Of a stretch of 64,000 nucleotides of DNA, positions 1 to 64,000 are shown piece after piece. Below the pieces are notes generated by a model. The model was not told where the DNA came from and made no database searches. It worked only from the letters and a program-made list of their open reading frames with translations. This DNA is from Echinarachnius parma. Lineage: Eukaryota; Echinodermata; Echinoidea; Clypeasteroida; Echinarachniidae. The stretch covers positions 1-64,000 of the forward strand of contig JBAMJV010001317.1 of NCBI GenBank assembly GCA_037951105.1, in the 5' to 3' direction. Every line of letters begins with the position of its first letter. Positions within the stretch are counted from its first letter, which is position 1. A program made the position numbers and the translations under genes.

Positions 1-56
1 GTAATTTATTCATAAATGGACTCTGTTTTCTGGTGTTTTATATATCCATTTGGTGT

Positions 57-229
57 ACAGTCAAACCTGTGTATAGTGACAACCTATTAAAGGGAAACAA
101 AAAAGTGGCTACTGTAGACAGGTGACCTCTATGACAGGTTTTTCTCTGCAGGGGTTGAAGTTTGGTGGCCATTCTAGGCAGACTGGCTGCTATAAACATG
201 TGGCAGCTAAGACAGGTGTGACTGTACAT
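57..229. mobile_element. Short MITE with AGTCAAACCTGT ends
   Basis: Begins ACAGTCAAACCTGTGTATAG and ends ACAGGTGTGACTGTAC, an imperfect inverted repeat. The family recurs at 1871-2219 in the same intron region. No coding capacity. Confidence 0.6.
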
Positions 230-579
230 CCTTTTTGTATCTATAGCAATGAAATATCAAGTCGAACATTTGGTACAAATTAAAGCGCAATATTGGTGGA
301 GTCTAATATCTATACATGGTATTATGTTGATTTTTTTTTTAATTAGACCACATTTCTGTCTATAATCTTTTTAAAAAGTTTGAAATGTACTTCTATACAA
401 GGCATGGGTATCAAATGGAATTACAACAACACAAAAGTGTGATTTCCAAAGATAGCGATACAAAAGTTTATTTTCTGCATCAAGTCCAAGTGACGTTCAT
501 GGTAAATCCCATCATCCTGTGACATTCCAAGTTGTGTTTACAATGCACACGATATACAAAAACAAATGTGATAAATGAG

Positions 580-738
580 TACAGTGGAACCTCGTTGTAA
601 AGATCATTTGATATAACAAAACCCTCTCAAAAATAGAATATTTGGCTAGTGCAATGTCTTTAGATTCTTGTTGTTTTCCTTCACACAAGGCAATTTTTAC
701 GGTCTCATGGTCCTTTTCATAACGAGGTTCCACTCTAC
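580..738. mobile_element. pogo/Tigger-like MITE
   Basis: Ends TACAGTGGAACCTCGTTGTA and ATAACGAGGTTCCACTCTACA form an inverted repeat of about 20 bp. CAGTGGAACC ends with TA flanks are typical of pogo/Tigger-like nonautonomous elements. A second copy lies at 54941-55119. Confidence 0.65.
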
Positions 739-1033
739 AATCAAATAACCATCCTACAATGTACCATCCGGTGAGAGTAAGAGTGGTATTAAGTCAGTAA
801 ATTTAGTTATGTATATCATTTTGTGGGTCACAGCCTCCTCTATGTGATGCAAAATTTACAGATATTTTTATGCAAATTTGGGGAACATTCATCAAATATA
901 AAAGAGAGCTACACTTATTTTCATACTTGGCTTTTAAACTTAAAACATGATTATCTCTGAAGTACAAAAAATGACTTAGCTCCCTTCTCATTCTCAACCG
1001 ATGATATCAGCTAATATTCATGATGCTTCCTAC

Positions 1034-1112
1034 CTTGTGGCTTCATCTAAGAGCAGTATCTTGGGGTTCTTGAGGATTGCCCTTGCAAGTGCTATTCTCT
1101 GTCGCTGACCAC
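1034..1112 (-). CDS. ABCB10: ABCB10 exon 10: signature end and Walker B
   Basis: A 79-bp exon. Acceptor TTTGTAATAG, donor GTAGGAAG, phase 1 in and 2 out. Encodes [18 protein letters not shown] then ILLLDEAT, with Walker B Asp about 638 and catalytic Glu about 639. The next exon would complete the Ser of EATS. No continuation (SALDxxxE) is visible in 1-1033. Confidence 0.94.
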
Positions 1113-4100
1113 CTATTACAAACAAATAATGATATATGTGTATGTGAATAAATCAACCTATACTAATTGGAGAAAATGCATTATTAGCCTCGGTCCTTAT
1201 TTCATTTTAAGTTTGTAACTCCAAAATGTGGACATTAAATACCAAGTACATGTATATTTGTTTATAGATTACAGAATGTGATTCCTAAGTTATTAGAAAA
1301 AATGCAATTCAAGCAATGTCATTGTTCATTTTCAGGACTAACTTAAGACAAGACTGGCATCAAAATTATCAAGCTTGATAGATATCTAAAATAACAAGAC
1401 ATAGTTTTGGGTTGAAATGAATATACTTCATACATTTATATGACTCTATATGACTAATTATGGTACCAATAGTTATGAGACGAATTATTGTATTCAAAGC
1501 AATTAATACAAGTGGTCTTTATAATTAAACAGGTGATTGCTAGAGCAGGTATGACTGTAGTAGAAGTTACTTCTTTATGATGCTTACCAGATAGCATGAG
1601 TCCCCTCTCCCCAACCACCGTCTCATACTTGTTTGGGAATGACTGGATGAAGTAATGGGCGTTGGCCGTCCTGGCAGCCTCTTCTATCATCTCCATAGAA
1701 ACCGTCTCCGGTTGGACAGCTCCGTATGAGATGTTTTCTCGTATCGAGCATGAGAAGAGGGTTGGCTCTTGGCTGACGGTTCCGATTTGATGTCTGAGCC
1801 ATTCAGGGCTCAGTGACGCAGTATCAGTCCCATCCAGGGTAATAGATCCTTTAAAAGACAAAAACAAAAACAGTCAAACCTGTGTATAGTGACCACCTAA
1901 GAGAAACAAGAAAACTGGCAATTGTATACAGGTGACCTCTATATTCCATATCACCGCTTTTCTCCGCAGGGGAATGATGTATGGAGTCGATATGTGGAAG
2001 GAACCTGCACATTTGTTAGTTTTACACTAAATGCCTCATGCTGTGAAGAATACATACTATTGTTGTGTAACAGTTTCTTTCTTGAGTAATACATGATTTG
2101 AAGTAACTTGCTCACTAAATATGGATTATTTATACTTTGGTCAAAACCCTTCACCTCTGACAGCCACTACAGGCACGTTAGTTGCTACAGACAGGTGGCC
2201 ACTGAAACAGGTTTGACTGAACACTTTAAAATGGTAATATTCTCACCTATACAGAATTAACTAAAAAGTTGACAATTCAACAGTTTTACTAGGTAATTAG
2301 TATTCTTTTTCCATGAAACTATCATCCATCACTCTGGAGAAACAAACAGTGATATAAATATGTAATTGAACTTTCAAATACTACTTTTTGAAAAATGTCA
2401 TGAAGTTAATTGATCACTTTAAATTGATCGCTCACCTGATGAAGGGTCGTAGTACCGTAATAGCAGCGACCCGAGAGTTGATTTGCCAGACCCACTTGGC
2501 CCAACAACAGCCATAACAGACCCCTCCCTCACAGAAAGGTTCACATTCTGAAAGACTGGTACATCAGCACGCATTGGATATGAAAACTGCAAATTCCTGA
2601 AATCTATTGCACCTTTCAGGGAAGTCACGTCTGGTATAAGGCCACCTGAAGACGGAAAAAAGCATCAGGAAACAAGAATATTAAAATACAAACTATCCAG
2701 AATAACTATTTTCTTTCTGTATTATTCTGTAGTATGTAAGTGGAAAGTGTGAATACCTACCGTTCTTAAGCAATAATTGTGTTTCCGTTGACCGGGGTAA
2801 TAATAATATAAATAACCGTTATTATTATTTAGTATTCAAAATTGTTGTATGAAGTTTTTCATAGAAATATCTGGTTCATTCCCCTGCCAAATCACTCAAA
2901 GGGCTGTAACCATAGCCAGGAATTAGACAGTGAAAGCCAGAGAGCTATCAGAGGACAAGCCTCCATCTGTAGCTTCCATGGCAAGTTTTAAGTAGCTGTG
3001 TGGCTTCATGGATATAGAAACAAAGATAGGTGCCACTCAACATGCCTAAAGATACAGCAGAACATCTTTACTTCGATTCCTCCTAATAAATAAGAGGAGT
3101 GCTATTTTACTATATTTGTGATTAACTTGTCAAGTTTGCCAAATAATCATACTGGTGAGTTACAATCCTAGATTGACTCTTCCATTGCAAGTAAATGAAC
3201 CCCTATGTGTAATAATAATTATGTATTTAAAATCTGATGTTGTATTTATAATCAGCATGTAGTATGTAGTATGTAGTATGTAGTATATACTTACTTGTAT
3301 GTAGTATGTAGTATATATACTTACATCAAAATAAATTCAACTAAAAAATTCAAATCAAATCATCTCTGCTGTCTGTCACATAAAACCACCAGGGTAAGTG
3401 GCGATCAGTGTTCAAAGCAAGGAGAGAAATAGTTGAAATTGTATTTTTATCTAGGGAAGTATTCTTTAGTTCTTACTTGAAAGAGGTATGGACGGTTTCC
3501 TGTCCACCAGCTCCCATAGTCTGGTGCTGGCTCCAAGACCCTTCATCAGCTCTGCATAGAAGGAACTCAACCCTGCAAGAAAAGCACAGGCACGCTTTCA
3601 TAATTACATCTTTTGATGCAAATATAATAGAGACTTAATAGGAAAATCATGGTAAATTTACCATTCATGACAATTGCAGAGCTGCCAACCTTTGGAAGTA
3701 CAAATTAGTACTCAGCACCTCCAAAATTCGTATTTTTTCAACTATTTAAAAACCTAATTATGTCTTGATAACATCAACATGTTTAGCATAAGAAGGAATT
3801 TATTTATCATGCATATGAAGTAAAGTAATTTCCTGAAAGATGAACAGAACAACTCAATTTTACGGAAAAATAGTTACCGACTATCCAGAATTAACTAATT
3901 TTCGCACGAAAAGTAACTTTTCCCAAAGTAAATTGGACCTAGAACTTGAATGTCTGATCAACATTGTTTGTATTCATGTGCCACTTGTCTCGGCAGCTGG
4001 GGCGTTAAGACATTCAAAAACTTTTTTTTAAAGATATATTGTAATGTTGTTATTTTATTAACATGATTGCATGGCATTTGAAAGACAAGCAGAACAAAAT

Positions 4101-7100
4101 TGATGAAAAAATGCGCCAAATTTCGCTAAATAAATGTGAAAATCAACTCGCGATCGCAAGAAATAAAAGCTGCATATATGCGCATGCGCAAGTGACTGAA
4201 GTTAGCTACACAAGCGCAGCAGGGGGATTGAAGTTAGACCACGTGTATTACACGCGCTACTTTGCGTAGCTATTATACAGCTTGCAAGGCAACGCCAAAA
4301 TCAAGTGCTTACTTCAATCTGCAAATGCAACCAATTTCTAATTTCATTTAATTCTCCGATATCCACCCGCCGGGAATTCATACTTTTTGGATGCGCTTTC
4401 ATATTTTTGTAACAAATATGAATTTTCCTAACGGTTGGCAGCTCTGCAATAAGCAATCAATTAAAATATCTTAAGGTTGGCAATGCTATGTGAAAGAACA
4501 CACACAAGCTAAAAGTTTTGGGAACTATTACAGTGCACAAACAAAATTGATCCATGTTTTTTTTTTATATAAAAAAAGCACCCACAGTAGTGTCCAATTT
4601 AGAATTTAAAATATAGCAATAATTTCACCATGAATAACTGTCATGTGTATTACCTTTACCTAATGAAACAAGCTTTACCTGACAAGAAAACAACAACAAC
4701 ACAATTTCAAAGCAATTTCAGATGCGGGATTAATGGAACAGGCATTTTGATACTGCTTTTTTAAATGGTAATTGTTGGAGAAAAAAAATATAAAGTATAT
4801 ACAGTGCCTTTTGAAGAGCCTACCTCCAATGGATATTCCCACGTAGGCAGCATAAAGCAGGAATGCTGACAAGTCACCCACAGAGATCTGAGATTCAGTC
4901 ATCAGATGACCTCCATTGTAGAGAACTGTAAGGATGATCAGGTTGCCTGACAGTCCCATCTATAGCAAATGAACAAATTACAATTTTCAATTAATTAATC
5001 AATTGACAATGGTTTAATCTTAAAAACAGATTCATTATTACAAAAAATAAAATATTAACAGCTCAACCAACTATCAAAAATATTTATTTATGAATATTGG
5101 ATTGGCATTTCAACATTAAAAAGTGTACTACAAATATAACAAAAATTACATATTATACATACATATCCTTTATTTGTTTTCAGAAGAAACCTTTAAAAAC
5201 ATGCATAATCAATCTTTTTTCAAATCAAACACCTTTTGTGTATGCCCATCCAAACTCTCCAAATGATTTTTAAGTTTCATTTGGAAAAGAAGAATATAAT
5301 CAAACATCTAGCTACAATAAAGTACTCACTGCACCAAAGAAAATGCCACTGGCAAATGCTTCCTTCCTGGTCAAGCGAAACACTTTGTCCACCTGGGAGC
5401 TGTAGGAAGCCTCTTCCATCCTCTCGTGGGAGAATGCCCGCACCGTCCTTATGCTACTGATGCGCTCTTCTGCCACCTGCAAAAAGGTTGATATGCATGC
5501 GTCAAAAACTTTTGAGGTAAACTTTAGAGCTGGGCCCATATTCATGATACCATGCTGACTGAATTTGATGCTAAGTCTCCTTTCGATGGTAGTAAAGTAA
5601 ACACTTTAGTCGCGATACCCTGCTTACTTAAATCAAGGATGCCAGTGAGCTAGTAGTTAAGAGCCTAAAAAGTGAGTCATGATACCTACTTTGTGTAGGA
5701 AATTATAAGAATGAGCCTGGAATGCCTGTATTCAGGCTTTTCCCTGAAAACTGGCATCCCTACTTAATTAGATGCCGAGTCTCCTTTGGATAACGATGGA
5801 GTAAGCAACGAATCACCAGCAATGGTTTGTTGGGTAGTTCTTTCTTACTTACTAGTTTAACCCTTGTTTTCAACATAAATGGACACTTGCTGCTAGCAGG
5901 GTTTTATGAATATGGGCCCAGGAGTCTGCAAAATTGACTTAACCCATCGTCAGTTAATCTGGTATGCCATATATTCCTGACCGACAAACTTACTGACTGC
6001 CTCACTGACCATACGCGGATTCGTTTGATCTCCCTATCATTATAATAGCTAGGAGGGGAAGGTTCTAAGGATCACAACCCGTATGTTTACCACCACATAT
6101 TGTCAATACAGAATGGCCCCTACGAGAATCCTCTTATATTATCAAGTTCTGAAAATCTATTCATATAATACCGTATTTGCTGGTGTATTAACCGCACCTT
6201 TTTTCAAAAAAAAAAAAAAAAAAAAAAGGGGGTGCGGTTAATACACGACCGTATTAACCACACTTTCTTTTTTTTTTTTTTTTTTTTTTAGGGGTGCGGT
6301 TAATACACCGGAGCGGTTAATACACCGACAAATACGGTACTTTAGCTCTGATTCTTGACTACTAAAGTTGAGAAAAAAGAATACAGAAAATTAAAACAAG
6401 AGAATGGATTATGTGATGCCTACCTGGGTGGCACTGGCCAGCGAGTCTTGTACTTGTCTTGAAAGGGATCTGACATAGCGCCCGTACACGATGGCTACCA
6501 CAGAGAATGGTGGTACTATCGCCAATACTACAGATGCCAGCTGGGCTGATGAATAGATCTGCATATCGTTGGGTGAGAGTGATAAGGATATCAAGTCAGT
6601 TTGGGGATGAACTGAGATCTACATATATTGTAGCTTGGAGCTCTGTCTATTTGATGCCAAATTTTCAGACAATAATTAGTTTTAAAGGGATAGTTGAGTT
6701 TTGGTATAGATGGCGCTACACAAAATAATTTTTTGTGAGATAATGAAAAACTGAGTGTCAAATTTGAAAGAGCATACAATTTTAATGACAGAATGAGCTT
6801 TATTTGATAAAAATCGGTTCAGAAATGGCTGAAATATCCAACCAGAACGTCAATGACGTAGCGCTCATCCGCCATCTCGCAACATCAAATATCGCAAATT
6901 TCATGTGGTACACTTTTCAACTGGTCAAAAAATGAAAATTGTATGCCCTGGAAGGGACATGAAAATAAAAAATAAAAAATTAGAGTGAAAAAAATATAAA
7001 TTTGACGCCCCGGAAGGGACATGGGAAAAAAAATAAAATAAAAAATAAATTAAAAAAAATAAATTAAAAAAATAAAATAAAAAAATTAAAAAATTTAAAA

Positions 7101-10100
7101 TAAATAAATAAATTTAAAAAAAAAAAAATAAATAAAATAAAATAAAATAAAACAAATAAAACAAAAAAACAAAAAAAATAAAATAAAAATAAAAATAAAA
7201 TAAAACAAATAAAAAAAATTAAAAAATTAAAAAATTAAAAATTACCATAATTAATGAATGGAGAAAAATTTCAAAATTCTGTGTAGAAGTTTAGTGTACC
7301 GAAGTTAGCTCTACCAGATAAAGCAAACCAAATCAAAATCGGTCGAGAAATGAAGGAGAAGAAGCATTTTTTGTGATTTCGAATAAATTTGCATAAATTA
7401 CCATAGATAATGAATTTCACGATTCTGTGTAGAAGTTTTAAATCCCCCTCCTAGCCCTATCTTATGAAACAATCAGAATCAAAATCGGTTGAAAAATAAC
7501 GAAGAAGAAGCATTTTGAAAACTGTGGACGGACGGAAGGACGGACGGACGGACGGACGGACGGACGGACGGACGGACGCCACGGCATGGCATAAGCTCAT
7601 CATGCCCTTCGGGCTGGATGAGCTAAAAACATAACCATTTGTAATAATTGTGGGGCCCCACATTTAATCGATAATTTTGAACCAGCCATTCAATTTTTTT
7701 TTTAAATGCTTCCACTTTTCAAAAATATACAAAAGAGGTTTTTAAATAGTTGTTGATTATCTGTCTATCTAATCACTATTTCAACGAAACACCACATACA
7801 CAATATTTTATTCTAAATGATTGAAACCGATGAGTGTTTAAAGAACGCCCTCTTGAGTTTTAACGGCTCCTTTTTAATGATAACAGGCTGGTTACTTAGT
7901 CATTTGTAATTTTGTATTCCTTTCGAGCATGGTGGAGTTATAACTATTATTTTGTAATGTAATGGCGCAGGTTTTGGTTACTAAAATTCAGTTTGACCAA
8001 AACTGTACTCTCTTTACCAGAACTCAACTATCCCTTTAATATTTGAAATATTTACACAAAATAAACAAGATCTACAATTGATTTCTAAAGGGCACCCACA
8101 TTTCAAAGAGTATCTCTCAAATACAAAAAGTGGCTAAATGCCCTTCTCTCTCTCTCAACCAATGATTTGTTTAAAGAATTGTGAAACATTAAAGGGGTTA
8201 CAGGGATTATTTTTTTTTTTCATTTTCAAGTAATGCCTGTGTGAATTTTTTTATTAATATAAACAATTTTAGATATTTTAGATAATTGTACAACATGAGT
8301 GTCTGCAGACGTATGTGCATGGCATGCATTATACATATGCAATTATTATTATCATTACATTGTTTTTTTAACTAAAATTCATTATTCCTCAAAATGTATC
8401 AACTAATACACAAATCCTGTAGGACACTGATTTTGCACAATTCTGAACTAAATCAATAGGATCAGCAGATGTTTTACAAAATGTCAGCACCCAAAACAGA
8501 GCATGAACAAAAAATCAATAATTCAAGGTGTCTTTTTTCTTTGTTCTCACCCTCATTCCCACAACTCAAACAACCTTGAAATCTGAGAAAAGATCATCTT
8601 GGACGGTTGTTGCTAGAAACTGTCCTAGCTTGAGAATGCAATTAATCTCTGTCACACTGTAGAGTGCATGGAAATCCAGGACTCTATTCTATTCTATTTT
8701 GTTTTGCTTGGTGCCCCCAAACAAAAATTGAAATTCCATCCTACCCGTTTTGTGTGGAAAATTATTAGAATGAGCCTGGGTGCTGAGGTGACCAGAGTGT
8801 TGGTTCACTAAACACTACAATCAGTTTTAGCATAAATTCAAGGGGACGTTTATCACAAAAGTTGATGCTAAAATCAATTTAAGTAAATAGTGAAACACCC
8901 TATAGGTGCATGGGGCCTGAATTAAGGCTTTTGCCTGAAAACTGGCATCCCTGCATAAGTTATCTTTCACCACAAGAAGTTATCTCACCATCATGCCCAC
9001 ACCACCAATGACCTGGACGGTTGAGCGAAGACCATCTGAGATGTTTGATGTGAGAGACTGTCCAATCTTGGACGTGTCTGTGGATAAGCGGTTGATCAGT
9101 TCTCCTGTGGAAGTCTTGTCAAAGAACCCTATCTCTTGGGCCACAATGGATCTGAACAAATTCTCTCTCAGTCTCTTGATTATCCTCTGACCTGCATATA
9201 TATAACGTAGCGAGAGCAAAATTGAATAATGAATTTTCAAGCACTTTTGTTCTCTATTTAAAGTCTCTGTAAAGTACAAATGGGAAAATAAAACTATTAG
9301 AATATATCCTTTGAAGTGCTATAAACAAAGGTATATTATTCTTTCCTTTGATATCAAGGACTTTTCTATCTCAGAGGTGTCTTAGTTACAATAATGTAAA
9401 GGAACAAAATAATTACAGTCCAGACTTAACATCTTTACCTGAAGTCTGCATGAGGTAGACTCGGCCAAAGTTTGCTGCAGCCCCAACCAAGAAGATGCCC
9501 GCCAGAAACGTGCAGAGCCGCTTCAATTGCTGCATCATCTCTTGTCTGCCATCCTCTGTTGATGACCCCTCGTGGATGGTGTCAATCACACGGCCTATGG
9601 CAAATGGTACTGATATGGTGATGGTACTGGATATTAACAGCAATCCGATGGCAACTGAGAAAGGGAACAAAAACAATAATATCAATCAATAAAAACTGAT
9701 AAACCTGATCAGACTAGTCCTAAAAGAACTCGGGCTAGAGCTAAATACAATGTTGTAAAATCTTGAATGGATGAAGTATGCAGATAAATTTATCGAGCAC
9801 AGTCTACACCAGTAACCAAAAAAGAGAAACAAATATTTCAAGTAATTACAACAGGTTAACTAATTTAACTCGAAATTTAAATCTAAGCCATCTACCTCCC
9901 TTATATTCCACTACATGTTGATCCCTTTGACCACCACCCAAGTGATGACAATCAACATACTTTGTCTATTTTTCCTATCCCCCTTTCCCCAAAAAACACT
10001 TCACCTAGGCAATCATCCATTGACAGGTACTACTAGGCCTTGGTCTACTTCCTCAATGTGAACTAGAACATAATGACGTCATGGTTCATGCCGTGCACAT

Positions 10101-10801
10101 GCGCCAACGCGTTGTCTCATCCCAATACCAGATTTTTGAATGCCAGATTGGGGATTATGCCCTTCATGAATCTGGTAGAGGAGGAGACAACGCGAATCAG
10201 ACGTGCTACACATGAACACAATGGCCTGAAGCATGACGTTATCATGTTCCAGTCCACATAGTGGACGTGCCATCAAACAACCCTTATTGTCCTTAGAAGG
10301 TGAAAGCTCTTCAGATGTAGGTATGAGTGGGTTATTGTCATGATCGACATAATACTCACTTGCTAGCTTGTTCCTCTCGGGTTTAGCCAGTGACAACAAC
10401 CGTCGTACTTCTGAAGATTTTGGAGCAGTCCTTGCTGATTTTTCTAAAATTACATCCTTTTTAACCAGCAGTTCATTCTGTTTGCCTGTTGCTCCATTTC
10501 GCCTTGAAAGAGAGACATGAACATGCCTCCTGAAACTTGATGATAGTTGTCTGAAGTTTCTTAACAAGGGGCTGCTGTATGTACAAGTTCTGTACGTGTT
10601 TGTCTGTCCGAACATACATTTACTGTGTAGCCTAATTGCACTTGTGGATAATGTTGTCCTTTGTGAACTGTTCTTGAGAAGATCTGTAACAAAGGAGTTC
10701 ACGAGTTTTCTTGTTTCCCCTCGGTATCCCGTTTGAAGGCAGTATCTGTAGGACTTGTTGGCTGAACATCGCAGCATGCTGGCACTGGTCAGGATATTCA
10801 T
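1034..10801 (-). CDS. ABCB10: ABCB10 mitochondrial ABC half-transporter, 10 exons, 3' end outside window
   Basis: Gene-level entry. Exons, in transcript order: 10360-10801, 9439-9654, 8989-9191, 6424-6558, 5330-5476, 4824-4959, 3477-3572, 2436-2645, 1588-1848, 1034-1112. All have GT-AG borders and compatible phases and join to about 641 residues. Known vertebrate ABCB10 is about 738 residues, so roughly the last 95 (after LLLDEATS, including the D-loop and H-loop) lie left of position 1. Order seen: Arg/Ser-rich presequence without a conserved domain, six membrane segments (residues about 148-430), Walker A GPSGSGKS (507-514), Q-loop VSQEP (553-557), signature LSGGQ (614-618), Walker B ILLLDE (634-639). 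The family forms a homodimer in the inner mitochondrial membrane and is linked to haem synthesis and proposed biliverdin export. The match to ABCB10 rather than ABCB8 rests on the GLSGN, VGISIGG and [13 protein letters not shown] segments. Confidence 0.95.
1588..1848 (-). CDS. ABCB10: ABCB10 exon 9: Q-loop to start of signature motif
   Basis: Acceptor CTTTTAAAG, donor GTAAGCAT, phase 1 on both sides. Contains the Q-loop ([10 protein letters not shown], Gln about 555), ENISYGA, the helical subdomain and [10 protein letters not shown]. The LSGGQ signature is split by the intron after LSG. Confidence 0.95.
1871..2219. mobile_element. MITE with AGTCAAACCTGT ends, full copy
   Basis: Left end CAGTCAAACCTGTGTATAG, right end ACTGAAACAGGTTTGACTG. 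Same family as 57-229 but with a longer AT-rich centre. Lies in the intron between ABCB10 exons 8 and 9. Confidence 0.62.
2436..2645 (-). CDS. ABCB10: ABCB10 exon 8: Walker A
   Basis: Acceptor CCGTCTTCAG, donor GTGAGCGA, phase 1 on both sides. Contains the A-loop tyrosine (FSYP, about residue 481) that stacks on adenine and the Walker A loop GPSGSGKST (507-515), followed by [11 protein letters not shown]. Confidence 0.95.
2646..3476. repeat. ABCB10 intron 7 with a TAGTATG microsatellite
   Basis: AT-rich intron. A short tandem run of the heptamer GTAGTAT sits at about 3255-3315, broken once. Nothing coding is seen. Confidence 0.5.
3477..3572 (-). CDS. ABCB10: ABCB10 exon 7: linker to nucleotide-binding domain
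   Basis: A short exon of 96 bp without a long open frame around it. Acceptor TTTCTTGCAG, donor GTAAGAAC, phase 1 on both sides. Encodes [20 protein letters not shown], then [12 protein letters not shown], joining membrane segment 6 to the ATPase domain exactly as in ABCB10. Confidence 0.92.
3674..4449. mobile_element. DNA transposon remnant with GCAGAGCTGCCAAC ends
   Basis: TTGCAGAGCTGCCAACC at the left and GGTTGGCAGCTCTGCAA at the right are a 17-bp perfect inverted repeat about 775 bp apart, in the intron upstream of ABCB10 exon 7. The CAG ends fit an hAT-like element, but I could not match an 8-bp target duplication. No transposase is visible. Confidence 0.65.
4824..4959 (-). CDS. ABCB10: ABCB10 exon 6: membrane segments 5-6
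   Basis: Acceptor TTTGCTATAG, donor GTAGGCTC, phase 0 in and 1 out. Encodes [37 protein letters not shown]. The GLSGN and [10 protein letters not shown] strings are diagnostic for the ABCB10 branch. Confidence 0.93.
5330..5476 (-). CDS. ABCB10: ABCB10 exon 5: second intracellular loop
   Basis: Acceptor CTTTTTGCAG, donor GTGAGTAC, phase 0 on both sides, 49 codons. Starts [18 protein letters not shown], the conserved second coupling region, and ends [12 protein letters not shown] at the start of membrane segment 5. Confidence 0.93.
5531..5920. mobile_element. MITE with TGGGCCCATATTCAT ends
   Basis: Left TGGGCCCATATTCATGA and right TATGAATATGGGCCCA are inverted. Its centre (about 5695-5765) recurs in pieces at 8757-8960, and a degenerate relative with GGGCCTGTATTCACGAAAC lies at 50926-51121. 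Confidence 0.6.
6169..6339. mobile_element. Palindromic MITE with TACCGTATTTG ends and A/T tracts
   Basis: TACCGTATTTGCTGGTGTAT at the left is answered by AATACACCGACAAATACGGTA-type sequence at the right. Between them lie GGTGCGGTTAATACAC units in both orientations and two long homopolymer tracts (A then T), giving a hairpin. Located just downstream of ABCB10 exon 4. Confidence 0.65.
6424..6558 (-). CDS. ABCB10: ABCB10 exon 4: membrane segments 3-4
   Basis: Acceptor GATATGCAG, donor GTAGGCAT, phase 0 on both sides, 45 codons. Encodes [37 protein letters not shown] and ASATQ. The VPP and YGRY pieces are typical of ABCB10. Confidence 0.92.
6686..8035. mobile_element. TTAA-flanked MITE (Kolobok-like) carrying an inserted repeat
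   Basis: TTAA at 6682-6685 and 8036-8039 flank ends AGGGATAGTTGAGTTTTGGT and ACCAGAACTCAACTATCCCT. TTAA targets with AGGG ends suggest a Kolobok-type nonautonomous element. Other copies: 17198-22097, 52753-53921, 58492-58973 and a partial at 36430-37213. The middle (6841-7629) belongs to a second repeat that is absent from the other copies. Confidence 0.75.
6841..7629. repeat. Inserted repeat with A/T-rich core and GGAC tandem run
   Basis: Interrupts the TTAA MITE. Starts ACCAGAACGTCAATGACG, continues into a long AAATAAA-rich tract (about 6965-7245), two units containing TTCTGTGTAGAAGTTT, a GGAC tandem run (7528-7577), and ends CCCTTCGGGCTGGATGAGC. A larger copy in reverse orientation lies at 59120-60640. 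Confidence 0.6.
8040..8988. other. ABCB10 intron 3, repeat fragments only
   Basis: AT-rich intron. Positions 8757-8960 share GAATGAGCCTGG and CTGAAAACTGGCATCCCT blocks with the MITE at 5531-5920. No exon or RNA gene is seen. Confidence 0.5.
8989..9191 (-). CDS. ABCB10: ABCB10 exon 3: first intracellular loop
   Basis: Acceptor ATATGCAG, donor GTGAGATA, phase 1 in and phase 0 out. Encodes [13 protein letters not shown], then [17 protein letters not shown], the highly conserved coupling-helix region of ABCB transporters, and [17 protein letters not shown] entering membrane segment 3. Confidence 0.93.
9439..9654 (-). CDS. ABCB10: ABCB10 exon 2: membrane segments 1 and 2
   Basis: Acceptor TTTCTCAG, donor GTAAAGAT, phase 1 on both sides. 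Encodes two hydrophobic helices ([20 protein letters not shown] and around [17 protein letters not shown]), the ABCB10-like GRVIDTI motif between them and RVYLMQTSG at the end. The loop between the helices ([16 protein letters not shown]) is polar. Confidence 0.92.
9655..10359. other. ABCB10 intron 1
   Basis: No coding signal beyond the exon 1 donor. The reading frame of exon 1 continues open into the intron as far as 10079, but the strong donor at 10358 and the phase match to exon 2 make this intronic. Confidence 0.6.
10360..10801 (-). CDS. ABCB10: ABCB10 exon 1: start codon and mitochondrial presequence
   Basis: Starts at ATG 10801-10799 ([12 protein letters not shown]). An open frame extends four codons upstream only by using a TTG, so I take the ATG. 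The first 100 residues are rich in Ser, Thr and Arg with few acidic residues, as expected for a cleaved mitochondrial targeting sequence. It ends with [18 protein letters not shown] just before the first membrane helix. Donor is GTGAGTAT after one base of codon 148 (phase 1). Confidence 0.9.
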
Positions 10802-11264
10802 TGTTGGCTTCAAGTATAATCTTAAACTTAAAGTCTGTCCTCAGGTAAGTAGATCAACGGTATGCTGTCATAAATGCTCCTTATAACGAGTCATCACTCT
10901 GAATGTGAACAAAAATAGAGATAGTATTACTATTAGTAAGCACAAGACGATGAGCAATACATGTGTCATTTACAGGACCAATTATGTTGTTTGAAATGAG
11001 ATCTCATCTGATCGAATTTGCTTCACATAATTGTCAAACTCAAACTCAATCATTATCCAAAACCCAAGACTAAGACAAGAAAGATGTTTTGGTGAAAATT
11101 TCATCATAATTACAAGAATACAAAAAGAAAAAAACACAAATATAAAAATAAGTCTACAAGCGTGATCCGCTACCAAGACATTAGCAGCGCGATTTGACGC
11201 AATAAATAAAAAAAAGGAGTATAGTTACTTACAAGTAAAAGAAATACAAACATGTTTGTTAAAA
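10802..11264 (-). promoter_or_regulatory. Presumed 5' UTR and promoter region of ABCB10
   Basis: Immediately upstream of the ATG and before the first transposon end at 11265. No clear TATA box, CpG cluster or upstream splice site could be fixed by eye. Assigned by position only. Confidence 0.3.
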
Positions 11265-12220
11265 GGGCAAGTCCAAGATAAGGTCAACCTAGCTGTTGAC
11301 ATTTCATCTTGATTTACTGATGACATGTTTCTCATCATATTGAAGCCCATGAGTTGAAGTTTTGAATTCCAAATTCATGTAAATTTATGCAAATTTGAAG
11401 GGCCTCCTTTGCATAAATGTGAAATAGAGCGTTACGTATGGGACAATTATAAAAATTCATAAAAAATCAAAGGGAATGATATGATATTTTATTCATATAT
11501 AGACATGACCAGTCAATCATCCGTATAAATTTTACATAAACATTAAGTCATGACCTAATTAATTATGCAAATTAGGTCATGTCTTAGCATGAAATGTCCC
11601 ATACGTAACAAAATGAGGAACTTTTTTTTCATTTTTTTCAAATAATTTAAAGGGATCTAGTAACTTTGTTGACATGTGCAAAAAGTGATGAATGGTTGAT
11701 GCAATGTATATTGTTGTTATCTCTTATGTCCACAGGGTATTGTGTGAAAATTTCAAGTCAAATGGACATTGTATGGCCAAGTAATGAGCGAAAATGCAAA
11801 GTGATATTCAGTAACTCACTGCACTCACTTTGTACACGGAAGAAAAACTCGCCCGGAGTTTTTCTTATCTGAATACTTCAATCATACATATCTTTGTAAC
11901 GAAAGGGAAATTTGAAAAAACCGAAACCTGTCCCATGATTTTATTGTTAATACGAATACAACAAGGTATAAGGGAACCGCTAGAATTAAAATTCTATTTT
12001 GAGGATTTGGACAATGTTACTAAGTCCCTTTAATACTTATTCTAGTGCAACTTTGGGAAGTTCTAATTCATGCATTTTAAAAGTAAAATACAATAATAAG
12101 CTGGGAAATTTGTATTAGTCTTTGTTTTATAAGAAAATTAGAATTTATAGAAAGTGTTACGTATGGGACAATGTGTTACGTATGGAACAATCATATTATA
12201 CAAAGTCAATGTAGCTGCCC
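11265..12220. mobile_element. Element A: GGGCA-ended element with GTTACGTATGGGAC motifs
   Basis: Left end GGGCAAGTCCAAGATAAGG closely resembles that of the element at 16040. The right end CAATGTAGCTGCCC is a weaker inverted match. The motif GTTACGTATGGGAC (14 bp) occurs near 11431, inverted near 11596, and near 12157, then once with one change near 12174. A TTAA MITE is nested inside (11651-12029). The flanks (AAAA, AGAG) give no clear target duplication. No transposase. Confidence 0.55.
11651..12029. mobile_element. TTAA-flanked MITE, second family
   Basis: TTAA at 11647-11650 and 12030-12033. Ends AGGGATCTAGTAACTTTGT and ACAATGTTACTAAGTCCCT. A near-identical copy in reverse orientation is at 52228-52605, and decayed copies are at 15684-25905 (interrupted) and 43075-43380. 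An apparent 68-residue open frame shared by two copies is a by-product of the repeat. Confidence 0.8.
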
Positions 12221-12319
12221 AGAGCCTCTGTGGCAGATAGGTAAATATTTATTTTGGGAGTGATATTGTCATGATATCAATGTAAATGAGCATATAGAGG
12301 AAGTAATTAGGTCCATAAA

Positions 12320-12740
12320 CTTTTTTTTAGGAGTGGAGCTATTTAAATAAAACAATATTTTAGGCTCGGCAGCCATTTTTAAAGATAAATAGCTAATTTG
12401 CATATTTCTGAATTAGAGCAAGATGGCTATTTGTATTCAGAAAATGTAGTGTAAAATGTTCCAACATTTCATTTAAGGAGGTTGGGGCAAATGAAGCCAT
12501 TTCTGCTTCTCATTTGCATGTATCGCTTGAGCAAAGCCCTGAAATCCAAGATGGCTGCCCCTAATTTGCATATTTATGAATATTACTGTAGCTTACAAAC
12601 ACACAAAATGTATTAATTTGATTTAATCACGTCCTAGTATGTATGTAAGATTTGTTAACTTACTTTGACTCCAAAAAAATTATACAAAGCATATGATTTG
12701 CATAATTTAGATATTTACCTAATTTGCATATTGGGTCATT
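12320..12740. repeat. Single-arm relative of the 49-50 kb foldback
   Basis: Carries CCAAGATGGCTGCCCCTAAT, AATTTGCATATTTATGAATA and AAAGATAAATAGCTAATTTG blocks in the same order as the left arm of the foldback at 49265-50750. The inverted arm is absent here. Confidence 0.6.
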
Positions 12741-12854
12741 CCATGTCAAATCACACAAAAAAGTGAAAATTTTCATCGTACCCCCTTCAAATTTGCTAAT
12801 ATTTGGTATGTATGATATTTCAACCTTTCAAAGCGCAATCCGCTCAACGGTTTT

Positions 12855-13714
12855 GGCGCTATGGTCGATTCTTCTGGGGTAGTTTTGTCAAAAATGGGCG
12901 TGGGCACCGTTTTTCAAATCGCTATTGCATGAATTTCTGTTGCATAGAAACATTAAATTCATTGAAAAGGGATACCTATATATATTTGCTTTCATAATTG
13001 ATGTACAAGTTTGCAAATTGAACTTGAACTTGAAAGATTTTATTCAAGAAAAGATCTCCACCTAGGCCCTAATGCAGAGAGACTTTTTCTGCGTTTCAAC
13101 CAATCAGATTTGTGCATTTAGAACATTTGATCTGACTCGCAATTGATTTATCTCTTTCTGCAACAGGGCCATTGTCAGGTTGGAAACATGTGGTATCATT
13201 AGAATGTCATTTGTCTGTATTGCTCCTGTATGGGGATTAGCAGGTCTATTTAACAGTGGTGAGCCAGAGTGTGAATAGGCTCTAATCCTGACTTTGAAAA
13301 GGTCTTTTTCATACAATACACCCCTATAGAATTCTTGGACATGGGTGTAGGTCTAAAATAATTCAATTTTACATGAAATTTGCAAACTTAAAACAAGGCT
13401 GTAGAAAAAACAAGAAATAATACATCTTCAATTCTTTCATATGTTGTAGATATTATATCAAGCCAAGATTTAAGCCAAAAAAATTCTCAAAATTATTTGA
13501 TCCACGAGGTAAAACGGAAGGTCGAAGCCTAAGGTCAAAGGTTATCGTATCCAAACTCGCTCATGCATGAAAACAAATGAAATAAATGGATTGCATATAA
13601 CATCCCCAGTCCAATGACACCATTGCAAAATAAATTGACCCAACGGTTAACGGACAATGGCGATTTGAAAAACGGTGCCCACGCCCATTTTTGACAAAAC
13701 TACCCCATAGCGCC
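12855..13714. mobile_element. Element with about 60-bp inverted repeats
   Basis: The arm at 12855-12927 (GGCGCTATGG, then GGGGTAGTTTTGTCAAAAAT) is repeated inverted at 13655-13714. The left arm has about 12 extra bases. No coding frame lies between. Ends and target duplication are not resolved. Confidence 0.6.
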
Positions 13715-14663
13715 AGTACTACCACTTTTTTATTTTGAATAGCTAGTCGTTACAGCGGTAGCACACTGCTTTTAAAAGCTAATATTTGAGTAAATGGTCC
13801 TATACAAAGGACCGATTTAGTATTTAGAATACATCGTTAAAAGAAAACTGTATTGACGAAAAAAGAAAAAAAAATGTTGTTCTGTATACCCTCAAAGGTT
13901 GATCTCCACACAAATTTCAAATGTATAACCTCCAAAAAGTCTGCATTTGTTTTTCAAAAGTACCTGTTTTTATGCTTACATATATGCTAATGAACTCATC
14001 TGCTCAGATGTTGTGACGTCATTGAAGCATAACTATAATTGTGTGGTCACTTTACGTACACGCATGACCTTTGTACTCCGTTGTTCGCGGACAATTACCC
14101 ATTGTGAACTGCTGTGCAGTATCGAACTTGAATACGTCAAAGCTCGGACACGGATGTATATGCAAAATTAGATTTCTTGGCCCGAACAAACGGGTCCATT
14201 TTTAAAAGTAAAACTAAAGGAATGCTGTTTGTTATGTCAATTGATTAACTAAGAATTGCAAAGTAAACGAGGTAAATCACTTTCTCTCTCGTTTTGTGTC
14301 TGTTTATGTAGTGCGTGTGCTCCATAAACGGCGCGGGGGTCTATGACACGTGCGGAGTTACCAATTTTGTCTTAATTTGCTAAAGATTGTATCAACATTT
14401 ACCACCACATTTCGGGTAATTTTATTGATGATATTGCGGATATATTTGTAATGTTCTTGTCTATTTTTGTTGCGAGCAAATAGGAAGAAAATAATGAACT
14501 AATATGTTTATATTTCATGTATGGTACTTTTACTTTGTAGATTGGTCTACGACTATTTTCATGAGAAACGTATAGTATGGGCGATGGCATCAGTGACGTA
14601 TTGGATTTTGAGGATTGTTCCATTATTTAGGCATTACTCGTTGATTATTTATGTAAATCAAAT
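13715..14663. other. No gene seen
   Basis: AT-rich sequence with a few CpG-containing patches near 14030-14350. Short open frames on both strands show no recognisable domain. Confidence 0.4.
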
Positions 14664-14942
14664 GATGACATAATGACGCCATCTTGTGTCCACCCGAAGT
14701 ACAACCGTACCGCAGAGCAATCATGGACGCCGCTGGTGTATTGCGTTGTGCATGCAGCGCTTGTATGCACGCTACCCCGGCCGCAAAGAGAGCATTTTGA
14801 ACGTAAATAAAGCATAACAAAAATAATTTTACACTCTTTGGTACCCCAGTGTACCCCAGTGTACAGCCCTGAAAAATAAATAAATAATTAAACAAAATGG
14901 CGGATTTTCATTTGGTACCCCAGGGTACGATTTACGTCATCA
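14664..14942. mobile_element. MITE with GGTACCCC palindromes, copy 1
   Basis: Starts ATGATGACATAATGACGCCA and ends GGTACCCCAGGGTACGATTT then ACGTCATCA. Contains ACAAAATGGCGGAT and CTTGTGTCCACCCGAAGT blocks that reappear inverted at 26763-26993. Confidence 0.6.
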
Positions 14943-15059
14943 AATATTGGAAAAGTTAATGTTAAAGCCTAGGTTTCAAATGATTTATTTGTTTTCTAAA
15001 AGCATGATTTAAATTATCAAAGTAGTGGCGCATTTCCCCAATATAGTCTTCACTTAGAC

Positions 15060-15665
15060 TAATGGCGTTTTCATTCTGCCCAACTTTTCATCGGATGCGT
15101 CCGGATGCAACCGACGAAACGGGCAGCATGAATGTTAGAGAGGAGAAATAGGCGATAGAATTGCAGATGAAAAGAAGAGAAATAGGCGATTAAATTCTCC
15201 TACTCAAGAGCAGGAGAAATTCTCTTTCTATCGGTGTCACTCCGATGAAACTGGCAGCATGAAATGGTTCGGGGGAAAAATGGGAAAAATACCGATGAAA
15301 ATGGTCAAAGGTCGTTATCTTGTTCCGGCTAAAGCAGTGTACGCGCGCTTTTTCGGAACACAGCATGGCATGCAATAATGCTGCGCCAGCATATAGCTAG
15401 TGCAGCGCTCGTGTACCCTGCACATGTTGTTTGTTGACGTTTTGTATATGTCAACGTTGTATTGGAATTGGGCCGGCCTAGCCTGGGGCCAATCCACTAA
15501 TCTGCCAGCAAGCTATTGCGCAACAATTCTTCCCTTCCGGCCGGTGAATGCAAAAGGCGATTAATTTCCCCTGCACTATTAACGCGACAGAGGGGAAGTG
15601 GCGATTTCACCGTTGTTTACATAAGAAATTCCATCTGTATTTTTCATCTGTATTTTCATCGGTAA
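15060..15665. mobile_element. ATCGG-rich element, copy 1
   Basis: Shares CATCGGATGCGTCCGGATGC, TCTCCTACT-AGAGCAGGAGAAATTC and CGGTGTCACTCCGAT blocks in direct order with 19370-19850. Multiple ATCGG/CCGAT units in both orientations. No coding capacity. Confidence 0.6.
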
Positions 15666-18600
15666 GGGCAGTATCAAAATGGTTTTAGTAACATTGTCCA
15701 AATCCTCAAAATCCAATTGGAATTCTAGGCTTCTAGCGGTTCTCTCAGTCATACCTTGTGTTCGTATAAACAAAAAAAGCATGGGACAGACCTGTATTAA
15801 TCACAGGTTTCAGTTTTTTAAATTTCCCTTTCGTTAAAAAGATATTTACGATTGAAGTGTTCAGATGTTAAACTATCCACTAGATCGTCGAAACCGTGTA
15901 TAAAGTCAGTGCAATGACTTTAAGTGAATATCACTTCGTCTTTTAAAGTCGATTTGCATTTTTGCTCGTTACTCGGGTCTCGGCCATATAAATTTTCACA
16001 CAATACCCGGCCCAAGTGGACACATCATATACCGTAGCTGGGCAGGTCCAAGCTATTTGACTTGTGACGTACGGGACATTCACAGCTTTTAATTGATTAT
16101 TACTAAGAGGAAGAAGCTATGATTTGGAATCTTTTTGGTGCTTTGGGAAGCTACTTGCAGTCCCTTCCTAAAATGGAAAAAAAAAATTAAAATCGCTCAT
16201 TAATATTTAATTATGCTAATTAATATGCAGCGTGACGTACGGGACCAGAGAAATATTGATTTTTTTGGAAAATTATGTATCATGAAAATGCTCTGAATAT
16301 ACAGGGCTGATACTAACTAATTTGTAATAGATGCATTCAGTAAACATTCAAGTACACACTACAAAAAAATTGATTAATTCACAACCTTTTTTCCCACGAT
16401 AATTAATGAAAGATAATAGGTATGCGCGTGACGTACGGGACATGTGACGTACGGGACATTTTTTCCTCACTAAAACTATGTCATTTTTCTACTTTAATTT
16501 CATAATATTTCATTTTATTTTGCAATATATTTGTTCTTATTGTATAAACTAATATTCTGATGAATTTTTTTTTTTAAATACTTCTACAAAAAATTATGAT
16601 ACGACTTTTAAAAAATGTTAATTAATTAAGCTAATTAATTCCTAATTAATAATTAACAAAAACTATTTTATCTGGCATGAATATGTGTAGGTTACATTCT
16701 TCTGATGTAAATTACTTTTAAATTTGCCAAAAAATATGAGTAAATTAAACAGAATCATCGAAAATGGGGCAACTTACATGAATTCCCATACATGGACTGT
16801 TCAGAAGAATATAAGTGATTATATTTTGTGCCTTTTTAGCACTTTCTTACAGTTTTTGAACCTGTTTAGAAGGTCTTGGTGTACTTAACCAGTGTACTAC
16901 TGTCTCTCCTTCATTCACATGCAATTTCCCTACTCAAATTGATTGTCTAGTATTTTAGATAATTAATTAAAGGTAATTTTAAGATATTTCAAATTTCCCC
17001 GTCAAGACATATTTTCATGAAAATATAGCTATATCACGAAGTACGAAATGGAAAACATGAATTCTTTTTAGAGATGGCTCCTGAACATAAGACCTATCTA
17101 TTCTGAACTTCTTGGGAGCATCTAAGCATGTATTCTTCTGATGATCAGCGGATAAAACACAAACAAATAATTTGTACCTGCCTTGCCATTGCTTTAAAGG
17201 GGTAGTTAGTTTTGGTAGAGAGGGCGCTGCACATCACAATTTTTTTGTGAGGTAATGAAAAACTGAGTGTCGAATTTGAGAGAACATGCAATTTTAATGG
17301 CAGAATAAACTTTATTTGGTCAAAATTGACCCAGAAACGGCTGAAATATCAATAAATATATCTGATCTTATAATTATTTGGGGCCCAAATAATTAGATGA
17401 TTTTTTCAAAAAATTTAAAAAATGCTTTAACTTTTTCACAAATTTTCAAAAGCGTTTTTTAAATAGTTCTTGATGATCTCTCTATTTAATCATTATGTCA
17501 ATAAAACATCACATGCATAATTTTGTATGAAAAATGGTTGAAACCAATGCCTTTTTAGAAAGCGCCCTCTTGTGTTTTAATGGCTCTTTTTGAATGATAA
17601 CAGGCTTTTTACTTAGTCGTTTGTAATTTTGTATACCTTTCAAGCATGGTGGAGTTGGGCAATTCCGTGGTAACGGAATTACAATTCAGAGAAATTTTGC
17701 TCATTCTTTTTCATGATATGGATTAGTCCTATGACCTAAAGGCTTATCAACACTTTAATAAGTTCTGGAGATATACCTGCTGTCATATAGAAACAAAAAT
17801 ATGGAAATTTCATACATGAGGAAAGTGCTAGCACGTATGATACGTCGGTAACGGAATTACGGCAGAGAATGGGCCTTTTTTCCCACCTTCAACTTTCACA
17901 TGAATTCCTCTGAAATTTAAAAGACATTTTGTGTAGATTTATTTTAAAATTCATTGCTATGGGTGTCAACTTCATGATAACATTAATTTTTTCCTTTATG
18001 TTCATCTTGTTTGGTCGTAACTGACCATGTTTCAAAAAAAGGCAGCGGTAACGGAATTACATAAATGGTAACGGAATTACGCCTTCTGAAATTTACCTTA
18101 AAAAGTTTAATTTTTTGAATACCAGATAAGCTAAAATCCCTTTAAAATGTTATTTTTATGTTCAAACATTTATAAAAACCAAAATGCAAGATACTTTTAT
18201 GCCAAATTATGAAATAATATATGAATACGCCTGCTTAATTTGTTAATTTGGTAACGCAGTGTGAAATTTCTAAAAAAATAACTATTTTTATTTGCGAAAT
18301 TCAAGTCAGTCTTCGTTTACATAGTCCTTGTTATCAAACTCTGCAGTCCTGGCTCAAATCAATGGTCACATATTTCTCTATTTTTTACTAGAAAGCTATC
18401 TAATGTACATGGTAACGGAATTACACTAGTAACACTGCTTTGTCAATTATCCACAAATTCTTCTAAACTATACGTATCCATTGGATAAATATCACTTCTA
18501 CCAAAGTATTTCATACACATATACTACAAAAACACTTTTTTGATCATGTACACTTCCTTATATTATGCAATTTGGACAAAACAGATTGGGAAGCAAGTGC

Positions 18601-18789
18601 TTAGCAGAACAATAAATCAAAGTCAGATGTCAAATGTTGCATACATGTATCAAGGGTAACATGAATTGCTTGAAGTATATCATGCAATACACAATGTGTA
18701 CAACTTGATATTAGAATTCAGAAAACCCTGGGAAGACTTATACATTGGACATGTACTAACAAAGTATGTAACCATGCTAGTAAGTTTAA

Positions 18790-19205
18790 AGGGGACCACC
18801 AGGCAAAGGACAACACATTATTATATGTTTTGGTACCGTTTTGTGATATCAAATAGATACCCGAGGGTTGTGTAATTCATAAACAAATCAATTAATTTCC
18901 ACCACTTACAGAACCACAGCTATTTCCTGGTTCCATACGGGCCAAGCATTTGCGAGTGCGCCAATGCTTTCACGCGTACGTCAATAGAATCCCGGATGAT
19001 TCGTTCGCTCTGCACAGAGCGCTCTGGCTCTGCACGTACGCATATAGTCTTCGCAATTCAGACCGCATGAAAGCATGGTTGAGAATGGTGATGCTTTTTC
19101 CAATTATATATTTTTTCTGAAAACATATTTTTGTGAGCTTGTTGAAGGAATGGAATGATGTTACCTTTCTATAATAAGAATATTATTTTTGGGTGGTGGT
19201 ACCCT
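18790..19205. mobile_element. TTAA-flanked MITE, third family
   Basis: TTAA at 18786-18789 and 19206-19209. Ends AGGGGACCACCAGG and GGGTGGTGGTACCCT. GC-richer centre with GCACAGAGCGCTCTGGCTCTGC. The matching place in the duplicate copy near 20228 lacks it, supporting insertion after the duplication. Confidence 0.75.
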
Positions 19206-19369
19206 TTAATGGCCAGCACGAATAGGGCTCAATCCTATTGTCTGAATGTTAATACCAATAATTCTGGGAAGTTAAAAGCCAGGAAACTAATTAGTATGTT
19301 ATGAGTAATTATATGAAGGAAAGTGTATCTGTCCATTTGTGGCTCATTGAGGGTATCTTATGTTGCTTT

Positions 19370-19850
19370 CATGCTGGACAAATTTCTATCGGATGCGTCC
19401 GGACGCATCCGATGAAACGTCCAGCATGAATGCTACAGAGGTGAAAAAGCCGATAGAATAGGCGATGAAAAGAAGAGAAAAAGGCGATTGTTTTCTCCTA
19501 CTTTAGAGCAGGAGAAATTCACTTTCTATCGGTGTCACTCCGATAGAATCGTCAGCATGAATTGGTTCGGGGAAAAAACACCGATTAAAACGGTCAAAGG
19601 TCGTGACCTTGTTCCGGCTAACGCAGTGCAGCGCGTGCTTTTTTTCGGAACACGGCGTGCGATAATATTATGCATAGCTAGCTCGTGTGTAAAGCGATTG
19701 CGCAACAATTCTTCACTTCCGGCGGGTGAAAGCAAAAGGCGATTAAATTCCCCTCCACTATGAACGCTACAGAGGGGAAGTTGCGAATTGCCCGTTGTTG
19801 ACATAAGAAATTCTATCGGACTTTTCTATCGGTATTTTCTCCCGTTTGCC
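19370..19850. mobile_element. ATCGG-rich element, copy 2, with a 26-bp perfect palindrome
   Basis: Same family as 15060-15665. Positions 19388-19413 are a perfect 26-bp palindrome centred on TCCGGA. Flanking CATGCTGGAC and GTCCAGCATG extend the inverted pairing after a short gap. Confidence 0.65.
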
Positions 19851-20385
19851 AAGCTTGAAAAGGGTATATGATATGCTATTAGACCTGTAAATAATGTCTA
19901 CCTGTATCTACTAAATTGTTCTAAATTAAACTCATCCATCTGATCAAAATCACTACTACTGAAGAATACTACCAAGACACTTTTTTTTTATCATGTACAC
20001 ATACTTGATGCAATTTGGACATAATAAATTGTTAGAAGCATGTACAAGAACATTAATTTATAGTCAGAGATCAGGTGATACATGTATCAGGGATACAATT
20101 AATTGTTTGTAGTATATTATGTAATGCACAATGTGTACAACTTGATATTAAAGATGTTCAAGTTTTAAAAATCCTAAACTTATTTATAAATTGTACTAAC
20201 AAAGTATGTTACAATACTGACAAGTCAAATGGCCAGCAAGGATAGAGTTCAATCTTATTGTCTGAACTTTAATTCATCAGCAATAATACTGGCAAGCTAC
20301 ATTTTAAAGCCAGTGAATAAGCTGGCATGATACATGCATTTATATGAAGGAGAGTATATATCTATTCTGTCTGTTTGTGACTCTT

Positions 20386-21461
20386 TTACATATCTAAGAC
20401 CTGTGAATAAATAATGTAATTGGCCCGAATTCTCAGATCAGTAGCTGAACTTGAGCTTGGCTTGGCTGGTAACAATATTCACCAGTAGACCTATTGTGTA
20501 GTTCCTGTATGGTGCTATAATATTTGAATGGTTTCCTTTCATTATCTAGTCAATCCCTTGAGTTCTGATATTAGGCAACAGGGCAATGGGCCCTTTGAAA
20601 TATAGCCGAAGTATAGTCTGTCATCAGCCCAATTGTGTCTAGATCATCCTGGACATTTGCAGGTGACCTCTTATAATATTGACAGAATTTCAAAGGGCAC
20701 ATTGTCTTAATGCTTTTAAGCAGAAGCAAGGGATTGACTAGATAATGAGATTAAACTTTATACTCAATACTCCTGCTGGCGCAAAGTGGTACTGGTAGTC
20801 TTGGTCTTTTTAGACCAATCTCAAGTTGAGCAACTGATGAGATTTCAAGCCAAAGTCATCTACTATGTGGCCAACCATACTTCTCTGGTACTGTTTGCTT
20901 CAATAATTTGACAGTAATGTTACTATCCACAGCTTCTATCACTTGGCCAATTAATTTGTTGGCATTGTTTTCTTTGCAGTGTTGAACTACCACCCATTTA
21001 AATTTGAGGTCCTACATGCCGCTGCTGATGACATTGCTAATATAGACTGTGTTGTTGCTTTTTCCTCTGTTCTGAGTGTTCTTGCTGTTATCTTGGACAC
21101 TATCTTCCTCAATACTACCTGCAGTCTTAGACTTCAACAAGGGGAGGGTGTTGGGGTTGGGTGATCTATTTTTTATTTTCTTGCCAAAGACTGCAAGATT
21201 TTGTTTGTTTATACTTTGTGAAAACTATGCCTGACATATGTTTAATAGATAAACTGTTTCTCAACTATTTTTATGGCAAAAGAACAGAAGGTCATAAGAG
21301 AGGATCTATCTCATTTGATATCTTCGTTTATATTCATAATTTGTTTTTTACTCATCAGAAGTTGGATTTTGTTTTCCCCTCTGTATAGCAGGTGGAGTTC
21401 CTTTCTTTCAAAAACTTCCTACCCACTCTGAAGTCAAATTAATGTTGCGTCCCCTACCGAT
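20386..21461. other. Interior of element C, no gene supported
   Basis: Two short plus-strand open frames (20979-21164 and 21161-21388) abut here but match no domain I know. The segment may be captured sequence or decayed coding DNA of the transposon. Confidence 0.35.
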
Positions 21462-22654
21462 GTAATTCCGTTACCGGTGTAATTCCGTTACCATGTAATT
21501 CCGTTACCGATGTTTTCATAGAAATGGGTGAAGATATTAAAGAATTGGGTGTTTGGGATTTCAAGGACACATATTTTAGCATTGGATTTACAATTACAGA
21601 ATAATTCATCAATATTAAAGTTCTTTAAAAAAACTTTCTAGGAATTTCGGTAACGGAATTACATACAAATTGGAGTAGATTTGGTCATTCTGTCCAGCAA
21701 ATATTGGTTCCGGTTGGAACAAGTGCTTGACAAAATAAGAAGATTATCCATATACTAGTATAACTGCAAAGTATACAAAGGAATAAGTTCAGGGATCAAT
21801 GATTTATTGATTTGGTATTGAATTTAGTCATTTTTTCAATTCTGAAGCCTAGAAAACCCAACAAGTTCAAACACTGCTTTCAGAAAAACAGATTAAGTTA
21901 TTCACAAACGGTCTTCTATTCACTAATATATAGGACGTTGTCCACCCAAAACATGCTTTGAAATTGTATTTCATAAACTTTTAAATTTTCCATTTTTGGC
22001 CTCTCTCATCCGGAATTGCCCAGTTATAACTATTAGTTTATGTTACTGTCCAGGTTTGGTTACAAAAGTTCAGCCTTACCAAAACTGTACTACCCCTTTA
22101 ACACTGAAAATGTCCCGTACGTCACACTTTTGTCCCGTACGTCACATTTGTTAATTAGCTAATAAAATTAAAACGAAAAAAGGTTTTTTCATCAAACTTG
22201 GCTAGCAGGTTAGGAGTATGATAAATTAGAACTTCACAGAATATGAAAGAAAAAAATCATACTGAAATATTTTTAAATGTGCGTATTTTTGTGACGTACG
22301 GGACATAGCAATTTGGACACGCCCTTATTAGCATAATCAATTAATTTTGAAACTTAAAAATTTGGTCAACTATTGCTAGTAATTAGATTTACTAGTCTCC
22401 ATATATGAAAGTAATGCTTCATTGATTAAATAAATATTAGAAATAAAAATGTAATGTCCCGTACGTCACACTAATATTTGAAATATGCAAATGAGAAGAC
22501 CCCTACTCGTTAAATATGCAGATTATGCAAATTTCCACGCTAAAAATCTGAACTTCAGACTATTAGCTTTTAAATGATACCAAACTTGATTTTATGCTAA
22601 AATGAAGATGAATTTTCACCATCAAGGGGGACATTAGCTTGGACCTGCCCAGCT

Positions 22655-25600
22655 ACACCAGTATTCAGTAACGGATCACTTTTTTGTGGATACAATTTCT
22701 TGCTAAGACAAAATATTTTTAATGAACTTAATCATAAATCGTTGGAAAGCTAAAATGGTGCAGATTACGAATATTGTAAATTCAAACTCATTCCGTCACT
22801 AATAAGCAAATCACTGCGCGTTTTACGAACCCCTTACGCTGCACCAGTAACGGATCACCACTTCACCAGTAACGGATCACCAGGCTTTTAAATTTTAAAA
22901 ATAATTGACCAATTACCTTAATTTTTTCATCAAAGTGTTTGCCAATTAGCAATTTATCCAGGAAAAATGTTACTTCTTAAATGTGCTTCCTTATTTAGTT
23001 ATGAAGAGTTGAATTCTGCCACACATGATCCTGATGAAATTTTAGCAAAAATCACACAAAAACCCGAATTTACCAAAATATCCAAGTAATTTTCGATGTT
23101 TAAGTTAGAAATATCACAGATTCTAGTGAAATACATTGTTACAGCAAAACAAAATTAATTCTGATCTTTTGTTTTGTTTTTAGAATAGAATCTCTAGGTA
23201 ACCGCCCGGACACACTCCTCTCCAGCAGAGAGAAGTATTGGATAAGACGTCTCTGCACCATTCATCCCCGTGGTCTCAACATCCAAGAAGGCAGTGATTA
23301 ACCTTTGCATCTCTCCCCTTCATCGTCTGCACCACCATTTGTTTGTTTTCACCCCCCATATCGATACTTTACTTTGTTCCACATACCATTCATATTCTTA
23401 TTTCCCATTTTATTTTCCCCATATATTCATTTTAGTTTCCTTTGAGATTCACTGTCACCATTCATACACATAATCATGTTAGTTTATTAATATGTTTGTT
23501 ACGCTTTTTGTTACGCATTTAATTTCTCTCTACAGGTACACTGTCCATAGACATGGGCTTATTCATATACATCCACATTCTCATCATGCATAGTACCACC
23601 TCTATTTTGATCATATTGTTCCACCCTCATTTGTCTCTCCACATTCCCTCTGATTACCTACCTATTTAGGCTCCCTTTTGTTCACTATCTCTTTTACACT
23701 CCCTGTCCCATTCATTTGTCTATGTTGCTTCCCCACATATCATCACCTACTGGGTCCTCATCCTTTTCACTCTCTCCTTTGAACTCGCCTATTCATCTGA
23801 TCCTGCAACACACTTCACTTCACTTTCTTTGTCCTAATCCCCCACACTCATAATCCCCTCTATTGTTCCTCCCCTCTGGAGTGCCCTGGGGCACTCCCAC
23901 ACCTCATCACTGTCTTTTGTTCACATGTCTCTTTCAGTTTCTTGATTTATTTCTTTGATCCTCCCTACCTCTATTCTTCTCTAAGCCTTACACTCTCATC
24001 ACATTTTCTTTGACTGCAGCCACTTAAGGACCCTCCCATGCCTGTTTGCCCTGATTGGTCAAGCAGTCCTGACACTCGTCCACTCACAGTTGCTTTCATT
24101 GTTTTGTGTCTCCACCACCTTTCCTCTTTCCAGCCCCCCTTCCACACATGTGTTTATGTTGGTTATATTCTGTGTTTTTTCTGTAGTAACTGTCATTTGT
24201 GCCCTGACGAAGATTCTGCTAGGATCGAAAGCTAGGCTGTATACGACTCTCTTGTTTTGCTTTTATTTAGGATTTGAAAATGGGTGATCCGTTACTGGTG
24301 TAGATAATTTCTGCTGTAATTATACATTAAAATTTGCCTTTTTTTACTATAAGCCTGCACCCAAACACTCGGAAAATGCTGTGGGGTGTATACCAGAACA
24401 TTTTTCTGTGTAAATAATATATGAATTCTAGATCCGTCGGCATATTTTTGTTTTTTAAACATCTTATTTCAAAAAATAAAACAAATTTTTGTTCTTGAAA
24501 ATCTGAAATCTGTACATTTTGTCACTAGATGACACTATTTTGAAGGCTAATTTCTCACTTTTGCGCGATGATCATGGAACTGAGGTTTATCACTTCTAAA
24601 AAGGAGATGATAAAGTAGAATCATGCACATTCCTCTTCCAGTTATGAAAATTAAAACAATTAGATAGTCACAAACGTCTTTATGCATCGATTTGGGTAGG
24701 TGATACGTTACTGGTAGGTAAGGTATGTGACAACAAAATTCAAGTTTTAAATGTTGGCACAATTTTAGTACCATTGGAAAGAGCTTAAAATAAGCATTAC
24801 AGTGATATAAATATATTTGATATTGGTCAATTATTAACAAAGTTAGGATTTTAAAAATATTTAATTATCGGGCTTTTTTTGGTACCCGAAAAACAAAGAA
24901 CAAAGAAAAAGTTGTGACCTTTTCACAACGGTCTGAAATTAACTTGTAACTTTTTCAATATCCAACCGATTTTAATCAAACTTTCAGTAAAGATAGCTGT
25001 ACTGAAAAAGAACACATTACAACTGTTTTTAATTTTTACTGCCCATCAAGGACGAGAGCTATTTTAAGGCAAAATTGATCATTGTTTTCCTCTACAAATT
25101 GGCAACTCGTAAATTTTGTTGGCCGATCAATGCAATCAAAATATGTGGAAAATAATTAGTAATGACCATTTAAGACAAATATGAAGTGACTTTGCCGCAA
25201 AGTTGCCAATTTGAACACCAATATCTGTTTTGAAAATTTCACAATGTGTTGCCAATTTAAGGCAGTGACACTAAATGAAAAAAGGCATTTGCAAGTGCAA
25301 AGTAATGAAAGCGAGGACCCGACTTGTGGTGCAAAATCAGAGAGATGCGTGCAGTTATTATCATCAAAAATATCGTTTCTGTCATCAGATCAACTTGAAA
25401 CTTAAACTGAATGTTCATGGATATATACTCTAACATATCTATACAGATTACAGTTTCAAAACATTTCCTACATACCTTCAGTAAAAAGAGGTGGGATTTC
25501 ACAAGCAAAAGTTTGGATCGATGGTTTATTCACTTCTGAGCGTCGGACGAAAATAAATTGAAGTGCACAACAAAGGGGAACATGTGAGCTACGTCATCAT

Positions 25601-25756
25601 TATATGGGTTCAATGAACTTAGGAAAAGTACAGCCTCTGAAACGATGCACACGGCACGCTGTCAGGGCACCCAAATCCCTTCGCGAAAAAGTCAGCGGTG
25701 CAACGGAGATGCCCACATGAGCGGGGATCTGTCACGTACCTATTACTGATATGATG
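22655..25756. other. Fourth motif-bearing segment (AGTAACGGATCAC), possible element D
   Basis: AGTAACGGATCAC occurs near 22670, 22850 and 22867 (forward) and inverted as GTGATCCGTTACT near 24286, with a degenerate inverted copy near 24702. The layout copies that of elements B and C. CATCATAT at 16023-16030 and ATATGATG at 25749-25756 might be the outer ends, but no target duplication supports this. Confidence 0.4.
23180..24245 (+). mobile_element. Penelope-like retroelement tail (GIY-YIG C-terminus plus 3' region)
   Basis: A short frame ending with TAA near 23300 reads SSREKYWIRRLCTIHPRGLN then IQEGSD. The pattern REKYWI-x-L-x-T-x-HP-x-GLN is the C-terminal end of GIY-YIG endonuclease domains in Penelope-like elements. 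About 900 bp of pyrimidine-rich sequence follows, ending CCTGACGAAGATTCTGCTAG, GATCGAAAGCTAGG. A relic of the same tail is at 41030-41190. The element is 5'-truncated. Family assignment is from motif memory. Confidence 0.55.
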
Positions 25757-25905
25757 TAGAAACGGTAATTAGTAAATATATTAAAGTAACATAACCACAA
25801 TTATAAAAACAATATACATTGATTTGAATCAACCCCGAATCAACCATTCATCGCATTAGCATCCATCACTTTTTGCACATGTCAACAAAGTTACTACCGG
25901 TAGAT

Positions 25906-26762
25906 TACATTGAGATGCCCGAGTCCTGACAGCTCAGCTGACTGAGCTGAGCTGTGAGCTATAAAATGTTAAGCCACCTGTGCAAGCCGAGCGCTGAGGC
26001 CGAGCTGAGGTGAGCTAGCGCAGCCAAGCTAGTTACGGACAGCCATTGTTACCACTCCCACAACTCCAGGGCTGCTGAACGCTGCAAATACGTCAATCAC
26101 CCAGGGCCAGGTTGGCTCAGCTCGGTTTTCATTTTTCAGACTTTCAGTTCATTCATTCTACCACCAGTGATTTGATTTGTCCGACTTTAATTTGACATTA
26201 ACGATACTTTAAAATCAGGAAGAGTCTATCAAAGTCAGGACTCCCGAATTAAGGCGAAGAACTCACCTCACTACTTGCTCCCCAAGACCGTCAAGATACA
26301 CTCGATGAAAACACAACCGGCGCACGTAATTATGTGTGGTACAGTACCGATCGAGCATTCGGATAGCCGGCTGGAGATTTGGCCTTTGGTACACATGGGT
26401 AACCTAGGCCACCCGGATCGGAGCTCAGTCTTATTTTTTATAAACCGACACGAACCGCGCGCGCGATGCACGTGGATGAATGGTTCACCTATTCAGTTCA
26501 TGCATTATGTCAACAGAACTAGCTGAGTGCAATTGATGCCATGTGCTGATGGCATGCTAACAAAACTTTGAGGTCTTGGACAAATTGGACAGCAAGCCAA
26601 AGGGAGAGCAAAATGATGGGAGGAGCAACTGTAAGTGTAACTTGCTGTGACTGATGATGATGTATGTGAGTGTGACTCGAGTGTGAGAGTGATAATTGAT
26701 ATGTCTTTGAGTCTTTGAGTTTGAGTCGTTTGACTTTATTAATATTAATCTAAATCTGCAAA
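25906..26762. other. GC-richer unassigned segment
   Basis: Contains clustered GAGCT/AGCTC units (25925-26040), CpG-containing sequence to about 26530 and overlapping open frames of 66 and 83 codons on opposite strands with no known motif. It could be an unannotated first exon or promoter, or another repeat. Confidence 0.3.
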
Positions 26763-26993
26763 TGATGACATAAATGGTACCCTGGGGTACCAAACGAATA
26801 TCCGCCATTTTGTTTAATTATTTATTTAATTTTTAGGGCTGTACTGTGGGTATAGCGTGCATACAATCGCGCGCTGCAATGCATACACAACGCAATACGG
26901 TTGTGCTTCGAGTGGACACAAGATGGCGCTACACAACGCGGTACCCCGGGGTACAACGGTACCCCGGGGTACCGCGTGTGTCATCAAATGTCA
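26763..26993. mobile_element. MITE with GGTACCCC palindromes, copy 2
   Basis: Ends ATGACATAAATGGTACCC and GGGTACCGCGTGTGTCAT. Internal GGTACCCCGGGGTACC is a perfect 16-bp palindrome. Inverted relative to 14664-14942. Confidence 0.65.
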
Positions 26994-27152
26994 AATGACA
27001 TTGACAGTTCAACTTCAACGTCTTCAAATTCAATATGTCTTGTCTTGTCTTGTTAATACTGCACAAATCGCCTCCAGATGGTGGCTATAAACTTACTATA
27101 AACGTGCAGGCCTTCATCATTCATGCAATCAACTCAAGGCTATGCACTAGAT

Positions 27153-28300
27153 TTATGCCTTTTCAAGCAGATCCTTAAATGTTGTCGTTGAAGCATCCGC
27201 CGTTTTAATGTTTGACGGCAGTGAATTCCAGAGTGGAATGGTCCGGGCAGCTGGGCCTGTCCGGGGGTACAAGGAAAAATGGTAGCAGTTCTTGCTACTT
27301 AAGATTGTATCGTAGTTTAAGATGTGGTGTTGGCGGGTGCGAGGCCTCCTTTCTCGATCTTGGTTGTTGAGCGATAGGTGACGAATGTTTGCTGCTATTT
27401 AGTGAGTGTGCTTCTTTGTACAGCATGGTCATGGAGAGTCTGGCTATCGTACGGCTGTTAGTTACACTGCTGGTCCTGCTGTAATCATTTGCAACAAAAC
27501 GTGCGGCTCTCCTCGATCCTCTGAACTTTCTCCAAATTGTCAGTGTGTACCTTCTGATGAGGGTCCCAAATTGAGCTGCAAAACTCGAGTCGAGGTCTGA
27601 CGAGGGTTTTGTAGCCATGTAGGCAATGTCTTTTGTTGATTTATTACAATTCCAAAAGTTTCTCCTGAGAAGCCCTTAAGAAGAATCTTATTCACATTTG
27701 TGATGGTCTTATTTATGTGTTTACACCAGCTAAGGCCAAATAAAAAAACAAACATGTTTTTAGCGTCCTGCTCTTTTGAAAAAAGGAAGGAGGAGGCCCT
27801 TTTTTTTATTTATTTTTTTTTTCAAAATGGCCGACTTTTTTCAAAATGGCCGACTGACCCATTTATCCAAAATAACGAATGAGTCTATATTAAAAGTACG
27901 ATCTTTTTAAAAATCATTTTTTCCCAAAAAAAAAATCACAAATTTTTTTTTTTTTTTTTTTTTTACATTTTTCACAAAAAAAAAAGAAAAAAGAAAAAGC
28001 AGGCGGCCTCCAAAAAGGAAGCGGGCGGGGACGCTAAACATCTTTTTTTTTAAATTTGGCCTAAGGTCATTGGATAGTTCAACTCCTAGATAGGGGTGAT
28101 GTTCCACTTCCTGTAACTCGGCATCTCTCAAGTTGTACCTTTGCTGAATCTAGGCCTCTTCTTGTGAGTCATCCGCATGATAGAACACTTGGCAGAGTTG
28201 AACTTCATCTGCCATGCCCATGTAGAACTCCAGTTGCACAGTGAGTCGATGTCCTGTTGAAGAATTGTGCAATCTTGTGTTGAAGCTATTGGTCGATAGA
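27153..28300 (-). pseudogene. Decayed LINE reverse transcriptase, C-terminal part
   Basis: Read on the minus strand across frameshifts: DSLCNWSSTWAWQMKFNSAK, HHPYLGVELSNDL, WCKHINKTITNVNKILL, EFAAQ-type RT thumb, RRAARFVANDYS, then PRTGPAARTIPLWNSLPSNI and TFKDLLEKA followed by TAA at 27155-27153. This order is that of Jockey/CR1-type non-LTR retrotransposons. It starts mid-domain (LLYRPI) and is interrupted by a MITE at 27735-28060. Not functional. Confidence 0.8.
27735..28060. mobile_element. MITE inserted in the LINE, target duplication CTAAG
   Basis: CTAAG at 27730-27734 and 28061-28065. Ends GCCAAAT / ATTTGGC, with inverted GTTTTTAGCGTCC and GGACGCTAAAC further in. Removing it rejoins the LINE frame at NDLSWCKH. 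Contains long A and T tracts. Confidence 0.8.
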
Positions 28301-28325
28301 GTAGGACTAAAGGACTAATATAAGG

Positions 28326-29210
28326 CAATGCTCGAAATTAGCATAGGCCCGATGGCCTGGGGCCACCAAAAATTGCTGTCGGGCCAGTAAAAAACTCATA
28401 TTTCAAAGTTTGGTGGCCCGATTGGGCCACCAACAAATTTTTTTTTTTTTTTTTAGATACCCTGTAGTCATGCTTAGTCCTATCTAGGGCTTGACAAGAG
28501 CTTGATTTTAAATGTAGCATTCAGCAACTTATACCCTTTTCTCACATACAAAATATTGGTTAGTTAAAAAGTTGCAAGTTAATTGAGCAAGTAACACTGC
28601 TGCTAATTAGCAGCATTACTCATTTTCTAACCAGTTACTTTATAAAAAAAGTTTCATATTCAAAATCGTTGTTAGTAATTTCAGTTATTTTGCGTATTTT
28701 GCATATCTAATGAGCATCATGAATATTCATATGCTGCTCATGAATATTCATATATTACTAATATATATCGCAATTTTAAAATATGTCTTTTGTCTAAGGC
28801 GTTCAGACAACACTGCACAGAATTTTGAGGTCAAATTGAATTCTCTCTTTTTCTACCATTTTTGTTTTGTCACCTAGACCTTGACTATGTATGACTGGAA
28901 GTGAAATTGTCACTCGTGTGTATTCAATCGCTGTGATTTTTTGATGAAGACAATGAATAAAAAGACATGACACACACACATTCATGTTTATTTAATTCAT
29001 CTTACAATGAAACAAAGGGGAATGAAAAATAAAAAAAGTATTGCCTAGTACCCTGAAACTATTCATATGGTTATTGTATTCATTTTACTTTTGTTTTTCC
29101 TTATTTTTTTCGGGCCAGTAGTTTTTGGTTTCGGGCCACCAAATTTGGAAAAATACTAATTTTACTGGCCCGATCGGGCCACCAGCAAAAAAAGTTAATT
29201 TCGAGCATTG
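28326..29210. mobile_element. hAT-like element, 885 bp, target duplication TATAAGG
   Basis: TATAAGG at 28319-28325 and 29211-29217. Ends CAATGCTCGAAATTAGC and GTTAATTTCGAGCATTG. Subterminal GGCCCGAT-GGGCCACCA units at both ends. CAGGGCTCGA-like ends with 7-8 bp duplications are typical of hAT MITEs. A related copy is at 42721-43062. Confidence 0.8.
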
Positions 29211-29217
29211 TATAAGG

Positions 29218-30683
29218 ACTAAAATAACGGCTTGCCTGCCTTCTAATCTTAGCCTATGTATCAATGTCTAACTCTACTCTCTAGATCGAGAAATCTAACG
29301 TTTTCACTTTCAGGGCCTCTTTGACTTTGACATTTTCTGTACTGCTGTACTGTCAATATACTGCCCCTGGCCCCCTAGTCTAGATCGACAAATCTAGCGC
29401 TTTTATGGACATGCCCTCTTTGTCTTTGACATTATTACTGTAATATTTAATTGTCGGCCTTCTAGCGCTAGACGCTACGATTGACACCTGTCGTGCGAGC
29501 CAAGAACAACGGACTGGCAGTCATAAATACATGGGTTTTGCGCTTGTTATTACAGAAATATCAATTTTATTTCTGGCAACTACTAGTATGATACATAAAC
29601 TCACCGATCTAGTTTGCCCCACTTCATGACATGTCTTTTTAACGCTAATTTTGTTGTATTTAAAATGCTTTTCAGCAACTGTTGCGAAACTTTTTGCACA
29701 CAGTCACAGCGTTCAAATGGTGGGTACGGTACGGTGACCAGTCGGTGGGTCGCCCCGGCCCGGTCGCCCCATACGCGTTACATACGGGCACGCTAGGGAA
29801 AAAGGGAATTCCCCCTAGTGTTTACTTGGATAATGAGGGCAGCTTTAAATTTCATCCCTTTTCATGGTAACGAAGCAAGGAGTGACTTGCAGGGGGTTGC
29901 AGAAGTTCAGACAATACTGGTTTCAAAGAGAGAAGTCACATTGCCCTGCAGGTGCATTCTTTGCTTTGACTCTTTGTGACTGAAATGTAATATAAAAGCT
30001 ATTGACTGGAAAGTCTGATAGCTGATTCAGAGTACTTTGCAGAACCCATGTCAGTTAGGTCATTCAGACACTAATCTCTTAAATAATCCCTTCAGCCTTT
30101 TTGATAATAATGGCTGGCAGACAAGCCTAAACATGTAAACAACTGTTATAAACTTGTGGTTGAGTGCTGCACAGCCAGAAAGCTCATGCAAGGATTGGTG
30201 CTTCAAGTCATATATCAGATATTTAAAAACTGGAATTTAAAGTGCTTCTGACATTGGAAAGCTCATTTAAGTTTGAAATTATATTCAATTCTAACCTCCC
30301 ATCATGTTAAGTTTGATTAATTGGTGAGATTTTAGCTAGAAATGTTTTTATGATTTTGGCCAGTCTTTCAAACTATTTTACTGCAGCCTGCCTATGACAT
30401 CTAGGTGTTAGAGTGCCCCCCCCCCCATGTTTAAATATTTTGTATAACAAATACACAATATACCCAGTCTGCCCCCCATAATTCTCTTTCATTACAAACA
30501 ATTTTAGAGTGCTAGTTTGATTCAGGTAGGCTAGACAAGAGGCAATTATTTGTTTCCCTTCATTTGCAATTAGAAGAAAGAATATACCCTGGAAATGAAA
30601 TGTTTCTGGTTTTCTTTCTTGTCGGCTTGCCAGGTTTAAAGAATTAACGTGCATCATAGAGTGTGAAAGAACTGATCATCACC
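29218..30683 (+). promoter_or_regulatory. Upstream region of the F-box gene
   Basis: No repeat of the families above is seen. A CpG-containing patch at about 29460-29800 could mark a promoter. A C tract lies at 30415-30425. Position is the main argument; no TATA box or transcription start could be fixed. Confidence 0.3.
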
Positions 30684-30731
30684 ATGGAAACCAGAAGCAG
30701 GACAAGAGCAAATCGTGGAAACGTCAAAGAT
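30684..30731 (+). CDS. F-box gene exon 1 (start)
   Basis: ATG in context CACCATGG, encoding METRSRTRANRGNVKD, then donor GTAAGTGA, phase 0. A 16-codon exon that is basic in character. Confidence 0.8.
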
Positions 30732-33700
30732 GTAAGTGAACGTCCTCTGTTACTTTCTAGTTTCTAACCAACAACGTCTGACAGTTCAGTAAGAGGCCCT
30801 TCCAAATGAGACCACTGGTTTACTTGTGCAAGCAGGGTTGAGGGCAGTAAGACCAGGGGTTGAAGGGGGGGGGGGGGGGGGGGGTGACCATCTCCCAAGA
30901 TTACTGGTATGGTTGTGCGAGCAGGAAACAGGGGGGGGATTCCAAGGCCACTGGTTCAAGCAGTGGAGGCATATGACCAAGCCTGTTGGTGGGGGCACAA
31001 TAATTAAGTGGGGAGCACCTGCCCCTCCCCCCCCCCCCCCCCCCCCCCCCGGGTTAGACTATGCCCCGGTCCGTACTTGGCTAAGGACTTCATAAATTCA
31101 GGATGCTAGTTTGAGAATGTTATTTATTTTTTTAATTATTTGATATACATGATTACAAAAAAACAATAATAATTATTCCAATAAATATGATGCTCTATTG
31201 CACTCTTCATCTGAACCCTCTGCCAGGAAGGCCTCACAATTTTTTTAGAAGTAATCATGCATCTTAATTTGCCTTAATTTCTGCGCAGGTTGAACAAAAT
31301 GTGAAGAATAACACCAGAAAAGGTAGAACAACTTCAAGAGACCATGCAGATGCAGCGGAACCTCCTAGGAAGAAGAAAAAGGCAGTCGGTCGTCAAATCT
31401 ATGAACTCCCGCCGGAAATTATCGTTCACATTTTGAGCTACCTCCCGCTGAGGGATGTGATTAGTGCCAGAGGGGTATGCAAGGCCTGGAATGGTATCTT
31501 CAAAAATCCTAGTCTGGTAGGTGCACTGTATTTTGATAATTCTGAAAAATGATAATGATAATATTGATAATAACTAGGCTGGGGACAATAATTTGAATAG
31601 CTGAACACCTGTTGGTATTCGAATATGACTTTTTTTACTATCCAGATCCAAACTGGGGGGAGGGGGTTGTAGTATTTCATAATATATTATATTTAAACAA
31701 TCCACATCAAGTTATATTAATAAGAGTATATCAGAGCTCCATTAAATTTGACTGTTACTGTAGGGTGCAGCATAACAAAATTTAAACAAATTATCTACAA
31801 ATGATTCAGATATTCAGCGCTTAGAGATGATTATCAATTATATTAGGCGCTAATATAAATCTAAACATTATTATTATTATTATTATATCCGGTATATCCG
31901 AATACCTTTCGGGTTGAATATTCAAATATCAAAAAGGTATTCAACCCAGGCCTAATAATAACAATACTTATTAGTTTTGTTTACACAGGGTAGCCTATTC
32001 TCCCAGGGGGCTCTGATACCAATTTAATTACCTTGGTCAAAGGATACACACCTGCAATCAATCCAGCACTTAATATGCACTCTCTTAACTCCCTGATGAT
32101 CATTCCAGCCAGTGCATTTGAGAAGCACACATGCTTTACACAGCCTTACACATCCTTCCGAGTAACTGTTTTTACTCCTGGATGGATGTTATTATTATTA
32201 TTATTATATTCCATGCTGTTTCATTTAGATGAATGTGAATAGGGTCAGGGCTTGCCCTTAGCAGTAGCCCTGATGCCAAGGGCCACCAGAATGTTATTGT
32301 TCTAATATCCTGCCTTCAATATTTGTGTTTTGTTTCTAGTGGAAGGCAGTCGAGTTTGATAGGAGTTTGAAAGTGAAGGTATTGACCAATGCTAGACTGT
32401 GGAAGAAACTGAAGCGAATGGGAACAACATGTGTAGTAAGTGAAGATCATTAATATGATATTGAATTTTTTTGAACAGCTGTAACTCCATGTATAAACAG
32501 GCCTTTGCTTTTGGTCGTGGGATGACATCAATTGTTGTTATATCGGGGATAATTATGTCTACAATTGGTGATAATGGCAGATGAAAGTTATATTTACTTT
32601 CTATATGAATTGCCAATTATAATATGAATTTGACATCAGGAAAGATGAACTAATATGGTGGTTAATGAAGGAAGGGTATTTAAAAGAAAGATTAATTTGA
32701 CATGGCACATGCATACAAATTGAGCTTTGTAGAAAATAGTGTTTTCCCATGGAATATATTAAAATATAATATCGGAACAGTGGGAATTTGATATGCCTAT
32801 TATAAACATTAAAGGGACAGATCCTCTTTTGCAAGCCAAATTTCAAAAGTTGCGAGGTTATTGTCTTATATGAAAGAAAATGTCATTTAATAGCATGCCT
32901 GAAAAAATTAGGGCTTGAAATTTCTTTTTCATGGAGTTATAGACCTAAATCTAATAAACCGTCGTCCAACAAACAATTCGGTGGATTCACAATACAGTGC
33001 GCCACCTATCGGTTTAGAGGACAGGCCGAAATCCGCAATGCCTCATGGGAAATGGTCGACATCGAAATATAAGGCCGTATACAGCTCAGTGGTGCTAGGC
33101 TGTACTATAATAATAATAATAGACATTTATATAGCGCAAATTGCAAAGAGCCTCTAAGCGCTTAAATAATTATTTAACTATTTTTACCCATGGTCAACAG
33201 GTACATTTCAAACCCACACAATGATATTGCAAAGGCAGTGGGCAGGGTTCGAACTCGGGATCTCATGATCGGAAAGCGCGCGCTCTACCAATCTTGCCAC
33301 AACCACATCCACATGTACTGTGATGTCGACCCCGAAGTTGGAAATTGGCCTGTCCGCTGCAACCGATAGGTGGCGCACTGTATTATGAATCCACCGAATT
33401 GTGCATTATAAGTATATTCACCCAGTGAGGAAGTTCGTACAGGGATTGCAAGAAGTACCACAACGCTATGCGTGACCCCTACGTGACTCGCGCTAGCTAC
33501 GTGACCCTCACACACAAACGAATAGCATGACCGCACACTAGGCAAAATAACCAAACCTCGCTTAAACTGACTACCGTAAAACTCCGTGTATAAGACGCAC
33601 TCGTGTATAAAACGCACCCCCAACTTTCACAGGAAAAAAAAAAAAAAAAAAAAATCTATTTTTTTTGGGGGGGGGGGGGGGGGGGAGGGGGACACCCTGT

Positions 33701-36700
33701 ATTTTTTTTTAAAGACCCTGAAGTGCTGTTGGAATGCTTATACCACTGGTCTAGGGCATGACAAAAGCTTAATGTTGAATGTAGCATTCATCAACATCAT
33801 TTTCTCACCTAAAAATAGTGGTTAGTACACAAATTACACATTTATTGAGCAGTAACACTGGTGCTCATAAATATTCATATTCATATTCATGAATATTCTT
33901 TAGCACCAATACTCACTAAATATAATGCAATTTTCTAAATTTACTACTAACTAATTTTAATTATAAGCAAAATTTATAACCACTGGTTAGAAAATTGCAT
34001 ATTTAATTAGTACTGCTGCTCACGAATGTATGAATATTCATGAGCAGTAGTATTACTGCTCAATAAACTTGCAATTTTTATGCCTCCGCAACGAAGTAGC
34101 CGGAGGCATTATGTTTTCGGGTTGTCCGTCCGTACGTACGTACGTACGTACGTCCCGTTCTCGTGATCGCGTTATCTCAAGAACGGATTGACGGATTCTG
34201 ACCAAACTTGGTGCATGTATGTATCTTGGGGAGCCAATGAACTGATTAGATTTTGGGGTCATGAGGTCAGAGGTCATTCTATATGCAAAAATAGCTTGTG
34301 ATCGCGTTATCTCAAGAACAGATCGACGGATTCTGACCAAACTAGGTACATGTATGTATCTTTGGAGGCCGGCGATCTGATTAGATTTTGGGGTCATGAG
34401 GTCAAAGGTCACAGAGGTCATTCTATATGCAAAAATAGATTGTGATCGCGTTATCTCAAGAACGGATTGACAGATTCTAACCAAACTTGGTACATGTATG
34501 TATCTTAGGGAGCCAATGAACTGATTAGATTTTGGGGTCATGAGGTCAAAGGTCACAGAGGTCATTCTATATGCAAAAATAGCTTGTGATCGCGTTATCT
34601 CAAGAACGGATTGACGGATTCTGACCAAACTTGGTACATTTATGTACCTTGGGGAGCCAATGATTTGATTAGATTTTGGGGTCATGAGGTCAAAGGTCAA
34701 AGGTCACACAGCTCATTATACTTGCAAAAATAGCTTGTAATTGGAAATCTCAAGAACTGAATGTCAGATTTCAATCCAACTTGTACCTGAATGTATCTTA
34801 GAGAGCATTTGTAGTCATTACATTTTGGGGTCATGTGGTCAAAGGTCAAATTCACAGGACTCATTTTGTAAAATTATCTCAAGAATCAGTTGACAAATAA
34901 CCGTCAAACTTGGTACCTATAATTTGAATTTGAATGAGGGCAAAGGTCAAGGTCACTTATATATAGCTGATAATTGTGATATGTCAAGATCTGAAAGACA
35001 GATTACCATCAAAATTGAGTTGACAGAATTAATTCTGTGTATGTTAATTTGGGCTTGATATATATAAATCGCGCAATGACGGAGGCATCATTTTCTAAAA
35101 ATAGTGGTTAGTACACAAATTACACATTTATTGAGCAGTAACACTGGTGCTCATAAATATTCATATTCATATTCATGAATATTCTTTAGCACCAATACTC
35201 ACTAAATATAATGCAATTTTCTAAATTTACTACTAACTAATTTTAATTATAAGCAAAATTTATAACCACTGGTTAGAAAATTGCATATTTAATTAGTACT
35301 GCTGCTCACGAATGTATGAATATTCATGAGCAGTAGTATTACTGCTCAATAAACTTGCAATTTTTATGCCTCCGCAACGAAGTAGCCGGAGGCATTATGT
35401 TTTCGGGTTGTCCGTCCGTACGTACGTACGTACGTACGTCCCGTTCTCGTGATCGCGTTATCTCAAGAACGGATTGACGGATTCTGACCAAACTTGGTGC
35501 ATGTATGTATCTTGGGGAGCCAATGAACTGATTAGATTTTGGGGTCATGAGGTCAGAGGTCATTCTATATGCAAAAATAGCTTGTGATCGCGTTATCTCA
35601 AGAACAGATCGACGGATTCTGACCAAACTAGGTACATGTATGTATCTTTGGAGGCCGGCGATCTGATTAGATTTTGGGGTCATGAGGTCAAAGGTCACAG
35701 AGGTCATTCTATATGCAAAAATAGATTGTGATCGCGTTATCTCAAGAACGGATTGACAGATTCTAACCAAACTTGGTACATGTATGTATCTTAGGGAGCC
35801 AATGAACTGATTAGATTTTGGGGTCATGAGGTCAAAGGTCACAGAGGTCATTCTATATGCAAAAATAGCTTGTGATCGCGTTATCTCAAGAACGGATTGA
35901 CGGATTCTGACCAAACTTGGTACATTTATGTACCTTGGGGAGCCAATGATTTGATTAGATTTTGGGGTCATGAGGTCAAAGGTCAAAGGTCACACAGCTC
36001 ATTATACTTGCAAAAATAGCTTGTAATTGGAAATCTCAAGAACTGAATGTCAGATTTCAATCCAACTTGTACCTGAATGTATCTTAGAGAGCATTTGTAG
36101 TCATTACATTTTGGGGTCATGTGGTCAAAGGTCAAATTCACAGGACTCATTTTGTAAAATTATCTCAAGAATCAGTTGACAAATAACCGTCAAACTTGGT
36201 ACCTATAATTTGAATTTGAATGAGGGCAAAGGTCAAGGTCACTTATATATAGCTGATAATTGTGATATGTCAAGATCTGAAAGACAGATTACCATCAAAA
36301 TTGAGTTGACAGAATTAATTCTGTGTATGTTAATTTGGGCTTGATATATATAAATCGCGCAATGACGGAGGCATCATTTTCGACTGCGCGCAGTCGAAGA
36401 TCCATCTAGTTTTTTCTTCTTTCAATGGCTGTTTCAAAATTATTTAATTATTGTGGGACCCTACAATAATTACAAATGGTATTTCAGCCGTCTCTAAACT
36501 GATCTTGATGAAATAACGTTTAATATTATATGACCTATATAGATACTGGTGTGCGATTGGTCAAAATGCTGTCACGTGACCATCGCTACAAGGATGAGAA
36601 GCGTTATATTGTCAAACATGACGTAAATTACGTCATACCTCTTAATATAACGCCGTTATATACAGAGGTATGACGTAACAATACAAACTTTTTCTGTCGA

Positions 36701-39700
36701 GTTGGAATTTGGTGTTTACTTTAGTTGAGCTTGTTCCTGTTTAGAAATACTGTAGAGTTAGATTTCACCACAAATTTGCGGATTTCTTAACATCTGACAC
36801 TGCTATTGGAATCAAGAAAACAAACTAAAAATGGTGAGTCGGCACAATTCTCTATTTTTATTTTTTCTATTCATCTTGGTTTGTATAGATCTATATAGGT
36901 CATCATAATATAACAGATATTGACTTTTTCCTTCGGGAACCATATAACATTTCATTTCCCCTGGGGAGTTATATTTTTATCTCGGAAAACTATATTTTTC
37001 CTCAGCGCTACGCGCTTCGGAAAAAAATGTCCCTCGACAAAAATATAACTCCCCTCGAGGATCTCAAATGTTATATTGCCCCTCTAGGCAGTCAATATCT
37101 GTATATTCTGTCATTAAAATTGTGTGCTCTTTCAAATTTGACACTCAGTTTTTTATTACCTCACAAAAAATAATTTTGTGCAGCGCCCTCTAGACCAAAA
37201 CTCGACAATCCCTTTAAGAGATGGCATAGATTCTTGCTGATTTTTGGTGAACCTGGGCCATTGCTTATTTCAAGGCTTGTATGTCTATTCTAATGCAAGA
37301 TATAGATGTTGGAAATTGGAGCCCTCTTTGAATAATCCCTGGTTAATATATATCTCCAAAGCCTTGTTCCTAAAGAGCATTGTGAAGGTTGATTTTTTAA
37401 TTTCATCTGGTCTTTTTTCATTTGTACTTCTCATCAGCGCTTCAACCATCAATATTTTGACATGCTTGGCGGTTTAGAACCTTTCGTGATGCAGAGACTG
37501 AAGGAGTTGAAGAGTGTGACAGCCTTATTCCTGAATAGCGTTTCGAAGGGCAACTTGGATTACATTGTGGAACACATGCCACAGCTGAAAGTCCTCCACG
37601 TCGACTGCCTGAGCCCAAGTTCAAATGCTAGGGATTTAGGGTAAGTTTGTTATGTTTCTGTTTACTGGGAGCTTAATGTGGTACTGCTCTTCTACCTTTA
37701 ATCCCATTCATATTTGAACACGGCCTGGGTCTGGCACTGGTCTGGTCTGACACTGGGTTAATATTTCTTCCCATTCATACTAGGAAATGACACAGAACAA
37801 GGGTCTTGCAATAATTATGACAAGAAACAACGGCTCGACCTGGGTCTGGTTTATCCTGAGCATGCCCTGTATGACCGTGGCAGTAGGAAAGCACTGAAAC
37901 CCCTATTATGGCAGTTGGAGTCCTACTTCTATGCTGTGTAACTGTACTGCATGCATAGAATAATCCAGACCCAGGCCGAGCTGGTGCTTCTTTTCATACT
38001 TGAACAAACACCAGCTTGCCTAGGTTTGGCGTCTGCATAAACCACCTCCCAAGCTGGCTTACGATAATGCTAGGCTGAGGACAAACCCATTCATACTTGT
38101 GTCTGGGCAAGGCTTAAGCCGGTTCAGACCCAGGCCATAATTCAAGTATGAATGGTATGTTAAATAACGTTAACTGAACTCACACACAATCTTTAGAACA
38201 CATTTTCTCTCTAACTTTATTTTATTTTTTGAATATTTCTATGTTTTTACTGTTTTTATGCCTCCGCAACGAAGTAGCCGGAGGCATTATGTTTTCGCGT
38301 TGTCCGTACGTCCGTACGTCCCGTTCTCGTGATCGCGTTATCTCAAGAACCGATTGACGGATTCTCACCAAACTTGGTTCATGTATGTATCTTTGGGTGC
38401 CAATGATCTGATTAGATTTCGGGGTCATGAGGTGAAAGGTCAAAGGTCACAGGGCTCATTATATATGCAAAAATAGCTCGTGATCGCGATATCTCAAGAA
38501 CGGATTGACGGATTCTCACCAAACTTGGTTCATGTATGTATCTTTAAGTGCCAATGATATGATTAGATTTTGGGGTCATGAGGTCAAAGGTCAGAGGGCT
38601 CATTATATATGCAAAAATAGCTATTGATCGCGTTATCTTAAGAAGCGAGTAATGGATTTGCACCATACTTGGTACATGTATGTATCTTGAGGTGACTAAT
38701 ACATGGTTAGATTTTGGGGTCATGCGGTCTAAGGTCAAAGGTCGCAGGGCACTATATGCTAAATTAGCTTGTAATGACAAAATCTCAAGAACTGAATGTC
38801 ATATTTCAATCAAACTTGGTACCTGAATGTATCCCATGAAGCCATTGTAGCCAGCAGACTTTGGGGTCATGAGGTCAAAGGCCAAGGTCACATGACTCAT
38901 TATGCCAAAATAGCTTATAATTTCAATATCTCAAAAACCAGTTGACAAATTAACCATCAAACTTGGTACCTACATTGTATTTGTATCTTGTAATTTTTAT
39001 TATTAAAATTAAGTTGAAGAATTAATTCAGTACATTTTAATTTGGGCTTGATATAAATCATGCAATGGCGGAGGCATCATTTTCGACTGCGCGCAGTCGA
39101 AGATCCATCTAGTTTACTGATGAAGACATCTCTTCCTGATTTGGCTGTGTCATATCTTGAAGATGTAATAAAGTAAACTAACAATCTCCCAAGAGCTCTT
39201 ACACTTTTTGCCTAATTTCTGTAAGATTGTTGTTTTTACAGGATATACATATTCCTTTCTTTATTTTTCTTGTTATCTTAGCATTTTTCACAAAGAGTCT
39301 TCTTTCTGTTTTGATTGGAAGACCTCAAGCTGACCTCTTTCCTCATAATCTTTCCTTGTAAATCTACAATCTCTCTCACACACAGCTTTTTATCTTAAAT
39401 ATTCTCAACATGTGTATGTTTTACATTCCTTTCTTTTAATGCTGTTATCCGATCCGGGAACGATCCGATTTCCCGGCGGTAATCGCTTCCGAGCCGGATC
39501 CGAGACTGATCCGAGAAATATATTTTCTCGGTAGAAAATATCGGAAGATTTTGCCGACCCATTTTCTCCAGTAATAATTGAAAATGTGTATGTTTGAACA
39601 GTCCATTAAGTAGTGTAATTTAAATAAGAAATGGGGGAATCAATATTATTTACTTTATGGGTGGTTATTTTGGAGAAATTCTTGGTTCGTTACTTCGTTT

Positions 39701-42700
39701 CGCAGTCGAAAATTGAACAGGATGCGCGAAATTGCTAGTCATTTGAACGATATTGTCGACGGATGTGCAAACAAAGTTAGGCCGATACTCCAGGGGAGAC
39801 GTCTGATGGATGTCTGTATGATCCAGCTGATAAGCCAGTGCATTCAAAAGGTGTCTCTAAATACGTATTTTGGTCATTTGCACCATTTAAAAATGTTTTG
39901 ATATTCTACTTACATGATTTTATGGCGTTTGATAGCTGGGCGGAAACAAAAAAGAGCCCCAAAACAATGAAAACAACTACCCAAAATATCGTTAAAAAAC
40001 GACTGCATGTAAGTTGTAACGTATCTCGGAAGAATACGGCGTAAGAATCAAGCTCGCCGCGCATGAATCTCGCGTAAGAAAAGAGTTCACCATAACCTGC
40101 ACGCGAAGTATACAAGCGATATGCGTGAAACAGCGGCCCGAAAACTTGCTAACTTCAACCTTCGATATTAGCCATCCGATCCGGCTTCAGTTAACCTCAC
40201 CAATTTTTCCTTTGGAAATTTATCGATAATTCAGCACGGTTTTGTCATTGATTTGGGGGTAATTTTTTATTCTGTTCGGCTTTCAGATGCCATGTTATCA
40301 TGGAAGTAGATTACCATAAAGGTGTTGATCACGAAAAGGGTAATTTATAGCCGATTTTTGAGGGCAGTGGCTCACAAGCACGATGTTTCCCACCAACTGG
40401 CGGGTTGAGTTTCTGTGAAACGTGTGGCGCGATGCTGAACAAACGATCGATTTCTAGGCCCAATTCACTTCGGAAAAAAATATTTTTCTTGCAAAACTGA
40501 GTTAATTCTGAATAGTCTGTATACTATTTTTCCGTAAAGATTGATATGTACATGCCTCAAAGCATCAATATTGTTAATATTATTGGCATATAAAACAAGA
40601 AAGATAAGTCTACAACGCTGCATTTTTTCAGAGCAAATTGCAATACTATTTTTCTCCGAGATCCGATCCGATCCGATCCGAGAATCCCGTTAGCGCTATA
40701 GAATTCTACCGATCCGAGAACGGGCCGGGATTTTTTGTTTACCTAACAGCGTTACTTTCTTTTATTTTCTTGATTTTATGTGTTTGTTTTTTTACAGAGA
40801 TGCATCTTTCTTTTTTAACTGGGACTGTCTGGGAGCCCTGTCCTGTCTGGAAGACCTCAAGCTGACCTCTTTCCATACACTCTGTAAACCAACCTTCTCC
40901 TTCTCCACTGGGAAGACACTAGCAGACCTCAGGAACCTCAAGAAACTGGTAAGATATCAATGTTACCCAAGCCTTCACACCATCTTTTTGTCTCTACTGA
41001 CCTATTTGGGCAAGTAAAGACATACATTTTCAACCTTCCATTATTTCACTGTTCTATGTTTCCGCCTCCTTTATCTGCTGTCTACATATATGTCTATATA
41101 TTATTTTGTTCTCTATGTACTTTCGTCATTTAGCCTCTGAAGAAGATTCTGATAGGATAACAAATTTAGGCCCTGTATTGAATCTCACATTTTCAAATTA
41201 TAAATGTATAAATTTTACTTGCCCGAATAGAAATTTTACTTGCCTGCTTATCTACAGATGAGATTTACACATGGAATTACATTCTCATATTCTCATTCTC
41301 ATACTTGAGCAGAAATGTAAGTTACCTGATCGGGTAACCAAACTAGACCATTTATGGAATTGTACTTGCCCTTGGCGTTTGGGTAAATGCTAGTGCAGAC
41401 TGCTATAAGCCCTGTGTTAACATATTCATATAGGATGTGGCTTTTGTTATCTGTTCTTGAGTAATTGTTTATTATTCAAATCTCTGTAAAGCTGGATTTT
41501 CTAAGGTTTAAAATGTTTAACAAATTCAGAACAACTGGTTTATTGTGATTCTACCTTTGAAAAATAGTTAACCCCCCCCCCCCCCCCCAAAAAAAAAAAA
41601 AAAAAGTATTGAATTAGAGAACCTTTTTGTGTTACCTTTTGCCTAGTAATACATTTTGTTCAGCGGATGCATCTTTTCCTATTCTGCTAAGGTTCTGACA
41701 GCATCTCAAATATGATTTTAAACTTGTCTTCTTGGATGGAACATCCTCATTATTATAAAAAAATCCCTGGAGCTTAACAATTTAGAACTTCAGAAACTAG
41801 GACAATTACTTTTTTATGCCTCCGCCAACGAAGTGGCCGGAGGCATTATTTATAACATTTCCTCGTTTGTCATATTAAATTTGTTAACTTTTCTATTCTC
41901 AGGTTGATCAGTTGGTCTTTGTGGAGCTTCTCAATCATCTGTATTCTCTGGATCTTGGCAACTTCAACTGACCACCGATAGTTCATTTAAAAAATCAGCA
42001 ACTTTAAAATTGTATTGAGGGCATATAATTTCTTGATAAAAAGTTCATCATGTGTCATTTGTAATTTTTATTAATTTGACTTTGCTCAGGTTCTGACAAA
42101 CCTTGACAGCATCAAAGACGATCAGCTAGTCTTCTTGGAGAAACTCAATCCTCTAGAATCCCTGGAGCTTGGCAACTCTAACTAACCTCTGATAGTTCAT
42201 TTAACATTTTATTGAGGGCATCTAATTTCTTGATTAAATTTCTCATGTGTCATATTCTTATAATTTATTCATTTGACTCTGCTCAGGTTCTGACAAACCT
42301 TGACAGCATCAAAGATGATCAGCTAGTCTTCTTGGAGAAACTCAATCACCTAGAATCCCTGGAGCTCGGCAACTTTGCAAGCAACTGCACTTTCGTGAGT
42401 CTATTTATTCGTGAATTTATTAATTTAAGCTTGAAATATATAATTTTGTCTTGAACTCAATGAAACTGTATAAGTGGGTTTTTTTAAAGGAAACTGATAA
42501 TTTACTTAATTTTGAGGGATCTGCAGGCATGTGAGATTTCATATTCTTATCTTATAATAGTATGTTGTTATCTTTGGTAAACTACATCCTAACTAATTTT
42601 CCTGGTGGAGATGATTAATGTTGGTTTGAGCAAACACACTTGCCAAAGTATATCTCATGATCTATCCATAGTCTTAATACATTGTTGATGTGAGAATCCA

Positions 42701-45700
42701 TGTTAGAGTGATCTATATAGCAGGGCTCGACACTCACACTGGCCAACTGGCCCGCGTCCAGTGAATTTGCACTTTATGCCAGCAAAAATGTATAAAAGTC
42801 ATATTTTGGTGGCCCAATTAGGCAAGCAGATTTTCAGCTGACATTGACAAAATTAGACAAAACTTGTTTTCTTCCATGTCATGCTTCATCTATAATCACA
42901 GATTTGACCAGGAAAGAGTGATATTTTGAATAGTACAACATTTGTTCATGAAATTGAATTTTGGGGCCAGTAAATTTGTCTTTAGGGCCACCAGAAAAGA
43001 GGAAGAAATTATTTTACTGGCCCGACCAGGCCACTAGCAAAAAAGTTAAGTGTGGAGCCCTGTATACACTTAACATTGTCATAATCCTCAAAACTTACTT
43101 AGAACTAGCGGTTCTCACATACCTCATTGTATTCATATTACAAATTAGAAGCATGGAACTGGTTTCAGTTTTCCAAACTTCTCTTCCGTTACAAAGATAT
43201 CTACTGAATATTTCAAACTATCTACAAAGTCAGTGCAATGAGTTAGCAAATTTCACTTTGCATATTTGCTCATTACTCTTCCATATAACATCCATTTAAC
43301 TTGAAATGTTCACACATTTCTTAGTTGACATATAGATCTCAACAATACACATTTCAACAAAGTTACTAGATCCCTTTAATTTATAGGTATGATCTGACTT
43401 GGCTACCTTGTCGTTCTAATTGCAGGCCCACCTGGCACCACCGAGTCTGTCTGGACTGAAGTCTCTAAGCCTAACCCAGGCCCACTGCAGATGTGATCAA
43501 AATACTTGCCACTGCCTGGTACCTGCTCTGCAGAACCTTACAAGGTAATGATAATTAACCTCTACCCTACTACTTTTTGAAATCCTCATTGCCCAATGCT
43601 AAACCGATAATACGCGGTCTAGAGTGCGTTGTGTAAATGCAACTCACTCAAGGTTTTGTCAGATGTGCCCAACGCACGAGGAGAAAGCCGAGTGCGCATC
43701 TGACAAAAGCTAGAGTGCGTTGCATTTACACTGACACATGATAATTTTATTTAATGACTCAAACATGGAAATGTTATGATCGCTGGATTATTTCATACAT
43801 GCTTGTCACAATTGTTGGTCTAGCCTAGCTGTAAACTAAGAGTCTAAAGTGGGAAATTTAAATTTATTCAGGAATTGGCACTCACTCAGATTTCGCTCAG
43901 ATTTCGACTGCATCCAGACGCAGTCAGTCATATGCATGCGCGAAATCGCATAAAATTGTCAGTAAAAATGAGAATTTTGAAGGAACTGTACTGCATTTCC
44001 ATTTCCGTGAATTAGCAGTAGCGGCCAGCATATCATCTAATTAATTTACGAATCTGCCATTTGTTCGATATGGAATATATAATTTACTTAACGAAGCATT
44101 TTCCCTCCTTTCCACGATCACTTTCGGATTTTTGTCTGCGGTATAAACAATAAAAAGCATTGTGACGTCATGAACACTGCTTTTATCACTTTTTATTGTG
44201 CTCTTTCGGTATGGTTGTGCATGTTGTTTAAAATATATGAATGCTCGTGTGACAGGATTTAACCAATCACGTTACTGAATCTACCAGAGTCCTTTAATGA
44301 AATGGGTTAATTGCCTTGAAACAGATAATAGATGTATTTAAGTCATTGTTGGGGGGTTTTACGTGGGAGGCTAATTTCTTCATTAACGTTCCTGATTAAT
44401 AATTAAAATACAACAAACATCCGACCTGGTATCTGTAATTTAACATCAAGGCAATCACAATGACAGAATGAGAAAATGTAGTACTCTCAAATGTGAAACC
44501 TCAGCATCCATATATTCACTGTTTTTTATTAACCCTAATCAGGCCGGGTTATTTTGGCTATGCTATAGCCAGGGGGGCAGGCCTAAATGAATTGAGAAAT
44601 AATAAAGTTTCATAAGTAAGCTTTAATATGATACCAAATTTGTGTTCTTACACCTTTCCTTTGAGAAGATATAAACGTTTTCACAAACAAATACACAAAA
44701 TGTTTCAGTCCAGATCGTGTCCCAAAGACCCCCATAGAGTTTGTACAGCTAACGCCCAATTTTCTATGTTTGTGTTTATTTAGCTTGAAAACAAACTAGC
44801 AGAAACATTTTTCAATGATTACAAATCATAGTTCAATGTTTAAGCTTTCATTTGATACCAACATTGAAGCTATACACCTAGTTTTCACAAAGTTATTGAC
44901 GTTTTAGGAAAAATTGCACTTTGAGAGGCATTTTCCCATTGACTTTGTACACGGGCGCCGCTTCCTGTGCCGGCCTCCGGCTTTAACCTTCAAAGGGATG
45001 TATCTCGATCTTAAATAGAGGTATACCTTTGAAACTTTGCAGAATGATAGCATTTTGAAAGCCCTTTCTAATGATACCAAATTTGTTCAGAAAGAATTTT
45101 CGTTTTTGAATATGAAGTAAAATGCAAAAAAAAAATCCCCAAAATGTAACGGTGCCGGCCTTTTTGGGAGGCGAGTTCATGACACACGACCATATATATA
45201 TTTTGTTCTTCTTCTTCTAAATGTATTTCTTTGTTTTTTTCAACTGACGTTTTCTATTGCTTTTTTCAATGGAATAAATTATTGACCATTATCCAACCAT
45301 TTTTAGTCCAAAATTTAATAATTGCAGTGATTAGAATGAAAAATAATGAAGGTTTTGTGTATTTTAGCAAAAAATCAATTTCCATAGGATTTGTACACAA
45401 ATCACAAAATTGAGCGATTTTCGGGCCGACATTCACTTACAAAAGGTCACGTGACTTTGGAACGGTATACCCGGTCGTCGCAAATTTGGTCTCAAAAGTT
45501 GCGCAAGACTTCAATGAAAAAACTCATGAAGTCGCGCGGCAATACCTGCGCGCGTTGCGGAATTATCATGCAAAACGTCAAGAGGGGGGTGAAGATGAAT
45601 ATGGTTCCAAAGATACTGCTGACAGTGAATCGATGAAGGCCTTATTGGGACCAAATCTACTAATCCTTTTATGTTGGCTTTTCTCAGGGATGATTTTGTG

Positions 45701-48700
45701 GGAATATGTATACACAAAATTATTGACATTGTAATAACTAGTCCGTTGCTGCTGCTTTTCTTTATTTTGGAGAGATTGGTATGCTTCCAGAGACACCCAT
45801 TGAGCCTCTTATTACAACAACAAATCCTCAGAAGTCGGGAGATACAGCTTTATCTGCACTGAATCAAACCAATCTACCTAATTGTATAGCTTTTTCTAAA
45901 GCTGAATTCTTTGAAGATTAATATTAACATTGCAGTAACTAGTTTCTTGCTTTTGGTTTGCTTTCAGTTTGGAGAAGTTGACCCTGAAGATGTGTATGAT
46001 TCCGGAGAAATTGAAGCGCTCACTGAGGACGATGAAGCACCTCCGGAGTCTGGAGATATGGCCGTATCTGGACCGCTTCTACCCAAGTTATGATGAAATT
46101 GGACTCACAAAGAATGTAAGATGTTTTCCTACTATTACATATCAATATATGTTTCAAAAAGTAGTTACAAAAAATAACAGATTTAGTTTTACACTCATCA
46201 TTGTACTAATCTGATTGAATCACTTTGATTGTGCTTAACCAGATGAAAATATAATGTTGGTTTGTGAACATCAAGTATAAACTCGAAATACAATAAAGGA
46301 TCTGCAGATGCTGGACTAATAAAAGGGTCACAGCGACTGTTTACTAGTTCGAGTTCTATAAATCAGGATAATTCTACTTAACGTTTTGTTCAGCTCTTTA
46401 ATCTTCTCAGGCTAGCTCTTTTATAGTATTTTCTTTCATAAAACACAATAATCTCATAACTTTTGATTTTTGGAATGCAAAAGGTATACAGTATCTTTAA
46501 ATCTATTGAATTGCAATTTGAAGGAATTTTCCTGTCCTAGTCAAATTAACGTGAGAAAGATATTTAAAATGATCTGTTAAATCTTTTGCACTGTAGGTTG
46601 TGGATACATTCCTGTCCCAGTTCAAACGCTTGAAACACCTGCGAGAAGCCAAGATTGGCATCCTGGAGAATTTTCTTGTTGGGTTTCTCAACCCCTTCCA
46701 TCACTCTTGGGCAGATGACCAGATGCAAGAGCAAAGGTCAGACTATGATGATGATAGCGATGATGGATCATGGGACATATGTGATTATGGCTGCAGATGC
46801 TTTGCCTGTCGATTTAATAGCGACAGTAGTGATTCCTACTATGGAGGTAATTACTGGGACAGTGAGTGGTCAATGTCAAGTGAAGGAGATGTGTCGGAGG
46901 ATGATATGGACCGAACATGGACATGGACAGAACCGCCTTCAAATGCACTACAGTCAGGCAAAGGTTCATCTACTAAACATGACAGCCAAAGAAACTCAAC
47001 CAGTAGGGATGAACCAAGCACCTCGGCCAGTCAGGACAACAGAGGCACCTCTTCCAGTCAGGACAACAAAGGCACCGTAGCCAGTCAGGACAACAAAGGC
47101 ACCGTAGCCAGTCAGGACAACAAAGGCACCGTAGCCAGTCAGGACAACAAAGGCACCGTAGCCAGTCAGGACAACCAAGGCACCGTAGCCAGTCAGGACA
47201 ACAAAGGCACCTTAGCCAGTCAGGACAATGAAAGCACCACTACTAGGTCTGACAAACAATGCAAATCAGAGGGAGCCTGTCACAAGGATGGAGTGACTAA
47301 AGACAACAAAGACACTCCTGCAGATCCAGAAAACCAAAGCAAATCCCATCAAGTACCCTCTTCAAGTGCATTAAGGACAACAAACACTGAAGCAGCCATT
47401 CACAAAGACGGACAGCTTTCTTCAGATGATGTGCGTAAAGACAACAAAGTCACTCCTTCAGATCAAACAAACCAAAGTGATATGCAACATTGTGATATGG
47501 ATCAAGCACTTCCGCCAAGTTCATCCAAGACAGACGAGGAAGGTCTCTCTGTTAATGGTGATATCCAAATCAAATCTGATGCAGCAAAACTCGAGGATGG
47601 AGATTCGTCTTCAAATGAAGTGAGTAAGGTCAACAAAGACACTCCTTTAGTTCGAGCAAGCGGAAGGATATCAGATGAAGCACCCTCTCCAAGTGCATTA
47701 CGGACAGACAACTCACTGGCAGGTACCTCTGCAAATGGAGATAACCTAAGCAACTCTGATGCAACCAATCACAAGAGTGGAAAGCCTTCTTCAGTTGTAC
47801 CGAATATGAATGATGAAGTCATCTCTGAGGATCCAGGAAACCAATCCAAAATGGATCAAGCTCTTTCTTCAGATGTTTTGAGAAGGAACTCTGTGCGACT
47901 AGAAAGCCAAAAGAATACAAATGAAACGCCTTTGTCGGGGGTTTTGAAGAAGGGCTTGAAGAAAGAAGAGAACTCTGCTGATCAGAAAAAACAAAGCAGC
48001 ACAGATGGATTGAAACACAAGCAAAGAGAAGAGACCTCCGTGGACCATAACAAAAACATCTACACAGATCAAGCACCTCCTTTAGGTATGTTGAGCAAGG
48101 ACAAAAACAGTTCTTTAGCAGACCCTGACAAACAAAGCAATTCAGATGGAGGAAATGTCAGTGCTCCAATAAAGAAGGATGTGTGCGATGCTCAAGTGGA
48201 TAAAGAACATTCTTCAAGTTCACAGAGCAAAGACAAAGATATCATCACTGCTGACCAAGTCAAACAAAGTATCTTCAAGAGAAAGAAGCATGATGATAAA
48301 ACCAATGCTACCAATTCGGAGAAAGTGTCTGGGGACAGTTTGGAAAAGAATAGCAATGAGCAGAGCATCTCATGCAAAAATGGGAAAGGCGAATGCAGTC
48401 GACAAAGCCAGAAGGATGACGGTGTTCGTTTGAAGCTGGAAAATCTCCATGATCGTGAAGAAAGAAAAATTGGAGATTGTGTCAGTTGTGGGGACAGTTT
48501 GGAAAAGAATAGCAATGAGCAGAGCATCTCATGCAAAAATGGGAAAGGCGAATGCAGTCAACAAAGCCAGAAGGATGACAGTTTTCGTTTGAAGCTGGAA
48601 AATCTCCATGATCCTGAAGAAAGAAAAATTGGAGATTGTGTCAGTGATCAAACCAAAGTAGAAAGGGCGTATATTGACTCAAATGCAAAAGGAAAGCAAA

Positions 48701-49167
48701 GTGAAGTTGATGAAAGCAATGTTGGTGGACAGAGTTGCAAAGATGATGGAAGGAATCCGGACATGGAGGACGACGTCGAAGAAAGTGTGAAAAAGGAGGA
48801 AACATGGAATGCAAATGGGGAACATGGTGAACATGGTGAACATGGTAGCAATCAAACGAGCAAATGTGATCCCAAGGAAGATACTCTCATCAGTCAAAAG
48901 TTAACAGCTGAAGGCAAAGACAGTGATGTGCTATTATTTGATGATGATGGCGATGACTATCTGGATGAGTCGGTGTTCTACAAGTTGTTGGGAGACAGCT
49001 TTCAGTCTCTCCATCCCAAAACAGAGCTTACTATATTTGAAGTTGAAGCCAGTTACCTCGATGATAGGCAAATGATGGAAGTGTTTGACATTGGAAAGAC
49101 TCGCCATTTATTTCCCAAGGAATGTCCTTGTGGGAAGTCTCATAAAGTACATAAAAGACTGTTCTAA
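30684..49167 (+). CDS. F-box/LRR protein with a giant acidic repeat-rich tail, 9 exons
   Basis: Exons 30684-30731, 31289-31516, 32340-32435, 37438-37640, 40798-40948, 42287-42394, 43426-43544, 45968-46115, 46597-49167. GT-AG borders and phases all agree and predict 1223 residues. Layout: basic segment PPRKKKKAVGR (41-51, possible nuclear signal), F-box (about 53-100; YELPPEIIVHILSYLPLRD), leucine-rich segments of LRR type (about 125-390), then about 830 residues dominated by Ser, Asp, Lys, Asn and Gln. F-box proteins bind SKP1 and recruit substrates to SCF ubiquitin ligases through LRRs. That role is inferred here from the domain order. The long tail is unusual for FBXL proteins and I do not recognise an orthologue. 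Confidence 0.85.
30785..31085. repeat. Homopolymer G and C tracts in intron 1
   Basis: A G run of about 18 near 30867 and a C run of about 22 near 31028 flank sequence containing several AGACCA/GGTTT units. Proline- and glycine-rich open frames here come from these tracts. Confidence 0.6.
31289..31516 (+). CDS. F-box gene exon 2: nuclear signal and F-box
   Basis: Acceptor TTTCTGCGCAG, donor GTAGGTGC, phase 0 on both sides. Encodes PPRKKKKAVGR, then ELPPEIIVHILSYLPLRDVI, ARGVCKAWNGIF. The LPPE-x-x-x-x-IL-x-YL-x-x-x-D-x-x-x-x-x-x-V-x-K-x-W spacing is canonical F-box. Confidence 0.93.
31517..32339. other. F-box gene intron 2
   Basis: AT-rich intron with short ATT/TAT trinucleotide runs near 31875 and 32193. 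No exon or transposon end recognised. Confidence 0.5.
32340..32435 (+). CDS. F-box gene exon 3
   Basis: Acceptor TTTGTTTCTAG, donor GTAAGTGA, phase 0 on both sides. Encodes WKAVEFDRSLKVKVLTNARL, WKKLKRMGTTCV, completing the F-box helix (LWKAV is the usual continuation after NPSL). Confidence 0.85.
32436..32974. other. F-box gene intron 3, left part
   Basis: AT-rich. A TTAAAGGGACAG string near 32810 resembles the left end of TTAA MITEs but no matching right end was found. Confidence 0.4.
32975..33400. mobile_element. Inverted-repeat MITE with a SINE inside
   Basis: AATTCGGTGGATTCACAATA at 32975 is mirrored by ending TATGAATCCACCGAATT at 33400. The arms match over about 40 bp and, with gaps, about 100 bp (shared GGACAGGCC and GGTCGACATC). 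The tRNA-like SINE occupies the centre. Confidence 0.75.
33105..33305 (-). mobile_element. tRNA-derived SINE
   Basis: On the minus strand: TGGCAAGATTGGTAGAGCGC (A-box-like), GAGTTCGAACCCTG (B-box-like) about 30 bases later, then a tRNA-unrelated body with CGCTTAGAGG and TATAGCGCAAAT-like sequence and a terminal ATT/TAT simple repeat. Pol III boxes are read by eye. A fragment of the tail family, ATTTATATAGCGC, appears near 56070. Confidence 0.7.
33809..36380. repeat. Tandem duplication of a 1,286-bp unit, apparently identical
   Basis: Unit 1 is 33809-35094 and unit 2 is 35095-36380, at a constant offset of 1,286 bp. Every line compared is the same, including two frames of 215 codons. Each unit holds an AT-rich segment with GAGCAGTA/TACTGCTC and one copy of the TGCCTCCG element. 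Either a very recent tandem duplication or an assembly duplication. Confidence 0.85.
34081..35087. mobile_element. TGCCTCCG element copy 1, with internal repeats carrying DR1 sites
   Basis: Begins TGCCTCCGCAACGAAGTAGC and ends GACGGAGGCA. Contains GTAC/CGTA tandem at 34131-34153 and about five imperfect units of roughly 145 bp (ATCTCAAGAACGGATTGACG, CAAACTTGGTACATGTATG, TTTTGGGGTCATGAGGTCAA). Perfect AGGTCAAAGGTCA at 34399-34411, 34543-34555 and overlapping at 34687-34706. Confidence 0.7.
35367..36410. mobile_element. TGCCTCCG element copy 2
   Basis: Second half of the tandem duplication. Unlike copy 1 it keeps the end CGACTGCGCGCAGTCG (a 16-bp palindrome) and AAGATCCATCTAG, also found at the end of the 38259 copy, so this copy shows the original right end. 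Confidence 0.7.
36430..37213. mobile_element. TTAA MITE fragment with an inserted GTTATATT element
   Basis: The right end ACTCGACAATCCCT is followed by TTAA at 37214-37217 and the sequence matches the 53750-53921 part of its family. Between about 36520 and 37115 lies an insert with inverted TATATGACCTATATAG / CTATATAGGTCAT and GAGGTATGACGTAA / TTACGTCATACCTC pairs. Confidence 0.55.
37438..37640 (+). CDS. F-box gene exon 4: first leucine-rich repeats
   Basis: Acceptor ACTTCTCATCAG, donor GTAAGTTT, phase 0 in and 2 out. Encodes LKELKSVTALFLNSV and LDYIVEHMPQLKVLHVDCL, two LRR-like units. The preceding 5-kb intron is filled by repeats. Confidence 0.85.
37705..38155. mobile_element. MITE with CCATTCATA ends and CAGACCCAGGCC motifs
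   Basis: Left CCCATTCATATTTGAACACG and right AATTCAAGTATGAATGG are inverted. CATTCATACT and CAGACCCAGGCC-type units recur inside in both orientations. Located in intron 4 of the F-box gene. Confidence 0.6.
38259..39114. mobile_element. TGCCTCCG element copy 3
   Basis: Starts TGCCTCCGCAACGAAGTAGC and ends GCGGAGGCATCATTTTCGAC followed by the same 16-bp palindrome. Diverged from copies 1-2 but keeps perfect AGGTCAAAGGTCA at 38437-38449 and 38581-38593. A 5' fragment (TGCCTCCGCCAACG) is at 41817-41850. Confidence 0.7.
39289..39362 (+). pseudogene. Decayed copy of F-box gene exon 5
   Basis: GGAAGACCTCAAGCTGACCT at about 39337 is identical to the core of exon 5 at about 40850, and ATCTTAGCATTTTTCAC upstream resembles a weak acceptor. 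The rest is shortened and frame-disrupted (it ends in an early TAA). Confidence 0.65.
39443..40749. mobile_element. Element with GCTGTTA ends and CGATCCGA repeats
   Basis: Left GCTGTTATCCGATCCGGGAA, right ending TTTGTTTACCTAACAGC. ATCCG/CGGAT units are clustered at both ends (39448-39520 and 40655-40725) and nearly absent between. No coding frame. Confidence 0.6.
40798..40948 (+). CDS. F-box gene exon 5: leucine-rich repeat
   Basis: Acceptor TTTTTTTACAG, donor GTAAGATA, phase 2 in and 0 out. Encodes WDCLGALSCLEDLKLTSF and GKTLADLRNLKKL. A decayed copy of its middle lies upstream at about 39289-39362. Confidence 0.85.
41030..41190. mobile_element. Relic of the retroelement tail seen at 24.2 kb
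   Basis: CTGAAGAAGATTCTGATAGG at about 41136 aligns with CTGACGAAGATTCTGCTAGG near 24200 and is preceded by similar pyrimidine-rich sequence. Degenerate, in intron 5 of the F-box gene. Confidence 0.5.
41690..41800 (+). pseudogene. Oldest decayed copy of F-box gene exon 6
   Basis: GGTTCTGACAGCATC, TTGTCTTCTTGGA and ATCCCTGGAGCTTAACAA occur in exon order but with indels and stops. No acceptor remains. Confidence 0.5.
41903..41971 (+). pseudogene. Decoy copy of exon 6 with in-frame stop
   Basis: After acceptor TTCTATTCTCAG the frame reads VDQLVFVELLNHLYSLDLGN then FN and TGA (41969-41971). A shortened copy of exon 6; the donor is lost. Inclusion would truncate the protein before the acidic tail. 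Confidence 0.65.
42090..42185 (+). pseudogene. Second decoy copy of exon 6 with in-frame stop
   Basis: Acceptor CTTTGCTCAG, then VLTNLDSIKDDQLVFLEKL, NPLESLELGNSN and TAA (42183-42185). Only a few bases differ from the true exon 6, 197 bp downstream, and the flanking intron is also duplicated (ACCTCTGATAGTTCATTTAA blocks). Confidence 0.75.
42287..42394 (+). CDS. F-box gene exon 6: leucine-rich repeat, intact member of an exon array
   Basis: Acceptor TCTGCTCAG, donor GTGAGTCT, phase 0 on both sides. Encodes VLTNLDSIKDDQLVFLEKL, NHLESLELGNFASNCTF. Two upstream copies with acceptors but in-frame stops (41903-41971, 42090-42185) make this the only one that keeps the frame. Confidence 0.85.
42721..43062. 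mobile_element. hAT-like MITE with CAGGGCTC ends
   Basis: Ends CAGGGCTCGACACTCACACT and AAGTTAAGTGTGGAGCCCTG. Subterminal GGCCCG and GGGCCACCAG units as in 28326-29210. The flanking 8-mers do not match clearly. Confidence 0.65.
43075..43376. mobile_element. Degenerate TTAA MITE, second family
   Basis: Ends CAAAGTTACTAGATCCCT followed by TTAA at 43375-43378 and follows the 52228 copy with many differences (GCGGTTCTCACATACCT, CGTTACAAAGATAT). The left terminus is lost. Confidence 0.6.
43426..43544 (+). CDS. F-box gene exon 7
   Basis: Acceptor TTCTAATTGCAG, donor GTAATGAT, phase 0 in and 2 out. Encodes LSGLKSLSLTQAHCRCDQNT, CHCLVPALQNL. A cysteine-rich insert (CRCDQNTCHC) sits inside the LRR segment. 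Confidence 0.82.
43545..45967. other. F-box gene intron 7
   Basis: Contains an imperfect inverted pair at about 43620-43735 (AGAGTGCGTTG-GTAAATGCA and its reverse), a TTAACCCTAATCAGGCC string near 44529 that resembles a transposon end, and the unassigned frame at 45450-45700. Otherwise AT-rich. Confidence 0.45.
45450..45700 (+). other. Unassigned coding-like fragment in intron 7
   Basis: A frame reading TVYPVVANLVSKVAQDFNEK, VARQYLRALRNYHAKRQEGG, YGSKDTADSESMKALLGPN is open for about 80 codons, CpG-richer than its surroundings and ends abruptly in intron-like sequence. It may be a captured exon or transposase fragment. It is not part of the spliced F-box gene as phased here. Confidence 0.35.
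45968..46115 (+). CDS. F-box gene exon 8: leucine-rich repeat
   Basis: Acceptor TTTGCTTTCAG, donor GTAAGATG, phase 2 in and 0 out. Encodes LEKLTLKMCMIPEKL and LRTMKHLRSLEIWPYLD, ending SYDEIGLTKN. Confidence 0.85.
46597..49167 (+). CDS. F-box gene exon 9: last LRR and acidic repeat tail
   Basis: Acceptor TTGCACTGTAG, phase 0, stop TAA at 49165-49167; 856 codons. The apparent initiator at 46600 is GTG and the LRR-like sequence LSQFKRLKHLREAKIG follows directly, so this is a terminal exon, not a separate gene. Then come an Asp-rich stretch, a cysteine cluster (CDYGCRCFAC), nine-residue repeats ASQDNKGTV, a 53-residue tandem duplication, HGE repeats, and a non-repetitive end with DDDGDDY, FEVEASYLDD and CPCGKSHK, which may be a small conserved module. 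Confidence 0.85.
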   Translation, partial: VVDTFLSQFKRLKHLREAKIGILENFLVGFLNPFHHSWADDQMQEQRSDYDDDSDDGSWDICDYGCRCFACRFNSDSSDSYYGGNYWDSEWSMSSEGDVSEDDMDRTWTWTEPPSNALQSGKGSSTKHDSQRNSTSRDEPSTSASQDNRGTSSSQDNKGTVASQDNKGTVASQDNKGTVASQDNKGTVASQDNQGTVASQDNKGTLASQDNESTTTRSDKQCKSEGACHKDGVTKDNKDTPADPENQSKSHQVPSSSALRTTNTEAAIHKDGQLSSDDVRKDNKVTPSDQTNQSDMQHCDMDQALPPSSSKTDEEGLSVNGDIQIKSDAAKLEDGDSSSNEVSKVNKDTPLVRASGRISDEAPSPSALRTDNSLAGTSANGDNLSNSDATNHKSGKPSSVVPNMNDEVISEDPGNQSKMDQALSSDVLRRNSVRLESQKNTNETPLSGVLKKGLKKEENSADQKKQSSTDGLKHKQREETSVDHNKNIYTDQAPPLGMLSKDKNSSLADPDKQSNSDGGNVSAPIKKDVCDAQVDKEHSSSSQSKDKDIITADQVKQSIFKRKKHDDKTNATNSEKVSGDSLEKNSNEQSISCKNGKGECSRQSQKDDGVRLKLENLHDREERKIGDCVSCGDSLEKNSNEQSISCKNGKGECSQQSQKDDSFRLKLENLHDPEERKIGDCVSDQTKVERAYIDSNAKGKQSEVDESNVGGQSCKDDGRNPDMEDDVEESVKKEETWNANGEHGEHGEHGSNQTSKCDPKEDTLISQKLTAEGKDSDVLLFDDDGDDYLDESVFYKLLGDSFQSLHPKTELTIFEVEASYLDDRQMMEVFDIGKTRHLFPKECPCGKSHKVHKRLF
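47027..47240 (+). repeat. 27-bp minisatellite coding nine-residue repeats
   Basis: About eight units coding ASQDNKGTV with minor changes (R, Q, L replacements). Units are multiples of three so the frame holds. In the acidic tail of the F-box protein. Confidence 0.9.
48332..48649 (+). repeat. 159-bp tandem duplication in coding sequence
   Basis: GGGGACAGTTTGGAAAAGAA at 48331 and again at 48490. The two 53-residue units (GDSLEKNSNEQSISCKNGKG...KIGDCVS) differ at only a few residues (R/Q, GV/SF, R/P). A recent in-frame duplication. Confidence 0.9.
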
Positions 49168-49264
49168 AAGCTTTGTTCTACCTGTTCTTTTCATACATGT
49201 TTGAAAAGAGCTTTTTTAGGGGTATAGTATATCCCCTAATGTAGTACACATAAATGTTGTGAAA
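49168..49264 (+). other. Start of F-box gene 3' UTR
   Basis: Sequence between the stop codon and the foldback. No AATAAA is seen here, so the polyadenylation site may lie within or beyond the foldback. Confidence 0.4.
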
Positions 49265-50750
49265 TTTTTTGCTATAATCTTGGAAACAGTTTTTAATTTG
49301 GTCTAAATACATTACTGATGAGAAAAAGTGATGTTTCCATTTTTTATTTTTGGTCCCAGGGTGAATTTTGGCGATTTTAAAGATAATTAGCTAATTTGCA
49401 TATTTGTAAAATAAGGTCAGGGGTCATTTTCTATCTAGGAATAGTACAATATTGATAAAAACTAGTATTCTAGGGTATTTTGGGGCAAGGATTCCATTTC
49501 CAGTGCTCGTTTGTAAGTGCTGTATGGGAAACACTCTGAAATCCAAGATGGCTGCCCCCAATTTGCATATTTATGAATATTATTGATTTTCAGTGGCTAC
49601 AGCCCCTAATAAGCAATAATTCCGGATTATTATTTGTTAGTTATGTTCCAAGTATGTATTTAAGATATCAAAGATGAGTTGCCATCGTGGTGACCTCTAG
49701 CATTGCATATTATTTGCATTATGTATTTTACCTAATTTGCATATTCCCCCAAATCCAGTATATTGGGAACCCGGCAAGTAAAAAAGACAAGTAATACCAC
49801 TTTTCCAAGGTTTAGGGGGGCAACAGATCCATTTTTGATACTTATTTACCTGTATCACCATGGCAACCATCTCAAATCCAAGATGGCTGCTCCCCAAATA
49901 ACACATGTTATGATACACGATTATATTATTTCGGTTATATTAGATTAATATTATAATGTTTTGACTTTTAATTATTGGAATAAGCAACCAGAATACTTGA
50001 ATCACAATGTAGTTGTTTGCTTACAGTAAACAAATCATAATTTTATAAATTAAATGCCATTAAAGTAGCAAATAGCATTATTTACTTTAAAATGACGAAG
50101 GCCGCCATCTTGGATTTATGTGGGTTGCCGAGGTGATACGTCGAAATAAGTATCATAAATGGATTCGTTGCCCCCTAAAACCATGGAAAAGTGGTATTTC
50201 TCGTTGATTTCACTTGCTGGGTTCACAAAACACAAAAATTTACATGATTTCTGGGAATATGCAAATTAGGTCAATAATCAAATTAAGCTAATTATAGGCA
50301 TTGTCAGAGGTTGCCATGGTGGCAACCAAGCTGAACTATCTTTAATATACATTAAGAGCCTAATTTAATCTATATGACCTGTAATTAATACTTATTAGAG
50401 GATGTAGCTACTGTAAACCAATAATATTCATAAATATGCAAATTAGGGGAAGCCATCTTGGATTTTAGGGCGTTGCCCATACGACACATGAAAATGAGCA
50501 CTGGAAATGGATTCCTTGCCCCATATTACCCTGTCATGATTGTTTTGATTACTACTGTACTATTCCTAGATGGAAAATGACCCCTGACCTTAGTTCAGAA
50601 ATATGCAAATTAGCTAATTATCTTTAAAATCGCCAAAATGCACCCTGGGACCAAACAAAAAAAATGGAAACATCATTTTTCCTTTTCATTGATGTATTTA
50701 GAACACATTAAAAACCATTGCCAAGATTATAGCAAAAAAAAATGCTGCTT
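49265..50750. mobile_element. 1.5-kb foldback element
   Basis: Arms about 49265-49890 and 50100-50750 are inverted over more than 600 bp with moderate divergence. Matching pairs include TTGCTATAATCTTGG / CCAAGATTATAGCAA, AAATAAGGTCAGGGGTCATT / its inverse, GGGGCAAGGATTCCATTTCC / GGAAATGGATTCCTTGCCCC, and CCAAGATGGCTG / CATCTTGGAT. Loop about 200 bp. Begins about 100 bp after the F-box gene stop codon. Confidence 0.85.
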
Positions 50751-52223
50751 TTCATAACCTGATAGACTAGTAATATGACATGATTTGATCACTCTGCAGA
50801 TGTTTATTGTTTGTCCAGTGAACGCTTGACCATGACATGACTAATTTAACCCCATTTAACAATAAACCCTTATCAGACGAAGATCCTCGATCATGGCATT
50901 ATGGATAGTGACCTGGGCCTGTATTCACGAAACTCTGCCAGCCTAGTTTCATGCTTATCTAGGGCAAATTAAATGAGTAGTTTTCTTGGTCACCAACTCT
51001 GGTTAACAAAGTTCGTATAATTTCAGCATATAACAAAGAGCTTGTTGCATACTTAGCCCTGTCATCCAAAACAGACTTTGCATTAAACCAAGCTACCTAG
51101 CAGGTTTTTTATGAATACAAGTTATTTCTTTGCTAAAGAATGTGGGTGGGTTTTATTGATGATAAGTTTTTGATATAGAAACAAAACTTGCCATTTTTGG
51201 CAAAAGAATACTCGTATGGGGAATGGATAAAAGCTGTATTCAATTGGTTCTTTTTTATTAAAGTTTACAAGATATTCTTTCCCAAAACATGATTTTGATT
51301 TAGGCCGGGTTCACACAGGGCCTGGAAAACCTGGAAATGTATGGAATTTTACTTTGAAAGTCTGGGGAAATTGTAAAATGATCTGATGGGTCATGTAAAG
51401 TCATGGAATTTCTCTTTATCTGCATTTATTCAGCACTGAAATAAAAATAAGGATTTTAGAACTTATTTTTTACTGAAAGATACCAAAGTCATGGAGTTTT
51501 TGCTGTAAAGGTCATGGAAAGTCATGGAATTTGACTTGAAAATTAGAGTATGAACCCTGTATAGATAATGTATTATTCTGCTTAATATGTGAAAAATTAC
51601 ACAAGTGTAAGTGGTATTCTGAATCTTCTAAAAATCTCATTAATGTTTTGTATTGAGAAAGATTAATATTACTAGAAAGTATGGCTGATGGCAATGATAT
51701 CATCAGGTGAGTTTTTCAGTAGTGTCATGTTTAACCAACTCCTTTCCATTCTATTGCTAATTTAAACTAAGTACAACCGGGCTAGGTAAATAATTATCAA
51801 TAAATAAATTATAAATCAGTGATATAATATATAAGTGTGTGGGGGTCTAGTCTTTATATGATGTATTATATGTTTGCACGATTGTACCGTACAATTAGCA
51901 AAATTTAGATGGAATGTACCTATTATTGGTATGAAATATTTTATCACAAGTCTTCATATCTGTTTTCTGATAATTGGATGCAGGCTGTCAGGATTATAGT
52001 GAAAATTACATGTATCCTTGTACAGAGACTACAGAGAGACTTTCATCACTGATTATGTTTTACTGTCTCATCTTTATGCTTTGATGTAAGAAAATTGTAA
52101 GATGTTTAATATTTGCCAGTACTAAACATTGCATACTGACAATTTGCCAAAGATTTATTTGAATGTTATAGTACCTTGGATCATACATTGGATGTGGGCT
52201 TATATAGTGGTGTGAACTAAAAG
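50751..52223. other. Intergenic, short repeat remnants
   Basis: Contains a degenerate GGGCCTGTATTCACGAAAC element (50926-51121) and a segment 51306-51562 with GGGTTCACACAGGGCCTGGA and TATGAACCCTGTA ends and repeated GTCATGGAA units. No gene seen. Confidence 0.45.
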
Positions 52224-52227
52224 TTAA

Positions 52228-52605
52228 AGGGACTTAGTAACATTGTCCAAATCTTCAAAATAAAATTCTAATTCTAGCGGTTTCCTTATACCTTGTTGTA
52301 TTCGTATTAACAATAAAATCACGGGACAGGTTTTGGTTTTTCAAATTTCCCTTTCGTTACAAAGATATGTATGATTGAAGTATTCAGATAAGAAAAACTC
52401 CGGGCGAGTTTTTCTTCTGTGTACAAAGTGAGTGCAGTGAGTTACTGAATATCACTTTGCATTTTCGCTCATTACTTGGCCATACAATGTCCATTTGACT
52501 TGAAATTTTCACACAATACCCTGTGGACATATGAGATAACAACAATATACATTGCATCAACCATTCATCAATTTTTGCACATGTCAACAAAGTTACTAGA
52601 TCCCT
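52228..52605. mobile_element. TTAA-flanked MITE, second family, intact copy
   Basis: TTAA at 52224-52227 and 52606-52609. Ends AGGGACTTAGTAACATTGTC and CAAAGTTACTAGATCCCT. Near-identical inverted copy of 11651-12029, used here as the reference for the interrupted copy at 15684. Confidence 0.85.
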
Positions 52606-52752
52606 TTAACCTTTGCTCTCTACCACTAAACAATTTTTGCAGCTGAAACTAAAGCAGGCTGTCCTGCTACTGCAAGTACAGCCATGTTCTTTTTATATAG
52701 AATGTATGTGTGTGAGTATCTTAATCTTGTTTGGACATACTTTAGAACTTAA

Positions 52753-53921
52753 AGGGGTAGTACAGTTTTTGGTATGGCTGAACTTAAAGGAGGGGGGTAA
52801 TCCCGGCTTTGATTCAGGTTTATAGCTTTAAATATGTGCCTTTATTGATATACCACACTCTTTTTTTCAAAGAAATCCTTAAGTTGGGAAAAAAAGGTAA
52901 CTTTCATGCAACTTTTTTGCTTTATTACGCATCGGCGTTCCATGCTCCTAAAAAAAGTCATTTATAGCAGAGCGGGAATGTGCGCACGTGTCACCCGATT
53001 CATGACATCACATGCAGACTTGCTTGTAAAACAAACTCGTTTTTGCTTGTAAATTGAGGTTTTACTGAAAATGCTTAAGAATTGCTAAGAAATGAATTGT
53101 AGCAGGATGCAGCTACACATCTGAGTGTATATCGTCCATGATATAAACCTGAACAAATGTTTGCAAATATTGAAACAAATGGAAATAATATCTCTGTGTC
53201 AACGTGAGTATTGCACTCAGCGTGTACGTCTATGACCGAGCTAAACTGCGATTGCCTGCAGGTGACGTCACAAAGATGACGTCATTTTTTGTTCGCCGGG
53301 ACTCAGTTTTTTTACGGGGGTTCCGAAAGTGAATTTACAAGTTGATTTTTTTATTTTACCGGGTTTTCCCACGAGGAAAATATGTTTGTATTAGTAATCT
53401 TCATGAAAATCTACCTTAGATACAGTAAAACCCAATTTTGAGGCAGTTTTCTTGTCACCATACCTTTAAGTAACCAAACCTGGACAGTAACATTATAAAC
53501 TAATAGATATAACTCCACCAAGCTCGAAAGGTATACAAAATTACAAACGACTAAGTAAAAAGCCCATTATCATTTTTAAAAAGAGCCATTAAAACACAAG
53601 AGGGCGCTATCTAAAAAGGCATTGGTTTTAACCTTTTTTCATACAAAATTATGCATATAATTGAAATCATGATTAAATAGAGAGATCATCAACAACTATT
53701 TAAAAAACGCTTTTGAAAAATATATCTAATTATTTGGGCCCCAAATAATTATAAGATCAGATATATCTATTGATATTTCAGCCGTTTCTGGACCGATTTT
53801 GACCATATAAAGTTTATTCTGCCATTAAAATTGCATGTTCTCTCAAATTCGACACTCAGTTTTTCATTACCTCACAACAAAAATTGTGATGTGCCCTCTC
53901 TACCAAAACTAAACTACCCCT
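52753..53921. mobile_element. TTAA-flanked MITE, first family, with nested MITE
   Basis: TTAA at 52749-52752 and 53922-53925. Ends AGGGGTAGTACAGTTTTTGG and CAAAACTAAACTACCCCT. Interrupted after GGTATGGCTGAAC by the MITE below and resumes GTAACCAAACCTGGACAG. Confidence 0.85.
52788..53465. mobile_element. TTAA-flanked MITE nested in the previous one
   Basis: TTAA at 52784-52787 and 53466-53469. Ends AGGAGGGGGGTAATCCCGG and TTGTCACCATACCT are weakly inverted. Interior is CpG-containing with CAGGTGACGTCACAAAGATG near 53259. Confidence 0.7.
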
Positions 53922-53925
53922 TTAA

Positions 53926-54940
53926 TGAAAAAAAGTAAGTCATTATATATATACATGTATATGCTTTTACCGCAAGATGACTAAATGCCATTTAATTGGA
54001 TTCTTATGAGACATTGTTGATACTCCAGATGAGAAATCTAGGAAGATTTGCAAAGTATCCCAAATATGTAAGGTGCTATTCATAGCATGTTCTTTTACGG
54101 AAGATTAATACCACCGTTTTTTTGTAGCGAGTACTAAATGTTAGTGACTGAACAAGATGTACACTGGATGCATAGAAATGTTTTCCTATTTCATCATGAT
54201 ATTTTCTTTAAATAACTATCTTAGTTGCACGACTCATCTGATTTTGTACTTGTAACACATACAGAAATGTGATAAAATGTGTATAGAGATTATCAGAATA
54301 GCACATACATGTTTATGTTTTCTGTGCATCATAGTACCTCAGGTCAGTGGCATAGCTAGGGGGGGGGGGGCCAAAATAATTTGACAAAAACAATTTGAAA
54401 AAAACAAGGGGGAAATACGTGAACAAATAAATTAGAAAAAAATCCCCATAGACTACCTACCCAACGGCAAGGAGTTCAGACTAAAAGTATTACTAAGCTA
54501 TATGGAGAATTCAGTTCTTACAAAGTTTAGAATTATACTTCTCCTCATAATGTACATATCAGATCAAGGCTCTTTTGTTTTAGATGTTGAATTGAATGAA
54601 GCTATTTGAAGCTTTTAGTTATAACACAAACTTTGATGATTTCTGAAATAAACTGGTTTATATGAAATCAATCTTAACTGAAATGTATTTGGTTTATTTC
54701 AACCATGTGTTAACCGTGTCTTAAGCAGTAAATCTTAATATTTTGGTCATCGTTCAATTACATGCATCAGGAAATCTATGGTGGTGCATAGTGGCCATCC
54801 ATCTAAAATGTATACTCTGGTGTATTCAAATCTTCCTAAGAGAGTGCTTCAGGTCATCTGAAGACCTGATCACATTGTTCTGAGATCATCTGAAATCCAA
54901 TGAAAATGTATCCAGATCATCTCAAGATCTATTAAAATTG
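53926..54940. other. Intergenic, nothing coding seen
   Basis: AT-rich. A G tract of about 12 lies near 54360 after GGCATAGCTAGG. Several GATCATCTGAA/GATCATCTCAA units occur at 54850-54930. Confidence 0.5.
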
Positions 54941-55119
54941 TACAGTGGAACCTTGTTATAACGAGGTCCTTGGGACCATGAAAATTACCTTGTTATATCG
55001 GGTTTTTCATTATATCAGGGTAAAACAAAATATACATAAAGAGCTGAGACCAGCAAAATTACCTTGTTATAAGAGGGTTTTTGTTATATTTGACCTCTTT
55101 ATAATGAGGTTCCACTGTA
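54941..55119. mobile_element. pogo/Tigger-like MITE, copy 2
   Basis: TACAGTGGAACCTTGTTATA at the left, TTATAATGAGGTTCCACTGTA-type right end. Inside are repeated TACCTTGTTATA units. A degenerate third copy follows at about 55595-55712. Confidence 0.7.
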
Positions 55120-55246
55120 TCCAGATCTGTAACACAAGCTGTGATGATTTCCTGATCATAATACCAAAGTTGATTCCATTATTGTTTTATCTGTATACAG
55201 ACCCAAACGATTAATATTGTCACGTATGGCCTCATATTCTGTTCAG

Positions 55247-55352
55247 GATATATGCGATGATGATGATGATGGTGATGGTGATGGTGGTGGTGGTGATGGT
55301 GATGGTGGTGGTGGTGGTGATGATGATGATGATGATGATGATGATGAGGAAT
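55247..55352. repeat. GAT/GGT trinucleotide microsatellite
   Basis: Runs of GAT, GGT and GTGATG triplets. Read in other frames or the reverse strand it gives poly-His, poly-Ser or poly-Ile, which are artefacts. Confidence 0.9.
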
Positions 55353-56139
55353 ATGATGATAATGGATGATGGTGAAAGTGGTGATGACAAAAATGATTGT
55401 GGTGATGATGTAATATTGTGATGATCCACAGCACTTGTGTGGCAAGTAGCAACATACCATCATATTCATGTTGGCCAGTCATAACCTTTATCAATCTTTG
55501 GAAAATAAAGAAATACATAGTGTGCCCCCAATAAATCGCGTGCCTCCCCAATCAGTCCGACCACGCTGCGCCACTTAATATTAACTTTTGTTATCAGGCC
55601 CTAACATTTATCTTGTTATATTAGGTTAAAAGAGCTTGGCCCAGCAAAATCCCCTACTTTGTAAGAGGGTTTCGTTAGATCAGAGTTTATTTTTGACGAG
55701 GTTGCACTGAATGTAAAAAAGGGAATCTGATTATCTGGAGTTATTTACAGTGGAGAAGTGTGGTTGGGCTGATTGGGTGGGCACACTGACTCTTTATATT
55801 TCGTGTTATTTTGAGTAAGGGATTTTTTCCCATTATATTTTATACTTCTTTTTTCCTCAAAGTACCCATCCTCCCAACCGTAGATAATACCACTGGTTAG
55901 TTATCCTCTGTACAATATTGTTCAAAAAACAAAATAATAGACCATACACAACATTACATTTAATGTAAATTTACTCGGTGTAGTTTGACATACAATCATT
56001 TTATGAAAAGTGTTTTTATATATTCGCTTTGTTTTAAATTACTATTATAGCAATATTAGTAATAATGAATTTGATTTATATAGCGCCTAGTATGAAACTA
56101 TATTTATATGCGCTTTTACACTATTATAACCCCCATCAT
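55353..56139. other. Intergenic
   Basis: AT-rich. Includes the degenerate pogo-like MITE at 55595-55712 and a SINE-tail-like ATTTATATAGCGCC near 56070. No gene recognised. Confidence 0.45.
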
Positions 56140-57577
56140 ATAAACCCCTCAAAAAAAGTTCGGAAACTCAAGTTTGATCGATCATATCTCGCGTATTGTT
56201 TAATAAGAATACTCGAAATTGGTGTCACAATAAAGCCTCATTATATACCTTTCAAACGGTGCATTATGTGTAGTGATTATGCAATTGGGGCGATTGCAGT
56301 AGCCCAGAGAATAGGGAGAGGCAGGAAGTGAAATCTCGCAAAATGGCCCCAATGCATTCAATTTACGAGTGCATGACTGTGTTGATCAGTTTTCTAAAGG
56401 TTAACATTCTATTGAATACTGTCACCCTTTCTATTCATCAAAATTGTTGAATTGGATACCATTTTAATGGAAATTATCTCTTCATTACGATGGCATATTA
56501 ATCGTAAGGATTATGCAAATGGAGTGTGTGCAGCGAACCGGAATATGGAGATGGGTCGAGTGTGAAATCAGACAAAAACATATGGAGTTGACAACAAATC
56601 AGAGCGTTGCATTTTTTTCGAGCTTTTGGGAAGATTTTTTAGCATTTCAAATAAAATATTCATGATCAAATATGATATCAACGGAAAGCCCAACAACTCT
56701 TCTGTATGAAAATGTGAAATTTATAATGATTTTTGTAAAGGGCGGCTGCAGGGAGATGAATGGGAGGGAGATGAATAAGTGACCCCATTTTGAAACGCTC
56801 TGATTTCAAGGCACTATTCATGCGTTTTCAATTGAATTCCTCTCATTCATGGCCAACTCATTCAAGTCGCATTACATCCTCTGCACAATGGTATACAGAT
56901 ACCGACACCAAATCAGAGCGTTTTGAAATGGGTCACTTTTGAGGCTCCCCCACATTCATCTCCCTGCAGCCGCCCTTTACAAAAATCATTATAAATGTCA
57001 CATTTTCATACAGAAGAGTTGTTGGGCTTTCCGTTGATATCAATTTAAATCATAAATATTTTATTTGAAATGCTAAAAAATCCTCCCAAAAGCTCGAAAA
57101 AAATGCAACGCTCTGATTTGTTGTCAACTCCATATCTTTTTGTCTGATTTCACACTCGACCCATCTCCATATTCCGGTTCGCTGCACACACCCCATTTGC
57201 ATAATCCTTACGATTAATATGCCATCGTAAGGAAGAGATGATTTCCATTAAAATGGTATCAAATTCAACAATTTTGATGAATGGAAAGGGTGGCAGCATT
57301 CAATAGAATGTTAACCTTTAGAAAACTGGTCAACACAGTCTTGCACTCGTAAATTGAATGCATTGGGGCCATTTTGCAAGATTTCACTTCCTGCCTCCCC
57401 CTATTCTCTGGGCTACTGCAATCGCCCCAATTGCATAATCACTACACATAATGCATCGTTTGAAAGGTATATAATGAGGCTTTATTGTGACACCAATTTC
57501 GAGTATTCTTATTAAAAAATACGAGAGATATGATCGATGAAACTTGAGTTTCCGAACTTTTTTTGAGGGGTTTAGAT
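56140..57577. mobile_element. 1.4-kb foldback element with TAAACCCCTC ends
   Basis: Ends TAAACCCCTCAAAAAAAGTT and ACTTTTTTTGAGGGGTTTA. Arms of more than 600 bp pair along their length; inner pairs include CCGCCCTTTACAAAAATCAT and its inverse at about 56730 and 56975. Both arms encode the same conceptual peptide (VRKLKF..IGVTIKPHY..), a by-product of the inversion. Confidence 0.85.
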
Positions 57578-57736
57578 ACATGCCAATTACCCGCATACTT
57601 TGTGTGCACCCTCTCCACTCCCTGCGGAGGTTTTACTTACATTCTTCGCACCATTCGGACTTCACACGGATAACTTAATTTGCCAGAATCAACTCCCATG
57701 TGTCCACCCTTCCCCCACCCTGGTACGCCTCTCCTT

Positions 57737-57768
57737 CCCCTTCGGTCCACCCCCCCCCCCCCCCCCCC
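57737..57768. repeat. C tract
   Basis: Nearly uninterrupted run of about 20 C. Length in the assembly may be unreliable. Confidence 0.85.
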
Positions 57769-57779
57769 CCAACACACAC

Positions 57780-59119
57780 TTTTTAAATTTATTTTTAAAG
57801 TGATTATTATTCCTCCAAATTAAAACATTTACAATTGAACATAAACAAAATATGTCCAATGTGAACATCTTAAACAGAGAATACAACAAATTACAATTCT
57901 AATGAAAGAAAGTATAAATAATTATTTTACATACATAAACAATTACAAATCTTACGTCACATAATTATCAATACTTTTAAATGTAACAAGCTCACGGGAG
58001 AAATATCGTATATAAAGATTTTATTCTAAACTGCCTTACAAATTAAATCTTATTATAATTTAACTGTTTCTCATTTTTGTAAGTGTAGCCCTAATTTCCC
58101 CATTTTAATTGCTATTTTCTCTTCTTGATCTTTATAATCTAATAAGAGTTTCTGTATTTTATCAATGGTTGGTAGTACACCCTCTTTTCTAAATACAAAT
58201 AAAATATATTTTACCATAAAAATTATAGTGTTACAAATTTGTATTCTATTTGAAGTACCCGACAATCCAACAAATATATCTCGCCAATTTAAGTCCTTCA
58301 ATTCATCTAACTCATAACGTTGTATCAAAGCTTGCCATATCAATTTTCCATTTAAACAAAACAAAAATATATGTGAATATGTTTCCCTTTCCTGTTTACA
58401 GTACGAACATAAATTATCTTCAACAAATCCAAATCTAAATAAATGTTCTTTGGTATAAATTGCCCCATGCAGTCTGCCTCCCTATCATTAAAGGGATAGT
58501 TGAGTATTGGTCAAACTTAACTTTAGTAACCAAAACCTGCACCATTACGGTACAAAGTAATAGTTATAACTTCACCATGCTCGAAAAGTATACACAATAA
58601 CAAACGACTAAGTAAAACCCCTGTTATTATTCAAAAAGAGCCGTTACAACTCATGAGGGCGCTATTACAAAAAAATCATTTTAGCCTTTTTTCATACAAA
58701 ATTGTGCATTTAATGTTTGTTAAAATAATGATTCAATAGAGATATCATCAACGACTTTTTAAAAACCTATTCAGATTTTTTTCAAAGTAGTCTTTTTTTT
58801 AATAAAAAATATATTTATGGATATTTCAGCCGTTTCTGAACCGATTTTGATCTAATAAAGTTTATTCTGTCAATAAAATTGTATGTTCTTTCGAATTTGA
58901 CAGTCAGTTTTTCATTATCTCACACAAAAATATCGGGGGGCACTTCGGGAAATACCAATACTCAACACTACCTTTAATGTTATTCGTGGTCTAAAACATT
59001 CACTTAGTTCTTTATCTGTATAATTATAATTATTTTGTCCGTCCCTTATTTGTAAATCATATGAATTTTGCAATTCTCGAATAAAATAATCATATATTCT
59101 TGATGGTACATCCTTATAT
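57780..59119 (-). pseudogene. LINE C-terminal fragment with zinc-binding motif, split by a MITE
   Basis: Minus-strand frame reads RLHGAIYTKEHLFRFGFVED, NLCSYCKQERETYSHIFLFC, NGKLIWQALIQRYEL, ending KMGKLGLHLQK and a stop at about 58071. C-x2-C-x8-H-x4-C is the zf-RVT type motif at the end of many LINE reverse transcriptases. Upstream (58977-59100) SRIYDYFIRELQNSYDLQIR belongs to the same protein but in another frame. The TTAA MITE 58492-58973 lies between. Confidence 0.65.
58492..58973. mobile_element. TTAA-flanked MITE, first family, uninterrupted copy
   Basis: TTAA at 58488-58491 and 58974-58977. Ends AGGGATAGTTGAGTATTGGT and ACCAATACTCAACACTACCT. At 482 bp this is the intact length of the family and the reference for the empty site AATAGTTATAACTTCACC. 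Confidence 0.88.
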
Positions 59120-60640
59120 ATGATGGTATATCCGTCCGTCCGTCCGTCCACAGTTTTCAAAATGCTTCTTCTTCGTTATTTTTCAACCGATTTTGATTCT
59201 GATTGTTTCATAAGATAGGGCTAGGAGGGGGATTTAAAACTTCTACACAGAATCGTGAAATTCATTATCTATGGAAGTTTAGTGTACCAAATTTAGCTTT
59301 TTTGACGACCGATTTTGATTTGGTTTGCTTTATCTGGTAGAGCTAACTTTGGTACACTTAACTTCTACACAGAATTTTGAAAATTTTCTCCATTAATTAT
59401 GGTAATTTATGCAAATTTATTCCAAAAATAACAAAAATTGCTTCTTCTCCCTCATTTCTTGACCGATTTTCATTCTGTTTGGTTTATCTAATAGGGCTAG
59501 GTTTCATGAGATAGGGCTAGGAGGGGGATTTAAAACTTCTACACAGAATCATGAAATTCATTATCTATAGTAATTTATGCAAATGTATTCGAAATCACAT
59601 TTTGATTTGGTTTGCTTTATCTGGTAGAGCTAAATTTGGTACACTAAACTTCTACACATAATTTTTAGCTTTTGCTCCATTGATTAATTATGGTAATTAC
59701 TGCAAATTTATTCCAAAAATAATAATAATTTCTGCTTCTCCCTCATTTGTTTACCGATTTTCATTCTGTTTGTTTTGTCTGATAGGGCTAGCTAGGGGCT
59801 TCAAAACTTGTGCACAAAATTTTTAAATTCATTAATTATGCTAATTTATGCAAATTTATTCAAAATTTTTAAAAATGCTTAGAACTTCATTTCTCAACCC
59901 ATTTTGATTTGGTTTACTTTATCTCATAGAGCTAATTGGGGGCTTCAAAATTTGTACACAGAATTCTGGTAGAACTAAGTTTGGTATGCCAAACTTCTAC
60001 ACAGAATGTAGAAATTTTGCTCCATATGTTAATTATTATAATTTATGCAGATTAATAAAAAAAACAAATGCTTCTCCCTCATTTCTTGACTGATTTCGAT
60101 TCTGTGTGCTTTATCTGATCATGCTGATAGGGCTAATTGGGGGCTTGACAATTTGTACACACAATTTCAAAATTCATTAATTATGCAAATTTATTTCAAA
60201 TCACATAAACTGCTTCTTCTCCTTCATTTTTCAACCAATTTTTATTCTTTTTGTTTTATCTGATAGGTAGGAGGCTTCAAAACCTCTACACAGAATTGTA
60301 TAATTTGTTAATTATTACTTTTTTTTACATTTTTTTCTTTATCATTTTTTTTTTATGGAGCCCTGGAAGGGACCCAGCGGTGCAATCAGCTATAATTTTG
60401 TTTTCCTTTTTTTTATTTATTTTTTTATTATTATTAAAAAAAAATTTCCCATGTCCCTTCCGGGGCGTCAAATTTATATTTTTTTCACTGTAATTTTTTT
60501 TTTTATTTTTTTTTATGTCCCTTCCAGGGCATCAAATTTTTATTTTTTGACCAGTTGAAAAGTGTACCACATGAAATTTGCGATATTTGATGTTGCGAGA
60601 TGCCGGATGAGCGCTACCTCATTGACGTTCTGGTATCCTT
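59120..60640. repeat. Long CCGT-repeat element, reverse copy of 6841-7629
   Basis: CCGT tandem at 59130-59150, then about seven diverged units each with TCTACACAGAAT, GATTTTGATT/CATTCTGTTTG and TATGCAAATTTATT, then CCCTTCCGGGGCGTCAAATT and ACCACATGAAATTTGCGATA, ending CATTGACGTTCTGGT. The unit number is larger than in the copy inside 6686-8035. Confidence 0.65.
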
Positions 60641-60914
60641 TGTTCGGCGCTGTGATTGCATGTTGCGGGTCAATTCCTGTTGTTCGATTTTCATGGTAAT
60701 ATCTTTGGCTTGATAGTTTGCTGCCTCTTCCAATGATTTCTGCTGATCGGTCTTTGACATATCCGACAAGCCCCCGACGAGCCGAGTTAATTTGTCTTCA
60801 CTTCAACGACGTCTGTCCATTGAGAACCGCCGTATAGTATTATTCTTGTCGATCGGTCTTCATGGTCTTCGTCATTCTCGATGTTATCTGTTGATCATCT
60901 CCTGCAGCCGTGGT
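60641..60914 (-). other. Decayed downstream continuation of the repeat ORF
   Basis: After the stop at 60915 the same frame continues 24 codons (TTAAGDDQQITSRMTKTMKT, DRQE) to a second stop at 60840-60842, and another frame from an ATG at 60760 reads MSKTDQQKSLEEAANYQAKD. Both resemble the DQQ-rich repeat upstream, so the coding repeat once extended further and has been shifted and cut at the transposon boundary near 60640. Confidence 0.45.
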
Positions 60915-63900
60915 TCATGATTCCTTCTGACCTTTTGCTACCATATCCAGTGATATAGGCCTACATGTATATTGATCGGTCGCCAAAACTACTGACATTT
61001 TCTCTTGATCGGGCACATCAATTTCCAGTGATACATATAGATCAGTCTCCGCCATTTCTGTCGAGTCTTTTTGATCGCACTGCGACCTTTCGGTTGAGCC
61101 TAATTGTTGGTCTTTCTCCGCCATTTCTGTCGAGTCCTGTTGGTCCCTCCCCGCTATTTCCGTCGAGTCTTGTTGATCTTTTCCAACCATTTCTGTCAAG
61201 TCTTCTTGATCTGTTTCCGTCATTTCTGTCGAGTCTTTTTGATCGTGCTCCGCCATGTCTGTCGAGTCTTTTTGATCGTGCTCCACCATTTCTGTCGAGT
61301 CTTTTTGATCGTGCTCCGCCATGTCTGTCGAGTCTTTTTGATCGTGCTCCGTCATTTCTGTCGAGTCTTTTTGATTGCTCTCTGCCATTTCTGTCGAGCC
61401 TTGTTGGTCGTTCTCCGCCATTTCTGTCAAGTCTTCTTGATCTGTTTCCGTCATTTCTGTCGAGTCTTTTTGATTGCTCTCCGTCATTTCTGTAGAGTCT
61501 TGTTGGTCGATTTCCACCATTTCTGTCAAGTCTTCTTGATCTGTTTCTGCCATTTCTGTCAAGATATTTTGATCGTGCTCCGCCATTTCTGTCGAGTCTT
61601 TTTGATCGCTCTCCGCCATTTCTGCCGAATCTTCTTGATCGTTTTCCACTATTTCTGTCAAGTCTTCTTGATCAGTCTCCGCCATTTCTGTCGAGTCTTG
61701 TTGATCGCTCTCCGCCATTTCTGCCGAATCTTCTTGATCGTTTTCCACCATTTCTGTCAAGTCTTCTTGATCTGTTTCCGCCATTTCTGTCAAGATTTTT
61801 TGATCGTGCTCCGCCATTTCTGTCGAGTCTTTTTGATCGTTCTCCGCCATTTCTGCCGAATCTTCTTGATCGTTTTCCACCATTTCTGTCAAGTCTTCTT
61901 GATCTGTTTCCGCCATTTCTGTCAAGATTTTTTGATCATGCTCCGCCATTTCTGTCGAGTCTTTTTGATCGCTCTCCGTCATTTCTGTCGAGTCCTGTTG
62001 GTCCCTCCCCGCCATTTCTGTTAATTCTTGTTGATCGTTCTCCGCCATTTCTGCCGAGTCTTGTTGGTCGTTCTCCGTTATTTCTGTCGAGTCTTGTTGG
62101 TCGATTTCCACCATTTCTGTCAAGTCTTCTTGATCTGTTTCCGCCATTTCTGTCAAGATCTTTTGATCGTGCTCCGCCATGTCTGTCAAGATCTTTTGAT
62201 CATGCTCCGCCATGTCTGTCGAGTCTTTTTGATTGCTCTCCGTCATTTCTGTCGAGCCTTGTTGGTCGATTTCCACCATTTCTATCAAGTCTTCTTGTTC
62301 TGTTTCCGCCATTTCTGTCAAGATATTTTGATCGTGCTCCGCCATTTTTGTCGAGTCTTTTTGATCGCTCTCCGCCATTTCTGTCGAGCCTTGTTGGTCG
62401 TTCTCCGTCATTTCTGTCGAGTCTTGTTGGTCGATTTCCACCATTTCTGTCAAGTCTTCTTGTTCTCTTTCCGCCATTTCTGTCAAGATATTTTGATCGT
62501 GCTCCGCCATTTCTGTCGAGTCTTTTTGATCGCTCTCCGCCATTTCTGTCGAGCCTTGTTGGTCGATTTCCGCCATTTCTGTCAAGATCTTTTGATCGTG
62601 CTCCGCCATGTCTGTCGAGTCTTTTTGATTGCTCTCCGTCATTTCTGTCGAAACTTGTTGGTCGTTCTCCGCCATTTCTGTCGAGTCTTTTTGATTGCTC
62701 TCCGCCATTTCTGTCGAGTCTTGTTGGTCGAATTCCGCCATTTCTGTCGATTGTTGTTGAATGGTCTCTGTATTTTCCGTCGATTCCTGAATATTAGCCA
62801 GTGGCATTTCTGACAGTTGGTCTTTAGACGTCCCCGCCATTTCTAAGGGTACGTATTGATGGTTCGCCAAAATCTTTGACAATTTCCGTTTATCCGGCGC
62901 AGCAATTTCCACAGTGTTATGTTGAACGAATTCTAATGATTCTGTCGATTCGTGTAGGTCAGACAGCGTTATGTCCGACCATATGTCTTCCGACGTCCCC
63001 GCCTTTTCTAATGGTACGTATTGGTCGGTCGCCAAAATCTTTGACCGTAATTTGCGTTTGTCAGGCACACCAGTGTCCATCGTTTCAAGTTGAATGGCCG
63101 ACTCTACTGATTCTGTCGATTCGTATAGGTCAGACTGCTCTTTGTCTGAACGGATGTCTTCAGACCTCATCGCCATTTCTAATGATATGTATTGATCGGT
63201 CGCCAAAATCTTTGACAGTTTCCGTTCATCAGGAGCAGCAATTTCCACTGTTTTATGATGAATGGACTCCATTGAATCTGTCGATTCGTGTCGACCAGAC
63301 AGGTTCATGTCTTTGGACGTTCCTTCCATGTCCAATGACACATATTCACTTGTCGCCAAAATCATTGACACTTTTTGTTCATTAGGCGAAGTAATTTCCA
63401 CTATTACATGTTGAACGGACTCCACTGATTCTGTCGAATTATGTAAATTAGCCATCGACGTGTCTGAACATCTATCTTGATAGTTTTCGCCAGTATCGGC
63501 ATTGCTTGAGGTTGCTTCTATATCCAACAATATCTGATGATCGGCCATTTCTGACGACATCTGTAGCTCGGTTGTCACCAATTTGTCTCGATCAGTCTCT
63601 ATCATTTCTGAAAAATCGGCTTCTACTGATTCGAAATATTCCTTTAAATCAATACCCTCCGTTTCTATTTCCAACAATATTTGTTGACAAGCAGCCGTCA
63701 TTTCATTTTGAACTGACTCCACTGATTCTGTCGAATTTGCCATCGACGTGTCTGAACATATATCTTGATCGTTTTCGCCAGTATCGTCATTGCGTGAGGT
63801 TGCTCCTATATCCAACAATATCTGATGAGCGGCCATTTCTGACGACATCTGTAGCTCGGTTGTCACCAAGTTGTCTAGATCAGTCTCTATCATTTCTGAA

Positions 63901-64000
63901 AAATCAGCTTCTACTGATTTGAAATATTCCTGTACATCAATACCCTCCGTTTCTATTACCAACACTATTTGTTGACAAGCAGCCGTCATTTCCTGTTGAT
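60915..64000 (-). CDS. Acidic tandem-repeat protein, 5' end outside window
   Basis: Open for the whole stretch, 1028 codons visible, stop TGA at 60917-60915. The ATG at 63989 is internal, since the frame stays open to the window edge with QQE before it. Three repeat zones from N to C: two 96-residue units (MTAACQQI, EGID-x-x-EYF, EADFSEMIETD), about four units of roughly 60 residues (APDKRKLSKILATDQY, SLEMAGTS, LHESTESVES), then more than 50 units of 11 residues with consensus DQ-x-DSTEMAE-x. Very rich in Glu, Asp, Gln, Ser, Thr and Met; almost no Cys, Trp or aromatic residues in the 11-mers. No signal peptide or membrane segment is visible in this part. Not recognised; it may be a structural, matrix or coiled-coil-like protein. 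Confidence 0.7.
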   Translation of the reverse strand, partial: QQEMTAACQQIVLVIETEGIDVQEYFKSVEADFSEMIETDLDNLVTTELQMSSEMAAHQILLDIGATSRNDDTGENDQDICSDTSMANSTESVESVQNEMTAACQQILLEIETEGIDLKEYFESVEADFSEMIETDRDKLVTTELQMSSEMADHQILLDIEATSSNADTGENYQDRCSDTSMANLHNSTESVESVQHVIVEITSPNEQKVSMILATSEYVSLDMEGTSKDMNLSGRHESTDSMESIHHKTVEIAAPDERKLSKILATDQYISLEMAMRSEDIRSDKEQSDLYESTESVESAIQLETMDTGVPDKRKLRSKILATDQYVPLEKAGTSEDIWSDITLSDLHESTESLEFVQHNTVEIAAPDKRKLSKILANHQYVPLEMAGTSKDQLSEMPLANIQESTENTETIQQQSTEMAEFDQQDSTEMAESNQKDSTEMAENDQQVSTEMTESNQKDSTDMAEHDQKILTEMAEIDQQGSTEMAESDQKDSTEMAEHDQNILTEMAEREQEDLTEMVEIDQQDSTEMTENDQQGSTEMAESDQKDSTKMAEHDQNILTEMAETEQEDLIEMVEIDQQGSTEMTESNQKDSTDMAEHDQKILTDMAEHDQKILTEMAETDQEDLTEMVEIDQQDSTEITENDQQDSAEMAENDQQELTEMAGRDQQDSTEMTESDQKDSTEMAEHDQKILTEMAETDQEDLTEMVENDQEDSAEMAENDQKDSTEMAEHDQKILTEMAETDQEDLTEMVENDQEDSAEMAESDQQDSTEMAETDQEDLTEIVENDQEDSAEMAESDQKDSTEMAEHDQNILTEMAETDQEDLTEMVEIDQQDSTEMTESNQKDSTEMTETDQEDLTEMAENDQQGSTEMAESNQKDSTEMTEHDQKDSTDMAEHDQKDSTEMVEHDQKDSTDMAEHDQKDSTEMTETDQEDLTEMVGKDQQDSTEIAGRDQQDSTEMAEKDQQLGSTERSQCDQKDSTEMAETDLYVSLEIDVPDQEKMSVVLATDQYTCRPISLDMVAKGQKES
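61060..62815 (-). repeat. 33-bp tandem repeat array, more than 50 units
   Basis: Plus-strand unit resembles TCCGCCATTTCTGTCGAGTC followed by TTTTTGATCGTGC. Unit boundaries keep a multiple of three throughout. Larger super-repeats of several units (about 130-230 bp) recur, for example around 61740 and 61860. Long plus-strand frames of 306 and 261 codons are antisense shadows of this array. Confidence 0.9.

Follow-up and report, generated by a model that had tools for sequence, protein, structure and literature searches.

TTAA is the target of the piggyBac/Kolobok group, and piggyBac and piggyBat themselves have few sites, located near the tips; hAT elements generate 8-bp duplications, and Chapaev termini are of the CAC type. 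In the hAT element Hermes, subterminal repeats read by a DNA-binding domain are described as arranged differently at the two ends, with short motifs (AAGT), of which five at either end lie no more than 55 bp from the tip (PMC10368747). Sola2 elements are described with 4-bp AT-rich duplications (AWWT; ATAT, AAAT, ATTT), their TIRs being short at 12, 13 or 21 bp (PMC3627910), and Ginger1 and Ginger2 with TGTNR ends and TIRs of 40–270 bp, Ginger1 targeting CCGG or CCGT (PMC2836005). How a transposase and its many sites jointly change specificity is an open question, because an altered protein no longer works on the original sites, nor do altered sites work with the original protein. If one genome holds related families with different words at corresponding positions, the order and date of the change could be worked out and cross-mobilisation tested, and a shared layout predicts which sites matter in end synapsis.

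In a window of 64,000 nucleotides from Echinarachnius parma (the whole stretch of DNA analysed) and in its 1.2 Gb source genome we identified three families of non-autonomous cut-and-paste DNA transposons, A, B and C, and the group has inverted ends, a target duplication of fixed length and empty sites. What is new here is that most site positions and orientations are common to A, B and C despite different words at those sites and B/C spacers that align weakly or not at all. These three related families may allow study of how a transposon changes the word read by its enzyme.

Element B (16040–22650, + strand) is non-autonomous and complete at both ends, with inverted ends (GGGCAGGTCCAAGCTA) that are identical to each other over 16 bp and flanked by an exact duplication of AGCT (16036–16039 and 22651–22654, unstranded). 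Its own DNA amounts to ~1.7 kb, the remainder of the span being nested elements E and C, and three complete B copies at other genomic loci match the window copy at 84% identity. The B word GTGACGTACGGGAC occurs in eight exact copies and in none of 100 shuffles. The left array (16064–16457, +) has sites at 16064, 16232, 16428 and 16444, all inward (offsets 24, 192, 388 and 404), and the right array (22112–22469, −) has sites at 22112 (−), 22132 (−), 22291 (+) and 22456 (−), corresponding to right-end offsets of 525 inward, 505 inward, 346 outward and 181 inward. The insertion site is empty in 12 of 13 fetched copies of a further family, D, where it reads TACCGTAGCTAC with a single AGCT.

Element C (17657–22021, +) is likewise non-autonomous and complete at both ends; these (GGGCAATTCCG) are identical over 11 bp, and the exact duplication is AGTT (17653–17656 and 22022–22025, unstranded). 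Identity to genomic copies reaches 98.6%. The C word GTAACGGAATTAC is present in nine exact copies, again with none in 100 shuffles: five in the left array (17670–18424, +) at 17670, 17848, 18048, 18068 and 18412, all inward (offsets 13, 191, 391, 411 and 755), and four in the right array (21462–21662, −) at 21462 (−), 21479 (−), 21495 (−) and 21650 (+), the first three inward (offsets 547, 530 and 514) and the last outward (359). C is inserted in element E (17194–22101, +), a TTAA-flanked element that lies in B and is split by C, and the E copies at 53.5 kb (53465–53925) and 58.5 kb (58488–58931) have an empty site with a single AGTT. These paralogous empty sites confirm the B and C duplications, and the sequence-only reading was right to call both GGGC-ended elements with inverted ends, exact 4-bp duplications and words near both ends, which in the window lie 13–755 bp inside the ends of the element that carries them. 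When the window was scanned for GGGC ends agreeing in 9 or more of 10 letters and flanked by a perfect 4-bp duplication, B and C were the sole matches; 40 Markov copies of the window gave 0.025 on average.

The A-type element (11265–12732, −) comprises the right-end part only, with its terminus at 11265 and the left ~630 bp missing. It had been taken for a complete element of 955 bp (11265–12220), a candidate that we rejected because the window copy matches full-length A-type copies, which are ~1.7 kb long, up to 12732, so that it is a truncated 1.7-kb A-type element with one end. It is 90–93% identical to two complete A-type elements and is interrupted by element G (11647–12033, +), which is TTAA-flanked and 97.4% identical to 52224–52609. 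The A sites (11431–12188, +), with the word GTTACGTATGGGAC, are at 11431 (+), 11596 (−), 12156 (+) and 12175 (+, with one mismatch); with G removed, their offsets are ~166 inward, 331 outward, 505 inward and 524 inward (with an uncertainty of 3 bp for the 505 and 524 sites), which is the right-end pattern.

The segment from 22655 had been proposed as a fourth member of the GGGC group, and it instead belongs to a separate family, D. The D copy in the window (16030–24725, +) holds the B insertion in its left end and has sites at 22667, 22846 and 22868 (+) and at 24284 and 24700 (−). All 13 fetched genomic copies start with TACCGT and finish with ACGGTA, with no GGGC; outside these ends is TA, with no 2–8 bp duplication in 12 of 13 (the remaining copy has four matching letters), and D apparently targets TA. 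Window evidence had suggested that D ends on the right at 25714, next to an ACAT duplication; this was discarded on the basis of the TACCGT...ACGGTA ends of the genomic copies.

Elsewhere in the genome, of the 28 loci of A, B or C type at which both ends were tested, 20 have matching ends with an exact 4-bp duplication (8/14 A/B loci, 9/9 C loci and 3/5 further C loci). The proposed AGYT target rule fits just 2 of 22 duplications, and the targets are instead AT-rich 4-mers: A+T is 89% over 19 duplications, eight of which fit AWWT, and three more (ATGT, ATGT and ATAT) bring AWWT to 9/22. The C word has 838+813 genomic matches against 2+3 with a reversed control, and the A/B pattern 1669+1660 against 268+229 in its control; by these word counts, the related families number an estimated few hundred copies in this one genome.

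Set against the described systems, the A/B/C group has 4-bp AT-rich duplications and short TIRs, as does Sola2; 9/22 duplications fit AWWT, and the Sola2-like targets are only a hint. The 4-bp duplications also recall Ginger1 and Ginger2, but the A/B/C ends are GGGC (which was also a search criterion) and match over ~11–16 bp, and CCGG or CCGT is the target in 0 of 22 duplications. TTAA occurs in one of the 22, unlike in the piggyBac/Kolobok group, and the GGGC ends differ from those of Chapaev. Repeated subterminal sites in an end-specific arrangement are a likeness to Hermes, but the A/B/C words are 13–14 bp long and occur singly or in close groups ~150–200 bp apart, and the 4-bp duplication departs from hAT.

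Most site positions and orientations in A, B and C agree within ~25 bp, and the left and right patterns differ. The shared left layout consists of inward sites near 13–24, 191–194, 371–391 and 391–411, and the shared right layout of an outward site near 336–360 and inward sites near 511–522 and 530–541; an inward right-end site near 180 is present in A and B only, and C has one extra site on each side relative to the shared layout. In tests against a cluster null, designed after the data were seen, geometry agrees between A and B at both ends (left p 0.006, right p 0.001), between B and C in 3/3 left clusters (p 0.003) and 2/3 right clusters (p 0.017), and between A and C on the left (p 0.003). 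At the A/C right ends one of three clusters matches (p 0.29; 336 versus 359), and swapped ends, as a control, gave p 0.42, 1.0 and 0.42. The arrays are not a decayed 180-bp tandem repeat, as the units are not similar (45 of 200 shuffles as good in the best case).

The words differ between families in every site and are uniform or nearly so within a family. In the window the A and B words differ at the same two positions in 4/4 homologous right-end sites, one A site having one further change; a forced alignment of full-length A with B gives ~51% identity, but their lengths (1.71–1.74 kb) and site offsets are close. C sites have 1 mismatch in 1260 letters versus 235 in 12,703 for the end spacers, a contrast that is biased, since the loci were picked by exact matches to the word.

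We consider the best explanation, with a probability of roughly 0.65, to be that arrays of fixed geometry are bound by a transposase in trans, and that, within a lineage, all sites switched to a new word jointly. A putative transposase would assemble on the array of subterminal sites, whose layout is largely common to the families, cut at the GGGC ends and join them to AT-rich 4-bp targets, moving A, B and C in trans; its DNA-binding part would change specificity, and selection would make the sites follow, with the layout kept. A change in all sites of a lineage with retention of the layout is what is expected under such a shift in specificity followed by selection on the sites. Beyond the ends, duplications, words, layout and copy families observed here, we infer that a transposase binds the words, that protein and sites changed jointly, and that the three families share a superfamily. 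The earlier proposal of one family, in which a transposase or zinc-finger version would read each word, holds for A, B and C as regards family-specific words, similar ends, 4-bp duplications and much the same end-specific geometry, and fails for D, for AGYT and for a complete A.

The layout may partly reflect plain descent, given residual spacer homology, and a somewhat unlikely alternative is that it does so entirely, with A, B and C being old relatives that inherited the layout without selection on spacing and the words being the best conserved part. The A/B right-end spacers are clearly homologous and align far above chance, and the B/C and A/C left spacers align weakly, in part. For B/C window copies, 10, 11, 17 and 211 of 500 shuffles were as good, three of four spacers beating most shuffles, and these scores, with the A/C right-end mismatch, somewhat disfavour selection on spacing. 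For genomic copies, however, 4, 89, 72 and 72 of 300 shuffles were as good; one of four spacers is above most shuffles and the other three are not, yet the sites lie within 16 bp. Neutral indels should have shifted them, and local comparison of the whole element ends in the window finds no similarity (113 and 147 out of 200 shuffles did equally well). Descent alone also sits poorly with a change of word between families that extends to all of their sites.

The Repbase rule for one superfamily is the same TSD length and at most one mismatch in terminal positions 1–11 (PMC4455052), and A and B (GGGCAAGTCCA versus GGGCAGGTCCA) differ by one. C differs from A at 2 and from B at 3 of these 11 positions, outside the rule, which counts against the preferred explanation and raises the prospect that A/B and C are different superfamilies that reached similar ends and layout independently. 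We regard this as improbable, because TSD length, AT preference and the GGGCA start are common to all three and the layout is similar, and because the right end of A is related to that of B. Binding of a host factor or regulation of transcription, with no service to the transposase, could be read from arrays that extend to 755 bp inside the ends, but family-specific words at both ends with an end-specific layout suit a transposase better, as does the binding of subterminal repeats described for Hermes transposase (PMC10368747), and we hold this reading to be very improbable.

A further count against transposase binding in trans is that we found no transposase. Six frames of 11000–15979 and 16040–25898 had no family match in Pfam (no Sola model was among those run), and no transposase was recognised by eye in the long frames of longer fetched copies. 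No autonomous copy was seen, also by eye, at three loci with longest frames of 107, 100 and 87 aa. Two others have frames of 809 and 296 aa that, by eye, look like reverse transcriptases. Rfam gave no match at gathering thresholds. Word pairs of B and C are absent from the viral contigs searched, and the single match to the B pair in a genome contig collection, in a Streptomyces contig, is probably due to chance.

A tentative extension of trans binding, possible though speculative, is a hard-wired transpososome scaffold, asymmetric between left and right, whose sites are spaced at ~180 bp (perhaps a single nucleosome step); a modular word would be swapped whole at all sites with the scaffold kept, and would insulate coexisting families from one another's transposase. 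The C TIR resembles its own word read outward (scores 8 and 7; next best 5 and 6), but a rule that the TIR repeats the family word was rejected, as this is clear only in C, and for the TIRs of A and B the words of other families score at least as well as their own. C also contains a coding remnant (20859–21017, −) with one stop in the window copy; in two other copies the frame is open over 105 and 122 aa. As a genome query it gave 254 candidates, 150 of which were scored and matched; among these matches, ten loci listed and eight fetched have at least four C sites.

The A, B and C elements are three families of non-autonomous cut-and-paste transposons with GGGC ends and 4-bp target duplications, and as a set of families they are real and well supported. 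They are ordinary in kind, and their interest lies in an unusual pattern: the positions and orientations (layout) of short sites repeated near the element ends are largely constant, while the words at these sites, which are family-specific, change.

In the window, 11.2–25.9 kb consists of stacked transposons. Element B (16040–22650) has inverted ends (GGGCAGGTCCAAGCTA, 16 bp identical) with AGCT on either side, and element C (17657–22021) has GGGCAATTCCG ends with AGTT on either side; these are the only pairs in the window with GGGC ends matching at 9/10 or better and an exact 4-bp duplication (mean of 0.025 in 40 Markov copies of the window). C is inserted in the TTAA-flanked element E (17194–22101; further copies, partly interrupted, at 53465–53925, 58488–58931 and 6681–8019), and the E copies at 53.5 and 58.5 kb have one AGTT at the corresponding point. 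B interrupts a D element within its left end; of 13 D copies fetched, 12 have TACCGTAGCTAC at this point, in which AGCT occurs only once, and one has another sequence. Because of these empty sites both duplications are marks of insertion, and the matching ends and duplications that the sequence-only reading described for B and C are borne out. D was in place first, and B, E and C followed in that order, such that an older B carries a younger C. Nine of ten C copies compared, the window's included, share 95–99% identity (the other ~84%), and C therefore moved lately; three genomic B copies are ~98% identical among themselves and the window B is 84% identical to these. C also contains a 415-bp insert (18793–19207; ends AAAGGGGACCACC/GGTGGTACCCTTT), and the region around it has a diverged direct duplication (18448–19348 and 19905–20386).

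Two extents proposed from the sequence alone require revision. Element A had been placed at 11265–12220, but two complete A-type elements (L006 and L008; 1720 and 1740 bp) match window 11265–12732 at 90–93%, and the GGGC at 12220 is internal. This match flanks on both sides a member of the TTAA-flanked family G (11647–12033; other copies at 52224–52609, 43069–43386 and 15677–16035), and the left ~630 bp of A are absent from the window. The G copy from 15677 is broken by the D/B stack, with a matching end at 25846–25896. The segment from 22655, formerly counted as a fourth relative, is part of the D copy (16030–16039, 22655–23185 and 24248–24725), a ~1.0-kb element with TACCGT ends and TA at both junctions that lies outside the GGGC group despite the GTAACGG within the word that it repeats, CCAGTAACGGATCACC, which has 457+435 matches in the genome versus 0+0 for the control. 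All 13 fetched D copies (968–1025 bp) start with TACCGT and end with ACGGTA, and a 2–8 bp duplication outside the TA is absent in 12, with four matching letters in L036. The arrangement resembles the IR/DR layout seen in elements that insert at TA. A CT-rich insert fills the gap in the D copy (23186–24247); its segment CTGACGAAG...GGATCGAAAGC (24200–24245), which we take to resemble a hammerhead-ribozyme core, has no Rfam match at gathering thresholds.

The source genome searched, probably that of an animal, comprises 1.2 Gb in 14,790 contigs, the window being the first 64,000 positions of one. Of 28 loci tested, 20 have matching GGGC ends and an exact 4-bp duplication (8/14 A/B, 9/9 C, and 3/5 further C loci each holding at least eight sites). 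At loci with more than one candidate GGGC position, the best pair of inverted ends and duplication was chosen, a procedure biased toward finding a duplication. The remaining six A/B loci are truncated or have no matching end pair in the stretch; of the two failing C loci, one has AAAT versus ATAT and the other no pair of ends. Fifteen other loci with four C sites, and L002–L005, which overlap L010, stand outside this count. AGYT does not survive as a target rule: among 19 duplications (10 C, 7 B and 2 A, including the window's two) it accounts for two and AWWT for eight, and A+T makes up 89% of the letters. Three additional C-locus duplications are ATGT, ATGT and ATAT.

The reported motif repeats are confirmed by exact counts, with eight occurrences of GTGACGTACGGGAC in the window, all confined to B, nine of GTAACGGAATTAC, all confined to C, and none of either in 100 shuffles. 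Genome-wide, matches to the C word GGTAACGGAATTAC number 838+813 versus 2+3 for its reversed control, and those to a pattern that takes in both the A and the B word 1669+1660 versus 268+229. At all four homologous right-end sites in the window, A and B differ at the same two letters, one A site having a further change. Sites in C copies have 1 mismatch in 1260 letters and end spacers 235 in 12,703, in copies drawn from exact-word matches and biased toward intact sites.

Offsets from the ends were measured in one copy per family. Left sites, all inward, lie at 24, 194, 389 and 404 in A, 24, 193, 389 and 405 in B, and 13, 191, 391, 411 and 754 in C. Right sites lie at 180 (inward), 336 (outward), 513 and 532 (both inward) in A (180, 345, 522 and 541 in a second copy), at 178 (inward), 343 (outward), 511 and 531 (both inward) in B, and at 359 (outward), 514, 530 and 547 (all inward) in C. 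Across nine C loci the layout is constant to a few bases, two having left sites shifted by 10–20 bp. With close groups of sites held together and placed randomly, in tests designed after the data had been seen, left and right p values were 0.006 and 0.001 for A/B, 0.003 and 0.017 for B/C (0.003 and 0.016 with the window copies), and 0.003 and 0.29 for A/C; mismatched ends gave 0.42, 1.0 and 0.42. A common step of ~184 bp fits the cluster centres (as good a fit in 1 of 3000 random sets for B and C pooled), a period that is only suggestive because the fits to B and C alone are weaker (139 and 87 of 3000). The position of the missing step in C left, 594, is occupied by a degenerate copy of GTAACG.

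Spacers between sites were compared with shuffles. In genomic copies, A and B are homologous in their right-end spacers (0, 3 and 0 of 300 shuffles scored as well), and their left spacers gave 10 and 0 of 300; B/C spacers gave 4, 89, 72 and 72, and A/C spacers 186, 1, 67 and 136, of 300. For the window copies of B and C, global alignment of spacers gave 10, 11, 17 and 211 of 500, and local comparison of whole ends 113 and 147 of 200. A and B are thus visibly of common descent, with C related at most in traces.

From this anatomy, a predicted transposase with a site-specific DNA-binding part would load the arrays, the asymmetric layout would pair left with right ends, cleavage would take place at GGGC, and the 4-bp duplications would result from integration into AT-rich DNA. 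A Pfam search of any frame of 11000–15979 or 16040–25898 (stops as X, E up to 1) found no family, and the fetched loci included no recognisable autonomous copy. A coding remnant in C copies (20859–21017, minus strand; at least 150 genomic matches scored) may be the tail of a lost transposase gene; the tested frames matched nothing in Pfam, and a PDB search with one of these was also negative. Subterminal sites of similar kind bind the Hermes transposase, their layout differing from one end to the other (PMC10368747). In piggyBat and piggyBac, whose ends differ, two motifs have a common spacing (PMC11707139), and the Sola2 target preference is the nearest published likeness found for the A/B/C targets (PMC3627910). 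No description of these families appeared among the papers listed in a literature search outside Repbase, where they may be catalogued.

Elsewhere, the left side of the window contains an ABCB10-like gene. A 1.3-kb tandem duplication (33795–35095 and 35086–36381; 99.6% identity) contains 144-bp repeats and is either a recent duplication or an assembly artefact. At 60915–63998 (minus strand), a 1027-aa open frame in which an 11-residue repeat is abundant continues past the window end.
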